Made by a program: the position numbers and the translations under genes | Shown here: positions 1 through 64,000 of the stretch, one piece after another | Numbering within the stretch: position 1 is the first letter of the stretch | Layout: every line of letters begins with the position of its first letter | Origin: Mesorhizobium metallidurans STM 2683 | Lineage (GTDB): Bacteria > Pseudomonadota > Alphaproteobacteria > Rhizobiales > Rhizobiaceae | Length of the DNA: 64,000 nucleotides | Direction: 5' to 3' | Assembly: GCF_000350085.1 (NCBI RefSeq) | Contig: NZ_CAUM01000117.1 | Span: 1-64,000, forward strand | The notes under the pieces: generated by a model | What the model was told of the DNA's origin: nothing | Seen by the model: only the letters and a program-made list of their open reading frames with translations | Databases searched by the model: none

Positions 1-23
1 CCACTAGTCGACTTGGCGCAGCC

Positions 24-995
24 TCAGATCGTTGCCGAGACGTGCCGTTCGCGGCCGTAGAGTGAGACCAGCAGCACGATGGTGAAGCCAAGCGCGGCCT
101 GCACCGCCGAGGGCTGGAAGCCGAGGCCGATCAGCAGCGTGTTGATTTCGGTCAGCACCAGAACGCCGGCGATCGTGCCGAGATAGCTGCCCCGGCCACC
201 AACCAGCGCCGCGCCGCCGACAACGACCGCCGCAATGGTCTGGAACAGATAGGGCTGGCCGACATCGCCATAGGCCGAACCGGTGAAGCCGAGCAGCAGC
301 ACCCCCGCCACGGCGGCGAAGAAGGCGCTTGCCGCATAGGTGACGACCCACATGCGAACCGGGTCGATCAGCGCCAGCGGTGCGGCGCCGGGATTGCTGC
401 CCAGCGCGTAGAGCCGGCGTCCATAGGGTGTTCGCTCCAGCACCAGAACGACGAATGCCGTCAGCACGACGAGACAGGGCACCAGCCACGGCACCGGCAA
501 CGGCCCGGCCGAGCCGCCGATCGACACGAAACTGGAAACGGCTTGCGGCGCGGAGCCTGACGGAAAGCCCGCTGTCCACAACAGCACCAGCCCTTGCACG
601 ACCATGCCGATGCCGAGCGTGACGATAAGCGGCTGGATGTCGAGGCTGCGCGAGATCAGCCCGTTAAGTCCGCCGATAATGATCGCCAGCACCCCGACGA
701 GGCCGCAGACGAGAAAAAAGTTCCAGCCGTCGCCATAGAGCTGCGCCGCGACGACATTGGCGAAGCCGATGACGAAGGGAATGGACAGGTCGATGCCGCC
801 CATGATCACGACCAGCGTCTGCCCGATCGAGGCGACGGCAAGCAGCGAGGCGAGCACCAGCATGGCGCGTACGGCAAACGGCGTCGAGTAGCCCGAAATG
901 AGAGCGGTGCCGACCGCGTGCAGAAGGGCGGCGACGCAGAAAGCACCGATGACACGGGCGTTGGTGGTGGCAAACAGGTTTCGGCCAAAGCTCAT
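24..995 (-). CDS. Ribose-type (CUT2) sugar ABC importer, permease 2
   Basis: Inner-membrane subunit of a sugar importer. The 323-residue product is almost wholly hydrophobic, with about eight to ten membrane segments and the glycine-rich stretch VVVGGAALVGGRGSYLGT that RbsC-like permeases carry near the C-terminus. I start it at the ATG that overlaps the stop of the preceding permease (ATGA, 992-995); the frame is open much further upstream but there it only shadows that gene. It is the last gene of a minus-strand operon of binding protein, two ATPase halves and two permeases. The substrate cannot be read from sequence; a sugar or polyol is inferred from the family. Confidence 0.9.
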   Translation of the reverse strand: MSFGRNLFATTNARVIGAFCVAALLHAVGTALISGYSTPFAVRAMLVLASLLAVASIGQTLVVIMGGIDLSIPFVIGFANVVAAQLYGDGWNFFLVCGLVGVLAIIIGGLNGLISRSLDIQPLIVTLGIGMVVQGLVLLWTAGFPSGSAPQAVSSFVSIGGSAGPLPVPWLVPCLVVLTAFVVLVLERTPYGRRLYALGSNPGAAPLALIDPVRMWVVTYAASAFFAAVAGVLLLGFTGSAYGDVGQPYLFQTIAAVVVGGAALVGGRGSYLGTIAGVLVLTEINTLLIGLGFQPSAVQAALGFTIVLLVSLYGRERHVSATI

Positions 996-1945
996 GTCGG
1001 CCTCCTGTTGGCTAGACGTTCCTGCAACGCCGTCAGCATCACGGCCAGCACCAGTATCGCGCCATAGGCGATCTGCAGGACGAAGGTCGAGACATTGAAT
1101 GTCGTCAGCACGCTTTGCAGGAGGAAGATGTCGATGGCGCCGATCGCCGCGCCCGCCACACCGCCACGGCCGCCGGCCAGGCTGACGCCGCCGAGAGCGA
1201 CGGCGGCAATCGCGATCAGCGTGTAGGTCGGTCCGATATTGGGATCGGCGGAGCCGATCAGTGCGGTCAGCATCAGCCCGGCGCATCCACCAAGAATGCC
1301 GGTCATGACATAGGCGATGAAGCGCACGCGCGTGACGTCGACACCGGCGGTGTAAGCGGCGCGGTCGTCGCTGCCGACCGCCATGAGTTGATCGTAATAA
1401 GGGGTGCGCCGCACCAGCCACCAGGCAATGAACATTGCCGCCAGCGGCAGCATCGACAGCGGGCCGGACAAAGCCTTGAGCCAGGCCGGTGCGGGACCGA
1501 TCGGCGCCGGCAGGATTGTCAGCGTGACGCCGGTGAGGATCAGATAGGTGCCAAGCGTGGCGACGATCGGCTGGATGCGCACGATCGTCGCCAGAAAGCC
1601 GTTCGCCGCACCGACCAGCGCGCCGACGAGCAGCGCGGCAGGCACGAGGATCAGGGGCGAGGAGATGCCGGCTCCAAGGAAAAGCACCTGGATCACCACG
1701 GCGTTGACGAAACCCATCAGCGGCCCGACCGAGATGTCGATGCCGCCACGGCCGGCAAGGATCACCGGCGTCGAGGCGATGGCCGCGCCGATCAAGGGCG
1801 CGGCCAGTCCGATCAGCGCGCCCCACGACCCCGGCTGGAACCGCGCCGGACCGAGGGTGAGATTGACCGCAAGCAGGATGACCAGCAGCACCGCGGCGAA
1901 GCCGACGCTTCGCCAGAGAGCCGGGAAGCGTTTGGTCAGGCTCAT
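992..1945 (-). CDS. Ribose-type (CUT2) sugar ABC importer, permease 1
   Basis: Second inner-membrane permease of the same importer, 317 residues, with multiple hydrophobic segments and the family block [18 protein letters not shown] in the C-terminal third. It differs clearly from its downstream neighbour, so the channel is probably a heterodimer. The start overlaps the upstream ATPase-half gene by four bases (1942-1945) and the stop overlaps the next permease by four, which implies tight translational coupling. Family assignment is strong (BPD_transp_2); the substrate is unknown. Confidence 0.9.
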
Positions 1946-2730
1946 GCCGCACGTCCGAACATGGCTGATATAACGGTGTCGGTGGTCAGCGCCTGGCCGG
2001 CAATCTCAGCGGCGACCTCGTTCTCGCGAAACACCAGCACGCGATGGCACAGGAGAAGAATCTCCTCGATCTCGCTGGAAAGGATGACAAGTCCCATGCC
2101 GTCGGACGCCAGGCCCCGAAAGACGTCGTAGAGCACGTGCCGTGTTGCGACATCGACGCCACGTGTCGGGTCGTTGAGCAGCAGGATCGCGGGTTCCAGA
2201 GCCAGTGCTCGTGCCAGCAGCACCTTCTGCTGGTTGCCGCCCGACAGTGTGGTGATCGGCGCATCGGGCCGGGGCGCCACGATCGACAGTTTCTCCCGGT
2301 AGATGTCGTAGCGCGCCCTTCGTGCCGCCGGACTGATCAGGCCGAGGCGCGTATCGCGAGACAGCGTCGAGACGGCGAAATTGTCGAGCACCGACTGGGT
2401 CGGGAAAATGCCGTTCGCCCGCCTGTCGCGCGGCAGGTAGGCGATGCCGCTGGAGACGGCCTTGCGGAACCCGGTGATCTTGCCGCCTCCGCCGGGCAGG
2501 TCGAGCACGATCGAGCCGCCAAGCGGTGGCGCAAGGCCGGCGAGCATCTTGAGGAACAGCTCCTGGCCATGGCCGTCGAGGCCGGCAAGGCCGACGATCT
2601 CGCCGGGAGCAATCGCTTGGCGGATCGGACTGGCGCCGGGCGCGATGACGAGGTCGCGAATGGCGAGACCACCAAAGTCAGGGCCACGAAAGTCGGGGCC
2701 ACCAAAGTCAGGGACGTGGCGATCAGCCAT
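1942..2730 (-). CDS. Sugar ABC ATPase, C-terminal-type NBD encoded as a separate gene
   Basis: This 262-residue protein matches only the second nucleotide-binding domain of RbsA/XylG-type ATPases: a degenerate Walker A (GLDGHGQEL), an intact signature (LSGGNQQK) and a Walker B with [10 protein letters not shown], in which the catalytic Glu is replaced by Asp/Asn as usual for this half. The partner half is the next gene upstream and overlaps it by eight bases (2723-2730). I chose ATG 2730, preceded by a GGAG about eight bases away; the frame is open to 2796. The first 20 residues hold a [15 protein letters not shown] repeat. Together the halves equal one normal ~510-residue RbsA, so it is split at its natural linker. 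Confidence 0.85.
2665..2709 (-). repeat. Three 15-bp tandem repeats in the ATPase linker
   Basis: Three in-frame 15-bp units (2695-2709, 2680-2694, 2665-2679 in coding order) encode [10 protein letters not shown] and DFGGL near the N-terminus of the second ATPase-half gene. They fall where a full-length RbsA would have its inter-domain linker. Confidence 0.85.
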
Positions 2731-3460
2731 GCGCCAGCTCCGCCGCGGTGCGTGGCGCCATTGCCTTGAGAAGTTCAGCCGGTGACGAGGCGCCACGCTC
2801 TTCGGTACGCACCACGCGGCCCCCGCGCAGGATCGAAATACGATCCGACAGCGACATCACTTCATCCATGCGATGCGTGATGAACAGGATGAGGCAGCCT
2901 TCGCCGGCAAGGGCGCGCATCAGCGAAAAGACGGACTCGCGGTCGGCGAAGTCGAGCGCGGCGGTAACCTCGTCGAGAATGAGGATTTTTGGGTTGCGCA
3001 CGATCGCGCGGGCGAGAACGACCAATTGCTGCGCGGCAAGCGGCAACAGGCCGGCTTGTACGTCAAGGGGAACGTCGGTGACCGCGAAACGCTTCAGCGC
3101 CAGCGCTGCCCTGTCGCGGCGCTCGTTGCGGGCAACGGTGCGCCGGACCAGTCCGTCGAGACCAAGCAGGATGTTGTCCGTCACGCTGCGATCCGGTGCG
3201 ATCAGCACCTCCTGGAAGACCGTCGCGAAACCTTGCGGCTGGAAGGCAGAGGGGTTGGTGCCGGAGAACGGCTTGCCGTGCAGCAGGATCGCGCCACTGT
3301 CCGGCTGGACGATGCCGGACAGGAGCTTGACCATCGTGCTCTTGCCCGAACCGTTCTCACCCAGAATGGTGTGGATCGTCCCCGACCGGAACTCGATCGA
3401 GGCATCGGCAAGAGCGATCGTCTCGCCATAGCGTTTGGAGATGTTTCGGATTTCAAGCAT
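2723..3460 (-). CDS. Sugar ABC ATPase, N-terminal-type NBD encoded as a separate gene
   Basis: Catalytically competent first half of a split ribose-type ATPase, 245 residues. It shows Walker [10 protein letters not shown], Walker [13 protein letters not shown] with the catalytic Glu, and the H-loop FITHRMDEV; the signature is degenerate (LPLAAQQLV), as is common in N-terminal RbsA domains. I start at ATG 3460 (MLEIRN, the usual family beginning); a TTG at 3481 would add seven residues. The gene ends where a normal RbsA would run into its linker, and the second half begins eight bases before the stop. It would pair with that half to drive the two permeases. Confidence 0.88.
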
Positions 3461-3479
3461 ATCGCGTTTCAATGATGGC

Positions 3480-3507
3480 AAGCCGGCTCCCAGAAAGAAG
3501 CCGGCTT
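3480..3507 (-). other. Hairpin between binding-protein and ATPase genes
   Basis: Perfect 9-bp inverted repeat (AAGCCGGCT at 3480-3488 and AGCCGGCTT at 3499-3507) with a 10-base loop, 25 bases after the binding-protein stop and before the ATPase start. There is no T-run, so it looks like an mRNA-stabilising or partly terminating stem rather than a full terminator. Confidence 0.65.
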
Positions 3508-3532
3508 GTCGAAACCTTATTTCGCGCAGGCG

Positions 3533-4720
3533 TCACTTTGCACAGGCATCTGGCACCTTCGAATAATCCCAGCCCTTGGTTGGCGCCGGGTTCGAGAAAT
3601 AGGCGTCGAGCCATTCTTCCGGCATCGGGTCCGTCGGCGGCACCGGGAAAATCGACACCGCATCCGTCGTCATGCAGTCCTTGTACCACGCACCGAGATC
3701 GGCGCTGTGAACAGGCGGGATCGGGATCAGCAGCGTGTTCAGCTTCGGCTTCTGGCCGTCGAGCATGCGTTCGCCGACGCGGAACAGCGTCTCGGCGGTC
3801 CAGTGCGGCAGCACGGCATGGCCTTCGAAGCGGTACTTGTCGGGATTGGCCTTCCAATAGCCCAGCGCATCGCCGGTAATCGAGCCGGTGATCAGCGGCG
3901 CCGGCCGTCCGGCCTCGGCGAAGGCTTCGGCAACGACGCGGCTTTCGCTGCCTGTCGTCCACACCGCGTCGATCGGCGCTGGATTGGTGGCGATCGCCTG
4001 CAGCACCACGGTCTTGGTGACGTTGGCCGTCCAGTTGCCGTTGACGTTGCGCGAGATCTTCAGCTTCGGATTTTCGGCCAGCGCCTTGTCAGCGCCCTGG
4101 CGCTCCTGGACCACGATCGGGTGGCCGGCGATGCCTTCGACCAAAAGGATGCTGGCACCGTCCGGCTGGGCCTTGCCGATCGCCGTCATCATGTCATAGC
4201 CCCAGCGCGCATAGTTGGAATCGACATTGATCGCGTTCGGGCTGGTCACCGAACCGGCCGCCGTGATGAACGGGATGCCGGCCTTGGCGGCCGCGTCGAT
4301 GGCATCGTCCAGCGCCGTCGCCGAACCCGGGATCGACGTGATGATCGAGCACTTCTTGTCGATGAAGGCGCGGATCTGGTTGATCTGCTGGCTGGCGTCA
4401 TTGTTGGAATCGGAAACTTCGAAGCTGGAGACGGTGCCGTCGGCGATCAGCCCGTCGACAAGACGCTTCAACTCCTTGGTCACCGTGACCCGCCACGGGT
4501 TGCCTTGGTAGGATTCCGAATGACACCACTTCCATGGCTTCGGCGGCGGCATGAAATTGTCCCAGGCCGAAGGCAGTACCTTCTGCGGCGCGCCGTCATA
4601 TTGCGCCTTGAGTTCGGCCGGCAGCCCGCCGATGACGCCTTGCACGTCCTGCGCCAGGGCAGTCGTTGCAATCGAGGCAAGGGCGGTTGCGGCCAGCATG
4701 CCGCGGATCATTCCTGTCAT
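3533..4720 (-). CDS. Periplasmic sugar-binding protein of ribose-type ABC importer
   Basis: Exported ligand-binding subunit of the importer encoded just downstream. The 395-residue protein starts with a Sec signal peptide (TALASIATTALAQ, cleavage near residue 24) and then reads as a periplasmic-binding-protein type 1 fold (TorT/RbsB-like), with the hinge-type stretch VEGIAGHPIVVQERQGAD and a C-terminal lobe around HWTAETLFRVGERML. ATG 4720 has a strong GGAGGAG six bases upstream; the upstream in-frame ATG that overlaps this site is less likely. It is somewhat long for RbsB (about 300). A hairpin follows the stop, consistent with higher dosage of this subunit than of the membrane parts. Confidence 0.9.
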   Translation of the reverse strand: MTGMIRGMLAATALASIATTALAQDVQGVIGGLPAELKAQYDGAPQKVLPSAWDNFMPPPKPWKWCHSESYQGNPWRVTVTKELKRLVDGLIADGTVSSFEVSDSNNDASQQINQIRAFIDKKCSIITSIPGSATALDDAIDAAAKAGIPFITAAGSVTSPNAINVDSNYARWGYDMMTAIGKAQPDGASILLVEGIAGHPIVVQERQGADKALAENPKLKISRNVNGNWTANVTKTVVLQAIATNPAPIDAVWTTGSESRVVAEAFAEAGRPAPLITGSITGDALGYWKANPDKYRFEGHAVLPHWTAETLFRVGERMLDGQKPKLNTLLIPIPPVHSADLGAWYKDCMTTDAVSIFPVPPTDPMPEEWLDAYFSNPAPTKGWDYSKVPDACAK

Positions 4721-4745
4721 CTTTTTCTCCTCCATTCGGTTTCGT

Positions 4746-5915
4746 TCAGGCTCCTCCACCGGCAGCGCCGGACGCCTGCGCCGGAACACTGTCCCGAAAC
4801 AAGCGATTGAGATCGGCAACGACCCGGGCGGCTTGGCGCCCGGAGGTCATGCCGGAAATGATGTAGTTGGATGCCGCCTGCTGGAACGCCATGTAGCCGT
4901 CATGGCGCGGCCGCACCCATGCGCCTTCCAGCGTCGAGCGCGTATCCCTGTAGAAATTGCCGGTCGCGGCGTTGACGGTTCGGTCCTCCCACGCCGCCGC
5001 ATGGCCGGGCTGGCCACCCGAGGCGGCATAGGCCCCGCGCTGGACTTCGCCGCTGGCGACCCAATAGGCGAAATCGATTGCGGCATCCTTCGCCCTGGAG
5101 AAGGCAGAGACCGCTATGCCCGTGCCGCCAAGCGCCGAGCCCATCGGACCACCAGAACCGACCAGCGGAATGTCGGCAAATGCCAGCCGGTTCGCGCGGA
5201 AACCAGTCGCTGCATAGGAAACATAGCCATAGATCAGCGGTGCGCAGACGATCCTGGAACCGGCCTCCGCCATGCGTTCCGAAACGGCGATCGGATCCAT
5301 CTCGAAGCAGGCAGGATCGACCAGCGCCGCGATCTCGCGCATCGTCTCGAAGACGTTGCTGCCGGCCCCGCTATCGATGAGATCGACTGATGGATCGGTC
5401 GCGCAGGGATGGCCGAGATTGCCGGCAAGCGTGAAGAACGTCATCAGGCAATGGGGCGGGCGCAGCGGCAGCAGCACACGGCCTTGCCGGGCGAGATCGA
5501 GCACCTCGCTCCAGCGCGCGGGCGGTGCATCAAGCGCGTCCGGCCGCCAGGCCTGGACTTGGCTTGCCGCATCGATCGGAAATGCCCATTGCCGTCCCTG
5601 CCAATTGTAGCTCGGATAGGATTGGCCGACGCTGCCTGAGGCCAAGGCCGCAAGCTCCGCCTCGCGGCCGGCGACATCCAGCGGTTCGAGGCAGCGTTCC
5701 GCCGTTATCTGGCCGACATGCGGATGGTCGATGACGATCAGGTCGTAGGCCCGCGCCAGTTCCTCGACCGGGAAGGATTCGAAATCCTGCAGCGAGTGCT
5801 TGTCCCATTCGATGGCTACGCCGGTCTTCTGCTCCCAGAGGGAAGAGCAGGCGACCATGGGGTCGTAGCCGCGCGTATGGCTCCAGGTCATGCCTTTGAG
5901 CGTGCGTGTGCTCAC
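4746..5915 (-). CDS. Extracellular solute-binding-like protein without signal peptide
   Basis: A 389-residue protein with the look of an ABC substrate-binding protein family 1 member (VEELARAYDLIVIDHPHVG and a long C-terminal lobe with VASGEVQRGAYAASGGQPGH), but no hydrophobic signal peptide: the N-terminus runs directly into MTWSHTRGYDP. It therefore probably stays in the cytoplasm, or leaves by another route. The start used is a GTG overlapping the CoA-transferase stop (GTGA, 5912-5915); ATG 5891 is an alternative. It sits in the CoA-transferase/MaoC operon, so a role in sensing or handling a CoA-linked acid is possible but unproven. Confidence 0.7.
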   Translation of the reverse strand: MSTRTLKGMTWSHTRGYDPMVACSSLWEQKTGVAIEWDKHSLQDFESFPVEELARAYDLIVIDHPHVGQITAERCLEPLDVAGREAELAALASGSVGQSYPSYNWQGRQWAFPIDAASQVQAWRPDALDAPPARWSEVLDLARQGRVLLPLRPPHCLMTFFTLAGNLGHPCATDPSVDLIDSGAGSNVFETMREIAALVDPACFEMDPIAVSERMAEAGSRIVCAPLIYGYVSYAATGFRANRLAFADIPLVGSGGPMGSALGGTGIAVSAFSRAKDAAIDFAYWVASGEVQRGAYAASGGQPGHAAAWEDRTVNAATGNFYRDTRSTLEGAWVRPRHDGYMAFQQAASNYIISGMTSGRQAARVVADLNRLFRDSVPAQASGAAGGGA

Positions 5916-7072
5916 AGGCCGAACTCCTCGCGGATTTTCGTGCTGTGCTCGCCGATGCGGGGTGCCGCCCGGTCGACCTTGGCTCTGATACCGTCGACCC
6001 TTAGCGGCGAACTGGTGGTGAGGATCGAGACGTTGTCCTCACGCGTTACGGTCTGCAGCATGTCGAGCGACCGGAACCCCTCGCTTGCCAGCATTTCCGG
6101 CCAGCTCAGCACCTTGGCGCACCAGATGTCGGCCGGCTCCAGAATGGCCAGCCATTCGTCGATCGTCTTGGTGGCGATCCTTTGCGCGATGATCGCCTTG
6201 ATGTCGTCGCGCGCTGTGAACCACGATGCCGGTTTGTCGCGATAGGGCGCCAAGTCGCTAAGCGACAGCAGATCGGCGAGCTTGGGGATCGGCGTCATGG
6301 CGACGGCGAGGTAGCCGTCCTTGGCGGGGTACACGCCATAGGGCGCCGACAGATAGGCATGCGCGCTGCGGAAGCTGGAGCGCCTGGGTAGGCGGCGGCC
6401 GTCATTGAGGTGCGTGGTCAGCACTTCAAACTGGAAATCGATCAGCGCTTCCAGCAGGCTGGTTTCGATATGACTTCCCTGGCCGGTGATGCCGCGCCGC
6501 ACAAGTGCTGCCAGGATGCCTTGCGCGCAGGCAGCACCCGCCAGCATGTCGCCGATGGCGAGGCCGAACGGCACCGGTCCCTGGTCCTCGTCGCCGTTCA
6601 ACCACATCACACCGGAGCGCGCCTGCGCCAGCAGATCCTGGCCCGGCCGCTTGACCCATGGGCCATCCTCGCCATAGCCGCTGATCGAAGCATAGACCAG
6701 GCGCGGGTTAAGCTTGCGGACGGACTCATAGTCCAGGCCGAGCCGCTCGATGACGCCCGGTCGGAAGTTCTGGATCAGCACGTCGGCCTTGGCCAGAAGG
6801 CCGCGCAGTACCTTGAGATCGGCCTCGTTCTTGAGGTCGATGGCGAGGCTTTCCTTGGCCCGGTTGATGGCATGGAAGATCGTGGAATCGCCACCGATCT
6901 CGGTGTCGCTGAGGTAGAGCCTGCGTGACAGGTCACCGCCATCCGGCCGCTCGATCTTGATCACGCGGGCGCCAAGATCGAGCAGCCGCAGCGAGCAATA
7001 GGGACCGGACAGGAACTGGCTCATGTCGACGACGGTGAGACCGGCAAGCGGCAATTCGGCTGCTGCCGGCAT
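5912..7072 (-). CDS. Class III CoA-transferase (CaiB/BaiF family)
   Basis: Cytoplasmic enzyme that moves CoA between carboxylic acids. The 386-residue length and motifs fit family III: an N-terminal VDMSQFLSGPYCSLRLLDLGA, the KIERPDGGD loop and the catalytic Asp in AIGDMLAGA (Asp175). It is followed by a GTGA overlap with the binding-protein-like gene and preceded two bases upstream by a MaoC-fold hydratase. The pair would activate an organic acid as its CoA ester and hydrate or dehydrate it. The actual acid is unknown; given the sugar importers on both sides, a sugar-derived or hydroxy acid is a reasonable inference. Confidence 0.9.
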   Translation of the reverse strand: MPAAAELPLAGLTVVDMSQFLSGPYCSLRLLDLGARVIKIERPDGGDLSRRLYLSDTEIGGDSTIFHAINRAKESLAIDLKNEADLKVLRGLLAKADVLIQNFRPGVIERLGLDYESVRKLNPRLVYASISGYGEDGPWVKRPGQDLLAQARSGVMWLNGDEDQGPVPFGLAIGDMLAGAACAQGILAALVRRGITGQGSHIETSLLEALIDFQFEVLTTHLNDGRRLPRRSSFRSAHAYLSAPYGVYPAKDGYLAVAMTPIPKLADLLSLSDLAPYRDKPASWFTARDDIKAIIAQRIATKTIDEWLAILEPADIWCAKVLSWPEMLASEGFRSLDMLQTVTREDNVSILTTSSPLRVDGIRAKVDRAAPRIGEHSTKIREEFGL

Positions 7073-7074
7073 TG

Positions 7075-7626
7075 TTATTTCTCCGTCTTGCCGACGAAAT
7101 CGGCAGGGTTGCGGTACTTCACCGTCTGCAAGTGCTCACAGTAGAGAACAAGCTCGCCTTCGCCCTTGAACACTTCATAGCTGGCGCGGATCAGCCCCAT
7201 CTCCTTGTAGCGGGGCTTCTTGTCGAGGTTGGAGCGGATCGAATAGATCGTGTCACCAATGAAGACAGGCTTTATGAAGCGAAGCTTGTCGTAGCCATAG
7301 GAAAAGGCGTTGACGCAATTGGTGGCGACCAGCCCCAGCCCGGCCGAGAAGACAAAGGCGCCAGCGATCAGCCGCTTGCCGAAAATGCCTTCGCTCTCGG
7401 CAAACATCTGGTCCTGCACATAAGGGTGGATATCGAGCACCAGCGTGTTGAAGAGGTGGCTGTCGCCTTCCGCCATCGTGCGGCGCAACGAGCGGATTTT
7501 CTGCCCTACCGGCCAGTCCTCATAAAACCAGTTCTCCGCATTCCACACCGGCAGCGCGGCGTGATCCCCGGGCATGTTGGCAGGATGCGTCGAGGCGACA
7601 CCGACAGTTGGCGCAAAGTCGTTCAT
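7075..7626 (-). CDS. MaoC-family (hot-dog fold) enoyl/acyl-CoA hydratase
   Basis: A 183-residue single hot-dog domain with the family's C-terminal strand pattern [19 protein letters not shown] and a central helix region ([12 protein letters not shown]). The usual hydratase signature D-x4-H is only partly seen ([10 protein letters not shown]), so the exact chemistry is uncertain. It probably adds or removes water on the CoA ester made by the adjacent CoA-transferase. Its ATG (7624-7626) overlaps the stop of a possible 24-codon upstream ORF, suggesting coupled translation. The promoter region lies between it and the divergent lactonase gene. Confidence 0.82.
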
Positions 7627-7697
7627 GCCCGGCTCCGCCAGCCCTGGGCGCGAAGCCGCACAACCGCTTGAACATGCAGCAATGCGTCGAAAAGCAC
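7623..7697 (-). CDS. Possible 24-residue leader peptide coupled to the MaoC gene
   Basis: GTG at 7697 lies about five bases after a strong GGAGGAG and opens a 24-codon frame that ends in TGA overlapping the MaoC ATG (ATGA). The product (starting [13 protein letters not shown]) has no family I recognise. It could be a true leader peptide, a decayed gene remnant, or a start misread; the strong ribosome binding site is the main support. Confidence 0.4.
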
Positions 7698-7825
7698 GAC
7701 GTCTCCTCCGGTCAATCTTCTTTTGTAAATAGTATTTTCACATATGGGGTTGCGTTGCAAGCGTGAACAGGCGAAATTTTGGCTGTTCCCGCGCGCCGAA
7801 GCGCTGGCGGGGCAGGGAGGAAATC
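7698..7825. promoter_or_regulatory. Divergent promoter region between CoA-transferase operon and lactonase
   Basis: AT-rich spacer between two divergent units. It holds an imperfect inverted repeat (TGTAAATA and TATTTTCACA, about 7724-7742) suited to a regulator such as the GntR protein encoded nearby. AGGGAGGAA just before 7826 is the ribosome binding site of the lactonase gene. Exact -10 and -35 boxes are unclear to me. Confidence 0.45.
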
Positions 7826-8923
7826 ATGCGCAATGCCTGTCTGGTCTTCATCGGCAGCCTGAACCGTGAGGCGCCGTATTTTCAGGGCGCGCGCGGTGTC
7901 GGCCTCAGCGTCCACGGCTTCAACGAAGAGACGCTGGAAACGCGAAAACTGGCCGAGACCAATGACATCGACAATCCGACGTTCCTGTCGGTGACCCCCG
8001 ACGGCGCACGCATCTACGCCAACTCGGAAGTCTTCACCTGGCGGGAAGGAACGGTCTCCGCCTACAGCTTTGACCGCGCGACGGCTACGCTAAGCTATCT
8101 GAACAAGCAGCCTTCGCTGGGCAGCATCACCGCCCACAACGCCATCACCCGCGACGGGACGAAGCTTTTGGTGGCGAATTACGGCATGGGCGAGGGTGGA
8201 CCGGATCGGGCGGTGGCGGTCTATGGTTTTGAGGAGAACGGCGCACTGTCGGCGCCGCTGGCCAGCGTATCGCATACCGGCACGGGTCCGAATCTGGCGC
8301 GGCAGGAGCGGTCCCATGCCCACAGCGTAACCGAAACCATTGGCGGTGGAACAGTGGTCGTCGCGGACCTCGGCATCGACCGGCTGGTCTCCTACCATAT
8401 CGAGCCGGATGGGAGGCTGAGCAAGCTCGCCGAGTCCGCCCTGCCGCCGGGCGCCGGCCCACGCCATCTTGCCTTGCATCCCAATGGACGGTTCGTCTTC
8501 GTCATGAACGAGCTGGACTCGACCATCGTTTCGATGGCGCTGGATGAGGACACTGGCAAGCTCTCGATCATCGACGCCAAGCCGGCGGTGCCGGCCGAGG
8601 CGCGCGACAGCAACCATTGCGCCGATATCCAGATCGCGCCGGACGGCCGTTTTGTCTATGGCTCCAACCGTGGTCACGACAGCATCGTCATCATGGCGGT
8701 CGACCAGCAGACAGGAGCATTGAGCCTTGTCGATTATGTCCCTTGTGGTGGTTCAACGCCACGCAATCTTGCGCTGACCCCGTCCGGCGGCCATCTCTTC
8801 TCAGCCAACCAGAATGCCGACCGCATTTCGATCTTCGCACGCGGCGCCGACAGTGGCATGCTGACCGACACTGGACGGGCTATCGAGATCGGCACACCGA
8901 TGTGTGTGAAGATGGTGCGTTGA
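7826..8923 (+). CDS. Beta-propeller lactonase (6-phosphogluconolactonase/YbhE-like family)
   Basis: A 365-residue seven-bladed propeller of the lactonase family (PF10282 type). Repeating blades are visible, for example PDGARIYANSEVF, PNGRFVFVMNELDSTI, PDGRFVYGSNRGHDSI and PSGGHLFSANQNADRISIF. Such enzymes open sugar lactones to aldonates. ATG 7826 follows AGGGAGGAAATC and is preferred to an in-frame ATG at 7763. It is transcribed divergently from the CoA-transferase operon and convergently with the GntR gene. With the SMP-30 lactonase at 17642 it gives this region two lactone hydrolases; no signal peptide is seen, so it is cytoplasmic. Confidence 0.85.
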   Translation: MRNACLVFIGSLNREAPYFQGARGVGLSVHGFNEETLETRKLAETNDIDNPTFLSVTPDGARIYANSEVFTWREGTVSAYSFDRATATLSYLNKQPSLGSITAHNAITRDGTKLLVANYGMGEGGPDRAVAVYGFEENGALSAPLASVSHTGTGPNLARQERSHAHSVTETIGGGTVVVADLGIDRLVSYHIEPDGRLSKLAESALPPGAGPRHLALHPNGRFVFVMNELDSTIVSMALDEDTGKLSIIDAKPAVPAEARDSNHCADIQIAPDGRFVYGSNRGHDSIVIMAVDQQTGALSLVDYVPCGGSTPRNLALTPSGGHLFSANQNADRISIFARGADSGMLTDTGRAIEIGTPMCVKMVR

Positions 8924-8978
8924 GGTGTTTTCTGCGCTACTCGACGGCGTCGGCTGGGCACCTGAGAGATCCAAATCC

Positions 8979-9659
8979 TTAGCCCAGCAGACCGACCAGC
9001 ACGTCGAAGGCCGCATCGATGTCGGCGCGGACCGCGGCCCGAACCGCCTCCGCATCGCGGTCGCGCAGCGCCGCGAACATCTCCTGATGGTGCTCGTTGG
9101 CGGTCGAATAGTTCCCGGAATCGTGCAGCATGTTGAAATAGGGGCTGATCTGCAGCCACAGGTTCTCGATGATGTTGAGCATGTTCTCGGAACCGGCCGC
9201 CCGATAGATCGAGAAGTGAAAGGCGTAGTTGGCTCTGAGATACGACTTCACGTCGCCGGCGGCATTGGCCTGTTCGAGCGCATCGAGATGCTGGCGCAGC
9301 AGCGCCACGCCTCGGTCGTCCATGCGCTCCGCTGCCCAGGCGGCGGCGATCGCTTCGATCTCGTATCGGACATTCCTGAGGTCGATGAGGCGCGCGCGAC
9401 TGAGCGCCGGAATGCCGATCGATCGGCCCGAAACCACCATGAGCGCATTGGCGGCGGTCAGGCGCCGTAGCGCTTCCCTGACCGGCATCGGGCTGACGCC
9501 GAAAGCATCGGCGAGGCTCTGAACCGTAACCATCTCGCCGGGCACGATGCTGCCGTCGAGGATCAGTTCGGTGACATGGCGATAGACCCTGTCCTGCAGG
9601 GTTTCCCGGGACAAGGGAGTTATCTCGACCCCCGGCTTCCTGAACGCCGATCCAGCCAT
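8979..9659 (-). CDS. GntR-family transcriptional regulator (FCD/FadR subfamily)
   Basis: A 226-residue repressor with an N-terminal winged helix (LSRETLQDRVYRHVTELIL, then LADAFGVSPMPVREALRRL, about residues 16-75) and an all-helical FCD ligand domain behind it, including the metal-site-like AFHFSIYRAAGS. It stands between the lactonase and the divergent importer operon beginning at 9982, which is the usual place for a local repressor of sugar-acid catabolism. A palindrome at 9886-9895 upstream of that operon is a candidate site. The ligand is probably a sugar acid or other pathway intermediate (inference). Confidence 0.92.
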   Translation of the reverse strand: MAGSAFRKPGVEITPLSRETLQDRVYRHVTELILDGSIVPGEMVTVQSLADAFGVSPMPVREALRRLTAANALMVVSGRSIGIPALSRARLIDLRNVRYEIEAIAAAWAAERMDDRGVALLRQHLDALEQANAAGDVKSYLRANYAFHFSIYRAAGSENMLNIIENLWLQISPYFNMLHDSGNYSTANEHHQEMFAALRDRDAEAVRAAVRADIDAAFDVLVGLLG

Positions 9660-9682
9660 CTCCCGTCAACCTTCCCGCCCTA

Positions 9683-9787
9683 ATGCATGTCGCGCAAAAG
9701 CGTGCGGCGGTTTTGCGATAACGACATGCATAAAAACAACAACCTAAAGCGCGTCGCATGAGGCCGGTCAAACGCGGCGCGCTTTAG
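9683..9787. repeat. Intergenic palindromic repeat element, copy 1 (two hairpins)
   Basis: First hairpin: ATGCATGTCG (9683-9692) pairs with CGACATGCAT (9722-9731). Second: CTAAAGCGCGTCGC (9744-9757) pairs with 9774-9787 with one mismatch. The first hairpin recurs at 11109-11157 and 60014-60061, so it is a dispersed intergenic element. This accounts for most of the gap from 9660 to 9981. Confidence 0.85.
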
Positions 9788-9885
9788 GGCGACGCTACCG
9801 CCTGTGTCCGGAATGCAAGGTTCGGATTGCCGCGTCAAGCCGCCTCGACCACCGGTTTGGAGTTCAGCAGATTTCATCATTGATC

Positions 9886-9902
9886 TTTGATCAAATCATG
9901 AT
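9886..9902. promoter_or_regulatory. Candidate GntR operator upstream of the importer operon
   Basis: Perfect 10-bp palindrome TTTGATCAAA (9886-9895) followed by a second palindrome ATCATGAT (9895-9902), about 80-95 bases before the binding-protein ATG. Position and symmetry suit a regulator site for the neighbouring divergent GntR gene; binding is inferred only. Confidence 0.4.
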
Positions 9903-9981
9903 ACGGTCGATGGCATCGAATGACAAGGGTTACGTTTCGTGCCCTTGGGAGGCATTCGGTCGTTCGGATTGGGAGGAATAC

Positions 9982-11109
9982 ATGGGTATCGGATTGAAAG
10001 TCCGGCCGCTCGCGCTGCTGGCCGGCATGGCTGCATGCGCTTTTGGCCTGTCCGCCGCGCAGGCGGCTGAAAAGCACAAGATATTTCTCAGCATGAGCTA
10101 CATCGGCAACGATTGGCAGGCGGAGGCGGCCAACATGGTCAAGGCCATGGCCGCTCATAAGAGCCTGGCCGACAAGGTCGACCTGCAGGTCCAGGTCGCC
10201 GGACCCAACGCGCAGCGCCAGATCCAGCAGATCAACGCAATGGTGCAAAGCGGCGCCGAGGCGATCGTCGTGTATCCGATCTCGCCGACCGCGCTCAATC
10301 AGGTCGTGAAAAATGCCTGCGACAAGGGTGTGAAGGTCTTTGCCTACGACGCGGAGATCACCGAGCCTTGTGCATACAATGTCCATATCGACCAATTGGA
10401 AGCGGGCAGGGTGACCGCCGAATGGCTCGCAAAGAAGCTCAATGGCAAAGGTAATATCATCGCCATCACCGGTGTTCCCGGAACATCCGTCGACGATCAA
10501 CGCACAAAGGCGGCCAAGGAAGTCTTCGCCAAATATCCTGACATCAAGATCGTCGGCGAGGCCGTCGGCATGTGGAGCCAGGCGGTTGCCCGCACCGAGC
10601 TTTCGAAAATCCTGGCCACCCGCAATTGGGACGACATCAACGGGCTGTGGATGCAGGTCGGCTGCTTCACCGCCAATTCGATGCAGCTCGAGGCCGGCAA
10701 GAAGACCAGCGAACTCCTGCCCTGCGCCGGCGAAGGCTCCAATGGCGGCCGCATCCAGATGCTGCCGGAGGGCACCGAGGTCGAAGGTGCGGCTTCCCCC
10801 TATGCGCCGCTCGGTGCGCAACGCATTTCCTACGCCTCGCCGCCTTATTCCGGGGCACTCGCCTTGAAGCTGGCCGTCGAAGCGATTGAAGGCAAGGATG
10901 TGCCGAAGACCACGATCCTGCCGCTGCCGGTCGTCACCAGTGAGACGATCAAACTATGCGATGAAGGCACCTGGGCGGAGATGAAGGCCGGCTGTAACGC
11001 CTTCAAGCCGTCGCTCGTCTCCAATCCCGGCTGGTTCGCCTCGATCTTCTCGGATCAAACACCCGAGATCGGCCTCGCAGCTGCTCTCGTCGGCCAGCCG
11101 GAAGAATAG
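9982..11109 (+). CDS. Periplasmic sugar-binding protein of second ribose-type importer
   Basis: A 375-residue exported binding protein. Its signal peptide (LALLAGMAACAFGLSAAQAA) ends near residue 28 and is followed by a type 1 periplasmic fold (HKIFLSMSYIGNDWQAEAANMVKAM at the start of the first lobe, MVQSGAEAIVVYP as the usual RbsB-like strand). ATG 9982 has GGGAGGA seven bases upstream; an open frame reaches back to 9880 but has no such site. It heads an operon that continues with a full two-domain ATPase and a fused permease. A palindromic repeat begins in its stop codon, which may limit read-through to the downstream genes. Confidence 0.9.
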   Translation: MGIGLKVRPLALLAGMAACAFGLSAAQAAEKHKIFLSMSYIGNDWQAEAANMVKAMAAHKSLADKVDLQVQVAGPNAQRQIQQINAMVQSGAEAIVVYPISPTALNQVVKNACDKGVKVFAYDAEITEPCAYNVHIDQLEAGRVTAEWLAKKLNGKGNIIAITGVPGTSVDDQRTKAAKEVFAKYPDIKIVGEAVGMWSQAVARTELSKILATRNWDDINGLWMQVGCFTANSMQLEAGKKTSELLPCAGEGSNGGRIQMLPEGTEVEGAASPYAPLGAQRISYASPPYSGALALKLAVEAIEGKDVPKTTILPLPVVTSETIKLCDEGTWAEMKAGCNAFKPSLVSNPGWFASIFSDQTPEIGLAAALVGQPEE

Positions 11110-11157
11110 TGCATGTCGCCCAAAAGTGTGCAGCGGTTTTGGCACAACGACATGCAC
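11109..11157. repeat. Intergenic palindromic repeat element, copy 2
   Basis: GTGCATGTCG (11109-11118) pairs with CGACATGCAC (11148-11157); the interior matches the copies at 9683 and 60014. It starts at the last base of the binding-protein stop codon. Confidence 0.85.
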
Positions 11158-11191
11158 AAAACAGAGACGTAAAGCCTCCCAAGGCGATCGT

Positions 11192-11225
11192 GACGATGCA
11201 CGGACATCGCTGTCCGTGCATCGTC
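11192..11225 (+). other. Strong hairpin before the ATPase gene
   Basis: Perfect 15-bp stem (11192-11206 with 11211-11225) closed by a four-base TCGC loop, 30 bases before the ATPase ATG. There is no following T-run. Placed after the binding-protein gene, it probably protects the upstream mRNA or reduces downstream expression. Confidence 0.7.
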
Positions 11226-11255
11226 GATACGGGCGAAGGCTGGCGATCGAGGACA

Positions 11256-12788
11256 ATGACAGAACACCCCGAGCTTCCCGCCGTCGAGATCGACGGCATC
11301 AGCAAGGCCTTCGGCCCCACCATTGCGCTGGACGGCGTGTCGTTCCGGATCGCGCCCGGCAGTGTCCATGCGTTGCTGGGTGAAAATGGCGCCGGCAAGT
11401 CGACACTGGTGAAACTCCTGTCGGGACTGGTGCGGCCGAGCGAAGGCCATGTCCGCGTCTTCGACAAGGAGATCGGCTACGGCGCACCGCGCGCAGCACA
11501 CGCGTTGGGCGTGCAGACCGCGTTCCAGGAGATGACGCTGGTGCGCGATCTCACCGTCCTCGACAACATGTTGCTGCCTTACGCTCCCGTCGGCGTCTCC
11601 GGCCTGATCCGTCGCGCTGCCGCGCGCAAGGCGGTCCGCCGCCACATCGACGATCTCGGCTTTTCCGTCGATCTCGATGCCGAGGTGGGCGAACTTGAGC
11701 TTTCGGTGCGCCAGAAGATCGAGATCGCGCGCGCCGTCTATCGCAAACCGCGCATCCTGCTACTCGACGAGCCGACCTCGACGCTCGCCGGCCGCGACGT
11801 CGACTGGCTGGGCGACATCATCGCCAGGTTGAAAGCGGAAGGCACGACCATCGTCTTCATCACCCATCGCATGCGCGAGGTCCGCGCCTTCTGCGAGACG
11901 CTGACGATCCTGAGGAACGGCCGCCATATCGTCACCGCCCCGGTCGCTGATGTCTCGGACGCAGACGTGATCGAAAAGATCATCGGCCGCAGCATCGAGC
12001 AGACCTTTCCGCCCAAGCCCGACGGCGCCCAGGCTTTCGGGCCGCCGGTCCTGGGCGTGCGCGACCTGAAGGTCGGAAGCAAGCTCGACGGCGTCGGCTT
12101 CGACCTGCGCAAAGGCGAGATCCTCGGCGTCGCGGGATTGCAGGGCATGGGCCAGCAGGACCTGTTCCTGGCCTGCTTCGGCATGGCCGAAATCACCAGC
12201 GGCGACATCCTGGTTGACGGCCGCAAGGTATGGCTTGGTTCGCCCGCGGATGCATTGCGGCCTAACATGGCGATCGGCCTGGTGCCCGAGGACCGAAAAT
12301 CCGAAGGTCTGTTCCTGAAATTGTCGGGCAGTGAGAACGCCACGCTGCCCGTGGTGTCGCGCTTCACACGTTTCGGCCTCGTCGATGCAGAGGCCGAGAC
12401 GCGCTCCGTCGAGGAGGCGTTCGTCACTGTCAAAGTCGACCGTCGCGCACTGTGGACGCGGGCCGGCGCGTTTTCCGGCGGCAATCAGCAGAAGATCGCC
12501 ATTGCAAAATGGCTGGTGGCGCAGAGCCGCATCCTGCTTCTGTTCGATCCCACCCGTGGCATCGATGTCGGCACCAAGCACGAACTCTATGTGATGATGC
12601 GAAACTACGTGGCCGCCGGCGGCTCGATCCTGCTGCACTCGACCGAGATTCCCGAACTGGTCCATCAATGCGACCGGGTCCTGGTTCTCTATGACGGACG
12701 CATCGCGGCCGAGCTCGAAGGTGACGCTATCACCGAACCGGCCATCATGCGCCCGGCGCTCGGGCATGCCGGGGACGCCGCCGCATGA
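11256..12788 (+). CDS. Ribose-type sugar ABC ATPase (two NBDs)
   Basis: Full-length 510-residue RbsA/XylG-type ATPase. The first domain has LLGENGAGKST, a degenerate signature ELSVRQKIEIA and ILLLDEPTSTL; the second has GLQGMGQQ, FSGGNQQKIAIAKW and ILLLFDPTRGID, where the second Walker B lacks the catalytic Glu as is normal for this family. The start is ATG 11256 with GAGG upstream; the frame is open to 11109 but that part runs through the repeat and hairpin. The stop overlaps the permease start (ATGA). In contrast to the split ATPase at 1942-3460, this one is intact. Confidence 0.92.
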   Translation: MTEHPELPAVEIDGISKAFGPTIALDGVSFRIAPGSVHALLGENGAGKSTLVKLLSGLVRPSEGHVRVFDKEIGYGAPRAAHALGVQTAFQEMTLVRDLTVLDNMLLPYAPVGVSGLIRRAAARKAVRRHIDDLGFSVDLDAEVGELELSVRQKIEIARAVYRKPRILLLDEPTSTLAGRDVDWLGDIIARLKAEGTTIVFITHRMREVRAFCETLTILRNGRHIVTAPVADVSDADVIEKIIGRSIEQTFPPKPDGAQAFGPPVLGVRDLKVGSKLDGVGFDLRKGEILGVAGLQGMGQQDLFLACFGMAEITSGDILVDGRKVWLGSPADALRPNMAIGLVPEDRKSEGLFLKLSGSENATLPVVSRFTRFGLVDAEAETRSVEEAFVTVKVDRRALWTRAGAFSGGNQQKIAIAKWLVAQSRILLLFDPTRGIDVGTKHELYVMMRNYVAAGGSILLHSTEIPELVHQCDRVLVLYDGRIAAELEGDAITEPAIMRPALGHAGDAAA

Positions 12789-14866
12789 GCAGCGCAGCGC
12801 TTCCATCCCCTGCCTCCAGCGGCGTCGGGCTGCGCCGCGCGCTGGTGCGAAATAGTGGCGCGCTGATCGCCGCGGTCGTCCTGGCGATCCTGCTCTTCAT
12901 CGTCGACTGGGTCAGCGCCGGGCCGCTCACCTATTTTGACGTGTCGTTCCTGTCGAGCGGCGGCGCGACCTCGGCGCTCGCGGCGATCGGCCAGACCATC
13001 GTGATCCTGTCGGGCGGCTTCGACCTGTCCGCCGGCGCGGCGATATCGCTGGTCAATGTCGTGTTGGCCTCAAGCATGGATCCGATGGCGCCTGGCGCCA
13101 GCGTCATCCTGTGGACGGCGGCCGGCATCGGCGTCGGCATGGCGGTTGGCGCCTTCAACGGCTTCTTCATCGCGGTGCTGCGCATGCAGCCGATCGTGGT
13201 GACGCTGTCCACCATGTTCATCCTGCAAGGCGTGACGCTGCTGGTGATGGACAAGCCCGGTGGCTTCGTGTCGCCCGATCTCGGCACATTCTACCTCGGC
13301 GACGCGATCGCCAACTGGCTGCCGATGCCGCTGGTGGTGATCGGCGTCGTCCTGCTCGCCTGGTTCTGGCTGAAGGGGACCCGCTTCGGTACCGCGCTCT
13401 ATGCCGTCGGCAGCGACGCGGATTCGGCCGCGGCGGTCGGCATCAACGTCGTGCTTGTGCGCTTTGCAGTCTATGTGATCGCCGGCGGCTGCTACGGTCT
13501 TGCCGGCGTGTTCATCAGCGCTCAGACCGGCAGCGGCGATCCGCTGGTCGGCAATCCGCTGCTGCTCTCGATGTTCGCGGCGGTCGTAGTCGGTGGCACG
13601 CGTCTCGGCGGCGGGCAGGGCGGCCCGGTGGGCACCGTCTTCGGCGCCTATGTCCTGATGATCGTGGTGAACATCCTGCTGGTGCTGAACGTGTCGGCCT
13701 ACTATTCGACGATCGCCGAAGGCACCATACTCGTGCTGGCGGCTCTTGCCGGCTCGATCTCTCACGCTTCGGTGCTTGCGGTTCAGCTTCGTGCCGCGCG
13801 AGCCAGGGTCGCCGCCTGGCGCGCCGGCATATTGCCCTCGCAGCTCGAGCGCGTGGACCGGCGTCTCAAGATCGCCCGGCCATCGCATGACCAACGCAGC
13901 GAGATATCGCCGCGCCCGGCTTTCCGTCTGCGCAATGCCGAGACGCTGCGCTATGCGCTGCCCGCCTACGTCTGCCTCATCATCATCGTGGTCGTCACCC
14001 AGATATGGCTCGGCCGCACCATCCTCAATCCGGGTTACTGGAACTCGTTGCTCGTGTTGTCGACGTTCCTCGCCGTCCTGGCGCTAGGGCAGGGAACCGT
14101 CATCCTGACCGGAGGCCTCAATCTCTCCGTGCCGTGGACGATCGGCATTTCCGGCATCATCCTGGCCGGCATGGTCAACGGCTCCGATGCGGCGCTCGTC
14201 TATGCCTTGCCGACCGTGCTCCTGATCGCTTGCGCCATCGGCTTCGCCAATGGTTTCGGCATCGTCTATCTCGGCATCTCGCCGATCGTCATGACGCTCG
14301 CCACCAACGGCATTCTGCAAGGTTGCGCGCTGCTCTATTCGCAGGGAACGCCAGCCGGATTTTCGTCGCCGATGCTGCGCTGGTTCATGACGGCCAGGCT
14401 CGGTCTCGTGACGCCGGTCGTTCTGCTGATGGTCGTCTTCGTTATAGCGGCGGTGCTGCTGCTGGGGCGCACGCCGTTCGGACGCCGGGTCTACGGCATC
14501 GGCAACGGACTGCGCGCGGCACGAATGTCGGGGATCGGCGTCGAGCGCACGCTGATCCTGGTCTACATGCTTTCGGCTGTCTGTGCTGCGATCGTCGGCA
14601 TCATGCTGACCGGCTTTTCGGGCCAGGCGAGCCTCGGCATGGGCGACGACTATCTCTTGCCGTCGATTGCCGTGGTGGTGGTCGGTGGCGCGCTGATCAC
14701 TGGCGGGCGCGGCCACTATCTCGGCATGCTCGGCGGCGTTTTGTTGCTGACGGCGTTGCAGATGCTGTTGGCCGGCACCACGCTTCCCTACGCCACGAGG
14801 GCAATTCTTTACGGGCTGGTCGTTCTGGGCGCCGTCATGGCGCTGCGCGAACGGCGACTGCAATGA
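12785..14866 (+). CDS. Fused double permease of ribose-type sugar ABC importer
   Basis: A 693-residue protein made of two complete RbsC-like permeases in one chain. The first spans about residues 25-330 with FAAVVVGGTRLGGGQGGPVG; the second about 390-690 with IAVVVVGGALITGGRGHYLG. Between them is a hydrophilic, Arg-rich linker of about 55 residues (around QLERVDRRLKIARPSHD). A normal permease here is about 320-330 residues, and other importers in this family use two separate or one homodimeric subunit. The open frame is continuous with no stop, so this is a real fusion in the sequence. It overlaps the ATPase gene by four bases. Confidence 0.9.
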   Translation: MSSAALPSPASSGVGLRRALVRNSGALIAAVVLAILLFIVDWVSAGPLTYFDVSFLSSGGATSALAAIGQTIVILSGGFDLSAGAAISLVNVVLASSMDPMAPGASVILWTAAGIGVGMAVGAFNGFFIAVLRMQPIVVTLSTMFILQGVTLLVMDKPGGFVSPDLGTFYLGDAIANWLPMPLVVIGVVLLAWFWLKGTRFGTALYAVGSDADSAAAVGINVVLVRFAVYVIAGGCYGLAGVFISAQTGSGDPLVGNPLLLSMFAAVVVGGTRLGGGQGGPVGTVFGAYVLMIVVNILLVLNVSAYYSTIAEGTILVLAALAGSISHASVLAVQLRAARARVAAWRAGILPSQLERVDRRLKIARPSHDQRSEISPRPAFRLRNAETLRYALPAYVCLIIIVVVTQIWLGRTILNPGYWNSLLVLSTFLAVLALGQGTVILTGGLNLSVPWTIGISGIILAGMVNGSDAALVYALPTVLLIACAIGFANGFGIVYLGISPIVMTLATNGILQGCALLYSQGTPAGFSSPMLRWFMTARLGLVTPVVLLMVVFVIAAVLLLGRTPFGRRVYGIGNGLRAARMSGIGVERTLILVYMLSAVCAAIVGIMLTGFSGQASLGMGDDYLLPSIAVVVVGGALITGGRGHYLGMLGGVLLLTALQMLLAGTTLPYATRAILYGLVVLGAVMALRERRLQ

Positions 14867-14876
14867 GAAGGACAGG

Positions 14877-15686
14877 ATGATGAGTGCAAAGGCGCCTGAA
14901 ACGGCGGACGAATTTCTGGGTGGGCTGAAGGGACAGCGCGTGCTGGTGACGGCCGGTGCCGGCGGCATCGGCCTGGCCATCGCCGACACGCTGTCGCGGC
15001 TCGGCGCGCGCATCGTGGTGTGCGACGTTTCCGACGAAGCGCTGGCAGCCGCACCCGGCAAGATCGCGCTCGTCGATACGGTCAAGGCCGACGTCTCGCG
15101 TGAGGCCGATGTCGACCGGCTATTCGAGGCGGTCAAGGAGAAGCTCGGCGGGCTCGACGCGCTGATCAACAATGCCGGCATCGCCGGGCCGACCGGCGGC
15201 GTCGACGAGATCGATCCGGCGGACTGGCGGCGCTGCATCGACATCTGCCTGACCGGCCAGTTCCTCTGCGCCCGGCGCGCCGTGCCGTTGATCAAGGCGG
15301 CGGGCGGCGGTTCGATCGTATCGATGTCGTCGGCGGCGGGCCGCCATGGCTACGCGTTCCGCACGCCCTATTCGGCGGCCAAGTTCGGCGTCATCGGCCT
15401 CACGCAGAGCCTCGCCAAGGAACTCGGGCCGCACGGCATCAGGGTCAACGCCATCCTGCCCGGCATTATCGAAGGCCCGCGCATCGAAAGCGTCATTGCG
15501 GCACGCGCCAGGCAGGTCGGCATCAGCCATGAGGAGATGACGGGGCGCTATCTCCAGAACATTTCGCTGCGCCGCATGACCAGCCCCTACGACGTCGCCT
15601 CGATGGTCGCCTTCCTGCTCTCCGATGCCGGCGTCAACATTTCCGGCCAGTCGCTCGGCGTCGACGGCAATGTCGAAACACTCTGA
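14877..15686 (+). CDS. Short-chain dehydrogenase/reductase
   Basis: Classical 269-residue NAD(P)-dependent SDR. It has the cofactor motif TAGAGGIG (residues 26-33, with Ala instead of the first usual Gly), NNAGIAG, the catalytic Ser in SMSSAAGRHG and the Tyr/Lys pair in YSAAKFG, with Asp in VCDVSD favouring NAD. It lies ten bases after the fused permease and starts the catabolic half of the operon. By context it probably oxidises the imported sugar or its acid. Homologous SDRs act in the oxidative deoxyribose pathway (deoxyribonate 3-dehydrogenase), but the assignment here is inferred. Confidence 0.9.
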   Translation: MMSAKAPETADEFLGGLKGQRVLVTAGAGGIGLAIADTLSRLGARIVVCDVSDEALAAAPGKIALVDTVKADVSREADVDRLFEAVKEKLGGLDALINNAGIAGPTGGVDEIDPADWRRCIDICLTGQFLCARRAVPLIKAAGGGSIVSMSSAAGRHGYAFRTPYSAAKFGVIGLTQSLAKELGPHGIRVNAILPGIIEGPRIESVIAARARQVGISHEEMTGRYLQNISLRRMTSPYDVASMVAFLLSDAGVNISGQSLGVDGNVETL

Positions 15687-15697
15687 GGAACCGATCG

Positions 15698-16645
15698 ATG
15701 GCAAAGGTGGCGATTGTCGGCAGTGGCTTCATCGGGCGGGCCTGGGCGATCAGCTTCGCCCGCGCCGGCCACGATGTGCGCATGTGGGACCAGTCGCCGG
15801 CTGCGACAGGCGGCGCCCGCGACTATATCAGCGGTGTGCTGGGTGATCTCGCGTCGAACGACCTGCTGCGCGGGCAGACGGTCGACGCCGTGCTCGATCG
15901 CATCGCCGTCGTCGCGGAGCTCGAGGAGGCGCTGACCGAGGCCGTTCATGTCCAGGAGAACACGCCGGAAAACCTCGACGTGAAGCGCGAGGTGTTTTCC
16001 CTGATCGATGCGCTGGCCGGTCCGCAAGCGGTGATCGCCAGTTCGACCTCGGCGCTGCTGCCGTCGAAATTCACCGACCATCTCAAAGGACGGCACCGCT
16101 GTCTCGTCGTGCACCCGATCAATCCGCCCTATCTCATCCCGGCGGCCGAGGTGGTGCCGGCGCCATGGACCTCCGCTGAGACGGTCGAACGGACCAGCGC
16201 CTTCCTCGTTGACGCCGGCCATGCGCCGCTGGTGATGCAGCGCGAGCTCGACGGCTTCATCATGAACCGTTTGCAAGGCGCGCTGCTGGAAGAGGCTTTC
16301 CGGCTCGTCGCCGACGGCTATGCCAGCGTCGAGGATGTCGATATCGGCATCCGCGACGGGCTGGCGCTGCGCTGGTCGTTCATGGGACCGTTCGAGACGA
16401 TCGACCTCAATGCGCCCGGCGGCGTGCGCGACTATGTCGAGCGCTACCAGTCGATCTATTCGAACATCTTCCCGCAGATGCTGCGCCGCGTCGACTGGGC
16501 CGGCGAGGTCATGGCGACGGTGGAAAACGGCCGGCGCAAGCGCCTGCCGCGGGAGAGCCTCGGCGAGCGGCAGCTGTGGCGCGACCGCCGGCTGATGGCG
16601 CTGGCGGCGCACAAGAAAAAATCGGATCGGGAGTTTGGAAAATGA
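15698..16645 (+). CDS. 3-hydroxyacyl-CoA dehydrogenase-fold enzyme, L-gulonate 3-dehydrogenase-like
   Basis: A 315-residue NAD-dependent dehydrogenase. It has an N-terminal GSGFIG Rossmann motif, the helix block VHVQENTPENLDVKREVF, the catalytic His region VVHPINPPYLIP, and a C-terminal helical domain (DGFIMNRLQGALLEEAFRLV). The pattern resembles lambda-crystallin/L-gulonate 3-dehydrogenase more than fatty-acid enzymes or carnitine dehydrogenase. It would oxidise the C3 hydroxyl of an aldonate to a beta-keto acid, which is exactly the substrate type of the BKACE enzyme encoded next, whose ATG overlaps its stop. Confidence 0.85.
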   Translation: MAKVAIVGSGFIGRAWAISFARAGHDVRMWDQSPAATGGARDYISGVLGDLASNDLLRGQTVDAVLDRIAVVAELEEALTEAVHVQENTPENLDVKREVFSLIDALAGPQAVIASSTSALLPSKFTDHLKGRHRCLVVHPINPPYLIPAAEVVPAPWTSAETVERTSAFLVDAGHAPLVMQRELDGFIMNRLQGALLEEAFRLVADGYASVEDVDIGIRDGLALRWSFMGPFETIDLNAPGGVRDYVERYQSIYSNIFPQMLRRVDWAGEVMATVENGRRKRLPRESLGERQLWRDRRLMALAAHKKKSDREFGK

Positions 16646-17604
16646 GAGAAACAAGCCGCAAGCCCGGCGCCATGCAGACCGGCGGCAAGGTCATCATCAC
16701 CTGCGCGGTGACGGGGGCGATCCATACGCCGACCATGTCGCCCTATCTGCCGACCACGCCGGACCAGATCGCCTCGGAGGCGATCGCCGCGGCCGAAGCC
16801 GGCGCCGCGATCCTGCATCTGCATGCCCGCGATCCTAAGACCGGCAAGCCCGACCAGACGCCCGAGGCCTTCGGCCGTTTCCTGCCGCGCATCAAGCAAG
16901 GCACCGACGCCGCCATCAACATCACCACTGGCGGCAGCCCTTACATGAAGGTCGAGGAGCGCGTGCGCCCGGCCGCCCAGTTCAAGCCCGAGGTGGCCTC
17001 ACTCAATATGGGTTCGATCAATTTCGGGCTCTATCACCTCGCCGACAAATACCAGACCTTCAAGTTCGATTGGGAAAAGCCGCATCTGGAAGCGACGCGC
17101 GACCTCGTCTTCCGCAACTCGTTCAGGGATATCAAGTACATTCTGGCGACCTGCTACGACAATGGCACGCGCTTCGAGTTCGAGTGCTACGATATCGCCC
17201 ATCTCTACAACCTCTCCCACTTCGCCGATCGCGGGCTGGTGAAGCCACCGTTCTTCGTGCAGTCGGTGTTCGGGCTGCTCGGTGGCATCGGCACGCATCC
17301 CGAAGACGTTGCCCACATGAAGCGTACAGCCGACCGGCTGTTCGGCGACCAGTTCCGCTGGTCGGTGCTGGGCGCCGGTGCCAGCCAGCTTCGCATCGCC
17401 GCGCAGTCGGCGGCCCTTGGCGGCAACATCCGCGTCGGGCTGGAGGACAGTCTCTGGGCGGGCAAGGGCAAACTGGCGAAGTCGAATGCCGAACAGGTGT
17501 TGCTTGCCCGCAAGATCATCGAGGGGCTCGGCATGGAGGTGGCAACGCCCGACGAGGCGCGCGAGATCCTGTCATTGAAGGGCGGCGACAAGGTGGCTTT
17601 CTGA
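16642..17604 (+). CDS. BKACE family beta-keto acid cleavage enzyme (DUF849)
   Basis: A 320-residue zinc-dependent enzyme of the beta-keto acid cleavage family, which condenses a beta-keto acid with acetyl-CoA to give acetoacetate and a new acyl-CoA. The metal motif HLHARDP (His59, His61), TTGGSPYMKVEER, and the C-terminal RVGLEDSLWAGKG with its conserved Glu are all present. It starts at ATG 16642, overlapping the preceding dehydrogenase stop (ATGA). Its place after a C3-dehydrogenase and beside lactonases suggests that the substrate is a 3-keto (deoxy)aldonate rather than 3-keto-5-aminohexanoate. Confidence 0.92.
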   Translation: MRETSRKPGAMQTGGKVIITCAVTGAIHTPTMSPYLPTTPDQIASEAIAAAEAGAAILHLHARDPKTGKPDQTPEAFGRFLPRIKQGTDAAINITTGGSPYMKVEERVRPAAQFKPEVASLNMGSINFGLYHLADKYQTFKFDWEKPHLEATRDLVFRNSFRDIKYILATCYDNGTRFEFECYDIAHLYNLSHFADRGLVKPPFFVQSVFGLLGGIGTHPEDVAHMKRTADRLFGDQFRWSVLGAGASQLRIAAQSAALGGNIRVGLEDSLWAGKGKLAKSNAEQVLLARKIIEGLGMEVATPDEAREILSLKGGDKVAF

Positions 17605-17641
17605 CCAGTCGCGGCGCCGGCGCCAAACAAAGGAGGAAGGC

Positions 17642-18520
17642 ATGAAGATCGAAGTCGTGGTGGACGTGAAGACCACGCTGGGCGAGGGACCCCTGTGGGA
17701 CGTCGAACAGCAGCGCCTCTACTGGATCGACAGTTTCGACGGGCGCGTGTTTCGAGCCACCGCCGACGGACGCGAGATCCGCTCATGGGACGTGCCGATG
17801 AAGATCGGCTCGATGGCGCTGCGCAAGGACGGCAGCGGCGCGGTGGTCTCGCTGCAGCGCGGCTTCCATCTGCTCGATTTCGCCACCGGCGATGTGACTT
17901 TGATCCACGATCCGGAGCCGGACAGGCCGACGAACCGTCTCAACGACGGCAAGGTCGACCGGCGCGGCCGTTTCTTCGCCGGCTCCATGGACACGATGGA
18001 AGAGGGGCCGTCCGGCGGTCTCTACAGACTCGATTCGGATTTTTCCGTCACCAGGATCGATTCCGGCATCATCTGCTCGAACGGCCCGTGCTGGAGCCCC
18101 GACGACCGCACCTTCTATTTCGCGGATACCTGGACTGGCGAGATCTGGGCCTACGACTACGACATCGCCACGGGTGCGGCGACGAACCGGCGCACCTTCA
18201 CCCGTGTCGACACCAGCCGCGGCGGCGCGGCCGACGGATCGACGGTCGATGCCGAAGGGTTCCTGTGGAATGCGCTGGTCTATGATGGTCGGCTGGTGCG
18301 CTATGCGCCCGACGGCAGCATCGATCGCATCATCGACATGCCGGTGAAGAAGATCACCAGCGTCATGTTCGGCGGACCGAAGCTGGACACCCTCTACGTC
18401 ACCTCGATGGCCAAGCCGCCGCTGCCGCGTTTTCCCGGCGACGGCGTCCTGCGCGGTAGCCTTTTCGCGATCACCGGCCTTGGCGTGACCGGAACACCGG
18501 AGCCGAGATTCGGCGGCTGA
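17642..18520 (+). CDS. SMP-30/gluconolactonase family lactonase
   Basis: A 292-residue six-bladed propeller of the SMP-30/regucalcin family. Metal-site positions are visible: Glu15 in TLGEGPLWD, the Asn/Asp of RLNDGKVD, NGPCWSPD and AADGSTVDAEG. It hydrolyses a sugar lactone to its aldonate in the cytoplasm. AAAGGAGGAAGGC gives a very strong ribosome binding site. It closes the operon of importer, SDR, 3-dehydrogenase and BKACE, and a broken gene remnant on the opposite strand follows it. Confidence 0.93.
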   Translation: MKIEVVVDVKTTLGEGPLWDVEQQRLYWIDSFDGRVFRATADGREIRSWDVPMKIGSMALRKDGSGAVVSLQRGFHLLDFATGDVTLIHDPEPDRPTNRLNDGKVDRRGRFFAGSMDTMEEGPSGGLYRLDSDFSVTRIDSGIICSNGPCWSPDDRTFYFADTWTGEIWAYDYDIATGAATNRRTFTRVDTSRGGAADGSTVDAEGFLWNALVYDGRLVRYAPDGSIDRIIDMPVKKITSVMFGGPKLDTLYVTSMAKPPLPRFPGDGVLRGSLFAITGLGVTGTPEPRFGG

Positions 18521-18529
18521 AATGATCTT

Positions 18530-18642
18530 TTTCGTCCGCTGATACCGTCCGGCACATCGATGGTCACGACGGCCTGGTCGGCCATGCTGCGGATGAGCGC
18601 CTCGATCGAAACACTGGATCTGAGGACCGTCAACACTTTCAC
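18530..18642 (-). pseudogene. Possible 5' remnant of a gene downstream of the IclR fragment
   Basis: A GTG at 18642 overlaps the IclR stop (GTGA) and opens a frame that reads VKVLTVLRSSVSIEALIRSM and continues for about 37 plausible residues, after which it runs into the antisense of the lactonase gene. Operon-like overlap followed by loss of the gene body suggests a truncated neighbour. The protein family is not recognisable from so little. Confidence 0.3.
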
Positions 18643-19241
18643 GTCGCGACTCTTGTCTCATCGGCCTGCAAGCTCGGCGCCGCGAAGCCTGATCTTCGTA
18701 CGGATTCCGACATGACCCGCGCGATTTCGGCTCTGCGCTCCAGGCAGCGTGACACCGGCCCGGCCATCACCACGGATAGGCGCTTGACGCCGAGCGGGAT
18801 CGGGAAGGAAACGCCGGCGAGATCCGGAATGTATTCGGAATTGCTCTGATGGTAGCCCCGCTCAGCGGCGGCGCGCAGCTCCGCTTCGATGCGTTCGATG
18901 CTCATCGGCGTGGTATCGGTATACTTTTCGAAGACCAGCTTGCGATACAGCGTCTCCCTCTCCTTCGGCTCCATCTGCGCGAGGATCGCACGGCGGGCCG
19001 AACTGGCATGGATCGGAACCCGCGTTCCCACTTCGGCGAAGCAGCGGATCGGCTGGCGCGACTCGCGCACGTAGAGGAAGACGGCGAAGGGCCCGGAGGC
19101 GGATCCTAGTGCAGTCGTCTCACCAGTGCGCGTAGCGATCTCGTCAACCATTTCGCGCAGCGTGTCGGGCAGCGGGTCGTTTTCGCTTATCGTCTGCACG
19201 ACCGATTGCCAGCGCGGACTCGGATAGTAGCCGCCGCGCAA
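18639..19241 (-). pseudogene. IclR-family regulator remnant lacking the HTH domain
   Basis: The 200 readable codons match the effector-binding domain of IclR regulators throughout (IATRTGETTALGSASG, VPIHASSARRAILAQM, RGYHQSNSEYIPDLAGVSFPI, VVMAGPVSR). The N-terminal winged helix that should precede GGYYPSPRW is absent: upstream the frame stays open for only about 28 more codons of unrelated sequence and then meets a TGA. The TTG at 19241 is the nearest nominal start and has no convincing ribosome binding site. I read this as a 5'-truncated gene, probably cut when the adjoining BMP/amidase cluster arrived. Confidence 0.8.
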
Positions 19242-19401
19242 CTGGGCGGCTGACCTTCGATCCGCCGCTCGATCATCTAGGCCGCGTTGACGGCCAAGTT
19301 TTCCTGCCCTCGTCCCCCAATTTCATGGACCCGGCGACCTGCAGGTACCAGCTGGATGTCTCGGATCAGTCAGTTGCTTAGTCGATAGGCACATCCATTG
19401 C

Positions 19402-19430
19402 TTGACACTGTTTTGGGCAACTCCTAGAAA
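19402..19430 (+). promoter_or_regulatory. Sigma-70-type promoter of the BMP/amidase operon
   Basis: TTGACA (19402-19407), a 17-base spacer and TAGAAA (19425-19430), 36 bases before the ATG of the binding-protein gene, which also has AGGGGA as ribosome binding site. Confidence 0.65.
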
Positions 19431-19465
19431 TCTGGACCAAATGGTAAAATAAGGGGATCTGAGCC

Positions 19466-20452
19466 ATGACGACCGACGTGCTTCTATCTCGCCGAGCCTT
19501 GCTCGCTTCCGCCGCGGCACTTGGTGCAACCGCATTCCTTCCGAACGCCCGCGCATCCGCTCCAATCAAGGTTGCGGGCATCCACGGCTCGCCGGTCGAA
19601 AACGCCTGGAACTCGGTCCTGCACAAGGCGCTGCAGGACGCGGCATCCGAAGGCGTCATCGAATATGTGTTCTCCGAAGGAGTGTCTGGCACGGACTATG
19701 CGCGCGCCATGCGTGAGTATGCCGAGCAGGGCAACAAGCTGATCATCGGCGAGGCGTATGCGGTGGAAACCGAGGCCCGCGAGGTAGCCGCCGACTATCC
19801 GGAAACGACCTTCGTGCTCGGTTCGAGCGGCAAGGAATCAGGTGACAATTTCGGCGTCTTCGGCACCTGGAACCATGACGGTGCCTATCTCGCCGGCATG
19901 CTGGCAGGCAAGATGACCAAGAGCAATATCGTCGGCTCCGTCGGCGCCATGCCGATCCCGGAAGTCAACATGCTGATCAACGCTTTCGGCGAAGGCGTGA
20001 AGGCCGTCAATCCGGACGCGAAGCTGCTTGTCGCCTTCATCGGCACTTTCTTCGACCCGCCGAAGGCACGCGAAGCCGGGCTTGCCCAGATCGACGCCGG
20101 CGCCGATATCCTGTTCGGCGAGCGCATCGGCACCGCCGACGCCGCCAAGGAGAGGGGCATCAAGTCCGTCGGTTCGCTAATCGACTACACGCCGCGCTAC
20201 CCGCAAACCGTCTTCGCCAACGCACTTTGGGGTTTCCGCCCGATTCTCGACGCCGCTCTTGCCGACGTTGCGGCTGGCAAGCCGGTCGGCAAGGACTACA
20301 CCGCCTTCGGTCTCCTCAAGGAAGGCGGCAGCGACATCGCTTATGTGAAGGGTGTCGCCCCGGCCGATGCGGAAGCCGCGATGGAAGCCAAGCGTGCCGA
20401 GATCAAGGCCGGCACCTTCGAGGTTCCTCGTAACATGGATGAACCGAAGTAA
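19466..20452 (+). CDS. BMP-family (nucleoside-type) ABC substrate-binding protein
   Basis: A 328-residue exported protein of the basic membrane protein/Med family, which binds nucleosides or related heterocycles. The N-terminus SRRALLASAAALGATAFLP has the twin Arg and hydrophobic stretch of a possible Tat signal. Family blocks seen are FVLGSSGKESGDNFGVFGTW, AYLAGMLAGKMTKSNIVGSVG and ALWGFRPILDAALADV. It lacks the lipobox Cys of Gram-positive members. It heads an operon of amidase, ATPase and two permeases, so the imported compound probably carries an amide hydrolysed inside the cell. Confidence 0.9.
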   Translation: MTTDVLLSRRALLASAAALGATAFLPNARASAPIKVAGIHGSPVENAWNSVLHKALQDAASEGVIEYVFSEGVSGTDYARAMREYAEQGNKLIIGEAYAVETEAREVAADYPETTFVLGSSGKESGDNFGVFGTWNHDGAYLAGMLAGKMTKSNIVGSVGAMPIPEVNMLINAFGEGVKAVNPDAKLLVAFIGTFFDPPKAREAGLAQIDAGADILFGERIGTADAAKERGIKSVGSLIDYTPRYPQTVFANALWGFRPILDAALADVAAGKPVGKDYTAFGLLKEGGSDIAYVKGVAPADAEAAMEAKRAEIKAGTFEVPRNMDEPK

Positions 20453-20463
20453 GTCAGTTCCTT

Positions 20464-21867
20464 ATGGACGCCGACGCGACAGCTCTTGTCGAAGCGATCG
20501 GCTCCGGAAAGTTGACGGCGCGGGAGGCGATGAAAGCATCGCTGGCCGCTGCCAGATCCCACGCTTGGCTTGGGGCGATCGTCTATCTGGACGAAGGGAG
20601 GGGCCTGGCAGCCGCGGAGGCCTTCGACGCGCTGTCATCGGACGACAAGGCCGTGAGAGCGTTTGGTGGCGTGCCAACCCTTGCCAAGGATCTCGGCGGC
20701 CCTTTTAGAGGTTTTCCCGTTAGCGCCGGTTCGAGATCGATCCCGCGACTTGGCGGCCTTGCCGATTCCGATCTCGCCAAGCGCTTTCGCAATGCCGGCT
20801 TTTGTCTGTTCGGCCTGACGACCAGCCCCGAATTCGGCCTTTCGCTCGCCAGCGAACCAGCGATCGGACCGATCTCCAGAAATCCTCTCGCACCCGACCT
20901 CAGCTCCGGTGGCTCGTCCGGCGGCGCAGCGGCTGCCGTTGCCGCGGGCATCGTCGCTATCGCCCATGCGACCGATGCCGGTGGCTCTATCCGGGTTCCC
21001 GCTGCCTGTTGTGGCCTGGTGGGCCTGAAGCCGGGCCGTGGCGTCATGCCGGCAGGGCCTTCCTACGACAACTATCTCGGCGGCATTGCCAGCGAACTCG
21101 CGGTCTGTCGTTCGGTGCGCGATGCGGCCTCGGCCCTTGCCGCCTTGAGCGGCGAAGCGAAGGGACCTTTCCCGCCGGTACGGCAATCCGGGCTGCCGTC
21201 CTCGCGGTTGCGCATCGGTCTGCTGACAAATACGGGCAGTGCGTCGCCGACCGAAGCAGAGCGACTCGTGGCGGTAGAGGCCGCGGCCAAATCTCTGGAG
21301 AAGGTCGGGCACGAGATCGTACCGACCGACTGGCTGCGCATCGAGCAGATCGCGACGGCCAGTACACGGGCCTTCGCCGATGTCGTCGCGATCAATCTTG
21401 CTGAAATGGTCAAGCGGCTATCCGCCGATCTGTCGAGTGCCGAGCCGATGACCCAGGCCGTGCTTGAACGCGGTCTTTCGAAGGACGGAACGGAGATCTG
21501 GCGGCTGATAAACGCCATGGCCTTCATCAGCCGGGACCTCTGGCGCGTCTTCGACGACATCGATTGCCTTGTCACGCCGATGCTGTCGACGGCACCGAAG
21601 CCGGTCGGCTCGTTTCCGACCGATCATCGCGATGTCGATCTTCATTTTTCGCGAATGACGGCCTTTGCGCCGCTTGCACCGCTCGCCAATGTATCGGGCT
21701 TCCCAGCCATCACCCTGCCTTTCGGGATCGACGATGCGGGCCTGCCGCTTCCGGTCCAGCTTCTCGCGCCCATGGGCGAGGAGGGACGCCTTCTTGCGCT
21801 TGCAGCCCTCCTGGAAAAGGAGGAACGTTGGTCCCACGGCTTTCTTCTCGCGGGGTTTGCTCGATGA
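20464..21867 (+). CDS. Amidase signature family hydrolase
   Basis: A 467-residue amidase. All three catalytic residues are present: Lys75 in TLAKDLGG, the cis-Ser in the SSGGSSGGAAAAVA loop (about 151) and the nucleophile Ser175 in DAGGSIR. It releases ammonia or an amine from a carboxamide or ureide. The gene lies 11 bases after the binding-protein gene and its stop overlaps the ATPase start (ATGA), so it is embedded in the transport operon and most likely acts on the transported compound. No signal peptide; cytoplasmic. The precise substrate is unknown. Confidence 0.92.
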   Translation: MDADATALVEAIGSGKLTAREAMKASLAAARSHAWLGAIVYLDEGRGLAAAEAFDALSSDDKAVRAFGGVPTLAKDLGGPFRGFPVSAGSRSIPRLGGLADSDLAKRFRNAGFCLFGLTTSPEFGLSLASEPAIGPISRNPLAPDLSSGGSSGGAAAAVAAGIVAIAHATDAGGSIRVPAACCGLVGLKPGRGVMPAGPSYDNYLGGIASELAVCRSVRDAASALAALSGEAKGPFPPVRQSGLPSSRLRIGLLTNTGSASPTEAERLVAVEAAAKSLEKVGHEIVPTDWLRIEQIATASTRAFADVVAINLAEMVKRLSADLSSAEPMTQAVLERGLSKDGTEIWRLINAMAFISRDLWRVFDDIDCLVTPMLSTAPKPVGSFPTDHRDVDLHFSRMTAFAPLAPLANVSGFPAITLPFGIDDAGLPLPVQLLAPMGEEGRLLALAALLEKEERWSHGFLLAGFAR

Positions 21868-23387
21868 ACGATGCCGCCCTGGAGATCCTAGGCGTCAGCA
21901 AGCGCTTCGGCGACAACCTCGCCAACGACGACATTTCGCTTTCCCTCGCCAAAGGAGAGATCGTGGCCCTTCTCGGCGAGAACGGTGCCGGCAAGACCAC
22001 GCTGATGAGCATTCTCTTCGGGCACTATGTCCCTGATACCGGTTCGGTTACGGCAATGGGCAAGGAACTGCCGCCCGGCAAGCCGCGCGCGGCTATCCGC
22101 GCCGGCATCGGCATGGTGCACCAGCATTTCTCGCTCGCGCCAAATCTGACGGTGCTCGAAAACGTGATGACCGGCACGGAGAGCCTCTGTTCGCCGGTCT
22201 CGAATGTCGCGGCGGGCCGCAAGAAATTGCTGGGCATATCCGAGCGCTTCGGCCTGAAGGTCGATCCGGCTGCCCGCGTGGGCGATCTCTCCGTTGGCGA
22301 GCAGCAACGCGTCGAGATCCTGAAAGCGCTCTATAACGATGCCCGCATCCTGGTGCTGGACGAACCGACGGCCGTGCTTACCAATATCGAGGCCGAAAAG
22401 CTGTTCTCTACCTTCAAGGAGATGGCGCGGCTGGGCTTGTCGCTGATCTTCATTTCCCACAAGCTCGATGAAGTCATGGCGACAGCCGATCGCATCGTCG
22501 TCCTGCGCGGCGGCAAACTCGTGGCCGAGCGCAAGGCATCCGAGACCAGCAAGGCCGAGCTTGCCGAACTGATGGTCGGCCGCAAGGTGACGAGACCGGT
22601 CCGCGATCCCTCCACGCCCGGCCAGGTAGGGATTGAAGCGGCGGGCGTCACGGTTCGGGTGGGCGGCGTCGACCGCTTGAAATCCATCGATTTCCGCGTA
22701 CTGACGGGAGAAGTGCTGGGTATCATCGGCGTTTCCGGAAACGGACAGGCGACGTTGGCGCAATTGCTGAGCGGCACGGTCGGGCGAACTGCGGGTGACC
22801 TTTTCCTGTTCGGGCAGCACGTGGGGGACCTGACGGTCGCAGATGCCGTGGCAACCGGCATCGGCCGCATTCCCGAGGATCGTAACCGCGAGGGCGCGAT
22901 CGGCGAAATGGCGATTTGGGAAAATGCCATCCTCGAAAGGCTTGCCCGGTTCTCCCGCCGCGGTCTGGTCGACCGCAAGGCCGCAATTGCCTTCGCCGGT
23001 CGGATCCTGTCGGCATTCGATGTGCGCGGCGGTTCGCCGACGAGCCGCACCCGCCTTCTGTCCGGCGGCAACATGCAGAAACTCATTCTCGGGCGAAACC
23101 TCATCGAGCACCCCCGCATTCTACTCGCTGCCCAGCCGGCCCGCGGCCTGGACGAAGGTGCCGTCGCCGCCGTGCACGAGCGAATCCTCGATGCGCGTCG
23201 GGCAGGCACAGCGGTACTACTGATCTCCGAGGATCTCGACGAGGTCATGATGCTCGCCGACCGCATCCAGGCGATCGTCGGTGGCAGGCTGTCCCCGCCG
23301 GTCCGCGCGCAAGACGCCGATGCGCGCAAACTGGGCCTGATGATGGCCGGCGAATGGGAAGGACGCGAGGTAACCGATGCGGTTTGA
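21864..23387 (+). CDS. BMP-type ABC importer ATPase (two NBDs)
   Basis: A 507-residue double ATPase of the NupO/YufO type. The first domain shows LLGENGAGKTT, MVHQHFSLAPNLTV (typical of BMP-type ATPases), LSVGEQQRVEILKAL and ILVLDEPTAVL. The second has GVSGNGQATL, LSGGNMQKLILGR and the divergent Walker B LLAAQPARGLD. The start is ATG 21864, overlapping the amidase stop; a much longer open frame exists upstream but lies inside the amidase. It overlaps the first permease by 11 bases (23377-23387). Confidence 0.92.
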   Translation: MNDAALEILGVSKRFGDNLANDDISLSLAKGEIVALLGENGAGKTTLMSILFGHYVPDTGSVTAMGKELPPGKPRAAIRAGIGMVHQHFSLAPNLTVLENVMTGTESLCSPVSNVAAGRKKLLGISERFGLKVDPAARVGDLSVGEQQRVEILKALYNDARILVLDEPTAVLTNIEAEKLFSTFKEMARLGLSLIFISHKLDEVMATADRIVVLRGGKLVAERKASETSKAELAELMVGRKVTRPVRDPSTPGQVGIEAAGVTVRVGGVDRLKSIDFRVLTGEVLGIIGVSGNGQATLAQLLSGTVGRTAGDLFLFGQHVGDLTVADAVATGIGRIPEDRNREGAIGEMAIWENAILERLARFSRRGLVDRKAAIAFAGRILSAFDVRGGSPTSRTRLLSGGNMQKLILGRNLIEHPRILLAAQPARGLDEGAVAAVHERILDARRAGTAVLLISEDLDEVMMLADRIQAIVGGRLSPPVRAQDADARKLGLMMAGEWEGREVTDAV

Positions 23388-24426
23388 GAGGCGGGAACAT
23401 CGGTCGACAGCGCTGGTCATAGCGGCGCCGCTGATTGCCGTGGCCGGCGCGTTCGCCATTACCGGCATACTAATCGCCATTGCCGGGGCGCCGGTGTTCG
23501 AGGCCTACTGGAGGATTCTGACCGGCGCCTTCGGTTCGCGCCTGTCGGCCACGGAAACGCTGACGCGTGCCACGCCGCTGATCCTGACCGGACTTGCGGC
23601 GGCAGTCGCTTTTCGGGCGCGGCTCTGGAATATCGGTGGCGAGGGCCAGTTCTATCTCGGCGCCATCGCCGTCGCCGCCGCAAGCGCCCATATTGCACGT
23701 GGCCTGCCTTCGCTCGTGCAGATCCCCCTGCTCTTCGTCGTCGGCGCCGCGGCCGGCATGTTACTCCTTCTGCTGCCGCTCTGGCTGCGCCTGCGCTTCT
23801 CCGTCGACGAAGTGGTGACGACGCTGCTTCTGAATTTCGTCGCGCTGCTCTTCGTTTCCATGCTGATCGACGGCGTGCTGAAAGATCCGGCAGCCTTTGG
23901 CTGGCCGCAGTCGGAGGCGGTCGATGCCGCTGCCCGGCTGCCGAAACTGCTGGCCCGCTCGCGCCTGCATATCGGCCTGGGCCTCGCCGTTGCGATTGCC
24001 TTCATCGTCTATTTCGTCCAGTCACGCACCGTCTTCGGCCTGCAGTCGCGAGCGGCGGGCCTCAATCCGTCCGGCGCCGCCTTTGCCGGTGTGCCGCTGG
24101 CCCGCACACTTGTCATCGTCGCAATGATCTCCGGCGGTCTCGCTGGTCTCGCCGGAGCCATCGAGGTGCTGGGCGTAAAGGGCTATGTAACCAACGACCT
24201 GTCGCCGGGCTACGGCTATTCCGGCATCGTGGTGGCCATGCTTGCCAACCTGAACCCGCTCGGCGTCGTGCTGGCGGCGCTCTTCACGGCGGTCATGTTC
24301 GTCGGCGCCGACGGCATGAGCCGGAGCATGGGCATCCCCACCTATATCGCAGATGTGACCGTCGCATTGTCGCTGCTTTCCATGCTGATCGCCGTCTTCT
24401 TCACGCAATACAGGATACGCCGATGA
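23377..24426 (+). CDS. BMP-type ABC importer permease 1 (NupP-like)
   Basis: A 349-residue integral membrane protein with roughly nine to ten hydrophobic segments, the family phrase LWNIGGEGQFYLGA near residue 85 and GVKGYVTNDLSPGYGYSGI in the C-terminal half. These match the larger permease of B. subtilis NupNOPQ-type guanosine importers. The start overlaps the ATPase end by 11 bases and the stop overlaps the second permease by four, so the three are co-translated. Confidence 0.9.
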   Translation: MRFERREHRSTALVIAAPLIAVAGAFAITGILIAIAGAPVFEAYWRILTGAFGSRLSATETLTRATPLILTGLAAAVAFRARLWNIGGEGQFYLGAIAVAAASAHIARGLPSLVQIPLLFVVGAAAGMLLLLLPLWLRLRFSVDEVVTTLLLNFVALLFVSMLIDGVLKDPAAFGWPQSEAVDAAARLPKLLARSRLHIGLGLAVAIAFIVYFVQSRTVFGLQSRAAGLNPSGAAFAGVPLARTLVIVAMISGGLAGLAGAIEVLGVKGYVTNDLSPGYGYSGIVVAMLANLNPLGVVLAALFTAVMFVGADGMSRSMGIPTYIADVTVALSLLSMLIAVFFTQYRIRR

Positions 24427-25367
24427 CCGCGCTGATCGACATCCTCGGTTCTGCCGGTCTCTGGGCCGCGGTCCTGCGCATTGCCACGCCGCTTATCCTC
24501 GGCACGCTCGGGGCGCTGCTGTCGGAACGCTCGGGCGTGCTCAATCTCGGCATCGAGGGCATCATGACCTTCGGTGCCATGATCGGCTGGCTTGCGGTCT
24601 ACAACGGCGCCGGTCTATGGACCGGATTGCTCGTTGCAGCGTTGAGTGGCGCGATCTTCGGCCTTCTGCATGCCGCGCTGACGGTCACGCTGGGCCTTTC
24701 GCAGCACGTCTCCGGCCTCGGCGTCACTTTGTTTGCGTCGAGCTTCGCCTACTACGCTTTCCGACTGATGGTGCCGGTCGCCGGCACACCGCCGACGATC
24801 GTGCCCTTCCAGCCGCTCGATATCCCCTTTCTCTCCTCGTTGCCTTTCTTCGGGCAGGCATTCTTTACCCAGACGGCGCCGACCTATATGGCAATCTTGC
24901 TTGCCGTCCTGCTCGCCTATTTGATCGCGCGCACGCCGGTCGGACTTGCGATCCGCATGACAGGCGAGAATCCGCACGCGGCGGAAGCGCAGGGCATAAA
25001 CCCAATGACCATCCGCTATGGGGCGGTGGTCGCCGGCAGCGCCTTGATGGGCGTCGGCGGTGCTTTCCTGACGCTCTCTGCGTTCAACAGCTTCTTCCCC
25101 ACCATGGTGCAGGGCCGCGGTTGGATCTGCATCGCGCTGGTTGTATTTGCCTCGTGGCGTCCGGAGCGGGCGTTGTTCGGTGCCTTGCTATTCGCCCTCT
25201 TCGACGGTTTTCAGCTTCGTCTGCAGACGGTGCTCAGCGGTGTCGTTCCCTACCAGATATTCCTGATGATCCCCTACCTGTTGTCGATCGCCGCACTCGC
25301 CGTCATGGCGCGCCGCGCCCGCGTTCCGCAGGCTTTGATGCAACCCTACCGCCGCGGCGAGCGCTGA
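24423..25367 (+). CDS. BMP-type ABC importer permease 2 (NupQ-like)
   Basis: A 314-residue membrane protein with about eight segments. The phrase SGVLNLGIEGIMTFGAM, RTPVGLAIRMTGENPHAAEAQGI and GRGWICIALVVFASW are characteristic of the second BMP-type permease. It completes the heterodimeric channel of this importer. It is the last recognisable gene of the operon: a good ribosome binding site (AAGGAG) follows, but the ATG behind it stops after three codons. Confidence 0.9.
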   Translation: MTALIDILGSAGLWAAVLRIATPLILGTLGALLSERSGVLNLGIEGIMTFGAMIGWLAVYNGAGLWTGLLVAALSGAIFGLLHAALTVTLGLSQHVSGLGVTLFASSFAYYAFRLMVPVAGTPPTIVPFQPLDIPFLSSLPFFGQAFFTQTAPTYMAILLAVLLAYLIARTPVGLAIRMTGENPHAAEAQGINPMTIRYGAVVAGSALMGVGGAFLTLSAFNSFFPTMVQGRGWICIALVVFASWRPERALFGALLFALFDGFQLRLQTVLSGVVPYQIFLMIPYLLSIAALAVMARRARVPQALMQPYRRGER

Positions 25368-25590
25368 GGGAGGCTCCAAGGAGCAACTTATGTCGACCTG
25401 ATAAGAAGGGGCGCTGCGCTGCCCGCCTGCGAGCCCATGTTGATGATCGTTCGCTTGCGCCCTGCGGCGAATGCGGTTCCCGATTTCAGGCAGACGCCAG
25501 ACCGGCCGTCTACATGCCTCACGACCATGAATGGTGAAGAGCCGTCCCACCTTCCCGCTTGACGAACGCATATCTCCGTGGCTATACGTC
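25368..25590. other. Gene-free stretch with an aborted start after the BMP operon
   Basis: After the permease stop, AAGGAGCAACTT precedes ATGTCGACCTGA, a start that ends after three codons. The remaining 200 bases hold only short frames (the longest, from ATG at 25438, has about 41 codons and no ribosome binding site) that resemble nothing I know. It may be the scar of a lost operon gene. Confidence 0.4.
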
Positions 25591-25616
25591 AATCAATAGC
25601 CATTTGGTTATTGATT
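25591..25616. promoter_or_regulatory. 12-2-12 palindromic operator of the ArsR operon
   Basis: Left arm AATCAATAGCCA (25591-25602) and right arm TGGTTATTGATT (25605-25616) pair at 11 of 12 positions around a TT centre. The 12-2-12 layout is the classical ArsR/SmtB operator form. It lies 53 bases before the VOC gene that starts the operon containing the ArsR regulator. Confidence 0.75.
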
Positions 25617-25668
25617 TTGAAATCAAGCGGCGCACATGGCGAACGTGACAGACGGAGAAAGTGCAAAA

Positions 25669-26061
25669 ATGAAGCTCAAATTGACCAGCGTGTATGTGGA
25701 CAACCAGGAAAAGGCCCTGCGCGTCTATACCGAAGTGCTCGGCCTTGCGAAGAAGGCCGACTTCAGCAACGGACCGTATCGCTGGCTGACCGTGGCCTCA
25801 CCCGACGAGCCGGATGGAACCGAGCTGCAACTCGCGCTCAACGACAACCCGGCGGCCAAGGCCTACCAGCAAGCCATATTCCAGCAGGGCCAGCCCGCGG
25901 TCATGTTCTTCACCGACGACGTCAAGGGCGACTACGAGCGCATCAAGGCGCGCGGCGCCGAGTTCACCATGCCGCCGACCGAGGTGACCGGCTCGACCAT
26001 CGCCCAGCTGAACGACACTTGCGGCAACCTTGTTCAAATCACCCAGCTGGCGCGCTGGTAA
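25669..26061 (+). CDS. VOC-superfamily (glyoxalase/bleomycin resistance-like) protein
   Basis: A 130-residue VOC-fold protein. It opens with KLTSVYVDNQEKALRVYTEVLGL, contains GTELQLALND and VMFFTDDVKGDYERIKARGAEF and ends with DTCGNLVQITQL, the paired beta-alpha-beta-beta-beta modules of the fold. ATG 25669 has GGAGAAA nine bases upstream; ATG 25636 would add 11 unlikely residues. First gene of a three-gene operon with ArsR and SRPBCC partners, a grouping usual for small detoxification or stress loci. The activity cannot be told. Confidence 0.88.
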   Translation: MKLKLTSVYVDNQEKALRVYTEVLGLAKKADFSNGPYRWLTVASPDEPDGTELQLALNDNPAAKAYQQAIFQQGQPAVMFFTDDVKGDYERIKARGAEFTMPPTEVTGSTIAQLNDTCGNLVQITQLARW

Positions 26062-26082
26062 GGCGAGGATTATCGATCCGAC

Positions 26083-26406
26083 ATGACGAACGCTCGCGAT
26101 GTGCTCTTCAGGACGCTCGCCGACCCGACGCGGCGGGCGATCTTCGAACGGCTGTGCCGCCAAGGAGAGCAGACCGTGGGCGCCCTGACTGCGCAGGCCG
26201 GGATCTCGCAACCGGCCGTCTCGAAACATCTCGGCCTTCTGAGGCAGGCCGGCCTGGTGCGCGATCGTCATGAAGGACGACAGACCCATTATAGCGCGCA
26301 GCTCGGCGCGCTTGCCCCCTTGATGGACTGGACAAGCGAGATGGCCGGGTTTTGGGAAGCCCGGTTCGACCAACTCGAAGACTTGCTGAAAAGGATGGAC
26401 CAATGA
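26083..26406 (+). CDS. ArsR-family transcriptional regulator (SdpR-like)
   Basis: A 107-residue winged-helix repressor. It has LFRTLADPTRRAIFERL as its first helices and GISQPAVSKHLGLLRQAGLV as the recognition helix. No metal-binding Cys cluster is present, so it belongs to the non-metal SdpR/AHSA1-associated group. Its stop overlaps the SRPBCC gene (ATGA). It very probably binds the 12-2-12 palindrome at 25591 and controls its own operon; the inducer is unknown. Confidence 0.93.
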   Translation: MTNARDVLFRTLADPTRRAIFERLCRQGEQTVGALTAQAGISQPAVSKHLGLLRQAGLVRDRHEGRQTHYSAQLGALAPLMDWTSEMAGFWEARFDQLEDLLKRMDQ

Positions 26407-26783
26407 ATGAAACAACGGCCGAAACGCGTTCCGTCGTTGTCGAGCGTGAGATCCCTTATCCGCCGGAAAAGATCTGGCGCGCGCTCACGCAATCACACCT
26501 GATCGAGGAGTGGGGCAGCCGCTTCAATCTTACCGCGGACTGGGGCGCGGTGGACTGTCAGGTTCAGGCAGTCGAGCCGGCCAAAACGCTGTCCTACACC
26601 TGGGACACCAAGGATCTCAGGAGTGTCGTCACCTGGACGCTCACCCCGACGAGCACGGGAACCCATCTGCGCATGGAGCAGTCGGGCTTCCGGGCGGACC
26701 AGCGGCCCTATTATCAGGGCGCAACGGTCGGGTGGCGCAAATTCTTCGCGAACCTGGAACAAGTCCTGGCGCGGTTGGATTGA
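26403..26783 (+). CDS. SRPBCC/AHSA1-domain protein
   Basis: A 126-residue helix-grip protein of the AHSA1-like SRPBCC group: EREIPYPPEKIWRALTQSHLIEEW at the N-terminus, TLSYTWD, WTLTPTSTGTHLRMEQSGF and a C-terminal helix WRKFFANLEQVL. Such proteins bind hydrophobic ligands and are commonly encoded right after SdpR-type ArsR regulators, as here. ATG 26403 overlaps the ArsR stop. Its ligand is unknown. Confidence 0.9.
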   Translation: MNETTAETRSVVVEREIPYPPEKIWRALTQSHLIEEWGSRFNLTADWGAVDCQVQAVEPAKTLSYTWDTKDLRSVVTWTLTPTSTGTHLRMEQSGFRADQRPYYQGATVGWRKFFANLEQVLARLD

Positions 26784-26835
26784 CGTCTGCCGGTTGCAAG
26801 GAAGGCTGCCGTTTCGTCTTCAGGGGAGGTGTGAA

Positions 26836-27063
26836 TTGAATTGGAACAACTGGGTCAGGCAGATCCACCGCTGGCTGTCTATTGCCTTTACGGTGACCGT
26901 CGTCGCCAACTTCGTCGCCATGGGATCGGGAGAACCTCCTCTCTGGGTGGTCTACTCGCCGCTCCTGCCGCCCGCCTTGCTGCCGTTCACCGGCCTGTAC
27001 ATGTTCGTGCTGCCCTATGCCACCAGGTGGCGCAGCGGGCGAGGCGCCAGCGTACTGGAGTGA
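26836..27063 (+). CDS. Small two-helix membrane protein
   Basis: A 75-residue protein beginning at TTG 26836, chosen because GGGGAGG stands six bases upstream and no ATG or GTG in frame fits. It has two hydrophobic segments (WLSIAFTVTVVANFVAMG and a longer one from LWVVYSPLLPPALLP to YMFVLPYA) and a basic C-terminal end. I do not recognise a named family. It follows the ArsR operon in the same direction and may belong to it. Confidence 0.65.
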   Translation: MNWNNWVRQIHRWLSIAFTVTVVANFVAMGSGEPPLWVVYSPLLPPALLPFTGLYMFVLPYATRWRSGRGASVLE

Positions 27064-27068
27064 ACAAA

Positions 27069-27536
27069 ATGGCCAGGACGTCCAGGAAGCCGGCGAAGAC
27101 CGCAAAGGAGACCACCGCCCAAGAGGCTGCTGCGAAGCCGGCCCTGTTGTCAGGCGGCAACCCCCAGATCGCAAAGGCCTATGGGGATGCCCCCGTACAG
27201 GCCTACATCGCGGCCATGCCGGGCTGGAAAAGCGACGTCGGCCTACGCCTCGACGCGCTCATCGTGCGCGCTGTCCCCGGCGTATACAAGGCGGTCAAGT
27301 GGAACTCGCCCTTCTATGGCATCGAGGGCCAAGGCTGGTTCCTCGGCATCCACTGCTTCACGAAATACGTCAAGGTGGCTTTCTTCCGCGGCACGTCGCT
27401 GCAGCCTGTTCCTCCCGGCCAGTCCAAACAAAAGGAAGTGCGCTATCTCGACATCCACGAGGACGACCAGCTCGACGAAGCCCAGTTCGTCGCCTGGGTA
27501 AAGCAAGCCAGCCAATTGCCCGGCGAACGGATGTGA
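27069..27536 (+). CDS. DUF1801 (YdhG-like) domain protein
   Basis: A 155-residue protein with a Lys/Ala-rich N-terminal tail followed by a DUF1801 domain: YIAAMPGWKSDVGLRLDALI, then KWNSPFYGIEGQGWFLGIHCFTKY, and the C-terminal VRYLDIHEDDQLDE. The domain resembles the frataxin-like YdhG/YobU fold; no enzymatic role is established. It starts six bases after the stop of the small membrane protein and is followed nine bases later by a second DUF1801 gene. Confidence 0.85.
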   Translation: MARTSRKPAKTAKETTAQEAAAKPALLSGGNPQIAKAYGDAPVQAYIAAMPGWKSDVGLRLDALIVRAVPGVYKAVKWNSPFYGIEGQGWFLGIHCFTKYVKVAFFRGTSLQPVPPGQSKQKEVRYLDIHEDDQLDEAQFVAWVKQASQLPGERM

Positions 27537-27544
27537 CAACAACC

Positions 27545-28000
27545 ATGAAGACAGCGAGAACAGCCATGAAGAGGAGCGACTCGAATGAAGGGGAAGCCTC
27601 TCCCTCCCAGTTGATGGATGCGAGAATCAGGGAGTTGGGCGATTGGCGGGGCGAGACGCTCGCCCGGATTCGGCATCTCATCAAGCAAGCCGATCCCGAA
27701 GCGGTCGAGGAGTGGAAGTGGAGAGGGGTTCCGGTGTGGTCGCACGCCGGAATCATCTGCACCGGCGAGACCTGCAAGAATGTCGTGAAGATGACCTTTG
27801 CCAAGGGCGCCTCGCTGGAGGATCCTTCGGGCCTCTTCAACTCCAGCCTCGAAGGCAACACCAGGCGCGCCATCGATATTCATGAAGCCGACACGATCGA
27901 TGAAGAGGCGTTGAAGGCGCTCATTCGCGCCGCCGTGGCACTGAACATGTCGGCGCGAGCCCGCCCCGCCCGCTCTCGGAAAACGCCAAAGAGCGCCTGA
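27545..28000 (+). CDS. DUF1801 domain protein, second copy
   Basis: A 151-residue protein with the same domain as its upstream neighbour: MDARIRELGDWRGETLARIRHLI, EEWKWRGVPVWSHAGIICTGE, VVKMTFAKGASLEDP and RAIDIHEADTIDEEAL. It is only distantly similar to the first copy, so this is an old pair, not a recent duplication. Start ATG 27545; ATG 27566 is an alternative. The basic tail (ARARPARSRKTPKSA) may contact nucleic acid, but this is speculative. Confidence 0.85.
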   Translation: MKTARTAMKRSDSNEGEASPSQLMDARIRELGDWRGETLARIRHLIKQADPEAVEEWKWRGVPVWSHAGIICTGETCKNVVKMTFAKGASLEDPSGLFNSSLEGNTRRAIDIHEADTIDEEALKALIRAAVALNMSARARPARSRKTPKSA

Positions 28001-28208
28001 AAGCATTTCTATCCTCGCGTTATCGAAGCCGGCTCTTTGCGCACGACTGCGATCCGCAACTGTTCACAAAACGACGCAAATCACCTCTGCGGCAGGGCAG
28101 TATTTTATTGCATCTTGCCGCTATCCTCGGCAGAAGCGATCGGGGAGTGCGGGTGGAGAAGCGTGCGTCCTGACGGGCCGCAAATTTTACAGCCATGGGA
28201 GCACCTTC

Positions 28209-29111
28209 GTGACCAAAACAACCGCCTCAAATCCACTGGGTGTTCATGCTCTTGTGTGGGCTGGCGACACGTCGCGTCAGTCGATCGAAGTCGCCGTCGC
28301 CCGCACCTCCGAGTCTGGCTTCGACCTTCTCGAACTGTCGCTGCACGATCTCGACCGCCTGGACGTCGCTCATGCAAAGGGCTTGCTGCTTAATGCGGGG
28401 CTCCACGTCGCCTGCTCGCGCGGCCTGGCCTTTGATGCGGACGTGTCCAACGAGGACACAGCGGTGGTGGAACGCGGCGCGCAATTGCTCAAGGCATCGC
28501 TCGATGCGACGGCGGGCCTCGGCGGCCGCGTGCTCACCGGCGCGCTCTACAGCGCCCTTGGCAAATACGGCTATCCGGTAAGCGCCCGCGGTCGCGCCAA
28601 TGCAGTATCCGTGCTCCGCGACCTTGCCAAGGCCGCCTCGGCAGTCGATGTCGTGCTTGGCCTGGAGGTCTGCAATCGCTACGAGACAAACGTCGTCAAT
28701 ACGGCAAGACAGGCCCTCGAACTGGCCGACGACATCGGCGCCGACAACATCATGATCCACCTCGACACCTATCACATGAACATCGAGGAGGACGACCTGG
28801 TGCGCCCGCTGCATTTGGTCGGCGACCGGCTCGGCTATGTGCATATCGGCGAGAACCATCGCGGTCTGCTGGGCTCCGGCCATATCGACTTCACCGGCTT
28901 CTTCCATGCGCTCGACGACATTGGCTATCACGGGCCAATAACGTTCGAATCCTTCTCGTCTGCGGTGGTGGCGCCGGGACTGTCGCACGATCTGGCGATC
29001 TGGCGGGATCTGTGGACCGACGGCGGCGCGATCGCCTTGCATGCCCGCCAGTTCGCCGCATCCCAGATCGAGGCGGCGAAGGCCAGGCCAAGTTCGGGCG
29101 AGCGACGCTAG
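28209..29111 (+). CDS. Sugar 3-epimerase-like TIM-barrel protein (D-tagatose/D-psicose 3-epimerase family)
   Basis: A 300-residue AP-endonuclease-2-type TIM barrel. Metal and catalytic residues of ketose 3-epimerases are in place: Glu in GLEVCNRYETN, Asp in IHLDTYHMNIEE (a hallmark of this family), His in YVHIGENHRG and Glu in TFESFS. It would interconvert ketoses at C3. GTG 28209 follows a GGGAGC site. Gap 28001-28208 holds no other gene. Downstream is a nucleoside deaminase, 38 bases away, so the two may be co-transcribed. No transporter is adjacent. Confidence 0.88.
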   Translation: MTKTTASNPLGVHALVWAGDTSRQSIEVAVARTSESGFDLLELSLHDLDRLDVAHAKGLLLNAGLHVACSRGLAFDADVSNEDTAVVERGAQLLKASLDATAGLGGRVLTGALYSALGKYGYPVSARGRANAVSVLRDLAKAASAVDVVLGLEVCNRYETNVVNTARQALELADDIGADNIMIHLDTYHMNIEEDDLVRPLHLVGDRLGYVHIGENHRGLLGSGHIDFTGFFHALDDIGYHGPITFESFSSAVVAPGLSHDLAIWRDLWTDGGAIALHARQFAASQIEAAKARPSSGERR

Positions 29112-29149
29112 ACCGATTTTGTGGTGCTGCGAACAGCGAGAACCAATCG

Positions 29150-29635
29150 ATGACCGGGAAGGCCATGCCTATCGACCACGAGTATTTTCTGCGCCAGGCC
29201 TTCAAGGTCGCGATCCGGGCTCAGGAAACCGGCAACCATCCCTTCGGCGCGATCCTGGTCGGACCGGACGGCAGCGTGCTGATGGAGCAGGAGAACGCTT
29301 TCAATCCGACCCGCGACATGACCGGTCATGCCGAGCGCGTGCTGATGACCCGGGCTTCGCAAGGCTACGAGCCCGCTTACCTGCGCCAATGCACCATGTA
29401 CACGTCAGCCGAACCCTGTGCGATGTGCGCAGGCGCCGCCTATTGGGCGGGCATTGGCCGGGTCGTCTATGGGCTCGGCGAAAGTGAGCTGAAGGCGATC
29501 ACCGGCAATCATCCGGAAAACCCGACCCTCGACCTGCCCTGCCGGACGGTTTTCGAAGCCGGTCAGCGCACTGTCGAGGTCATCGGGCCGATGCTGGTCG
29601 AAGAAGCCGCGAAAATGCACGAGGGTGTCTGGTAG
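29150..29635 (+). CDS. Nucleoside/base deaminase (CDA superfamily, guanine deaminase-like)
   Basis: A 161-residue zinc deaminase with HAE (His60, Glu62 in TGHAERV) and the second zinc motif PCAMC (Cys90, Cys93 in EPCAMCAGA). Size and layout are those of bacterial guanine/cytosine deaminases of the CDA fold rather than tRNA-specific TadA. It would hydrolytically deaminate a purine or pyrimidine base. ATG 29150 was preferred; ATG 29165 is close and also plausible. Its substrate would fit with compounds brought in by the two BMP-type importers of this window. Confidence 0.9.
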   Translation: MTGKAMPIDHEYFLRQAFKVAIRAQETGNHPFGAILVGPDGSVLMEQENAFNPTRDMTGHAERVLMTRASQGYEPAYLRQCTMYTSAEPCAMCAGAAYWAGIGRVVYGLGESELKAITGNHPENPTLDLPCRTVFEAGQRTVEVIGPMLVEEAAKMHEGVW

Positions 29636-29800
29636 GGCTCAGCTTAATCCCCGAGCAGGCGCCGCTACCAGTGTCCGAGTGCAACTGGCGCCAGCGATAT
29701 GCATGGCGCGAGCCGCTAGTCCGATCACCCATGTGAAATGACGTTGTTGCACTCAAGGCTTACTGCTGTACCTTCAAAGGTTGTGGAGGTGTGAGCTCTT

Positions 29801-32479
29801 ATGCTGCTTGAGCGAGAGGGGCCGCTTGGAACGTTGTTGGCCCGGGCCGAGAGAGCCGCGGCCGGACACGGCGCGACCGTGCTGGTGGACGGCGAAGCGG
29901 GCGTTGGCAAGACTTCGCTCCTGCGCGAATTCGCTGAGGAGGCCGACGGGAATTGCCGGGTGCTGTGGGGCTGGTGCGAGGCGCTCTTTACACCACGCCC
30001 GCTCGGTCCTCTTCAGGACATGGCGCACCTGCTACACCCTCGCGTGGCGGCGCTGCTCGAGGAGACCGCGGCGCCGGAGCGGCTTTTCCCGGCATTGTTG
30101 AGCGCGCTTCAGCACACCAAGGGCACGACCGTGCTTATCTTCGAGGATATGCATTGGGCTGATAATGCGACACTTGACCTGGTAAGATACCTCGGTCGCC
30201 GCGTCTCCCTGCTTCGTACAATGCTGGTGCTCAGCATGCGCAGGGACGAGATAAGTGCCGATCATCCTCTGACCCACGTGCTCGGCGACCTTCCGTCCGC
30301 CTCGGTGCGCCGCCTGACGCTGGAACCGCTGTCTTCCCAGGCAGTGACAGTGTTGGCCGAGCAGGCCGGCCGCTCCGCCGACGGGCTTTATCGCATTACC
30401 GAGGGCAATCCCTTCTTCGTCACCGAGCTCCTGTCCAGCAGTGAGGCCGAACCGGGGCGCGTGCCCGATTCCATACGCGACGCGGTCTGGTCGCGCCTGT
30501 CACGCCTGACGCCCGGAGAGCGCGAGGTGCTGGAGGTCATGAGCATTATGCCGGGCAGCGTCGAGCCATGGCTGATCCGGTCACTTCTCGGGGACGAGGC
30601 CGAGGCTCTCGTGGACCGGTGCGTGGGGCGTGGATTGCTGCGGCGGGACGGTCAGGGCGCGCTGACGTTTCGCCACGAGCTTGCCAGGGAAGCCACCCTC
30701 GACCGCCTCGCTCCGTCTCTCCAACGGTCGCTTCATGCGAAAGTCGAAGCGGCACTCTCCGAGCTTCCGGCGGCGCAGGCAAGCGCTCTGCTTTGGCGAC
30801 GGGTACACCATGCCGGGGGCGCCGACAACGGCGAACGCGTACTGGAGCTCGCGCCGCGGGCCGCCCGGCAGGCCGCGCGTCTGGGCGCGCATCGAGAGGC
30901 AGCTTCACATCTGGCGACCGCGCTGAGATACGTTTCAGGGGCGCCGTCGGCGCTGGCAGCCCAGCTTTGTGAAGACTGGGCCTACGAGGCGGGCCTGTCA
31001 CTGTTCGTCTATGATGAAATCATCGAGGCACGGCATCGCGCGATTGCGATCTGGCGGGAGCTTGGGCGCATCGATAAGGTCGGTGCCAATCTGCGCTGGC
31101 TGTCGCGTCTCCACTGGCGCCGCGGAGAGGGTCAGGAGGCGGAAGACCACGCGGATCAGGCGGTGCGCGAAGTGGAGACTCTGCCGCCCGGGCCGGAACT
31201 GGCGATGGCCTACAGCACGCGCTCGCAGCTCCACATGCTGCATTATCGCTTTGATGAAGCAATCGATTGGGGCTCGCGCGCGATCGCGCTGGCCGATCAA
31301 TTGGGCGAAGTCGAAACACGCGTCCACGCTTTGAACAATGTCGGCACCTCTCTCCTGTTCGCTGACCGTCCGGGCGGCCGCGAACGGCTGGAGGAGAGCC
31401 TCGCGCTGGCACTCGAACACGGGTTTCACGACCATGCGTCGCGAGCCTATACCAACTTCGCCGAAGGCGCGGTGGTGTCCAAGGACTTCGCCCTGGCCGA
31501 ACGGCTGCTCGCGGAAGGGACGGCGTATTGCGCAAGGCATGACCTCGATTCGGCGGCGCAATACCTGCTCGGCCGGCAGGCACAGCTTCGTACCGAGCAG
31601 GGCCGCTTTCGCGAGGCCGAGACGATTGCCCAGGGCGTCATGAACCTGGAGCGCCTGCCGATGGTTATGCACCTGCCGGCTCTGACGGAACTCGGCAGGG
31701 CGCGGGTCCGGCTGGGTGAACCCGGTGGCGCGGCCCTGCTGGAGCAGGCACTCCAGGAGGGTCTGTCGACCGGCGAGGCTCAACGCGTCATACCCGTTCG
31801 CCTGGCGCTGGCCGAGGCCGCTTGGCTTGCCGAGGAGCCCGACGCCGGCCGCGAGCAACTGACGGCCCTCGCCGAAATGGACCTCGACAATTTCCGTCCC
31901 TGGGATGTCGGCGAACTGGCAATCTGGTGGCAGCGCTGCGGGATGGCGGGATCGCTGCCGGTGCCGGCCGCCCGCATTCCCTTGCCGCGAGCACTGGAAC
32001 TTCGCGGCGACCCGACGGCGGCTTCGGCCGAATGGTCCCGCCTGGGTCTTCCCTATGAGTCGGCGCTCGCTCTCATGCAGGTCCGCGGAAGCGATGCCGG
32101 CGCGGCGCTGGCTCGCGCCGTAACTACATTCGAGGGCCTCGAAGCGCGCCCAGCGGCAGTGCTGGCGCGAAAGCTGGCGCAGCGCATTGGAGCCGCCGGT
32201 CAACTGCCGAAGCAGCGCCGGGGGCCGTACGCCGTGGCCAGGCAGCACCCGCTAGGCCTGACGAGGCAAGAACAACAGGTGCTCACAATGATCGCTCAAG
32301 GTTTGGGCAACAAGGAGGCGGCACGGCGCCTGTCGCGCTCGCCGCGGACAATCGAGCACCAGGTTTCCGCCGTGCTCGGCAAATTCAGCGCGGCAAACCG
32401 GATGGAAATTCTGCTCCGCCTTCGCGGCGAGCCCTGGCTTTTGCCGCCGGCGGACGCCCTGCAAGCCCGTGAAAATTAG
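29801..32479 (+). CDS. Large ATPase-LuxR transcriptional regulator (LAL-like)
   Basis: An 892-residue regulator with three parts. The N-terminal AAA ATPase has Walker A GEAGVGKT (31-38) and Walker B VLIFEDMHWAD (111-121). A long helical, TPR-like middle runs from about 300 to 800. The C-terminal LuxR-type helix-turn-helix is LTRQEQQVLTMIAQGLGNKEA followed by SRSPRTIEHQVSAVLGKF. Such proteins are ATP- and ligand-dependent activators. ATG 29801 follows GGAGGT. No adjacent target operon is obvious. Confidence 0.92.
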   Translation: MLLEREGPLGTLLARAERAAAGHGATVLVDGEAGVGKTSLLREFAEEADGNCRVLWGWCEALFTPRPLGPLQDMAHLLHPRVAALLEETAAPERLFPALLSALQHTKGTTVLIFEDMHWADNATLDLVRYLGRRVSLLRTMLVLSMRRDEISADHPLTHVLGDLPSASVRRLTLEPLSSQAVTVLAEQAGRSADGLYRITEGNPFFVTELLSSSEAEPGRVPDSIRDAVWSRLSRLTPGEREVLEVMSIMPGSVEPWLIRSLLGDEAEALVDRCVGRGLLRRDGQGALTFRHELAREATLDRLAPSLQRSLHAKVEAALSELPAAQASALLWRRVHHAGGADNGERVLELAPRAARQAARLGAHREAASHLATALRYVSGAPSALAAQLCEDWAYEAGLSLFVYDEIIEARHRAIAIWRELGRIDKVGANLRWLSRLHWRRGEGQEAEDHADQAVREVETLPPGPELAMAYSTRSQLHMLHYRFDEAIDWGSRAIALADQLGEVETRVHALNNVGTSLLFADRPGGRERLEESLALALEHGFHDHASRAYTNFAEGAVVSKDFALAERLLAEGTAYCARHDLDSAAQYLLGRQAQLRTEQGRFREAETIAQGVMNLERLPMVMHLPALTELGRARVRLGEPGGAALLEQALQEGLSTGEAQRVIPVRLALAEAAWLAEEPDAGREQLTALAEMDLDNFRPWDVGELAIWWQRCGMAGSLPVPAARIPLPRALELRGDPTAASAEWSRLGLPYESALALMQVRGSDAGAALARAVTTFEGLEARPAAVLARKLAQRIGAAGQLPKQRRGPYAVARQHPLGLTRQEQQVLTMIAQGLGNKEAARRLSRSPRTIEHQVSAVLGKFSAANRMEILLRLRGEPWLLPPADALQAREN

Positions 32480-32940
32480 GCAAGCTCGCGAAAACCGGAA
32501 AGATCGGTTGCCAGGAAACCAAGCGACCGTGCCGATGTGCGCGGATGCCGCCATCGGAGCCGCCGCCGACCGCATGGCGATACCGCTGCGTACAAAACGC
32601 GTCGTTCCTGACGAACGCCTGTCCGCTGGAACCGCACGAAACTTAGGTAGTTCCCGCAAAGGCAAGAACATGCCCGCGAAAACCGGGAAACCGGCTGCCT
32701 AAAAATGGGTGATGGCACCGATTTGCGTGCCCGCCGGCACGCATAGAGTTGGGCTCGCAGCGTGGAAGACTTCCCAAGATCATCCACGCCTTCCTGATCC
32801 GAAGGAAGAGGGCAGTGGGGTGAGGCGCAGGAAGCCGCCGACGGCGTCGAAATCGCGCGCCGTCGGCGGGTGCCCGCACCGATCCTTCAAGTCGGGAGCG
32901 CTGCCCCTCTGCGATCCACGCGTGATCAGGAGGGAATGCC
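32480..32940. other. Gene-free leader region with degenerate repeats
   Basis: No credible gene. Two similar segments (32484-32512 and 32672-32699) share CGCGAAAACCGG and a following TGCC end and could each form small CCGG-based stems. A strong separate hairpin lies at 32835-32869, and AGGAGGG near 32930 is the ribosome binding site of the LysE gene. Confidence 0.5.
32835..32869 (+). other. Strong hairpin in the LysE leader
   Basis: Perfect 12-bp stem: CCGCCGACGGCG (32835-32846) with CGCCGTCGGCGG (32858-32869), 11-base loop. A smaller GGTGC/GCACC stem follows at once. No T-run follows, so it is not an ordinary terminator on the plus strand; attenuation of the exporter gene is possible. Confidence 0.6.
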
Positions 32941-33567
32941 GTGTCAAGCTCGCTTCTTTTGTCGACGGCCATGTTTCAATTCCTGGCGGCCTACACGGTG
33001 ATCGTGATCACGCCCGGGCCCATCGGGCTCGCGACCGGCAGCCTTGCCTCCCTGCACGGCTTCGCCAGGACGATCCCGCTCCTGGCGGGCATCGGCGTCG
33101 GAACCGCCGTTCTGGCGACCTTGGTGGCATTCGGCGCCATTCACCTCGCCGAATCCCTGTCGATGCCGACGGTCAAGATCGCGGGCGCGACGGTCCTTGG
33201 CTGGATGGCACTGCGCATCGCCAGAACGGCGCCGCCTGCCACCGGTGAAGCGCCTCGCAAACGGCAGACCGAATTGTTTGCCGGAGGTTTTCTCATCAGC
33301 TTTCTTTCGCCTGAAGCTGCCACCTTCTTCGCCGTCGTCTTCCTGGGGCTGATGCTGCCGATCCAGAATTCGAGCGAGGTGCTCATGGTGGCTGCCGTCG
33401 TCGCGATCTTCGATATAGGCTGGTATGGCTTTCTAGCCATTGTCCTTTCGCGTCCGGTCGTGCGCGCTGCCGCGGTGCGGCGTCACCGCGCCATCTCCCG
33501 GGCGGCTGGGGCAGTGCTCGCAATCCTGGCCCTCGTCTCGGCCCTATCCGCCTTTCCATCCGACTGA
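32941..33567 (+). CDS. LysE/RhtB-family amino acid exporter
   Basis: A 208-residue inner-membrane protein with about six hydrophobic segments. The family's opening is clear: FQFLAAYTVIVITPGPIGLATGSLASLHGFA, including the TPGP motif in the first helix. A second conserved block is FAGGFLISFLSPEAATFFAVVF. It exports an amino acid or derivative. GTG 32941 follows AGGAGGG. It converges on the nucleoside hydrolase operon and has no obvious operon partner. Confidence 0.9.
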   Translation: MSSSLLLSTAMFQFLAAYTVIVITPGPIGLATGSLASLHGFARTIPLLAGIGVGTAVLATLVAFGAIHLAESLSMPTVKIAGATVLGWMALRIARTAPPATGEAPRKRQTELFAGGFLISFLSPEAATFFAVVFLGLMLPIQNSSEVLMVAAVVAIFDIGWYGFLAIVLSRPVVRAAAVRRHRAISRAAGAVLAILALVSALSAFPSD

Positions 33568-33708
33568 GACGGACGTTTCGCGGCTATTCAGGTGGCCGAC
33601 GACCTCTGGGTTTGCCGGCCCTGTGCCACAGCGAGGTATCCACTCGGACCGACATCCGATCCCCGTTGAGGGGAATTCAAACCATGCCGGTCACGGTTCG
33701 AATTCGGC

Positions 33709-34641
33709 CTAATCCCGCAGCAGGTCGAACATCAGTTTGAAGAAGCGGTCCGCATCGACTTCGTGCGCGATGCGGGCATTGTCCTGTTCGCCACGCTCAC
33801 CCCAGAAATCGGCAACGGTCGCGCCGAATGCGTAGGTGCCCGATAAGTTGACGCCGATATGGGCGGGACGCGTGCGAACCAGTGTTGGGTCGATGGCCAG
33901 CGCCAGCACCAGAGGATCGTGCATCGCCCCACCGACGCCCATCGAGTTGCGATGCAGCTTCTCGTAGAACAGCAGCCAGTCGTTGACGAGCCGGCCGAGC
34001 GGCGTGTCGATCGTCGCCAGTTCGGCATATTGCGGCGCCTCGATCAGAACCTGCATGGTGACATCGAGGCCGACCATCAGGATCGGCACGCTACTGTCCA
34101 GGACGATCTTCAGCGCTTCCGGGTCGCAGAAGGCATTGAACTCGGTCGGCGTGATGATCTCGCTCCTGCGATAGAACACGCCGCCCATCCAGATCAGTTC
34201 CTTGATCTTGGGCAGCACGTCGCGATGCTTCAGGATCAAAAGGCCGATATTGCTCAGCGGTCCGGTGGCGACCACCAGGATCGGCTCGGGCGCGGCGCGC
34301 AGCGTGTCGGCGAGGAAATCGACGGCATGCTGCTCGACCGGCTTGATTGTGGCCTGCGGCAGATAGGGCGAGCCTTCGAGACCGCTCGGCCCGTCGGCGG
34401 TACCGAGCACCAGGGGCCGCGCCAATGGACGGTGGCAGCCCTGCGCCACCGGCACGTCGCCGGCGCCGATGAATTCGAGGATGCGCAGCGCATTGGTCGT
34501 CGTCTTCTCGACCTCGGCGTTGCCGCAGGTCGTGGTGACGCCGAGCAGTTTGATGGCCGGTGAGCGATGCGCCATGACCAGCGCAATGGCATCGTCGTGG
34601 CCGGGGTCGCAATCGAACAGGATGGGAGTGGCAATGGTCAT
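33709..34641 (-). CDS. Inosine/uridine-preferring nucleoside hydrolase
   Basis: A 310-residue N-ribohydrolase that splits a nucleoside into ribose and base. The calcium/ribose motif DCDPGHDDAIAL stands at the N-terminus, followed by GVTTTCGNAEVEKTT, LVVATGPLSNIGLL, EFNAFCDPEAL and the C-terminal Asp in GGAMHDPLVLAL. ATG 34641 has GAGGGACG upstream; a GTG at 34656 overlapping the preceding gene is possible. Last gene of the BMP importer operon, so the imported nucleoside-like compound is cleaved in the cytoplasm. Confidence 0.93.
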   Translation of the reverse strand: MTIATPILFDCDPGHDDAIALVMAHRSPAIKLLGVTTTCGNAEVEKTTTNALRILEFIGAGDVPVAQGCHRPLARPLVLGTADGPSGLEGSPYLPQATIKPVEQHAVDFLADTLRAAPEPILVVATGPLSNIGLLILKHRDVLPKIKELIWMGGVFYRRSEIITPTEFNAFCDPEALKIVLDSSVPILMVGLDVTMQVLIEAPQYAELATIDTPLGRLVNDWLLFYEKLHRNSMGVGGAMHDPLVLALAIDPTLVRTRPAHIGVNLSGTYAFGATVADFWGERGEQDNARIAHEVDADRFFKLMFDLLRD

Positions 34642-34652
34642 CGTATCGTCCC

Positions 34653-35681
34653 TCACGCCGCCCGTTCGTATCGCGCGACAGTCTGCTTGAACATGTTGAG
34701 GAAGCGCCGGCCGTCGAGGTCGGTGCAGATGCGCGTGGTCTTCGGCCCGCCACCGGGCAGCAATTGCCGGCCGCGATGGGCGACGGTCTGTCCGCGCGCA
34801 ATGCGCCCATCCAGCACGACATCGACGAACAGCGGCTCGGTCATGGTGGCAAGGCCAGGATCGAACGCCAGTGCCACGGTGATCACATCGTCCATCGGGA
34901 AGCCGACCAGATCGAAGAACTCGCGCCAGATGTCGATATAGATCGGGAAACTGTCGGCGATCATCTCGAAGACCGGATTATCCCTGGCGAGCGCTTGCAT
35001 GTCGGCGATGTCGTCGCGCGTCAGCATCGAGGCGGCGACGCGGTTGTCCTCGCAGATATCGAGCGGCACCAGGATCTTGTCGACGTCGGCGTTCAGCACG
35101 ATGCGCGAGGCCTCTGGGTCGGCCCAGATGTTGTATTCCGACAGCGGCGTCATGTTGCCTGGGGTCTGGAAATTGCCGCCGAGCACCAGCAGACGCTTCA
35201 GCGCAACCGTAAGCAGGGGCTCCTGCAGCAGCGCCATCGCCGCATTGGTCAGCGGGCCTGTGGTCACCAGCGTGATCTCGCCGGGATTGGCCATGACCGT
35301 GTCGATGATGAAGTCGACGGCGTGACCTGGAGTTGCCTGACGGGACGGTGTCGGCGCCGGCGGATTGAACTTCTTCAGGCGGTCGCCGAAGCGGGCGACG
35401 AGCCGTTTTTCGAAGTGGACCGGCGCCTCCATGTCGGCCTTGGCGTTGCCGACGATCGGTCGCCACGCGCCGGCATGAACCGGGATGTCGTCGCGTCCGG
35501 CAAGCGCCAGCGTGTTGAGGGCGACGTTGGTGACCTGCTCGATCGGTCCGGCTGCGCCCGTCACGGTGGTGACGCCCTCAAGCTTCAGTTTTGGATTCGC
35601 CGCGGCAAACAGCACGGCGAGAATGTCGTCGCCGGCAGAATCCACGTCGAGGATTATGCGTTCCATGGAAAGTTCCTTCAT
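34653..35681 (-). CDS. Nucleoside hydrolase family protein, divergent
   Basis: A 342-residue member of the same family with a modified motif: DVDSAGDDILAVL instead of DxDPGxDDA, so the metal Asp residues remain but the Pro-Gly turn is changed. It keeps EGVTTVTGAAGP, LVTTGPLTNAAMALL, EYNIWADPEA and DDVITVALAF. The C-terminal Asp region (GFPMDDVITV) also differs from its neighbour. It overlaps the permease stop (ATGA at 35678); ATG 35666 with AAGGAA upstream is equally plausible. Two unlike hydrolases in one operon suggest two different glycosidic substrates or an unusual nucleoside. Confidence 0.9.
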   Translation of the reverse strand: MKELSMERIILDVDSAGDDILAVLFAAANPKLKLEGVTTVTGAAGPIEQVTNVALNTLALAGRDDIPVHAGAWRPIVGNAKADMEAPVHFEKRLVARFGDRLKKFNPPAPTPSRQATPGHAVDFIIDTVMANPGEITLVTTGPLTNAAMALLQEPLLTVALKRLLVLGGNFQTPGNMTPLSEYNIWADPEASRIVLNADVDKILVPLDICEDNRVAASMLTRDDIADMQALARDNPVFEMIADSFPIYIDIWREFFDLVGFPMDDVITVALAFDPGLATMTEPLFVDVVLDGRIARGQTVAHRGRQLLPGGGPKTTRICTDLDGRRFLNMFKQTVARYERAA

Positions 35682-36664
35682 AAGGGATGTTTGCCGTCAG
35701 GCCCGGTGTTTCTGTCCGTCGACAACAATCTCTGCATCGAGGCCAACGTCTCGGCGATGATCTTCGGCCGCGCGCGATAGGAGAGCGCGAACAATGCCGT
35801 GAGCGCGACGACATAGGGTACGGTGAGAACCAGGTAGGACGGATAGCCGAATGTCTGCAGGCGCAGCGAGGAGGCATCGGCGAAGCCGAACAGCAGGCAG
35901 CCGGCCAGCACCTTCAGCGGATCGCCATTGGAAAAGATCAGGATGGCGACCGCCATGAAACCGCGGCCCGACGACATGTTTTCGGTGAACATGGTGATGT
36001 AGCCGAGCGACAGATGTGCACCGGCAAGGCCCGCCAGCAATCCGCACAGCAGCGAGGCGATGTAGCGGACGCGGGTGATCGAGATGCCGAGCGCCTCGGC
36101 GGCCTCGGGCTTTTCGCCGACGACGCGAATATAGAGCCCGAGCCGGGTGCGGTTGTAGAACAGCACCAGCAGCGGCACCGCGATGAAGGCGACATAGACG
36201 ATCGGCGTGAAGCCGGAGATCAGCGGCGCCCATGAGCCGAGAACGGCCCGGGCGCCGGGCAATTGGACTTTCGGCAGGCCGACGATGCCTTGACCGACGA
36301 TCGAGCCACGCGTGCCGAAGATCGCTTTCATCAGCGAGATCGTCATGCCGCCGGCAAGGATGTTGAGCGCCAGCCCGACGACCACTTCATTGGCCCGGAA
36401 GCTCACCACCAGGACGGCGAAGACGAGGGCAAATACGAGTGCGGCAGCGACCCCGCACGCAACGCCGGCGAATGCCGAACCCGTCCAGATCGAGCCGAGG
36501 ACGGCGAAGAAGGCGCCTGCCAGCATCTGGCCTTCGAGGCCGATGTTGAAGATGCCGGCCTTGGTGGTGAACGAGCCCCCGAGCGCGACCAGAAGAATGG
36601 GCGCGGTGGTCCGAAGCGTCGCCGCGATCAACGCGACATTGACGAGCTTGTCTAGAATTTCCAT
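35678..36664 (-). CDS. BMP-type ABC importer permease 2
   Basis: A 328-residue membrane protein with about eight to nine segments and the family phrases KAGIFNIGLEGQMLAGAFFAV, NRTRLGLYIRVVGEKPEAAEALGI and GRGFMAVAILIFSNGDP. ATG 36664 follows GGGGAG and overlaps permease 1 by 13 bases; the frame continues upstream only as a shadow of that gene. Second channel half of the nucleoside-type importer in this operon. Confidence 0.9.
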   Translation of the reverse strand: MEILDKLVNVALIAATLRTTAPILLVALGGSFTTKAGIFNIGLEGQMLAGAFFAVLGSIWTGSAFAGVACGVAAALVFALVFAVLVVSFRANEVVVGLALNILAGGMTISLMKAIFGTRGSIVGQGIVGLPKVQLPGARAVLGSWAPLISGFTPIVYVAFIAVPLLVLFYNRTRLGLYIRVVGEKPEAAEALGISITRVRYIASLLCGLLAGLAGAHLSLGYITMFTENMSSGRGFMAVAILIFSNGDPLKVLAGCLLFGFADASSLRLQTFGYPSYLVLTVPYVVALTALFALSYRARPKIIAETLASMQRLLSTDRNTGPDGKHPL

Positions 36665-37695
36665 CGCCGCTCCCCGGCCTGGCTGTCGCCGCGGCGCCTG
36701 ACCAGAACCTGCGCCGACACGCTGAGGATGATCAGCGCCTGGATGACGGTGATGATCTCGCGCGACGCGCTGGTATCGACTTCGAGCAGCAGCGATCCGC
36801 TGCGCAGGGCGCCGAAGAACAGCGCGGTGAAGATGGTGGCGACCGGCGAGCCGTTGGCAAGCAGCGCGGCGATCAGCCCATCGAAGCCGAAGCCGGGAGC
36901 GAAGCCCTCCATGAACCGGTGATGGACGCCGAGCGTCTCGATGCCGCCGGCCAGGCCGCCGACGGCGCCCGAAAGCAGCAGGACGACAAAGCCCTGTCGT
37001 TTCACGTTGACGCCGCCATATTCGGCGAATTTCGGCGCCGAGCCGACCATCGTCACGCCGTAGCCCCAACTGGTGTAGCGAAAGATCAGCGCCGCGCCGA
37101 GCGCCAGCACCAGGCCGATGACCAGGCCCCAGTTCAACCGCGAGAAGCTGAACAGTTCCGGCAGATAGGCCGTCGGCAGGATCGGCGGCGTCTCCGACCA
37201 GCCGCCTGGCCGCTTGAAAAGGAAGATCGTGAAATAGGAGGTGAGCAGCACCGCGACGTAGTTCGACAGGATCGTCGAGACGACCTCGTTGGTATTGTAG
37301 CGGGCACGGAAATAGGCGGGGATGGCAACCCAGGCAGCACCGGCCACAACCGCCAGCGCCAGCGCCGCCAGCATGTGAATGCCGGGAGGCAGCGGCATGG
37401 CGAAGCCGACCCAGGCGGCAGCAAAGCCGCCGAGGAAAAGCTGGCCCTCGATGCCGACATTGAACATGCCGCCGCGCAGGCCGATGCAGGCAGCTATGCC
37501 GCAGATCAGGATCGGCGTCGTCTGCAGCAAGGTGCCGGCGATCTTTTCCTGATCGCCGAAGGCGCCGCGCAGAAGCGTCATCAAGACACGCACCGGGCTT
37601 TCGCCGACCAGGAGAATGATGATCGCACCCAGGATCAGCGCCACGGCGACGGCGATGACCTGACCGGAAACCTCACGCAAGCGATCCCTGATCAT
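36652..37695 (-). CDS. BMP-type ABC importer permease 1
   Basis: A 347-residue membrane protein with about nine to ten hydrophobic segments. GLRGGMFNVGIEGQLFLGGF and GVHHRFMEGFAPGFGFDGLIAALLANG are diagnostic for the larger BMP-type permease. It overlaps the upstream ATPase by four bases and the next permease by 13, so expression is coupled along the whole operon. Confidence 0.9.
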   Translation of the reverse strand: MIRDRLREVSGQVIAVAVALILGAIIILLVGESPVRVLMTLLRGAFGDQEKIAGTLLQTTPILICGIAACIGLRGGMFNVGIEGQLFLGGFAAAWVGFAMPLPPGIHMLAALALAVVAGAAWVAIPAYFRARYNTNEVVSTILSNYVAVLLTSYFTIFLFKRPGGWSETPPILPTAYLPELFSFSRLNWGLVIGLVLALGAALIFRYTSWGYGVTMVGSAPKFAEYGGVNVKRQGFVVLLLSGAVGGLAGGIETLGVHHRFMEGFAPGFGFDGLIAALLANGSPVATIFTALFFGALRSGSLLLEVDTSASREIITVIQALIILSVSAQVLVRRRGDSQAGERRWKF

Positions 37696-39263
37696 GCCGG
37701 CTCCGCAGCGCGTTCCGGCGCGGCCACGCCCGCCATCATCATGCCGATACGATCTTCGTCCGCGCCATCGCCGGCGACCTCGCCCATGATCCGCCCGTTG
37801 AACATCACCAGGATGCGGTCGGCAAGTGCGGCAAGTTCGTCGAGCTGCACGGATATCAAAAGGATGGCACGACCGGCGGCGCGCTGACGCATGATCTCGT
37901 CATGGATGGCCTCCTGCGCGCCGATGTCGACGCCGCGCGTCGGCTGATCGATCAGCAGGAAATCGGCGCCGTTGGTGAATTCGCGCGCCAGCACGACCTT
38001 CTGGATATTGCCGCCCGAAAGCCGCTTCACCGCATCGCCCGGTCCTTGCGCGCGAATGTCGAAATCCTTGATCAGCCTGGAGGCATTCTGGCTGATGGCG
38101 GTCCAGTTGAGCACGCCGCTGCTGCTCCAAGGTGCGCGGTGCTGCCGGCCCATCAGCATGTTTGCCGCAATCGATGCGTTGCGGTCGACACCGCGCACCA
38201 TCCGGTCGCCCGGAACATGGGCGAGACCGGCTTCGCGGATGTCTCTGGGGAAAAGCGTGGCAAGATCCCGGCCCTTCAGCCGGGCCGCGCCGTGGCTCGC
38301 AGGCCGCAGGCCCGAAAGCACCTCCGCCAGTTCCGTTTGCCCGTTGCCGGCAACGCCGGCGATCCCCACGACCTCGCCGGAGCGGACCGTGAAGCTGACA
38401 TTGCGCAGCGCCGGCAACCGGCGGTCGTCGCGCGCCCACAAGTCCTTGACTTCGAGCACGACGTCGCCTTGCGACGGCGCGCGCGGCCGGCGGTCGAAGC
38501 TGACCTCACGGCCGACCATCATGCGCACCAACTCGTCCTTGCTGAGTTCGGCCGTCGGGCGCGTCGCCACCCTCTTGCCGTTGCGCAGCACCGTCACCGT
38601 GTCGGAGACCTCCATCACCTCTTCCAGATGGTGCGAAATGAAGATCACCGTCATGCCTTCCGCCACGAAGCTGCGCAGCGTCTGGAACAGTTCGCGGCTC
38701 TCCTGTGGCGTCAGCACCGCGGTCGGTTCGTCGAGGATGATGGTGCGCGCGCCGCGCACCAGCACCTTCAGGATTTCGATGCGCTGCTCTATGCCGACCG
38801 AGAGCAGCCCGACGCGCTCGGTCGGATCGACCTGCAGCCCGAACCGCTTCGACAGTTCACGCGTGCGTGCGATCTGCGCGGCATGGTCGATCAGCCCATG
38901 GCGACAGATCTCCATGCCGAGAAAGACGTTGTCGGCGACCGAGAGCGAGGGAACCAGCTTGAAATGCTGATGCACCATGCCGAGGCCCGCCTTGATGGCG
39001 ACGGCCGGGTCGGTGACCACCGTCTCTTCGCCGTTCAGCCGGATCGAGCCTTCGTCGGGCTGCAGCAGCCCGAACAGGATGTTCATCAGCGTCGTCTTGC
39101 CGGCGCCGTTCTCGCCGATGATGGCGTGGATTTCGCCCCGGCGCACGGCAAGGTCGATGCCGTCATTGGCAACGAACGCGCCGAAACGCTTGGTGATGCC
39201 CGTCAATGCGACGGCCATCTCGGCTTTCATATGAAGGGTCGGCGACCCGGCGTTCGACACCAT
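37692..39263 (-). CDS. BMP-type ABC importer ATPase (two NBDs)
   Basis: A 523-residue double ATPase. The first domain has IIGENGAGKTT, MVHQHFKLVPSLSV, LSVGIEQRIEILK and TIILDEPTAVL; the second has GVAGNGQTEL, LSGGNIQKVVLAREF and LLIDQPTRGVD. It energises the two following permeases. I start at ATG 39263 (GAGAG upstream); ATG 39230 would remove 11 residues and still leave a complete domain. A strong hairpin separates it from the binding-protein gene upstream. Confidence 0.92.
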   Translation of the reverse strand: MVSNAGSPTLHMKAEMAVALTGITKRFGAFVANDGIDLAVRRGEIHAIIGENGAGKTTLMNILFGLLQPDEGSIRLNGEETVVTDPAVAIKAGLGMVHQHFKLVPSLSVADNVFLGMEICRHGLIDHAAQIARTRELSKRFGLQVDPTERVGLLSVGIEQRIEILKVLVRGARTIILDEPTAVLTPQESRELFQTLRSFVAEGMTVIFISHHLEEVMEVSDTVTVLRNGKRVATRPTAELSKDELVRMMVGREVSFDRRPRAPSQGDVVLEVKDLWARDDRRLPALRNVSFTVRSGEVVGIAGVAGNGQTELAEVLSGLRPASHGAARLKGRDLATLFPRDIREAGLAHVPGDRMVRGVDRNASIAANMLMGRQHRAPWSSSGVLNWTAISQNASRLIKDFDIRAQGPGDAVKRLSGGNIQKVVLAREFTNGADFLLIDQPTRGVDIGAQEAIHDEIMRQRAAGRAILLISVQLDELAALADRILVMFNGRIMGEVAGDGADEDRIGMMMAGVAAPERAAEPA

Positions 39264-39279
39264 GGCTCTCGCAGATTGG

Positions 39280-39317
39280 ACGCTGATCCGTCGCGGCAAG
39301 CAGCGGCGGATCAGCGT
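39280..39317 (-). other. Hairpin between binding-protein and ATPase genes
   Basis: Fifteen-pair stem (39280-39294 with 39303-39317, one G-T pair) and an eight-base loop, between the binding-protein stop and the ATPase start. There is no T-run. Confidence 0.7.
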
Positions 39318-39350
39318 AGCGCTTTCTTGGGAGGATGCGCTGTTGTTGTC

Positions 39351-40355
39351 TTACTTCGCCTTGGCGATCTCGATCTTGCCGTCGAGGATGCCCTTCTTGA
39401 TCTCGTCAAGCTTGGTCGTCACGTCGGCCGGGATCGTCGGGGCGATGTCATCGCAGACCTTGACTTCGACGCCGCCCGAAGCGAGGTCGAAAGTGCGGGT
39501 GCCGGCAGTGACCTTGCGGCCCTCGACCTCGTCCTTGATCAGCGTGTAGACGGCGATATCGCCGCGCTTCAGCATGCTTGCGAGCACGTTTCCGGGAGCC
39601 GAGCTGCACATGTCGATGTCGACGCCGATCGAATATTTGTCGGCCGCCGCACTCGCCTGCATGACGCCTTCACCCGTCGGGCCGGCAACGTTGTAGACGA
39701 TGTCGGCGCCCTGGCCGTAAAGCGCCTGGGCAAGTTCGCTGCCCTTCGCCGGATCGTCGAAGGTTCCGGCGAAGACGGAGTTCACCTTCACGTCGGGTGC
39801 GGCATATTTGGCGCCTTGCTCGTAGCCGCCGAGGAAGTTGCGGATCACGGGAATGTCGCGGCCGCCGACAAAGCCGATCGCCTTGCCGTCGCCGATCTTG
39901 GGAAATTCGCTGCCCTTGGCCTCGATCATGCTGGCCAGCGCGCCGGCGACGAAGGATCCCTGCTCCTCGGCGAAATTGGCATAGATCATGTTGGGATTGT
40001 CGAGCACGCCGTCGATGAACACGAAGCGCTGGTCGGGATATTCCTTGGCGACCTTCTGCAGCGAATCCACCAGCTCCCAGCCCATCACGAAGATGAGGTC
40101 GTATTGCTTGGCCTTGGCGAGGTTCTCGAACTGCTCTTCGTAGTCGAGAGCGCGATTGCCGGTATCGACCAGTTTGAGGTCGATGCCGAAATCGGTCTTG
40201 GCCTTGTTGAGACCGTTGACGATGGAAACACCGAAGCCCTGTGCGAAATATCCCGAGATGGCGGCGATGGACACCTTGTCCTGTGCCGCGGCGGATCCGA
40301 ACGAGATGGCAAGCATCGTGCCGGCCATGAACAAACTCTTGAGCGCCCTTTTCAT
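39351..40355 (-). CDS. BMP-family nucleoside-type ABC substrate-binding protein
   Basis: A 334-residue exported protein with a Sec signal peptide (SLFMAGTMLAISFGSAAAQ, cleavage near 25) and the BMP/PnrA-like fold: SGYFAQGFGVSIVNGL, DLIFVMGWELVDSLQKVA, GFVGGRDIPVIRNFLGGYEQG, and VGVDID-type lobe IGVDIDMCSSAPGNVLASM. AGGGGAATGAC precedes ATG 40355. First gene of the operon with ATPase, two permeases and two nucleoside hydrolases. A good promoter and the regional regulatory motif lie 80-130 bases upstream. Confidence 0.93.
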   Translation of the reverse strand: MKRALKSLFMAGTMLAISFGSAAAQDKVSIAAISGYFAQGFGVSIVNGLNKAKTDFGIDLKLVDTGNRALDYEEQFENLAKAKQYDLIFVMGWELVDSLQKVAKEYPDQRFVFIDGVLDNPNMIYANFAEEQGSFVAGALASMIEAKGSEFPKIGDGKAIGFVGGRDIPVIRNFLGGYEQGAKYAAPDVKVNSVFAGTFDDPAKGSELAQALYGQGADIVYNVAGPTGEGVMQASAAADKYSIGVDIDMCSSAPGNVLASMLKRGDIAVYTLIKDEVEGRKVTAGTRTFDLASGGVEVKVCDDIAPTIPADVTTKLDEIKKGILDGKIEIAKAK

Positions 40356-40437
40356 GTCATTCCCCTTCAGCTTTTTTCAGCTTTTGAAGCCACGCCTTGA
40401 CCACCCGCGCATTGTGCCGAGACAGCCGGCTATTTTC

Positions 40438-40481
40438 GTTGATGGTCATATGAGTTTATGAGCGGCCCCGCAGGCTGTCAA
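40438..40481 (-). promoter_or_regulatory. Promoter and operator of the BMP/nucleoside hydrolase operon
   Basis: On the minus strand TTGACA (40481-40476), 17 bases, TAAACT (40458-40453), then directly TCATATGACCATCAAC (40453-40438), which covers the expected transcription start. The same 16 bases occur at 51546-51561. Confidence 0.7.
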
Positions 40482-40535
40482 TCGCCATGCGAGGCAGTTT
40501 CGTCGGACCTTTTTTCGCTTGCCTGACATCGAAGC

Positions 40536-40575
40536 TTGACAAATGGCGGCCGGGGATAATTGTTGATACTCTAAC
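40536..40575 (+). promoter_or_regulatory. Promoter/operator region of the DUF1185 pair
   Basis: TTGACA at 40536-40541; a convincing -10 box at normal spacing is not clear (GATAAT at 40555-40560 is 13 bases away). ATTGTTGATACTC (40559-40571) is identical over 13 bases to 44299-44311. CTAACGAGTTAG just after it (40571-40582) is a small palindrome. Confidence 0.5.
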
Positions 40576-40608
40576 GAGTTAGCAAACGACGGGAAGAGAG
40601 AGCGGACA

Positions 40609-41193
40609 ATGCCGGCTGTGGTCGTCAGGAAATTTCTGGTTCAGGTCGAGGAGATATTTCATGAAGGCGGTCCCCCTGCCGCGCGTCCGCTCAAGCGCGG
40701 CGCGGTCGTGGCCGTCATCGCCAATCCCTTTGCCGGGCGCTATGTCGAAGAGATCACCGGGTTCATGGACGATCTGAAGCCGCTCGGTCTCGATATGGCT
40801 CGACGCCTGATCGACGCCATCGGCGACGGCGCCTCGGCGATCGAAGGCTATGGCAAGGGCGCCATCGTGGGTGCTGCCGGTGAGCTCGAACACGGCGCGC
40901 TCTGGCACAATCCGGGCGGCTACGCGATGCGCGAGTTGCTCGGAAACGCCAGGGCGATCGTGCCCTCGACCAAAAAGGTCGGCGGCCCCGGCACGCGGAT
41001 CGACATTCCGATCACGCACATCAATGCCTCTTATGTGCGCAGCCATTTCGATGCGATCGAGGTCGGCGTCACCGACGCGCCGCGCGCAGACGAGATGGCG
41101 GTCATCCTGGCGATGACCACCGGTGCGCGGGTTCATGCGCGGGTGGGTGGCCTTGCCGCCGCCGATATCAAGGGCGAGGACGGATTGAGATGA
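40609..41193 (+). CDS. Amino acid synthesis (DUF1185) family protein, copy 1
   Basis: A 194-residue cytoplasmic protein of the DUF1185/'AA_synth' family, whose reaction is not established to my knowledge. Visible family blocks: AVVAVIANPFAGRYVEEI, AIVGAAGELEHGALWHNPGG, THINASYVRSHFDAIEVGVTDAPRADEM and ARVHARVGGL. It overlaps a second, clearly paralogous copy by four bases. Transcribed divergently from the nucleoside importer, with a related motif in the shared spacer. The context (nucleoside hydrolases, enamidase-like and isochorismatase-fold enzymes) suggests a step in breakdown of an N-containing compound, not amino acid synthesis. Confidence 0.88.
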   Translation: MPAVVVRKFLVQVEEIFHEGGPPAARPLKRGAVVAVIANPFAGRYVEEITGFMDDLKPLGLDMARRLIDAIGDGASAIEGYGKGAIVGAAGELEHGALWHNPGGYAMRELLGNARAIVPSTKKVGGPGTRIDIPITHINASYVRSHFDAIEVGVTDAPRADEMAVILAMTTGARVHARVGGLAAADIKGEDGLR

Positions 41194-41774
41194 GCGCAGA
41201 GATCCGCCGGATCATCACCATCGTCGAGGAAACCTTGAGCGAGGGCGGCCGTCCCGTCGATCCGCCGACCCGCCGTGCGGCAGCCATTGCCGTGATCCGC
41301 AACCCTTATGCGGGCGCCTATGTCGAGGATCTGTCGGCGTTGAGCGACATCGGCGAGGAACTGGGCGAGATTTTGCCGAAGCGCGCGGTTGCGGCACTCG
41401 GCATTCCCGGCAACCGGGTCGAGAGCTTCGGCAAGGCGGCCGCGGTCGGTGCCGATGGTGAACTGGAACATGCCGCAGCCATCCTTCACCCCAAGCTTGG
41501 CGCGCCGTTCCGCGATGTTCTTGGCAAGGGTGCGGCGCTCATTCCTTCGTCGAAGAAACGCGGCGGCCTCGGCGTGCCGCTCGACATCCCGCTCGGCCAC
41601 AAGGACGCGGCGCGGGTGCGCAGCCATTTCGACGGCATGGAGGTTCGCGTGCCCGACGCGCCGCGTGCCGACGAGATCGTCGTCGCCATCGCCGTGGCCG
41701 ATTCCGGCAGGCCGCACCCACGCGTCGGCGGGCTGACCACGGACAGGATCGTCGGCAAGGACGGCGTCAGCTGA
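41190..41774 (+). CDS. Amino acid synthesis (DUF1185) family protein, copy 2
   Basis: A 194-residue paralogue of the preceding gene with the same blocks in the same order (IAVIRNPYAGAYVEDL, AAVGADGELEHAAAILHP, RVRSHFDGMEVRVPDAPRADEI, PHPRVGGL). Equal length and moderate identity suggest subunits of a hetero-oligomer or enzymes for successive steps. ATG 41190 overlaps the first copy. It converges on the amidohydrolase gene 24 bases away. Confidence 0.88.
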   Translation: MSAEIRRIITIVEETLSEGGRPVDPPTRRAAAIAVIRNPYAGAYVEDLSALSDIGEELGEILPKRAVAALGIPGNRVESFGKAAAVGADGELEHAAAILHPKLGAPFRDVLGKGAALIPSSKKRGGLGVPLDIPLGHKDAARVRSHFDGMEVRVPDAPRADEIVVAIAVADSGRPHPRVGGLTTDRIVGKDGVS

Positions 41775-41798
41775 TCACGTACCTGACAGTCTGCGCCA

Positions 41799-43004
41799 TC
41801 ATCCGGATACGACTTCCGGCACCCGCATTGCCGGTGGCGTGTTGCGGCTCCGGCCGGTCCGCGTCACGCCGTCGATGACGACCATTCCTATACCCGGAAG
41901 ATTGCCCTGCACCATGCTGTCGAGCAGCCCGTCGCCGGCCCCGCCGATCGCCTGATCCATGAAGACCAGGTCGGCGGCGCGGCCGACCTCGATCATGCCG
42001 CGATCGTGCAGCCCGCGCACTCGCGCCGGGTTGCCGCTGGCAAGGCAGAACGCCACTTCCGGCGCGACGCCGCCCAGCGAGGCCAGCATGGTCAGGGTCC
42101 GAAGGATGCCGAGCGGCTGCACGCCGGATCCGGCCGGGCTGTCGGTGCCGAGCACGATGCGTGAAAGTTCGCCACGCTCTTTGGCAAGGCCGAGCACGAA
42201 CAGTCCGGTGCGCAGATTGCCGTTGTGGACGATTTCCAGCGCCCGCGAGCCTTTCTCGCAGATTTGCCGGATTTCCGCTTCGGGCAGCGCCGTCGGTCCG
42301 CCATTGACGTGGGCGACAATGTCGGCGTCGACCTCAAGCACGGTATCCGCGCCGATGCGGCCTGAGCCGGGCAGGGACGGCCCGCCGGTATGGGTCATCG
42401 AGGTCATGCCGTATTTGCGTGCCCAGGCGATCATCTGCCGGCCGGTAGGCCCGTCCTTGACGCCGCCGAGGCCGACTTCGCCGATAAGCGTCACACCGGC
42501 TTCGGCCAAATAGCGGAAATCCTCTTCGGTCAGGCCGGGTTCCAGGATCGGCGCTCCGGCCAGGATCTTCATGCCGTTCGGGCGGAAATTGGAGAAGGTC
42601 CGCTGCGCCGCGATGGCCAATGCCTTCAGCCCGACCAGATCGCGCGGGCGGCCCGGCGTATGGACCTCTCCCGCCGAGACGATGGTGGCAACACCACCAT
42701 GCACCGTCGAATCCATCCAGCCGATCTGGTTCTGCCGCGGCGTCCAGTCGCCGGCCACCGGATGCACGTGATTGTCGATAAGCCCGGGCGCGACCGCCGA
42801 GCCGCCGGCGTCGATCACGGTGTCGGCAGCACCGACGTCAAGCGCGCCAGCCTTGCCGATCGCGGTGATCTTGCCGTCGACCGCGACGATCGTGTCGGCG
42901 TCGAGGATCGGCCGGCCGAGATCGCCGGAAAGCATCAGACCGATATTGCGCACGACAAGCGTGTTGGGTTTCGGGTCGTGCGACATCGGCACCTCGTCTG
43001 TCAT
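41799..43004 (-). CDS. Enamidase-like amidohydrolase
   Basis: A 401-residue metal-dependent hydrolase of the amidohydrolase superfamily. It has the N-terminal beta-sandwich, the metal motif DNHVHPV in APGLIDNHVHP, GEVGLGGVKDG, SMTHTGG, HVNGGPTALPE and the C-terminal GTDSPAGSGVQPLGILR. This combination matches enamidase, the enzyme that opens the ring of 6-oxo-tetrahydronicotinate in nicotinate fermenters, better than dihydroorotases or imidazolonepropionases. The start may be ATG 43004 or ATG 42986 (GAGGTG upstream). Third gene of the isochorismatase-MarR operon. Opening of a cyclic amide is likely; the substrate is unknown. Confidence 0.82.
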   Translation of the reverse strand: MTDEVPMSHDPKPNTLVVRNIGLMLSGDLGRPILDADTIVAVDGKITAIGKAGALDVGAADTVIDAGGSAVAPGLIDNHVHPVAGDWTPRQNQIGWMDSTVHGGVATIVSAGEVHTPGRPRDLVGLKALAIAAQRTFSNFRPNGMKILAGAPILEPGLTEEDFRYLAEAGVTLIGEVGLGGVKDGPTGRQMIAWARKYGMTSMTHTGGPSLPGSGRIGADTVLEVDADIVAHVNGGPTALPEAEIRQICEKGSRALEIVHNGNLRTGLFVLGLAKERGELSRIVLGTDSPAGSGVQPLGILRTLTMLASLGGVAPEVAFCLASGNPARVRGLHDRGMIEVGRAADLVFMDQAIGGAGDGLLDSMVQGNLPGIGMVVIDGVTRTGRSRNTPPAMRVPEVVSG

Positions 43005-43028
43005 TCCTGGAAGTCGTTGCGACGCGAA

Positions 43029-43586
43029 TTATTTCCCGACGTCGCCATTCGACGGATCGTCGTCATTGATGCGGTTGAGCAGGCGAAGCAGCGTCGCCTG
43101 CTCGGCTGGCGTGAGCGGCGACAGAAACCGCCGCCCGACTTCGACGCTGCGTTCGAGTCGGTCGAGCGTGTATTTGGTTCCCATGTCGGTCAGCGCGATC
43201 ATCGACAGCCGCTGGTCGGTGTCAGAGGCGCTGCGGGTGATCAGCCCGTTCTTGAGAAGCTTGCGGACAACGATGCTGATGGTCGAGGGATCCATCGCGG
43301 TCAGCCGTCCCAAATGGTTCTGCGAGACCTCGCCATGCCTGAGGATCGTCGCAAGCGCGGCGAACTGCGTCGGCGAAAGGTCTTCGCCCGCCATCACCTG
43401 TTGGAAGCGCAGCGTCGCGCGCTGATGCGCCCGGCGAATCACGTGCGCTGGATGGCGATCGAGCTCGTAGCCGGTCTTGGCGTATCGCTGCAGCACCTGC
43501 TCGCGGCTCAGCGGCTTGGCGTCGTCGCCTGATCCCTTGGGCGCCGCTGCGCTGCTTTCGGGTTGCGATTCGATCTCAGTCTTCAC
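43029..43586 (-). CDS. MarR-family transcriptional regulator
   Basis: A 185-residue winged-helix regulator. It has a long polar N-terminus, LSPTQFAALATILRHGEVSQNHL, the recognition helix region TAMDPSTISIVVRKLLKNGLI and the wing RSASDTDQRLSMIALTDMG. GTG 43586 follows AGGAG. It lies between the isochorismatase and enamidase genes in one operon. It is the only regulator gene between 33.6 and 51.6 kb, so it is the best candidate to read the TATGA-N2-ATCAA motif found before five units there; this is an inference. Confidence 0.92.
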   Translation of the reverse strand: MKTEIESQPESSAAAPKGSGDDAKPLSREQVLQRYAKTGYELDRHPAHVIRRAHQRATLRFQQVMAGEDLSPTQFAALATILRHGEVSQNHLGRLTAMDPSTISIVVRKLLKNGLITRSASDTDQRLSMIALTDMGTKYTLDRLERSVEVGRRFLSPLTPAEQATLLRLLNRINDDDPSNGDVGK

Positions 43587-43635
43587 GCCGCACTCCTGTC
43601 GCCGCTGTCTCGGATGCCGCAGTCTCGAAAGACGT

Positions 43636-44280
43636 TCAAGCCGCGACTTCAGTCGGTTGAAGCGACGTTCCGTCGCGAAGGGCCGCGACGACGCTCGCCG
43701 AATCGCTGACCACGCCGAAATGCGTCGCTATGTCGTAGAGCGAACTTTCCTGCTCGCGCGGCCCGGTCGCCGCGCAGCAATCGCTGGGCACCACCACTTC
43801 ATAGCCCTGGAAAAAGGCGTCATGGACGGTCGAGCGCACGCAGATATTGGTGACCACGCCGAAGATCACCAGTTGATCGACCTGCATGTCTTTGAGGGTC
43901 AGGTCGAGGTCGGTTTGAAAAAACGCCGAGTAGCGCCGCTTGATCAGGTGGATTTCATCGTCACGGGCACCAAGGTCCTCGATGATTTCCGGCCCCCAAC
44001 TGCCCTCGAGGCAATGCGGCGTGCGCTTCACCCATTCGCGCTCGCGCCGCATGCCGGCCCGATGGGTGTCGTGGACCCAGATAATTGGCACGCCGCCGGC
44101 GCGCGCGGCCTCGATGACGGCCAGTTGCGGCACGACCAGCGTCTCGTATCCCGGCAGCACCATGGCGCCGCCGGGCTTGCAGAATTCATTGACCATGTCG
44201 ATGACGATAACCGCCGCGCGTTGCGGATCAAGGCGCATCGCGTCATCGTGCCGATGTGAGGAAAAACTATCCACGGGCAT
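43636..44280 (-). CDS. Isochorismatase-fold cysteine hydrolase
   Basis: A 214-residue hydrolase with the complete catalytic triad: Asp28 in VIDMVNEF, Lys114 in IKRRYSAFF and Cys147 in VVTNICVRSTVHDAF. Members of this fold that keep the Cys hydrolyse amides such as nicotinamide, maleamate, ureidoacrylate or N-carbamoylsarcosine. ATG 44280 follows AAAGGAG. First gene of the operon with MarR and the enamidase-like protein, so it probably removes ammonia or a carbamoyl group before or after ring opening. Confidence 0.9.
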   Translation of the reverse strand: MPVDSFSSHRHDDAMRLDPQRAAVIVIDMVNEFCKPGGAMVLPGYETLVVPQLAVIEAARAGGVPIIWVHDTHRAGMRREREWVKRTPHCLEGSWGPEIIEDLGARDDEIHLIKRRYSAFFQTDLDLTLKDMQVDQLVIFGVVTNICVRSTVHDAFFQGYEVVVPSDCCAATGPREQESSLYDIATHFGVVSDSASVVAALRDGTSLQPTEVAA

Positions 44281-44298
44281 GGCGAGCTCCTTTGGTCG

Positions 44299-44342
44299 AT
44301 TGTTGATACTCATACAAAAAACCGTCGCGGATGCCAAGTCAA
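44299..44342 (-). promoter_or_regulatory. Promoter and operator of the isochorismatase-MarR operon
   Basis: On the minus strand TTGACT (44342-44337) followed about 18-20 bases later by TTTGTATGAGTATCAA (44318-44303), which continues as CAAT. This carries the TATGA-N2-ATCAA motif at the expected start region. Confidence 0.6.
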
Positions 44343-44425
44343 TCCCGTTAAAGCAAAGCCGCTTGCCGAATCGGCGCAAGCCGGTCCGACGAGGGCTTGC
44401 GCCGTTTTCCGTTGCGAAAATGGCA

Positions 44426-44471
44426 TTGACAAGGGGGTACGATCACGTGTTCGATTTGTATGACCATCAAT
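44426..44471 (+). promoter_or_regulatory. Promoter and operator of the epimerase/SDR operon
   Basis: TTGACA (44426-44431), 18 bases, TTCGAT (44450-44455), then TGTATGACCATCAAT (44457-44471). The motif stands in the same place relative to the -10 box as at 40438 and 51546. Confidence 0.65.
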
Positions 44472-44513
44472 GATATTCAATTCGCCAGACTTTGCCGGGC
44501 GGAGGGCTGAGCC

Positions 44514-45368
44514 ATGAGGACAATCGTTACCGGATCCAGCGGTCTGCTTGGCCGCCATGTTGCGGCAGCGCTGGCCGCTGCCGGTCATGATGTGTTGGGT
44601 ATCGATGCCGTCGCGCCTGGCACCGTGCCGTGGCGGCATGCGACCGCGGATCTGACCGATCTGGGATCGGCGCTGCAACTGGTACGCGATTGCGACGCGG
44701 TGGTCCATGTCGCGGCCATTCCGCGCCCGACCGGACGGGCCGGCGGCGAGGTGTTCAAGACCAATGTCGCGACCGCCTATAATGTCGTCGAGGCGGCCAC
44801 CATGGCTGGCGCCCGGCGCTTCGTCTACGCCTCGTCCTTCAGCGTTTTCGGTTATCCTTTCTTCGAGAAGACCGTGCGCCCACCCTATCTGCCCGTGGAT
44901 ATGAACCATCCCGTCGGCGCGCAGGATCCTTACGCGCTGTCGAAATGGCTCGGCGAGGAAATCGTCGACGCGGCGGTGCGCCGCGGCGCTTTTTCGGCCG
45001 TCAGCCTCCGCATGCCCTGGATCCAGACCCCGGAAACCTTCTTCGCCGGTGTCGGCCCGCGCCGCGCCACCGCCGACAGTGCCCGCGACCTGTGGAGCTA
45101 TCTCGACGCGCGCGACGCGGGCCAGGGCTTCCTGCGGGCGTTGCAATGGAGAGGCGCGGGCCATCTCCGCGTACTGCTCAGCGCCGCCGATACTTTCATG
45201 GAGGAGGAAACCGAGCCGCTGGTGCGCCGCGTCTATCCGGATGTCCCGCTGTCGCGGCCGATCGCCGGCCATGGCGCCGTGCTCGACACGAACCATGCCC
45301 GCGAAACGATCGGCTTCGAGCCCAGCCATTCGTGGCGCTCCTATCCCCAGCCGGAGTCTGGAAAATGA
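44514..45368 (+). CDS. NAD-dependent epimerase/dehydratase (extended SDR)
   Basis: A 284-residue extended SDR: cofactor motif TGSSGLLG at the N-terminus, VVHVAAIPRP, YASSFSVFG and the catalytic Tyr/Lys in DPYALSKWLGEE. Such enzymes oxidise or epimerise sugars, free or as nucleotide conjugates, and some act as uronate dehydrogenases. The pattern 'HVAAIPRP...YASSFSVFG' is common in the uronate dehydrogenase-like group, but I would not go further. It overlaps the next SDR by four bases. Confidence 0.87.
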   Translation: MRTIVTGSSGLLGRHVAAALAAAGHDVLGIDAVAPGTVPWRHATADLTDLGSALQLVRDCDAVVHVAAIPRPTGRAGGEVFKTNVATAYNVVEAATMAGARRFVYASSFSVFGYPFFEKTVRPPYLPVDMNHPVGAQDPYALSKWLGEEIVDAAVRRGAFSAVSLRMPWIQTPETFFAGVGPRRATADSARDLWSYLDARDAGQGFLRALQWRGAGHLRVLLSAADTFMEEETEPLVRRVYPDVPLSRPIAGHGAVLDTNHARETIGFEPSHSWRSYPQPESGK

Positions 45369-46171
45369 AGCGTTTCGACGAAAAATGCGTGCTCGTCACC
45401 GGTGGCGCCGGTGCGATCGGCAGTGCGGCGGTAAGGCGTTTCCTCGATGAGGGTGCAAAGGTCGCGATTGTCGACCGCAACGCCGAGGCGGCGCAGCAAC
45501 TGGCTCAGGCTCTGGGCGAGCACGCAGTGGCGATCGAAGCCGACGTCACCGATGAAGCCGACGTGCGGCGTGCCGTTGCAACGACAGTCGAGACCTTCGG
45601 CGGTCTCGATGCCGTCTTCAACAATGCCGGCATTTCCGGCGCCGTCGCGCCGGTTCACGAACTGCCTGTCGAGGACTGGGACACGATCATCCGCATCAAT
45701 CTGCGCGGCATGTTCCTCGTCCTGCAGGCATCGCTTCGGGCGATGATCGCGGCCGGCAATGGCGGCTCGATCGTCAATATGGGCTCGTCCATGGCCGGCT
45801 GGGACGTGCTCGCCGGCGGCGCCGGCTATGTCGCCTCAAAGCATGGCGTGATCGGGCTGACGCGGGTCGCAGCACTCGATGCCGCGCCCTACGGCATACG
45901 CGTCAACGCCATCTGCCCGGGCGTGATCGAGACGACGCTCGGCGTGCCGGCGGCCGGCGACGGCGATTTCAAGAGCAGCGTCCAGCATTTCGCCGACCGC
46001 ATCCCGTTGCGCCGTATCGGCCAGCCGGACGATGTCGCGGCCACCGTGGCCTTCCTCGCCTCCGACGAGGCCAGGCATGTCACCGGCGCGGACTGGCTGA
46101 TCGACGGCGGCCAGACCTTGCAGAGCTGGGCCAACGCGCCGGCCGGCGGCGCGTTTCCGAAATTCAGGTAA
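45365..46171 (+). CDS. Short-chain dehydrogenase/reductase
   Basis: Classical 268-residue SDR with TGGAGAIG, Asp in VDRN (NAD preference), NNAGISG, the Ser of NMGSSMAGW, Tyr/Lys in YVASKHG and the C-terminal TGADWLIDGG. It probably oxidises a sugar or sugar alcohol. ATG 45365 overlaps the previous gene. The pair is transcribed away from the isochorismatase operon under a shared regulatory motif, so it may handle the sugar part of the compound whose base is processed by that operon. Confidence 0.9.
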   Translation: MKRFDEKCVLVTGGAGAIGSAAVRRFLDEGAKVAIVDRNAEAAQQLAQALGEHAVAIEADVTDEADVRRAVATTVETFGGLDAVFNNAGISGAVAPVHELPVEDWDTIIRINLRGMFLVLQASLRAMIAAGNGGSIVNMGSSMAGWDVLAGGAGYVASKHGVIGLTRVAALDAAPYGIRVNAICPGVIETTLGVPAAGDGDFKSSVQHFADRIPLRRIGQPDDVAATVAFLASDEARHVTGADWLIDGGQTLQSWANAPAGGAFPKFR

Positions 46172-46207
46172 AACATATACCGTGTCATTGGGGCTGGCGC
46201 AGTCGCG

Positions 46208-47278
46208 TCAAAGCCTCTTTGGCGGCATTGCCTGGATGATCTGGACGGCGAGATCGAGGTCGGCAAGCCCGCCCGAAAGCGGCGTGCGCGGTGTCGCACC
46301 CGCCAGGATGCAGTCGGCGAAATGCAGCCATTCGCGCCGGAAGGCGGTGTCGGGAATGCCCGGTATCACGCGTTCGGATGCCGTCTCGCCGGCCGCTTCG
46401 CGCACCCGCACGATCGCCGAGGCATTGCGGAAATAGGGGTTCTGGAAATCGATCCGCACCTCGTCGCGCTCGCCATGCACATGGATCCATTCGTCCCACC
46501 ATTCATATTGGGCGAGCGCCATGTCGAAGATACAGGGGATGCCGTCATAGTCGAGCACGGCCAGAAGCTGGTTCGGGCCGGTCTGCTGCGCGTGCACGAC
46601 GCGGCTCGGGGTGCCGAACGCGCCGCGCATGACGGCAAGATCGTGGCTGCTCAGGCCGAGCAGCAGGAGATAGAGGTCGCGATAGCCGGCATGCTCCGGC
46701 CCCAGTGCCGCCTCGACGCGTCGTGCGACGGCGTCTCTCCCGGCCGCGAGCAGATCGGCCGGCACATCGGCGATGCGGGTCTGCGTATAGAGCTTGCCGT
46801 AGCGGTCGAAGCGGCCGGCGAAATCGTGGACATGGATCGACTTCGGCTTGCCGATGGCGGCGATGCGCTCGAGGCCGATCTCATAGCCTGGATCGTAGAG
46901 TTTCATGTAGCCGACAAGGGCAACGAGGCCGCTGCGTTCGGCCTGCTCGACCAGCGGGCGTGCCTCCTCAGGTGTGAAGGCAAGCGGCTTCTCGACGATC
47001 AGATGCTTGCCGGCGCGGATGGCATCAGTGACCATCTCGCCATGGTCGTAGGTGCAGATCACCACGGCGTCGATATCAGGATCGGCGAGCAGGGCGCGAT
47101 GGTCGGTATAGCGGGCCGCGACACCATAATGCTCCCCGACCTTGTCGACCGTGCCGGGTGAGATGTCGCAGAGCGCGGCGATGCGAAACGCAGGCAATTC
47201 CTGGAGATAGGGCAAGTGCATCAACTGGGCGATCTCGCCGCAACCGATAACGCCAACGCCGATAACGCGATCCTGCAT
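46208..47278 (-). CDS. Gfo/Idh/MocA-family oxidoreductase
   Basis: A 356-residue NAD(P)-dependent dehydrogenase: Rossmann motif GVIGCGEIAQ, DAVVICTYDHGEMVTDAI and the signature EKPLAFT with its catalytic Lys, then a C-terminal alpha/beta sheet domain used for dimerisation. Family members oxidise cyclitols, glucosides or sugar acids. It is the last gene of the CUT1 transport operon, one base after the permease, and so likely acts on the imported sugar. The other end converges with the SDR gene. Confidence 0.9.
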   Translation of the reverse strand: MQDRVIGVGVIGCGEIAQLMHLPYLQELPAFRIAALCDISPGTVDKVGEHYGVAARYTDHRALLADPDIDAVVICTYDHGEMVTDAIRAGKHLIVEKPLAFTPEEARPLVEQAERSGLVALVGYMKLYDPGYEIGLERIAAIGKPKSIHVHDFAGRFDRYGKLYTQTRIADVPADLLAAGRDAVARRVEAALGPEHAGYRDLYLLLLGLSSHDLAVMRGAFGTPSRVVHAQQTGPNQLLAVLDYDGIPCIFDMALAQYEWWDEWIHVHGERDEVRIDFQNPYFRNASAIVRVREAAGETASERVIPGIPDTAFRREWLHFADCILAGATPRTPLSGGLADLDLAVQIIQAMPPKRL

Positions 47279-47279
47279 G

Positions 47280-48173
47280 TCAACCCTTGACGGCGCCGGC
47301 CGTCAGGCCGGCGATGAACTGCCGTTGCATGGCGATGAAGACGACGATCACCGGCAGTGTCGTGATCGTCAATGCGGCGAAATAGAGTGTCCAGAGCGAG
47401 TCGTATTGCTGGAAGAAGCTGACCAGCCCGAGCGGAATGGTCTGCACGGACGGGTCGCGCAGGAGCAGGAAGGCGAGGAAGAAATCGTTCCAGATCTCGA
47501 TGAAGCCGAAGATCAGGATCAGCGCCACGCCCGGCCGGATCAGCGGCAGCATGATATGGATCAGGATCGCCAGCCGGCTGGCGCCATCGACGCGCGCGGC
47601 GTCTTCCAAATCGGCGGGCAACGTGACGAAGAAGCTGCGCAGGATGAAGACCGAAAGCGGCAGGGAGGTCGCGGCGTAGACGAAGGCGATGCCGAGCCGG
47701 TTGTTGATCAGGCCGAGATCGCGCGCCACCATGAACAGCGGAATGGCCATGACTTGCGGCGGCACCAGCATGGCCGCCACGGCCACCGCCAGCACAAGGC
47801 CGCGTCCGCGAAAACGAAGGCGCGCCAGCGCATAGGCGCAGGGCGTCGCCACGACGACCAGGATGATCAATGCCGAACCGGTGACGAAGACGCTGCTGAC
47901 GATGCGCGATCCCATGCCGGCGATGCGCCAGGCATCGGCATAGTTCTGGAACACGAGGCTCGATGGCGGCCCCCAGATGTTGCTCAGCATTTCCTGCTTG
48001 GTCTTGAGCGAGCCGAACAGCACCCAAAGCAGCGGATAGATCGTCTCCATGAGCACGAGCACGAGCGCGGCATAGATGCTCACGAGTTCGAGAATGCCGC
48101 GTGCGCCGAGGCGGCGGCGATGGCTGGCCATACCGTTGCCAAGCGAAAGAGAAGGGTTGGCCGCGCCGCTCAT
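47280..48173 (-). CDS. CUT1 sugar ABC importer permease (MalG-like)
   Basis: A 297-residue membrane protein with six segments and the cytoplasmic EAA loop LEDAARVDGASRLAILIHIMLP near residue 200, which docks the ATPase. FIEIWNDFFLAFLLL is the usual MalG-type segment after it. Its ATG shares one base with the stop of the partner permease. No ATPase gene is found in this operon, so it must use one encoded elsewhere. Confidence 0.92.
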   Translation of the reverse strand: MSGAANPSLSLGNGMASHRRRLGARGILELVSIYAALVLVLMETIYPLLWVLFGSLKTKQEMLSNIWGPPSSLVFQNYADAWRIAGMGSRIVSSVFVTGSALIILVVVATPCAYALARLRFRGRGLVLAVAVAAMLVPPQVMAIPLFMVARDLGLINNRLGIAFVYAATSLPLSVFILRSFFVTLPADLEDAARVDGASRLAILIHIMLPLIRPGVALILIFGFIEIWNDFFLAFLLLRDPSVQTIPLGLVSFFQQYDSLWTLYFAALTITTLPVIVVFIAMQRQFIAGLTAGAVKG

Positions 48174-49102
48174 CAGACGTCAAGCCTTTGCCGCCGCATC
48201 AGGGCGAGCAGCCCGACGCTGGCCAGCCCGACGATCAGGAAGAGCACGTAGCCGATGGCCGCGGCATAGCTCATGGCGCCGTCCTGGAAGGCCTTGCTCA
48301 TCATGTAGGTGAGCACGACCTCGGTGGCGTGGTTCGGGCCGCCCTTGGTCAGGACATAGACGATGTCGAAGTTGCGAACGAAGGCGCCGGAAAGGCCGAG
48401 AATGGTGTTGATGAAGACGATCGGCATCATCATCGGCAAGGTGACATGCCAGAAGCGCTGGACCGGTCCCGCACCGTCCATCTTCGCCGATTCGTAGAGC
48501 TCGGACGGGATCGTCTGCAGCCCCGCCAGATAAATGACGGCGTGGAAGCCCAGCCATTTCCAGACATCGACGACGATGATCGAATAGAGCGCTATATTGG
48601 CGTCGCCAAGCCATGACTGTTTCAGTCCGCCGAGGCCGAAAAGATCGAGCGCGCCATTGAGCAGCCCGAAGACCGGATTGTAGATCCAGGACCAGAGCAG
48701 TCCGACGGCGACGAAGGACATCGTCACCGGGATGAAGGCGGCGGCGCGAAAGAAGGTGCGGCCGATGAGCGCCCGGTTGAGCAGCAGCGCCAGCCCGAGA
48801 CCCAGCACGTTCTTGAGCACGACGACGGCGACGACGAAAATCAGATTGTTGCGCAGCGCGCCGAGAAAGATGCGGTCGTGCGCGAGGCGCTGATAGTTGG
48901 AAAAGCCTGCCCATGTCGGGTCGGAGAATCCGTCCCAATTGTGCAGGCTGAGCCAGAAACCGTTGACGAAGGGCCAGAGGTAGAACAGACAAAAAAGGAT
49001 CGCGGCCGGCAGGATCATGACGAAGGCCACCGCGCCATCGCCTGAAACGAAGCGCCCGAAACGGCTCGTGGAAGGAGCCGCCTCTTGCGGTCGCGTGCTC
49101 AT
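48173..49102 (-). CDS. CUT1 sugar ABC importer permease (MalF-like)
   Basis: A 309-residue membrane protein with six predicted segments; the EAA loop reads LYESAKMDGAGPVQRFWHVTLP. FLFYLWPFVNGFWLSLHNWDGFSD near the start is typical of MalF/UgpA-type subunits. It forms a heterodimer with the next permease. It overlaps the isomerase gene by four bases upstream (49099-49102). Confidence 0.92.
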   Translation of the reverse strand: MSTRPQEAAPSTSRFGRFVSGDGAVAFVMILPAAILFCLFYLWPFVNGFWLSLHNWDGFSDPTWAGFSNYQRLAHDRIFLGALRNNLIFVVAVVVLKNVLGLGLALLLNRALIGRTFFRAAAFIPVTMSFVAVGLLWSWIYNPVFGLLNGALDLFGLGGLKQSWLGDANIALYSIIVVDVWKWLGFHAVIYLAGLQTIPSELYESAKMDGAGPVQRFWHVTLPMMMPIVFINTILGLSGAFVRNFDIVYVLTKGGPNHATEVVLTYMMSKAFQDGAMSYAAAIGYVLFLIVGLASVGLLALMRRQRLDV

Positions 49103-50037
49103 GCGGCCTTCGCGGTTTTCGGCGTCAGCACCAGCCCGAGCGTGTCGCCGATATAGGCGATGCTCTCCAGCGTGCTCTGCTCGGCCGTCTTCTTCGAAGC
49201 GTCCAGTTCGATGATGGCAAGGCCATCGTAGTTCGCTTCAAGCAGCACGTCGACGATTCCCGCGAGATCGACGACACCGGCGCCGAGCTCGCAAAAGGCG
49301 CCGTAACGGTCGTAGCCTTTCAGCGCCGGATCGACCTTGGTGTCCTTGAAATGCATGTAGCGCACGGCCGGGATGTAGGTCCTGACCACATCGACCGGAT
49401 CGGAGTTGGTATGGGCAAGATGCGCCGGATCGATGCAGAGGCCGGCAAGGTCTGTATCGAGTTCATCCATCATCCGGTCGAGCTGGTCGCGGCGTTCGAT
49501 GAAGGTGTCGAGATGCGGGTGATAGACCGTCTCGATGCCGAGGTCCTTGGTCCGCTTGCCGATATCCTCGAGCGCGCGGCAAAAGGCGTGGTAGTCGTCG
49601 GCGGTGTGAGGGCCGGCAATGGCTTCCGACGGGCCGCCGCCCAGAACCAGCACCGGTGAGCCGAAACCCTTCAGCATCCTGGTCAGCGCGACAAGCACAT
49701 CGCGCTCATAGGGCCAGGCGACAGGGTTGGTGAAGATCGCGTTCACATAGAAGGAGGAGAGCTTGATGCCATACTCGCTCTGGCCTTCCGAGAGCAGCGC
49801 GTAGCGCCGCAATATGTCGGTATCGGTCGTGACTCCCATCGGCGCCTGATTGCCGAGCTGCATGTATTTGCGGGCGTACTGGTCCGAGAGGCTGGTGAAG
49901 GCGAGGATCTCGAACCAGCCGAAACCCTGATCGGCCAGGAATTTCATGGCCGGTCTGAGCGGAAGGCCGGTCAGGTCCCAGCTGTTCAGGTGATAGCCGA
50001 TCGAGAAGCGCTGCCGCTCGGCGCGATTTGTCGTCAT
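49099..50037 (-). CDS. Sugar phosphate isomerase/epimerase-like TIM barrel
   Basis: A 312-residue AP-endonuclease-2-type barrel of the IolE/IolI kind. Probable metal ligands: Glu in GIETVYHPHLDTF, Asp/His in LCIDPAHLAHT, His in RYMHFKDTK and Glu in LAIIELDAS. It begins at ATG 50037 (AAGGGAC upstream). Between the binding protein and permease genes of a CUT1 importer and in one operon with a Gfo/Idh oxidoreductase, it suggests an inositol-like or keto-sugar route: oxidation by the latter and isomerisation or dehydration by this protein. Substrate unknown. Confidence 0.88.
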   Translation of the reverse strand: MTTNRAERQRFSIGYHLNSWDLTGLPLRPAMKFLADQGFGWFEILAFTSLSDQYARKYMQLGNQAPMGVTTDTDILRRYALLSEGQSEYGIKLSSFYVNAIFTNPVAWPYERDVLVALTRMLKGFGSPVLVLGGGPSEAIAGPHTADDYHAFCRALEDIGKRTKDLGIETVYHPHLDTFIERRDQLDRMMDELDTDLAGLCIDPAHLAHTNSDPVDVVRTYIPAVRYMHFKDTKVDPALKGYDRYGAFCELGAGVVDLAGIVDVLLEANYDGLAIIELDASKKTAEQSTLESIAYIGDTLGLVLTPKTAKAA

Positions 50038-50110
50038 GTCCCTTGTCTCCGGTAAGCGAGGCAGCCCGAGACGGGCGGCCTCCTTGTTCAATGGCTAGTT
50101 TTCATGCCTG

Positions 50111-50150
50111 GCGCATCAGCCCGGCTGGATGCGCACTCGCCTGCAGGCGA
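50111..50150 (-). other. Two hairpins just after the CUT1 binding-protein gene
   Basis: TCGCCTGCAGGCGA (50137-50150) is a perfect 14-base palindrome two bases after the stop codon. GCGCATC (50111-50117) pairs with GATGCGC (50128-50134) with an AGCC/GGCT inner stem. There is no T-run. Confidence 0.65.
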
Positions 50151-50152
50151 CT

Positions 50153-51496
50153 TCACTTGGGCGGCCAGTTGCCCTGCGCCCTAAGGTCGTCGAAGGTGGT
50201 CTGGATCGAGGCCGCGGCATCCTCTGGCGTCGTCGTGCCGCCGACGATGCCGGCGATTGCCGAGGCGGTGGCACTCGCTACTTCCGATGGCCAGATCCAG
50301 TCGAGGAACTTGATCGTGCTCGGGAAGGCTTCCTTGCGCAGCTCGACGGCATAGGCGTCGTCAACCTGCGGCACGCCCTTGATCGAAGCCGCGATCGGCT
50401 GCTCCGGAGCAAGATAGAGCGTCGCCACCTCTGGCCGGGTCAGATACTCGACAAACTTGATGGCCGCGTCGAGCTTCTCTGGCGGGATCGACGAGGCCAC
50501 GCAGATGCCGTTGTCGGCGCCGCCGCCATGGCCTGGCGCGCCCGGCGTTCCGTCCATTTTCGGAAAGGCGAAGACGCCCCATTTGAAGTCCTTGACGCTC
50601 GTCTGGAGCGACGGGATTTCCCAGGTGCCGCCATAATACATGGCGCTCTTGCCGGCGGCGAAAGCCGCGCGCATGCCGTCCTGGTCGACGGAAAGCGAAT
50701 CTTTGGAAAGGATGCCGTCATCGACCCACTGCTTGATCAGCTTGAACCCTTCGACGTCAGGCGCATCGGTGAATTTCGCCGTGCCTTCCAGGTTCTTCTG
50801 CGTCTTGCCGATCGGGTCGCCCGAAGCCTGCGAAAAGGTCTCGAAATACCACATCGGCCACATGACGGTGTTCGAGCCCTGATGCAACAGCGGGATCACG
50901 CCTTCGGTCTTGAACTTCGGCACGGCCGCCTTCAGGTCGGCATAGGTCGGCGGCGCCTTGATGCCAAGCTTCTGGAAGAGGTCGACATTGTAGAAGATCG
51001 TCGATGTCGACAGGGTGGAGATGGGAACGCCATAGACCTGGCCGTTGATCGTGAACGCGCCGAGTGCCGCGGCATCGATCCTGTCCTGGAATGGTTTGAT
51101 CTTGTCGGTGATAGGCATCACCAGCTTGCGCCGGACATAGGCGCCATTGGTGTAGAAGGCCGGGCAGGCGATCAGGTCCATTTCCTGGCTGGCCAGCTTG
51201 GCGGTCATCACCCGCTGGATGGAATCGGTCTGCGGCCCCTGCGCGTCCCACTCGACCGCCGAGACGTCGGGATTGGCTTTGAGGAAGCCGTCAATGACCT
51301 GCTGCTGAATCTTCTTCTGCTCGTCCGGCGGTTGACGCGGAGCGAGCTGGTCGAGGGCCGAACCGCCGAAAACCTTGAGGGTGATCCCATCGGCAAGGAC
51401 GGTGCCGGGCATCGCGATCAGGCTCAGGCTGAGCAGTGCGGCAAGGATGGCGGGGCTTTGTTTTGAACGATGGGTCACTCTCTGCTGAACGGGCAT
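50153..51496 (-). CDS. CUT1 sugar ABC importer substrate-binding protein
   Basis: A 447-residue exported protein of the family 1 solute-binding type. Signal peptide ILAALLSLSLIAMPGTVLA ends near residue 35. Then come VFGGSALDQLAPR, the mid-lobe GVPISTLSTSTIFYNVDLFQ (the 'YNKDLF' signature region), AAGKSAMYYGGTWEIPSL and the C-terminal helix ATLYLAPEQPIA. ATG 51496 follows AAAGGAGAG. First gene of the operon with isomerase, two permeases and Gfo/Idh; hairpins follow its stop. Confidence 0.93.
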   Translation of the reverse strand: MPVQQRVTHRSKQSPAILAALLSLSLIAMPGTVLADGITLKVFGGSALDQLAPRQPPDEQKKIQQQVIDGFLKANPDVSAVEWDAQGPQTDSIQRVMTAKLASQEMDLIACPAFYTNGAYVRRKLVMPITDKIKPFQDRIDAAALGAFTINGQVYGVPISTLSTSTIFYNVDLFQKLGIKAPPTYADLKAAVPKFKTEGVIPLLHQGSNTVMWPMWYFETFSQASGDPIGKTQKNLEGTAKFTDAPDVEGFKLIKQWVDDGILSKDSLSVDQDGMRAAFAAGKSAMYYGGTWEIPSLQTSVKDFKWGVFAFPKMDGTPGAPGHGGGADNGICVASSIPPEKLDAAIKFVEYLTRPEVATLYLAPEQPIAASIKGVPQVDDAYAVELRKEAFPSTIKFLDWIWPSEVASATASAIAGIVGGTTTPEDAAASIQTTFDDLRAQGNWPPK

Positions 51497-51545
51497 CTGG
51501 CTCTCCTTTACGCCAATGCCGAGGGGCAACCTCGGGACCAAGATC

Positions 51546-51590
51546 GTTGATGGTCATATGATCTTGGTCGCCTGTTTAGAATTTTGTCAA
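51546..51590 (-). promoter_or_regulatory. Promoter and operator of the CUT1 operon
   Basis: On the minus strand TTGACA (51590-51585), 18 bases, CAAGAT (51566-51561), then TCATATGACCATCAAC (51561-51546), identical over 16 bases to the site before the BMP operon at 40438. Confidence 0.7.
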
Positions 51591-51782
51591 TCGGAAGATG
51601 TGCCTGTTGTTTGATCAATCCCAAGGTCGGAGTTGGGCAGATACGCGCACAGATTGCCGCGTCGGCCGGCTCGCCCTGTCCGGTTGCTGAATCTCGGACT
51701 CGTTCGGTTGAGTGCTGCGACCTCGGCCGCCGCTGCGGGGCATTGTCGTTGACTGGCCGACCGGAGATTTCGGGTCGCTATC

Positions 51783-52190
51783 TCAGGCGCCTGGCCGAAA
51801 TGGATTGGCGATACGCAGCCCTTCGTCGAGCGCCATGCCATGTTGCATGTCCTCCGACCAAAGTGTGTCGCAGCCGGCGTGAAGCGCTGCGGCGGCGATC
51901 ATGGCGTCGTAGATGGAAAAACCGTAACGCTCGGCCAGCGCCAGCCCTGTCTCGTGCGTCTCGATGGTGACGGGATGGACGGTCAGCAGGCCGCGTAGCG
52001 TGGACAGAAACATGTGGGTCTCCATCCATGACAGCCGCATCTTGCGGCGGGCGACATTGGCAAGTTCGTTGAGAACCTGCACGCTGATCGCGCCGCCAGC
52101 GGCGATGGCCATCTCCGCCTGGTCGGCTTTTACGGGATCGCCCGCCGCGATATAGACAAGAACATTGGTGTCGAAGAAGCTACCGGGCAT
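51783..52190 (-). CDS. VapC-like PIN-domain toxin
   Basis: A 135-residue PIN-domain ribonuclease. Acidic metal ligands are visible: Asp7 in SFFDTNVLVY, Glu in VLNELANVA, Asp in YDAMIAAAAL and Glu/Asp in LWSEDMQ. The start lies inside the last codons of the antitoxin gene (ATG 52190; ATG 52199 is an alternative), the usual overlap for translational coupling. It would cut RNA when freed from VapB. The pair sits alone between catabolic operons. Confidence 0.9.
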   Translation of the reverse strand: MPGSFFDTNVLVYIAAGDPVKADQAEMAIAAGGAISVQVLNELANVARRKMRLSWMETHMFLSTLRGLLTVHPVTIETHETGLALAERYGFSIYDAMIAAAALHAGCDTLWSEDMQHGMALDEGLRIANPFRPGA

Positions 52191-52410
52191 TCGCCTCATC
52201 CCGGTCAAACTTGAAATCGGCGGGAAGGCGACCGCGGAAGGCACGAAGCCGCTTCAGCAATTCCTCGCGCCCAGGCTTGCGCGCGACGTCGAGCCGTCGG
52301 GCATCGGCGATATGGATTTCAATCTCATCGCCTTCCCTGAGTTCGAGAGCTTCGACCACAGCAGCGGGAAGACGGATGGCGAGGCTGTTGCCCCACTTGG
52401 CGACCTGCAT
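52180..52410 (-). CDS. VapB-like AbrB-type antitoxin
   Basis: A 76-residue SpoVT/AbrB-fold protein: VAKWGNSLAIRLPAAVVEALELREGDEIEI is the swapped-hairpin DNA-binding domain and the polar C-terminus (RLPADFKFDRDEANAR) would bind and block the toxin. ATG 52410 follows AAAGGAGAG. It overlaps the toxin gene and probably represses the pair through the palindrome 13 bases upstream. Confidence 0.92.
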   Translation of the reverse strand: MQVAKWGNSLAIRLPAAVVEALELREGDEIEIHIADARRLDVARKPGREELLKRLRAFRGRLPADFKFDRDEANAR

Positions 52411-52422
52411 CACACTCTCCTT

Positions 52423-52452
52423 TGGATATACGTCAGGCGGTATGTATATCCA
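52423..52452 (-). promoter_or_regulatory. Palindromic operator of the VapBC pair
   Basis: TGGATATAC (52423-52431) and GTATATCCA (52444-52452) form perfect 9-bp arms with a 12-base spacer just upstream of the antitoxin gene, fitting dimeric AbrB-type autoregulation. Confidence 0.65.
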
Positions 52453-52471
52453 TGGGAGGTTGGTTTCAAGA

Positions 52472-52693
52472 CCGCGCCCCCCAGGGCAATCGCATATGGC
52501 GCTCCCCCACTCCGTCTCGGCTTCGCCGAGCCACCTCTCCCCCACAAAGTGGGGCAGAGGAAACGCCAATCGCCGTGGTCGCGGCCTTGAAAGGCCTGGG
52601 TTTCCTCTCCCCATGTCATGGGGGAGAGGTGGCCGCGCAGCGGCCGGAGTGGGGACAGGCGCTGCCATATGCGATTGCCCCGCCGCGCCCCCC
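52472..52693. mobile_element. MITE-like inverted-repeat element with flanking direct repeats
   Basis: Terminal inverted repeats GGGCAATCGCATATGGC (52484-52500) and its complement (52664-52680) are perfect over 17 bases. The interior is also largely self-complementary (CCACCTCTCCCCC near 52541 against its complement near 52615), so the whole ~197 bp can fold into one long hairpin. The 11-base CCGCGCCCCCC occurs directly on both sides (52472-52482, 52683-52693), as expected of a target-site duplication. No gene inside. Confidence 0.7.
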
Positions 52694-52701
52694 GATGCAG
52701 G

Positions 52702-52747
52702 TTGACAAAAAACCAACACGCTATTAATTCCGTATATTGGATGCAAT
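52702..52747 (+). promoter_or_regulatory. Promoter region and candidate GntR site before the racemase-family gene
   Basis: TTGACA at 52702-52707; the -10 box is unclear (TATTAA or TAATTC at 52722-52730). ATTGGATGCAAT (52736-52747) is an interrupted palindrome matching the sites at 55679 and 60118. Confidence 0.5.
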
Positions 52748-52832
52748 TTTTTGAAAACCCTCTGCTTTGAAACCCTCTGCGAAGGGGCCGTATCCGCCGG
52801 CAGCTGCGTCGCAAATCTAAGGATGCCCGTCA

Positions 52833-53861
52833 ATGAACCTGGATCGCGTTATTACCGTCGTCGGAGCCCATGCCGAGGGTGAGGTGGGCCGGGTCATCAC
52901 CGGCGGCGTCCTGCCGCCGCGTGGTGCGACGATGTTCGAGCGCATGGAGGCGCTGGAACGCGATAGCGCCTGGTTGCGCAACATGCTGCTGTTCGATCCG
53001 CGCGGCAGCGTCAACGCAGCCGTCAACCTCATCACGCCGCCGATACGCGCCGATGCCGATATCGGCATGATCGTCATGGAGTCGGACTATTTTGTGCCGA
53101 TGTCGGGCTCGAACCTGATCTGCACGGTCACGGTCGCCCTAGAGGCCGGCATGATCCCGATGCGCGGCGCCAGGACCATCGTCAGGGTGGACACGCCGGC
53201 CGGCCTCGTCGAGGTCGAGGCGGATTGCAGCGGCGGCAAGTGCCGCCGCATCACATTCCGCAACATCCCGTCCTTTGTCATGCATCGCGACCGCATGGTC
53301 GAGGTGCCCGGGCTGGGATCGCTGCGGGTCGATGTCGCCTATGGCGGCATGATCTACTGCATCGTCGATGCGCAGGACGTCGGCGTCACGCTGGCCCGCG
53401 ATGAGGCGCGCGACTTGATCGGGCTGGGCGAGCGCATTAAAGCCGCTGCCGCCGAACAGCTTCCCTCGATCCATCCGGAAAACCCGTCGATCAACACCAT
53501 CAACCAGACGGAATTCGCTGGCCCGCTGCGGATCGTCGATGGAGTGAAGACCTCGAAGAATGCCGTGGTCGTTTCTCCCGGTCGGCTCGACCGCTGCCCC
53601 TGCGGCACGGGAACCTCCGCGCGAATGGCCTTGCTGCATGCGCGCGGCGACCTCGCTGTGGGCGAGAAGTTCCGGCACACCTCGATACTCGACACCGTCT
53701 TCGATTGCCGCATCGTTGGGCCGGCCATGGCTGGCAGTGTTCCTGCGGTGGTTACTGAGGTTTCCGGGCGCGCCTGGCTGACCGGAGTAAGCCACTACGG
53801 GGTGGATCCGGAGGATCCATTCCCCGAGGGCTATAGGCTGTCGGACACATGGTTCAGATAA
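52833..53861 (+). CDS. Proline racemase/hydroxyproline epimerase family enzyme with Ser/Cys pair
   Basis: A 342-residue member of the proline racemase superfamily. The second catalytic Cys is present in CPCGTGTSARMALLHARG (Cys257), but the first, normally in a MCGHG motif, is replaced by Ser91 in VPMSGSNLICTV. Ser/Cys members of this family have been linked to hydroxyproline epimerisation or dehydration, so 4-hydroxyproline 2-epimerase or trans-3-hydroxyproline dehydratase activity is likelier than plain proline racemisation. It begins a plus-strand run with DUF1349, Gfo/Idh, DHDPS-family, ALDH and GMC genes. AAGGA stands ten bases before ATG 52833. Confidence 0.85.
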   Translation: MNLDRVITVVGAHAEGEVGRVITGGVLPPRGATMFERMEALERDSAWLRNMLLFDPRGSVNAAVNLITPPIRADADIGMIVMESDYFVPMSGSNLICTVTVALEAGMIPMRGARTIVRVDTPAGLVEVEADCSGGKCRRITFRNIPSFVMHRDRMVEVPGLGSLRVDVAYGGMIYCIVDAQDVGVTLARDEARDLIGLGERIKAAAAEQLPSIHPENPSINTINQTEFAGPLRIVDGVKTSKNAVVVSPGRLDRCPCGTGTSARMALLHARGDLAVGEKFRHTSILDTVFDCRIVGPAMAGSVPAVVTEVSGRAWLTGVSHYGVDPEDPFPEGYRLSDTWFR

Positions 53862-53954
53862 CCGCCGGTGTTCAGGTAACTACGGTATATTTCGCCGGCT
53901 AATCATACTGCGCAAGACCATCACGCAACACGAACCGGACAGGCAAACAAACCG

Positions 53955-54539
53955 ATGACGACATTAGGGAATACCGGCCTGACCTGGCTCAACCCGCCGC
54001 CGCATCACGCATTCGGCGACAACACTTTGCAGGTGCGCACCGGCAAGGAGACTGATTTCTGGCGCGAGACATTCTACGATTTCTGGCGCGACAACGGTCA
54101 TTTCCTGTATCGCCAGGTCGAGGGCGACTTCACAGCCGAGGTCACGATCAAGGGCGACTACAAGGTGCTCTACGACCAGGCCGGATTGATGGTGCGGCTG
54201 AGCGAGACGCACTGGGTCAAGGCCGGCATCGAATATACCGACGGGCTGATGTATTTTTCCGTCGTCGTGACCAACGATGCGTCCGACTGGTCGCTGGTCA
54301 GCATTCCGGCAAGTCCGGACGGCATCAGGATCCGCCTGACCCGCCACGCCGAAGCGATCCGCGTTCAATATCTGGATGCGTCCGACGGCCACTGGAAGCC
54401 GGTGCGGCTTGCCTATTTCCCGCCCTCGAAAACGGTCGATGTCGGCATGATGTGCTGCTCGCCGCAACGCGAGGGCTTCGAGGTCACATTCAGCGATTTT
54501 TCGGTCGGCCCGGCGATTTCGAGGGAACTCCATGACTGA
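53955..54539 (+). CDS. DUF1349 domain protein
   Basis: A 194-residue protein matching DUF1349 over its whole length: TDFWRETFYDFWRDNGHFLY, DYKVLYDQAGLMVRLSETHWVKAGIEY, and FSVVVTNDASDWSLV. The fold is the concanavalin A-like lectin/glucanase sandwich, and the family has no proven activity that I know of. No signal peptide. Its end overlaps the next gene by eight bases. By context it could bind a sugar moiety of the substrate handled by the neighbouring Gfo/Idh enzyme. Confidence 0.88.
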   Translation: MTTLGNTGLTWLNPPPHHAFGDNTLQVRTGKETDFWRETFYDFWRDNGHFLYRQVEGDFTAEVTIKGDYKVLYDQAGLMVRLSETHWVKAGIEYTDGLMYFSVVVTNDASDWSLVSIPASPDGIRIRLTRHAEAIRVQYLDASDGHWKPVRLAYFPPSKTVDVGMMCCSPQREGFEVTFSDFSVGPAISRELHD

Positions 54540-55614
54540 GGCGCCCCAAGCAGGACCAGTTGCGGGCCGCGCGCGCCGGGATGCGGGCAAGGTCCGCTGG
54601 GCAATCGTGGGGGCGAGCCAGATCGCCCGCTCCTGGGTCGCCAGGGCAATCCAGTCCGTGCCGGATGCGGAACTGGTGGCGGTCGTCAGCCGCAGTGCTG
54701 CCCGTGGCCGTGCCTTCGCCGACGATCTCGGGATTCCGGTATCCGCGACAAGCCTCAAATCGCTTCTAGCCGAAACCGCGATCGACGCGGTCTACGTTTC
54801 GACCAACAATGACAGGCATCGCGACGACACGCTCGAGGCTGCGGCGGCCGGCCTGCATGTGCTTTGCGAAAAGCCGCTCGGGCTGACGCTGTATGATGCC
54901 GTCGAGATGGCCAGGACCTGCGACCGCGCCGGCGTCGTCCTGGCGACGAACCATCATATGCGTGGCGCAGCGACGCACAGAGCTATCCGCGACCTGGTGC
55001 TGACAGGCCAGATCGGCCGGCCGCTTGCCGCGCGTGTGATGTATTGCGAGTACCTTCCCAAGGAATTGCAGACGTGGCGTACGAAGGACAAGGCGCAGGG
55101 TGGGGTCATCTATGACCTGACCGTGCACAATGTTGACGTTCTGCGCTTCGTGCTTGCTGACGAACCGGTCGAGGTCATGTCGATGAAGGCAAGCAGCCTG
55201 ATCGGCGAGAATGGCGTGGAGGACCAGGTGCAGTCCATCGTCAACTTCGCTTCCGGGTTGATTGCCTACATGCATGAAGGCCAGGTCTTCGCCCATCACG
55301 AGACGGCGCTTGAGATCCATGGCACCGAGGGCTCGGTCTATGGCCGGGGCATCCTGGATGAGGCGCCGTCCGGTCGTGTCTATGTTCGCCGCGGCACCGA
55401 GATGACGGAAATCCCGGTCGAGCCCGCCAACCTTTACGCCACCACGATCGCCCAGTTCGATGCCGCCGTGCTTCATGGCGATCGTCCGGCGGCGACGGGT
55501 TGGGACGGGGTCGCCTCGCTTGCCACGGCGCTGGCCGTCAGGCGCTCGGCACAAGAGGGGGTGCGTGTGTCCGTGCCACGCTTCGAGGAAAATCCGCCCG
55601 TTCCGGTGGCGTGA
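54532..55614 (+). CDS. Gfo/Idh/MocA-family oxidoreductase
   Basis: A 360-residue NAD(P)-dependent dehydrogenase: Rossmann segment WAIVGASQIARSW, AIDAVYVSTNNDRHRD and the catalytic-Lys signature CEKPLGLT, followed by TNHHMRGAATHRAI and the C-terminal sheet domain. It starts eight bases inside the DUF1349 gene. The natural substrate could be a sugar, a cyclitol or a hydroxyacid; it is distinct from the Gfo/Idh enzyme at 46208. Confidence 0.9.
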   Translation: MTEAPQAGPVAGRARRDAGKVRWAIVGASQIARSWVARAIQSVPDAELVAVVSRSAARGRAFADDLGIPVSATSLKSLLAETAIDAVYVSTNNDRHRDDTLEAAAAGLHVLCEKPLGLTLYDAVEMARTCDRAGVVLATNHHMRGAATHRAIRDLVLTGQIGRPLAARVMYCEYLPKELQTWRTKDKAQGGVIYDLTVHNVDVLRFVLADEPVEVMSMKASSLIGENGVEDQVQSIVNFASGLIAYMHEGQVFAHHETALEIHGTEGSVYGRGILDEAPSGRVYVRRGTEMTEIPVEPANLYATTIAQFDAAVLHGDRPAATGWDGVASLATALAVRRSAQEGVRVSVPRFEENPPVPVA

Positions 55615-55678
55615 CATGCCCATATTGGCGCTGCCGCAACGCGGATTTCACAGTGGACTTTCGGATAGAATATTGTAG

Positions 55679-55690
55679 ATTGGATACATT
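55679..55690. promoter_or_regulatory. Candidate GntR site before the DHDPS-family gene
   Basis: ATTGGATACATT, 34 bases before the ATG at 55725; same core as 52736 and 60118. AAGGAGAG downstream is the ribosome binding site of the gene. Confidence 0.5.
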
Positions 55691-55724
55691 ATTGCGGAAA
55701 GAGAGTCCAAGGAGAGACCAGAAG

Positions 55725-56636
55725 ATGACGCATTGGCAGGGGGTATTCCCGGCGGTTACGACCAAGCTCGACCAGGACGGTTCGATCAATCTCGAAGCGA
55801 CGCAGGCAAGCATCAACCGTCTGATCGACAACGGCGTTTCGGGCATCATCGTCCTGCCGATGCTGGGCGAGAATGCCTCGCTGTTGCCGCGGGAGAAGGA
55901 AGCCGTCATCCGGGCCGCCAGGGAGGTCGTCGCCGGCCGCGTTCCGCTTCTCTCCGGCCTTGCCGAGATCTCGACCGCGGGGGCGATCGCCGGCGCGCGC
56001 GCCTTCCAGGATTACGGCGCCGAAGGCCTGATGGTGTTCCCGAGCCTCGGCTATAAGACCGACCCGCGCGAGACGGCCGAATGGTACAAGGCGATCGCCG
56101 GCGCCAGCGACCTGCCGATCATGATCTACAACAACCCGATCGCCTACGGCGTCGATGTCACGCCCGCCGTCCTCAAGATGCTGGCCGATTGCCCGACCAT
56201 CGTGGCGGTCAAGGAAGAGACCGGTGACGTGCGCCGCGTCACGGATATGTTCATCGAACTGGGCAACCGCTTCGATATCTTCTGCGGCGTCGACGACCAG
56301 ATCGTCGAAAGCATGTCGCTCGGCGCCACGGGCTGGGTTTCGGGCATGACCAATGCCTGGCCGAAGGAATGCGTCCAGTTGTTCAACCTGTGCGCGGCCG
56401 GCAACTTCGCCAAGGCACGCGACCTCTATCGCATCCTGACGCCGTCCTTCCATCTCGATACGCATGTGAAGCTGGTTCAGTACATCAAGATGGCCGAGCA
56501 CCTTGTCTGTGGCGCGCCGGAATGGACCCGGGCGCCGCGATTGCCCTTGGCCGGTGAGGAGCGCGAGCGCGTCATCGCCACCATCAAGGCGACGATCGAA
56601 GAGCTCAAGCAGACGCAATCGCGCCGGGCTGCCTGA
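55725..56636 (+). CDS. Dihydrodipicolinate synthase-family aldolase/dehydratase
   Basis: A 303-residue Schiff-base enzyme of the DapA/NanA superfamily. Lys163 in VAVKEETGD is the Schiff-base Lys and Tyr135 in MIYNNP is the catalytic Tyr; GVSGIIVLPMLGEN replaces the usual GTTGE loop, so it is not a housekeeping DapA. Family members include the deaminase for 1-pyrroline-4-hydroxy-2-carboxylate in hydroxyproline breakdown and keto-deoxy sugar acid dehydratases. Its place between a racemase-family gene and an aldehyde dehydrogenase fits the former. The frame upstream of ATG 55725 lies in the previous gene and is not used. Confidence 0.9.
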   Translation: MTHWQGVFPAVTTKLDQDGSINLEATQASINRLIDNGVSGIIVLPMLGENASLLPREKEAVIRAAREVVAGRVPLLSGLAEISTAGAIAGARAFQDYGAEGLMVFPSLGYKTDPRETAEWYKAIAGASDLPIMIYNNPIAYGVDVTPAVLKMLADCPTIVAVKEETGDVRRVTDMFIELGNRFDIFCGVDDQIVESMSLGATGWVSGMTNAWPKECVQLFNLCAAGNFAKARDLYRILTPSFHLDTHVKLVQYIKMAEHLVCGAPEWTRAPRLPLAGEERERVIATIKATIEELKQTQSRRAA

Positions 56637-56731
56637 TCCGCGGAGACGTTCAGGTCACTATCGGAAAACTCCGCATCGCCGGTCGCGCTTTCAAGAGGAC
56701 GCGGCCAGCGGATGCGCCAGGAACGGGTTGC

Positions 56732-58231
56732 ATGCATAAGATTCCCACATTCGGCGTGTCCGACCTGAAGCAGGTCCGCGCGACGGCGCGGCGGCTGGAT
56801 TCGGCCTGGATCGGCGACGGCTTTTCCCGCGACGGCGGCTCCGGCATCGCAAACATCATGTCTCCCTTCGACGGGGAGACGATCAGCGAAGTCGCCTTTG
56901 CCAGCGAGAGGCAAGTGAATCTTGCCGTGCAGGCCGCCCGCGCGGCGCTGAAGGCGGACTGGGGCACCATGGGGCACGATGGCCGTGCGGTATTGATCCG
57001 GGCGCTGGCGGACGCGATCGAAAGAAACTGGCTCGAAATGGCGCTTCTGGAGAGCCTCGATGTCGGCAAGCCGATCCTTCATTCCTACAATGACGATGTG
57101 CCGACGACGGTCGGCGTGCTGCGCTGGTATGCCAGCCTGACGGAGACCGCCTATGATCTCAGCCCGGGGCGCCGCAAGGGCGTGCTCAGCCAGATCGTGC
57201 GCGAGCCGCAGGGCGTGGTCGGCATCGTCCTGCCCTGGAACTACCCGCTGACCACGCTGGCGCTGAAGATCGGCCCGGCTCTGGCCGCCGGCAACACCGT
57301 CGTCTGCAAGCCGGCCGACGATACGCCGCTCACCACGCTGCGGCTGGCCCAACTCGCGGTCGAAGCGGGATTTCCGGCCGGCGTCATCAATGTCGTCCCC
57401 GGCACCGGCGCGGTTGCCGGAAAGGCGCTGGGCCTGCATGATCATGTTTCGGCGATTAATTTCACCGGTTCGACCGCCACGGGACGGCGTTTCCTGCGCT
57501 ATTCGGCCGATTCGAACCTGAAGGAAATTTCGCTGGAATGCGGCGGCAAGAATCCCGCCATCGTCCTGCCTGACGTCAAGTCGTTCGACCGTTTCGCCGA
57601 CGACATCTCGACCGGCTTTCTGATGAATTCCGGCCAGCTCTGTTCATCCATATCGAGGGTTCTCGCGCCGCGCGCGCTGGAAGGCGATCTTCGCGACATG
57701 CTCGCCGCCGAGATGAGAGAATGGCCGATCGGCGATCCGTTCGATCCGGCCACGCGCATCGGGCCGCTGGTCAGCGACGCCCACGCGGCCAAGGTTAATC
57801 GCGCCATCGACACCGAGAAGCAGCGCAACAATGATTTCAGCGTGTCGGCCGCCAAAACCAAAGGCGCATCGCCGCGCATGGTCGAGCCGGTCGTGTTCTT
57901 CAATGTCGCCGAAAGCGCCGATGCCTGGAGAGAGGAGATCTTCGGTCCGGTTCTCTCCGTCAGGTTCTACGACGATCTCGACAGCGCGATCCGCAGTGCG
58001 AACGATACGCAATATGGCCTCAGCGCCTATGTCTTCGGCGAGAATCCCCAGGCAATTCGCGAGGCATCCGCCACGCTTGATGCGGGTTTCGTGGCGATCA
58101 ACGCTTTCTGCGAAGGCGATTTCACCACGCCGTTCGGCGGTTTCAAGACGTCCGGCTTCGGCGGCAAGGACAAGGGCATTCATTCGCTCGACCAGTATTC
58201 CCGGACCAAAAGCATCTGGTGGGCGACATAA
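56732..58231 (+). CDS. NAD(P)-dependent aldehyde dehydrogenase
   Basis: A 499-residue ALDH with all hallmarks: LPWNYPL (Asn170), Glu269 in LECGGKNP and the catalytic Cys304 in GQLCSSISR, plus [10 protein letters not shown] near the C-terminus. It oxidises an aldehyde to its acid; in this context 2-oxoglutarate semialdehyde is one candidate substrate, betaine aldehyde another because a GMC oxidase follows. It lies 95 bases after the DHDPS-family gene. The start region has no strong ribosome binding site. Confidence 0.92.
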
Positions 58232-58274
58232 AGGCTGGCCTGTGTTCGGCCCGGCAAGTCAAGGTAAGTTCGAT

Positions 58275-59912
58275 ATGGCATCCAAGGCGTATGACTACAT
58301 CGTTGTCGGGGCGGGGGCCGCCGGTTCGATCGTCGCAGCCAGGCTTGGCGAGGACCGGAGCGTTCGCGTTCTCGTTCTGGAAGCCGGCCCGAGCGACAAT
58401 TCCATCTATGTGCGCATGCCGGCCGCCATGTCCTACCCGCTGACCGACCAGCGCCGGACATGGAGTTTCGAGACCGGACCAGAAGAGGCGCTCGGCGGGC
58501 GCATGATCACGCATGTCAGGGGCAAAATGCTGGGCGGCTCCGGCTCGCTCAACGGCATGGTCTATGTGCGCGGCAATCCGCGCGACTTCGATACGTGGGC
58601 CAAGGACGGGCTGCCGGGCTGGTCGTTCGCGCATTGCCTGCCCTATTTCAAGCGGCTGGAAACCTACGACAAGGGCGCCAACATCTATCGCGGCGGCGAT
58701 GGGCCGATTGCGATCACGACGCTTAAAGGCGATCTGCCGGTCTTCGCGGCGTTTATCGAGGCCGGCCAGCAGGCGGGCCATCCGCTCAATCCCGACTACA
58801 ATGCCTACCGTCAGGAAGGCGTCCATATCTACCAGGCAAATATCGACAGGGGCGTGCGGGCAAGCGGCGGCAGGGCCTATCTCAGGCCGGCACTACGCAA
58901 GGGCAATGTCGACCTCAAGCTGAACGCGCTGGTGCACCGGATCGACTTCGACGGCAAGCGCGCCGTCGGCGTGACGTATGAGGTTGACGGCGCGACCCAC
59001 ACTGTCGAGGCCGGACGCGAGGTGGTGCTGTGCGGCGGCGCCTTCAACTCGCCGCAGCTTCTGCTCTTGTCCGGCGTCGGTCCCTCCGAAGAGTTGCGCG
59101 CACTTGGCGTCAAGTCGGTTACGGACGTGCCGGGCGTGGGCAAGGGCCTCGTCGACCACGTCGCCGTTTCGGTTCGCTACAGGGCGTCGCGCCCGGGCGT
59201 TTCCCCCGCCATGGACCTGAACATGTTCAAGATGGGCCTGATCGGGGCGCGATGGCTGTTTCTGCGCTCCGGTCTCGGCGTGACCAATCTTTGGGAGGTC
59301 GGCACGTTCTTCAGGAGCAGCGCGGCCGTCGACTATGCCAACATCCAGCACGAGTTTCTGCCGATGCTGGGCGAATTGATGCATGGCAAGGTCAACATCG
59401 AAGAAGGGTTCCAGTACCAGACTTGCCTGATGCGGCCGAAGAGCCGGGGCGCGGTGACGTTGAAATCGGCCGATCCGCGCTCCCACCCGTCGATCATTTC
59501 CAACTATCTCGCCCATCCGCAGGACCAGCGGGATCTGATCGACGGCGTGCGCCACACCGACGAGATCATCCGGCAGCGCGCCTGGGACGGCATGCGCGGG
59601 CAAGCCCTGACGCCGGGGCTGAGGACGATGCCCGACGCCGATGTGCTTGCCTGGCTAAAGGACAATCTCGGCACGCAATACCACCCTTGCTCGACGTGCC
59701 GGATGGGCGTCGACGACATGTCGGTCGTCGACGCCGACGGCAAGGTGCACGATACCGAGGGGCTGCGTGTCATCGACGCGTCGGTCATGCCGCGCATCAC
59801 CAGTGGCAATTTGCACTGCCCGACCATGATGATTGCGGAAAAGCTTGTCGACCGCGTGCGCGGGCGCACGCCGTTGCCGCCACAGATCGTCGACTACGCG
59901 GATCGGCACTAG
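58275..59912 (+). CDS. GMC-family FAD oxidoreductase (choline dehydrogenase-like)
   Basis: A 545-residue flavoenzyme: FAD motif VGAGAAGSIVAARL at the N-terminus, the GMC signature HVRGKMLGGSGSLNGMVYVRG near residue 85, LLLSGVGPSEELRALGV, and the active-site region YHPCSTCRMG with SGNLHCPTMMIAEK. It oxidises an alcohol, passing electrons to a carrier or oxygen. ATG 58275 is 43 bases after the ALDH stop; the frame is open further upstream only as shadow of ALDH. It may supply the aldehyde for the upstream ALDH. A repeat element follows. Confidence 0.92.
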   Translation: MASKAYDYIVVGAGAAGSIVAARLGEDRSVRVLVLEAGPSDNSIYVRMPAAMSYPLTDQRRTWSFETGPEEALGGRMITHVRGKMLGGSGSLNGMVYVRGNPRDFDTWAKDGLPGWSFAHCLPYFKRLETYDKGANIYRGGDGPIAITTLKGDLPVFAAFIEAGQQAGHPLNPDYNAYRQEGVHIYQANIDRGVRASGGRAYLRPALRKGNVDLKLNALVHRIDFDGKRAVGVTYEVDGATHTVEAGREVVLCGGAFNSPQLLLLSGVGPSEELRALGVKSVTDVPGVGKGLVDHVAVSVRYRASRPGVSPAMDLNMFKMGLIGARWLFLRSGLGVTNLWEVGTFFRSSAAVDYANIQHEFLPMLGELMHGKVNIEEGFQYQTCLMRPKSRGAVTLKSADPRSHPSIISNYLAHPQDQRDLIDGVRHTDEIIRQRAWDGMRGQALTPGLRTMPDADVLAWLKDNLGTQYHPCSTCRMGVDDMSVVDADGKVHDTEGLRVIDASVMPRITSGNLHCPTMMIAEKLVDRVRGRTPLPPQIVDYADRH

Positions 59913-60061
59913 CGCATGACCCCGAAAATCGGAATCGATTTTCGGAAAGGATCATGCGCAAATCAAAGTGTTACAGCGTCCTTTGCGCGTCCGAAAGGAC
60001 GCGCGGCGCTGTAATGCATGTCGCCCAAAAGTGTGTAGCGGTTTTGGGCAACGACATGCAT
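59913..60061. repeat. Composite intergenic repeat with three hairpins (includes palindromic element copy 3)
   Basis: Hairpin 1: CGCATGA/TCATGCG (59913-59919, 59952-59958) enclosing CCGAAAATCG/CGATTTTCGG (59922-59931, 59936-59945). Hairpin 2: TTACAGCG/CGCTGTAA (59971-59978, 60007-60014) enclosing GCGCGTCC-GAAA-GGACGCGC. Hairpin 3: ATGCATGTCG/CGACATGCAT (60014-60023, 60052-60061), the third copy of the element at 9683 and 11109. It could also end transcription of the GMC gene. Confidence 0.85.
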
Positions 60062-60116
60062 GACAAAGCCTTTGCCAGGCATCTCGATCGGAAGGCTGGA
60101 TTGGATCGGAATGAAA

Positions 60117-60138
60117 TATTGGATACGATAGCCCAATA
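60117..60138. promoter_or_regulatory. Candidate autoregulatory GntR site
   Basis: ATTGGATACGAT (60118-60129) lies inside a wider inverted repeat TATTGG (60117-60122) and CCAATA (60133-60138), 19-40 bases before the GntR gene. Confidence 0.5.
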
Positions 60139-60156
60139 GATAAAGCGATTCTGGAA

Positions 60157-60846
60157 ATGCCTGCCATGTCGACTTCGCCCAAGCCTCTGTTGCAGCGCCA
60201 GACCGTCACCGCGATGGTCGCGGAATATATCGCCGCCAAGATCATCGGCGGCGATTATCCGGGCGGCCATCAGATTCGTCAGGAAGCGATAGCGGCCGAG
60301 CTGGGTGTCAGCCGCATTCCGGTGCGCGAGGCGCTTCTGCAATTGGAAGCGGAGGGTCTTGTCGTCATCAGGACGCATCGCGGCGCGGTCGTCTCCGATC
60401 TGTCGGCCGACGATGCGATCGACCTTTTCGATGCACGGCTCCTGCTGGAGCCCTTCCTCGTCAAGAAGGCCATCGCGCGCATGTCCAACCAGGATATCGC
60501 CAACGCCGAGCGGGCGCTTCAGGATTATGAGGCTGCTATTGCCAGGGGCGATCCGAAGGAACTTAGCCGTCTCAACTGGGCGTTCCACACGGCGCTGCTC
60601 GATCCCTCCATGCGGCCGCGTTCGATGGCGGTGCTGCAAACGCTCTACAGTTCGGCGGATCGCTATCTGCGCCTGCAGATCGAACCGCTGAAGGCCCAGA
60701 CCAAGGCGCTGCAGGAGCATCGCGACATCTTCGAAGCCTATCGCCTGCGTGATGCGGTCGAAACCTCGAGGCTGCTCAAGAAGCATGTCGCCGACGCGGC
60801 CGAAGAGATCGTCAGTCAGCTCAAGCGGGGCGAGGCAGCCGGCTGA
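60157..60846 (+). CDS. GntR-family transcriptional regulator (FCD subfamily)
   Basis: A 229-residue repressor. N-terminal winged helix: VTAMVAEYIAAKIIGGDYPGG, then IAAELGVSRIPVREALLQLEAEGLV; the all-helical FCD domain follows, with DLFDARLLLEPFLV and LNWAFHTALLD (His metal ligand). It probably regulates the upstream plus-strand genes and itself through ATTGGATnC sites at 52736, 55679 and 60118. ATG 60157 or ATG 60166 may be the start. Its end converges on the ATPase gene of the minus-strand operon. Confidence 0.92.
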   Translation: MPAMSTSPKPLLQRQTVTAMVAEYIAAKIIGGDYPGGHQIRQEAIAAELGVSRIPVREALLQLEAEGLVVIRTHRGAVVSDLSADDAIDLFDARLLLEPFLVKKAIARMSNQDIANAERALQDYEAAIARGDPKELSRLNWAFHTALLDPSMRPRSMAVLQTLYSSADRYLRLQIEPLKAQTKALQEHRDIFEAYRLRDAVETSRLLKKHVADAAEEIVSQLKRGEAAG

Positions 60847-60889
60847 TCCTGTCCCGGATTTTTTCTATTCCGGCCCCGTTCGCAGTCCC

Positions 60890-61990
60890 TTATTCACCGT
60901 GCAGAGTGTCGCCGCTTTGGCGGTCGAAGACATAGATGTCCTGTGGGTCGACAAAGAGGGGAAGTTCGGTTCCTCGTCGCAAGGAACCATCGGGCGGTAC
61001 ACGCGCGACGGCCTTCGTGCCAGCGATGGTGAAGTGAACCAGCGTATCCATTCCAAGAGGTTCGACGAGGCCTGCGGTGGCGTTGATCCTGTTTCCAGAT
61101 TGGTCGCCTTTTGCGCCGGGCGACAGATGTTCAGGCCGGATGCCGAGGTCAACGACCTGTCCCGCCACATCGGCGAATCTGGTGACGTCGCCCGGCAGTT
61201 CGAGGCGTGTGCCATCGGACAGGACGCCGCTGAACTGATCTGCGTTTCGTTCGAGCGTCGCGCTGACGAAATTCATGCCCGGCGATCCGATGAACCCGGC
61301 CACGAACTTGGTCGCGGGCCTCAGATATAGCTCCTGCGGCGGCGCGATCTGCTCGATCCTGCCGGCATTCATTACCACGACCCTGTCGGCAAGCGTCATC
61401 GCCTCGATCTGGTCATGCGTGACATAGACGGTCGTGGTCGGCACCGCTTCGTGGATCTGCTTGATCTCGGCGCGCATCTGGACGCGGAGTTTGGCGTCGA
61501 GGTTCGAGAGCGGCTCGTCGAAAAGAAAGACCGCCGGATTCCTGATCATCGCGCGCCCCATGGCAACGCGCTGGCGCTGCCCGCCGGAGAGTTGCCTTGG
61601 TTTGCGTTTGAGCAGGTGCTCGATATCCAGGATCCGCGCGGTTTCAGTCAGTCGCGTCTGGATTTCGCCACGCGGCGTCTTCTTCAAACGCAACCCGAAC
61701 GTGATGTTGTCCTCGACCGAGAGGTGCGGGTAAAGCGCGTAGTTCTGGAAAACCATGGCGATGTCGCGCTCTCCCGGCAACAGGTCGTTGACCCGCCGCT
61801 CGCCGATCTTGATCTCGCCGTCCGTTATCGTCTCCAATCCCGCGATCATGCGCAGCGTGGTGGACTTTCCGCAGCCGGAAGGACCGACCAGAACGACGAA
61901 TTCATGGTCCTTGATCGAGAGATCGATCCCGTGAACGGTTCGCACGCCTCCATAGGCTTTCACGACCTTGTTCAGCTCGATGGCGGCCAT
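60890..61990 (-). CDS. MalK/UgpC-type sugar ABC ATPase
   Basis: A 366-residue ATPase with Walker [11 protein letters not shown], signature [14 protein letters not shown], Walker [18 protein letters not shown]-loop [15 protein letters not shown] and a C-terminal TOBE domain (LGIRPEHLS). It pairs with CUT1 permeases. None lies next to it inside the window: it ends a minus-strand operon after an M81 and an M24-like gene, so its permeases are probably encoded beyond the right edge. It might also serve the CUT1 permeases at 47280-49102, which lack an ATPase. ATG 61990 follows GGAGGG. Confidence 0.93.
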
Positions 61991-62018
61991 CGGACCCTCC
62001 GGTGCTGGATCTCGGCGA

Positions 62019-63386
62019 CTATCTATCGCGGACGAGGACGTTGTCGCTCTCGAGCCAGAAAGGCGCGAAATAAAGCGGTGTCGAGGAAAGCGGCAGGATG
62101 TCCGGCCGCAGGTCCACACCGAGTTTGTTTTTCATGAAGTCGCGACGCGCCGCCATGCGCTTGAAGACCGCCGGATGTTTGATCTCCAGCTCGGCCCGAA
62201 GCGCTTCATCGGCAAGGACGACCGCGTCCTCGCAGTTCAGCGCCCAGCCATCGGCGATCGGCGTCGGGATGATATCGACCTGAAAGTGCATGCCGGAGCG
62301 GATGCGATCCCCGGACCCTGGCCGGACCGGGCTGTGTGTCCATTCCTCGTAGCCGCCGAGATGGCCCGGGTTGAGCGCCGGCTTCAACTTCGCTTTCGCG
62401 AGCGTCGATGTCACGGCTTCATGGAGAGTGCCGCCCTCGACGCCGATCGCCGCCGTCTCGTACCAGGAGATCAAGCCCTGAAAGTAGCCCTTGGCGATGG
62501 CGAGAAACGTGTCGTTCGCGACATCGAAAAGACCGGCTCGCGAGGAAAGACCGCCCCAATGTCCGACCGCGGTCGTCACGCCGTCGCCACGCCTGAGCTT
62601 GCGGCCTGTTGCGCTTCGCAGGCCAATCACAGGCTCGCTCTTGCTGGCCGATGCGAACATGGTGTGGACGTTCAGCGGGTCTCCGGCATAACCCATTCGC
62701 GCGACCGCATCGAACTCGCTGTCGCCCTCCTGCACTCCCGAAACAATCCGCCACATTGCCAACGAACTGCGCGATGCAGCCCATTCGAACGCTGCGATCT
62801 GATCGGCATCGATGGTGACGGCAATGCCGTTTTCAGGATGCATCAGAACATGGGTCGCGTCCCGCAATCCGCCGGAAGCGCCGACCGCCCGCTGGAACGC
62901 CTGCACGTAGACGGCGGGAACGAAATAGCCAGTTTCGGCAGCATCGTCCTCGAATGGTTCGAGATATTTCCAGCCCACCAGCCCTATCGTGTCGCCCGTC
63001 TTTATTCCAGCGTCGCCAAGACGATCGGAAAAGCGCGGGAAACGGGAACGGTCCTGCGCCATGAGGCTCAATGTCTGGGCCAGAAGCACGCTCATCCCGG
63101 GCAGGCGCGCGAGCGGAGCATAGCTCTCGGATTCGTTGCCCGTGAGGAGCACGCGCTTGTCGTTTGGCCCAAGCAGGAGGAAGGCTTCCTCGAAGCGCGG
63201 CTCGAAACCCGTCAGAAAAGCGATGTTGCCGAAATGCTCCCGGTCCGCATAGACCGCCAGCCAGTCGCATCCTGCCTTGTCATAGGCAGCGCGGACGCGC
63301 GCATCGTATATCTCAACGGGAATGTCCGGCCTTTCGCCGAGGGAACCGAAGTCCGGCAACCGAACGGATGTGAGTGAAATGGTCAT
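62019..63386 (-). CDS. Peptidase M24-like (creatinase/Xaa-Pro aminopeptidase fold) protein with altered metal site
   Basis: A 455-residue protein with a creatinase-type N-terminal domain ([32 protein letters not shown]) and an M24 pita-bread domain. The GH motif is present ([15 protein letters not shown]) and so is the last Glu (LNCEDAVVL), but the two metal Asp expected after GDGV are not seen ([15 protein letters not shown]), and the penultimate Glu is an Asp (HFQVDIIP). It may therefore be a metal-free hydrolase like creatinase or inactive. ATG 63386 follows AAAGGACG. It sits between an M81 gene and a sugar-type ATPase. Confidence 0.82.
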
Positions 63387-63441
63387 TTGGCGTCCTTTTT
63401 TGTGTCGGTGCAAGAGTAGCGAAGATCGACTGCAAGGGAGA

Positions 63442-64000
63442 TCAATCGCCGTAGATCCGGGCCTGCGCGTCCCAGGCAAAATCCTTGTCGAGAGGGTAGG
63501 TTGGGCGTGGCAAGACGTTCCATTGGAGCCGCGTCATGTCCAATTGAGAGGTGCCGTCGCTCAGCAAGAGGATATGCCGGGCTGAGATGTCCTCGAGTTG
63601 CGGGTGGAGATAGCCAAGCTTGACGACATACGCCTTGTGCCTGGTCGGATCGATGTCCATTGCCAGGAAATGGTGCGGCGTGGTTATGCCTATGGCGTTG
63701 GCGTGGAATGTTGCAATGACATTGCCGCTGCGAACCTTGGCCCAGGCGCCTTCCCTGGACCGGTATGGCTGGAAGCCCGGCAGCACCAGTTCTTCTCCGC
63801 ATGCCTCGACGAGCACGCTCACGCGATACGCCGTCTTCGGGCGGGAAAGGTGCTCGCTTCCCAACTCGATCTCGACCGTCGAGCCGACCCCGGCCTGGAC
63901 AAGCCTGCGGACGGTTTCGGGAGCGGTAATGCCGGCGACGACGATGTCGCGGACCTGTTCGTCTTCAAGCGCTGCCTGCAATACAAGGGCCAGGTCTCCG
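63442..64000 (-). CDS. M81 family metallopeptidase (MlrC-like), C-terminal part, cut by window edge
   Basis: At least 185 residues of the C-terminal part of an MlrC/DUF1485-type protein, open to the window edge. Visible: GDLALVLQAALEDEQVRDI (the family's 'GD-x-LL-ALLE' segment), HANAIGITTPHHF, YVVKLGYLHPQLEDI and the ending RPTYPLDKDFAWDAQARIYG, all characteristic. A TTG at 63981 is merely internal. M81 proteins are cytoplasmic hydrolases of small peptides or amides and are often encoded with ABC importers, as here with the ATPase at 60890. The N-terminal metal-binding domain is outside the window. Confidence 0.88.
   Translation of the reverse strand, partial: GDLALVLQAALEDEQVRDIVVAGITAPETVRRLVQAGVGSTVEIELGSEHLSRPKTAYRVSVLVEACGEELVLPGFQPYRSREGAWAKVRSGNVIATFHANAIGITTPHHFLAMDIDPTRHKAYVVKLGYLHPQLEDISARHILLLSDGTSQLDMTRLQWNVLPRPTYPLDKDFAWDAQARIYGD

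Follow-up and report, generated by a model that had tools for sequence, protein, structure and literature searches.

What controls the five operons that lie side by side in the 64,000-nucleotide stretch of Mesorhizobium metallidurans STM 2683 DNA analysed here (the window)? We propose that the 18-base motif YYRTWWGASYAYCAAYRA, present at each of their promoters, is the operator through which a single local repressor acts, namely the product of the MarR-family gene at 43029-43586, and we hold this assignment with considerable confidence. Shared control of the five operons, the core of the original prediction, is strongly supported because the site is retained in relatives by phylogenetic footprinting, is nearly absent elsewhere in the genome, and co-occurs with the MarR gene. 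That MarR is the cognate regulator of the sites is a strong inference from sequence, and a MarR-repressed local regulon, a kind of system that is already known, is very likely. The genes concerned are as follows.

33709-40355, minus strand: BMP-type ABC importer (binding protein, ATPase, two permeases) and two nucleoside hydrolases
40609-41774, plus strand: two DUF1185 genes (PF06684, 'AA_synth')
41799-43004, minus strand: enamidase-like amidohydrolase (2VUN enamidase, E 3.5e-109, residues 16-398)
43029-43586, minus strand: MarR-family regulator, the proposed repressor (PF01047, E 1.9e-13; best PDB match 2nnn)
43636-44280, minus strand: isochorismatase-fold amidohydrolase (PF00857; ATG at 44280 after AGGAG)
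44514-46171, plus strand: NAD-dependent epimerase/dehydratase family protein and SDR dehydrogenase
46208-51496, minus strand: CUT1 importer genes (binding protein, ATG at 51496; two permeases), IolE-like protein and Gfo/Idh/MocA dehydrogenase; no ATPase gene was seen among the importer genes here

Their promoters carry the following putative operators, each an exact match to the 18-mer, and -35 boxes.

40436-40453, minus strand: operator 1 (TCATATGACCATCAACGA), BMP/nucleoside hydrolase operon
40476-40481, minus strand: TTGACA, 22 bases before operator 1
40560-40577, minus strand: operator 2 (TCGTTAGAGTATCAACAA), DUF1185 pair, reversed relative to the gene
40536-40541, plus strand: TTGACA, 18 bases before operator 2
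44300-44317, minus strand: operator 3 (TTGTATGAGTATCAACAA), isochorismatase-MarR-enamidase operon, a putative autoregulatory site
44337-44342, minus strand: TTGACT, 19 bases before operator 3
44456-44473, plus strand: operator 4 (TTGTATGACCATCAATGA), epimerase/SDR operon
44426-44431, plus strand: TTGACA, 24 bases before operator 4
51544-51561, minus strand: operator 5 (TCATATGACCATCAACGA), CUT1 sugar importer operon
51585-51590, minus strand: TTGACA, 23 bases before operator 5

The original prediction had placed all five motif sequences correctly: TCATATGACCATCAAC at both 40453-40438 and 51561-51546 (minus strand), TGTATGACCATCAAT before the epimerase/SDR operon at 44457-44471 (plus strand), TTTGTATGAGTATCAA before the isochorismatase-MarR-enamidase operon at 44318-44303 (minus strand), and the reversed TTGATACTCTAAC at 40563-40575 (plus strand). 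The identity between operators 1 and 5 extends over 18 bases, not just 16. The TTGACA-type promoters also stand, although not the count of three in five, since a TTGACA or TTGACT box precedes every site. All five sites begin 18-24 bases downstream of this box, so that a repressor bound there would lie over the -10/start region. Could the motif instead be a core promoter element, such as an extended -10? At each promoter it does lie near the place where a -10 box is expected; however, at the four promoters where it is oriented with the gene, TATGAC or TATGAG starts at a distance of 22-27 bases from the -35, which is more than a -10 box allows, the distance from -35 to motif varies, and the genome holds no further exact copy. 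We regard this reading as almost certainly wrong. It is also quite improbable that MarR, bound at these sites, acts as an activator, or activates at some and represses at others. Some members of the family are activators, and one of the sites runs opposite to its gene, but 18-24 bases after the -35 is an unexpected place for an activator at all five promoters, and near-consensus TTGACA boxes should not require one.

How specific is the motif? Statistics confined to the window are weak (a 12-mer allowing up to two mismatches gives 8 matches vs 4.9 expected, and 12 of 100 shuffles reach 8), and genome-wide and comparative tests were therefore used instead. Across the 6.23-Mb genome the 18-mer has five exact matches, one per named promoter, so that the motif is not common elsewhere, in keeping with what had been proposed. 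The exact 12-mer occurs five times in the genome, four of them inside the 11-kb stretch; the extra match, C172:61420, lies inside an open reading frame that by eye resembles an importer binding protein. Similarly, the 16-mer TYRTATGASYATCAAY has four exact matches, all in the 11-kb stretch; allowing one mismatch adds none, and allowing two adds 13. The DUF1185-pair site is among these 13 and, because the reversed-pattern control gives 9 matches at up to two mismatches, is not significant from window or genome counts alone. It is nonetheless genuine, since 41 of 47 loci keep an oriented site in front of DUF1185a; the original prediction was right about its position and reversal, but it is an exact 18-mer match rather than a mere weaker relative.

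In relatives, sites were counted strand-aware, within one mismatch of the 18-mer. As the original prediction anticipated, oriented sites stand before the same operons at orthologous loci. A site with a TTGAC box lies upstream of BMP in 41/41 loci (TTGACA at all 41 sites listed) and upstream of the CUT1 binding protein (SBP) in all 23 loci that hold it. For DUF1185a, 39 of the 41 sites have a TTGAC box, and no oriented site was found in L069, L070, L074, L075, L086 and L090. Likewise, 37 of 42 loci have an oriented site and a TTGAC box in front of the epimerase (EPI), the exceptions being L071, L074, L075, L086 and L090. Over all promoters, TTGACA or TTGACT lies within 16-27 bases at 171 of the 174 sites listed. 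The control is clear: among 372 upstream regions of the 11 genes that are internal to operons in the window, only one has a site at up to one mismatch (that of NH2 in L086, where the locus is rearranged and no BMP was found), and the reversed pattern has none. The 55 loci contain 159 exact 18-mers, none inside aligned genes, and the reversed control again gives 0. Moreover, the sites stay with their operons where loci are rearranged or split between contigs; in G114, for example, the CUT1 operon lies on a separate contig and retains both site and -35.

The MarR operon itself is less regular. An oriented site stands before its first gene, isochorismatase (ISOC), in 32 of the 50 loci (TTGACT at all 32 sites listed), vs 41 of 50 irrespective of strand, a count that includes the sites of divergent neighbours. 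In eight of the 18 loci without an ISOC-oriented site (Kaistia, Bosea, Bauldia and others), ISOC-MarR lies behind the BMP genes, and the BMP promoter has the site. The other ten (L065, L066, L068-L070, L072, L074, L075, L085 and L090) have neither arrangement, and nine of these have a site in divergent orientation in the upstream stretch. Autoregulation is therefore not uniform.

Does the site follow MarR across genomes? Among genus genomes, the 18-mer occurs in 40 of 40 with this MarR, a sensitivity count that is partly circular in that the 18-mer was fitted on loci overlapping the genomes tested, vs 1 of 106 without it. In the single exception, G026, the 45 bases preceding the match contain no TTGACA. 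The 16-mer is found in 34 genus genomes, all among the 40. In a sample of the order, 12 of 12 further genomes with SBP (some possibly the same species) carry both site and MarR, so that none there has this target operon without MarR; the 16-mer occurs in 19 genomes of that sample and the reversed control in 4, nine of the 19 having single matches (G042, G219, G232, G248, G293, G320, G400, G431 and G458). Because the MarR gene and the sites are physically linked, their co-occurrence is not independent, and co-inheritance alone could give the phyletic match. Two kinds of locus depart from the pattern: L084 has an identical MarR helix, yet no target genes and no site within 11.6 kb, and in L087-L089, where the MarR match is only 46-49%, no target genes were found.

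In a rival explanation, the 18-mer would be the operator of a regulator encoded elsewhere, for example a GntR- or LacI-type sugar regulator, with MarR controlling something else or only co-travelling. FadR-type GntR operators follow the pattern TNGTNNNACNA, which the motif part TTGTATGACCA fits, the dyad of the averaged motif is weak, and ten of 50 loci lack a site facing the MarR operon. On the other hand, no other gene family is comparably linked (any other is conserved in at most 13 of the 50 loci compared, out of 55), a core regulator ought to have further sites around the genome whereas the off-locus matches listed are at or near control level, and genus genomes without this MarR, with the one exception, have no sites. 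We consider this explanation unlikely. The TNGTNNNACNA core is not found at every site, as TCATATGACCA, TTGTATGAGTA and TCGTTAGAGTA break it, and a GntR-type operator was dropped because the fit fails at most sites. The gene at 52180-52833, considered as a GntR regulator, is MazE-like instead and has no match in the 55 loci.

Returning to MarR as the cognate repressor, its dimer would be expected to bind a dyad, yet the averaged motif is only weakly, and not significantly, dyadic (dyad score 0.41 vs 0.27 +/- 0.09, with 8.5% of column permutations reaching 0.41); among the distant sites, some come close to perfect dyads (TTGTTTGAGCACAAACAA). The protein contains the MarR winged-helix domain (PF01047, 50.5 bits vs a cut-off of 24.6), and its recognition helix, MDPST(I/T)S.V..KL, is near-invariant in site-bearing loci and different in the paralogues L012-L035. 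Within these, a second genus MarR (L015-L035, 21 loci fetched) is 35-40% identical and sits beside a 61-68% identical DUF1185, and a UPF0280-like gene and a molybdenum hydroxylase belong to the same operon-like row; unlike MarR here, it has the pocket Tyr-Phe-Arg-His in all 21 loci and another recognition helix. Inspection by eye showed no equivalent site in front of the DUF1185 and MarR genes of L012-L035. Like PcaV (4fht), which this MarR matches in sequence (E 3.1e-14), and other MarR repressors, which have local catabolic targets, the regulator gene lies within its own target set, but here the targets are five separate promoters across 11 kb.

What might the regulator sense? PMC6837509 describes BpsR, a Bordetella MarR-family protein (6pcp/6pco) that represses nic genes and is released by 6-hydroxynicotinate, which contacts Tyr15, His23, Arg26 and His32. 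This MarR aligns with BpsR ungapped over 139 residues (E 1.8e-12) and keeps three of the four contacts as Tyr40, His48 and Arg51, whereas His32 is replaced by Ala57 in the MarR of all 55 loci. The DNA-facing residues that the paper names are mostly not matched. Both regulators are tied to N-heterocycle breakdown genes, but BpsR targets nicC/nicE and not nucleoside hydrolases and a BMP importer. The product of 41799-43004 matches 2VUN, the enamidase of the reductive nicotinate pathway, over nearly its full length, with the HxH, HTGG, HxNGGPTA and DxP motifs aligned (metal ligands judged by eye); the difference is its predicted co-regulation with nucleoside uptake and cleavage. The enamidase match and the three retained contacts are new here. 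Background on 6-hydroxynicotinate reductase is given in PMC3511419.

We envisage that a MarR dimer would sit on each 18-bp site, over the -10/start region, keeping all five operons off, its own among them. The inducer, probably a hydroxypyridine-carboxylate-like ring, would be either the substrate itself or one of its breakdown products, held in the pocket at the dimer interface; MarR so occupied would leave the DNA, and the whole set would be switched on: nucleoside-type importer, nucleoside hydrolases, ring-opening enamidase-like enzyme, amidase, DUF1185 pair, sugar dehydrogenases and second sugar importer. That the regulon forms one pathway, as first suggested, is plausible, but its content changes. 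Because the amidohydrolase is enamidase-like and MarR resembles a 6-hydroxynicotinate sensor, the base would be of nicotinate or pyridone type, and the substrate may be the corresponding nucleoside, perhaps in a pathway not yet described. In this tentative scheme, which we think possible rather than probable, nicotinate riboside or an oxidised pyridone riboside, for example, would lose its sugar to the nucleoside hydrolases, the released hydroxypyridine-type base would be sensed by the BpsR-like MarR, the enamidase-like enzyme, isochorismatase-fold amidase and DUF1185 pair would open and degrade the ring, and the co-regulated dehydrogenases would oxidise the sugar. Literature searches returned no paper joining MarR, Mesorhizobium and nucleoside hydrolase, nor one joining nicotinamide riboside, rhizobia and nucleoside hydrolase.

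The assignment would unite the regulator, its operator and the five operons, 18 genes in all, in a unit that several related genera conserve and whose function could be tested directly, as a single deletion should expose the whole set. It also offers a concrete handle on DUF1185 (PF06684), for which PMC2954203 suggests amino-acid metabolism from fold and neighbourhood; were the nucleoside route correct, the family would gain a role in N-heterocycle breakdown. Finally, we note that the isochorismatase-fold amidohydrolase (query 43636-44262) matches RutB (8bkd) with E 8.4e-30, over residues 83-195 only.

Does a single regulator tie together five promoters that lie within 11 kb of one another? 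A direct check of the window found all five of the sequences quoted in the original prediction in place. With up to two mismatches, the 12-mer TATGA[CG][CT]ATCAA is unremarkable in the window (8 matches, 4.9 expected); its exact matches number five in the 6.23-Mb genome, four of them inside the 11-kb stretch (40438-51590) and the fifth within an ORF on a different contig. The extended 16-mer TYRTATGASYATCAAY has four exact genome matches, all in that stretch, none at one mismatch and 13 at two, and the 13 include the weaker, reversed site before the DUF1185 pair; the reversed 16-mer, as control, has 9 matches at up to two mismatches. Judged by genome counts alone, this fifth site would be unproven.

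Using the MarR protein as query against genome contigs, we collected 55 loci (1.05 Mb in total) titled Mesorhizobium, Aminobacter, Kaistia, Bosea, Bauldia, Prosthecomicrobium, Methylobacterium and others. The 12-mer occurs in them 102 times exactly and 128 times with up to one mismatch; the reversed 12-mer and each of six shuffles give 0 exact matches and 0-16 with up to one mismatch. In the averaged information content an 18-base element stands out, YYRTWWGASYAYCAAYRA; T is preferred after it, the flanks being otherwise weak. Its 159 exact copies in the loci all lie outside aligned genes (reversed control, 0), and sites in the relatives precede the same operons as in the window. The genome-wide search that the original prediction proposed finds five exact 18-mers in the window's genome, and these are the five promoters. 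The element before the DUF1185 pair also stands, since relatives keep it in the same reversed orientation.

Promoters of the window (-35 box; gap from box to 18-mer) and loci with a site before the named gene (strand-aware, within one mismatch)
BMP operon: TTGACA; 22 bases; BMP, 41/41 loci
DUF1185 pair: TTGACA; 18 bases; first gene (DUF1185a), 41/47 loci
Isochorismatase operon: TTGACT; 19 bases; isochorismatase-fold gene (ISOC), 32/50 loci
Epimerase operon: TTGACA; 24 bases; epimerase (EPI), 37/42 loci
CUT1 operon: TTGACA; 23 bases; binding protein (SBP), 23/23 loci

With gaps of 18-24 bases, the 18-mer would cover the start site and the last part of the -10 region, the placement expected of a repressor. 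Among relatives, TTGACA or TTGACT lies within 16-27 bases of 171 of 174 listed sites. As a control, the upstream stretches of 11 genes with operon-internal positions in the window (372 stretches in all) hold one site within one mismatch, before the nucleoside hydrolase gene NH2 of L086, a rearranged Microvirga locus with no BMP found. The L086 site stands just before NH2-NH1 (2499); the same locus has a two-mismatch site between EPI and MarR (9730). Three Aminobacter loci (L059-L061) have, 20 bases ahead of the operator before BMP, a degenerate second copy of the motif (3 mismatches), possibly a tandem site. In L190 (G231, of another family), divergent sites at 1210-1227 (-) and 1377-1394 (+) share the sequence TTGTATGATCATCAA, which differs from the consensus at one position.

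What of the loci that miss a site? In eight of the ISOC misses (L071, L073, L077-L081, L083), ISOC-MarR lies downstream of the BMP genes, whose promoter carries the site. In ten others (L065, L066, L068-L070, L072, L074, L075, L085, L090) no site within one mismatch points towards ISOC; in nine of these the upstream stretch contains a site in divergent orientation, and L066 has only a two-mismatch match upstream of ISOC. EPI, which has no site in L074, L075 and L090, lies there on the CUT1 operon's strand, on the downstream side of that operon. The strand-aware count finds no site within one mismatch before EPI in L071 and L086, or before DUF1185a in L069, L070, L074, L075, L086 and L090.

The 18-mer, whose consensus was fitted on loci overlapping the genomes tested, occurs in 41 of 146 genus genomes (reversed control, 3), off-locus counts covering those among the matches listed. 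These are all 40 genomes having the MarR at E 1e-40 or better plus G026, in which the 45 bases preceding the match show no TTGACA. The 16-mer occurs in 34 genus genomes, all among the 40, and in none of the other 106. In an order-wide sample of 397 genomes, the CUT1 binding protein was found in 12 besides our own, some possibly of species already represented in the 55 loci; each of the 12 has the MarR and, after a TTGAC box, a site with 0-1 mismatch. The CUT1 operon of G114 lies on a different contig and retains an exact site and a TTGACA box; a reversed motif-like stretch, GTTGGTACTCAA, stands directly upstream of that operator (L175, 4366-4395).

The MarR gene (43029-43586; PF01047 match) is present in all 55 loci by search design; every other gene family is limited to at most 13 of 50 loci (10-kb flanks; L084 and L086-L089 left out). 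Of 50 loci, 32 have a site at MarR's own operon, which in 8 more is served by the site of the BMP promoter. The recognition helix is near-invariant where loci carry the site and differs in the paralogues. The averaged motif is weakly dyadic (8.5% of permutations reach its score), and some distant variants, TTGTTTGAGCACAAACAA for example, come close to a perfect dyad. We infer that MarR binds the 18-mer sites. Conservation before the same operons, genome-wide exclusivity and promoter placement support the predicted five-operon regulon, for which MarR is the probable binding regulator.

The paralogue, a second MarR of the genus, adjoins a DUF1185 in each of the 21 paralogue loci collected from the genus. 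In G000 (the window's genome), G034 and G003 it stands in a row with a UPF0280-like gene, a 513-514-residue protein (no family match for the 513-residue form) and a large protein, in G000 a molybdenum hydroxylase. Between the second MarR and the UPF0280-like gene, G000 has a short DUF1185 remnant (L140, about 5150-5265; G000:C172, about 43150-43265), unlike the full copy in the 21 loci. The DUF1185 search gave only two matches each in G073, G100 and G161.

The operons encode a BMP-type importer, two nucleoside hydrolases, an isochorismatase-fold amidohydrolase partially similar to RutB, two DUF1185 proteins, an epimerase-family protein, an SDR, CUT1 importer parts, an IolE-like protein and a Gfo/Idh/MocA dehydrogenase. 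A further amidohydrolase gives a near full-length match to the enamidase 2VUN (E 3.5e-109). The enamidase step comes after 6-hydroxynicotinate reduction. A search of 46 genomes, 28 of the same genus, for the enamidase-like protein (cut-off E 1e-40) matched three genomes that carry the locus (G000, G009 and G014) and, at 45% identity, G040 from a different genus. For Azorhizobium, reduction of 6-hydroxynicotinate to 1,4,5,6-tetrahydro-6-oxonicotinate has been described, and a Bradyrhizobiaceae strain is proposed to carry it out as well (PMC3511419). MarR aligns without gaps to BpsR, a Bordetella MarR-family repressor that is released by 6-hydroxynicotinate via Tyr15, His23, Arg26 and His32 (PMC6837509). 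In 51 of 55 loci MarR has Tyr, His, Arg and Ala at the equivalent positions; in the others the His23 equivalent is Phe (three) or Tyr (one). Together, the 2VUN match, the BpsR-like MarR and the pathway gene content make a nicotinate- or pyridone-type nucleoside the leading candidate substrate. Local MarR-controlled catabolic regulons are a kind of system already known; no description of this operator or of this gene set was found in the literature searched (DUF1185, MarR regulators, BpsR, enamidase, nicotinate-related).

Elsewhere in the window, a row of ORFs at 52833-59912 (proline racemase, DUF1349, Gfo/Idh/MocA, DHDPS-family, aldehyde dehydrogenase, GMC oxidoreductase) is perhaps another catabolic set. 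Divergent from the proline racemase gene is a 217-residue ORF (52180-52833, -) whose residues 144-177 match a MazE/AbrB-type domain. A large regulator of the LuxR type at 29801-32479 (+) has an AAA ATPase domain.
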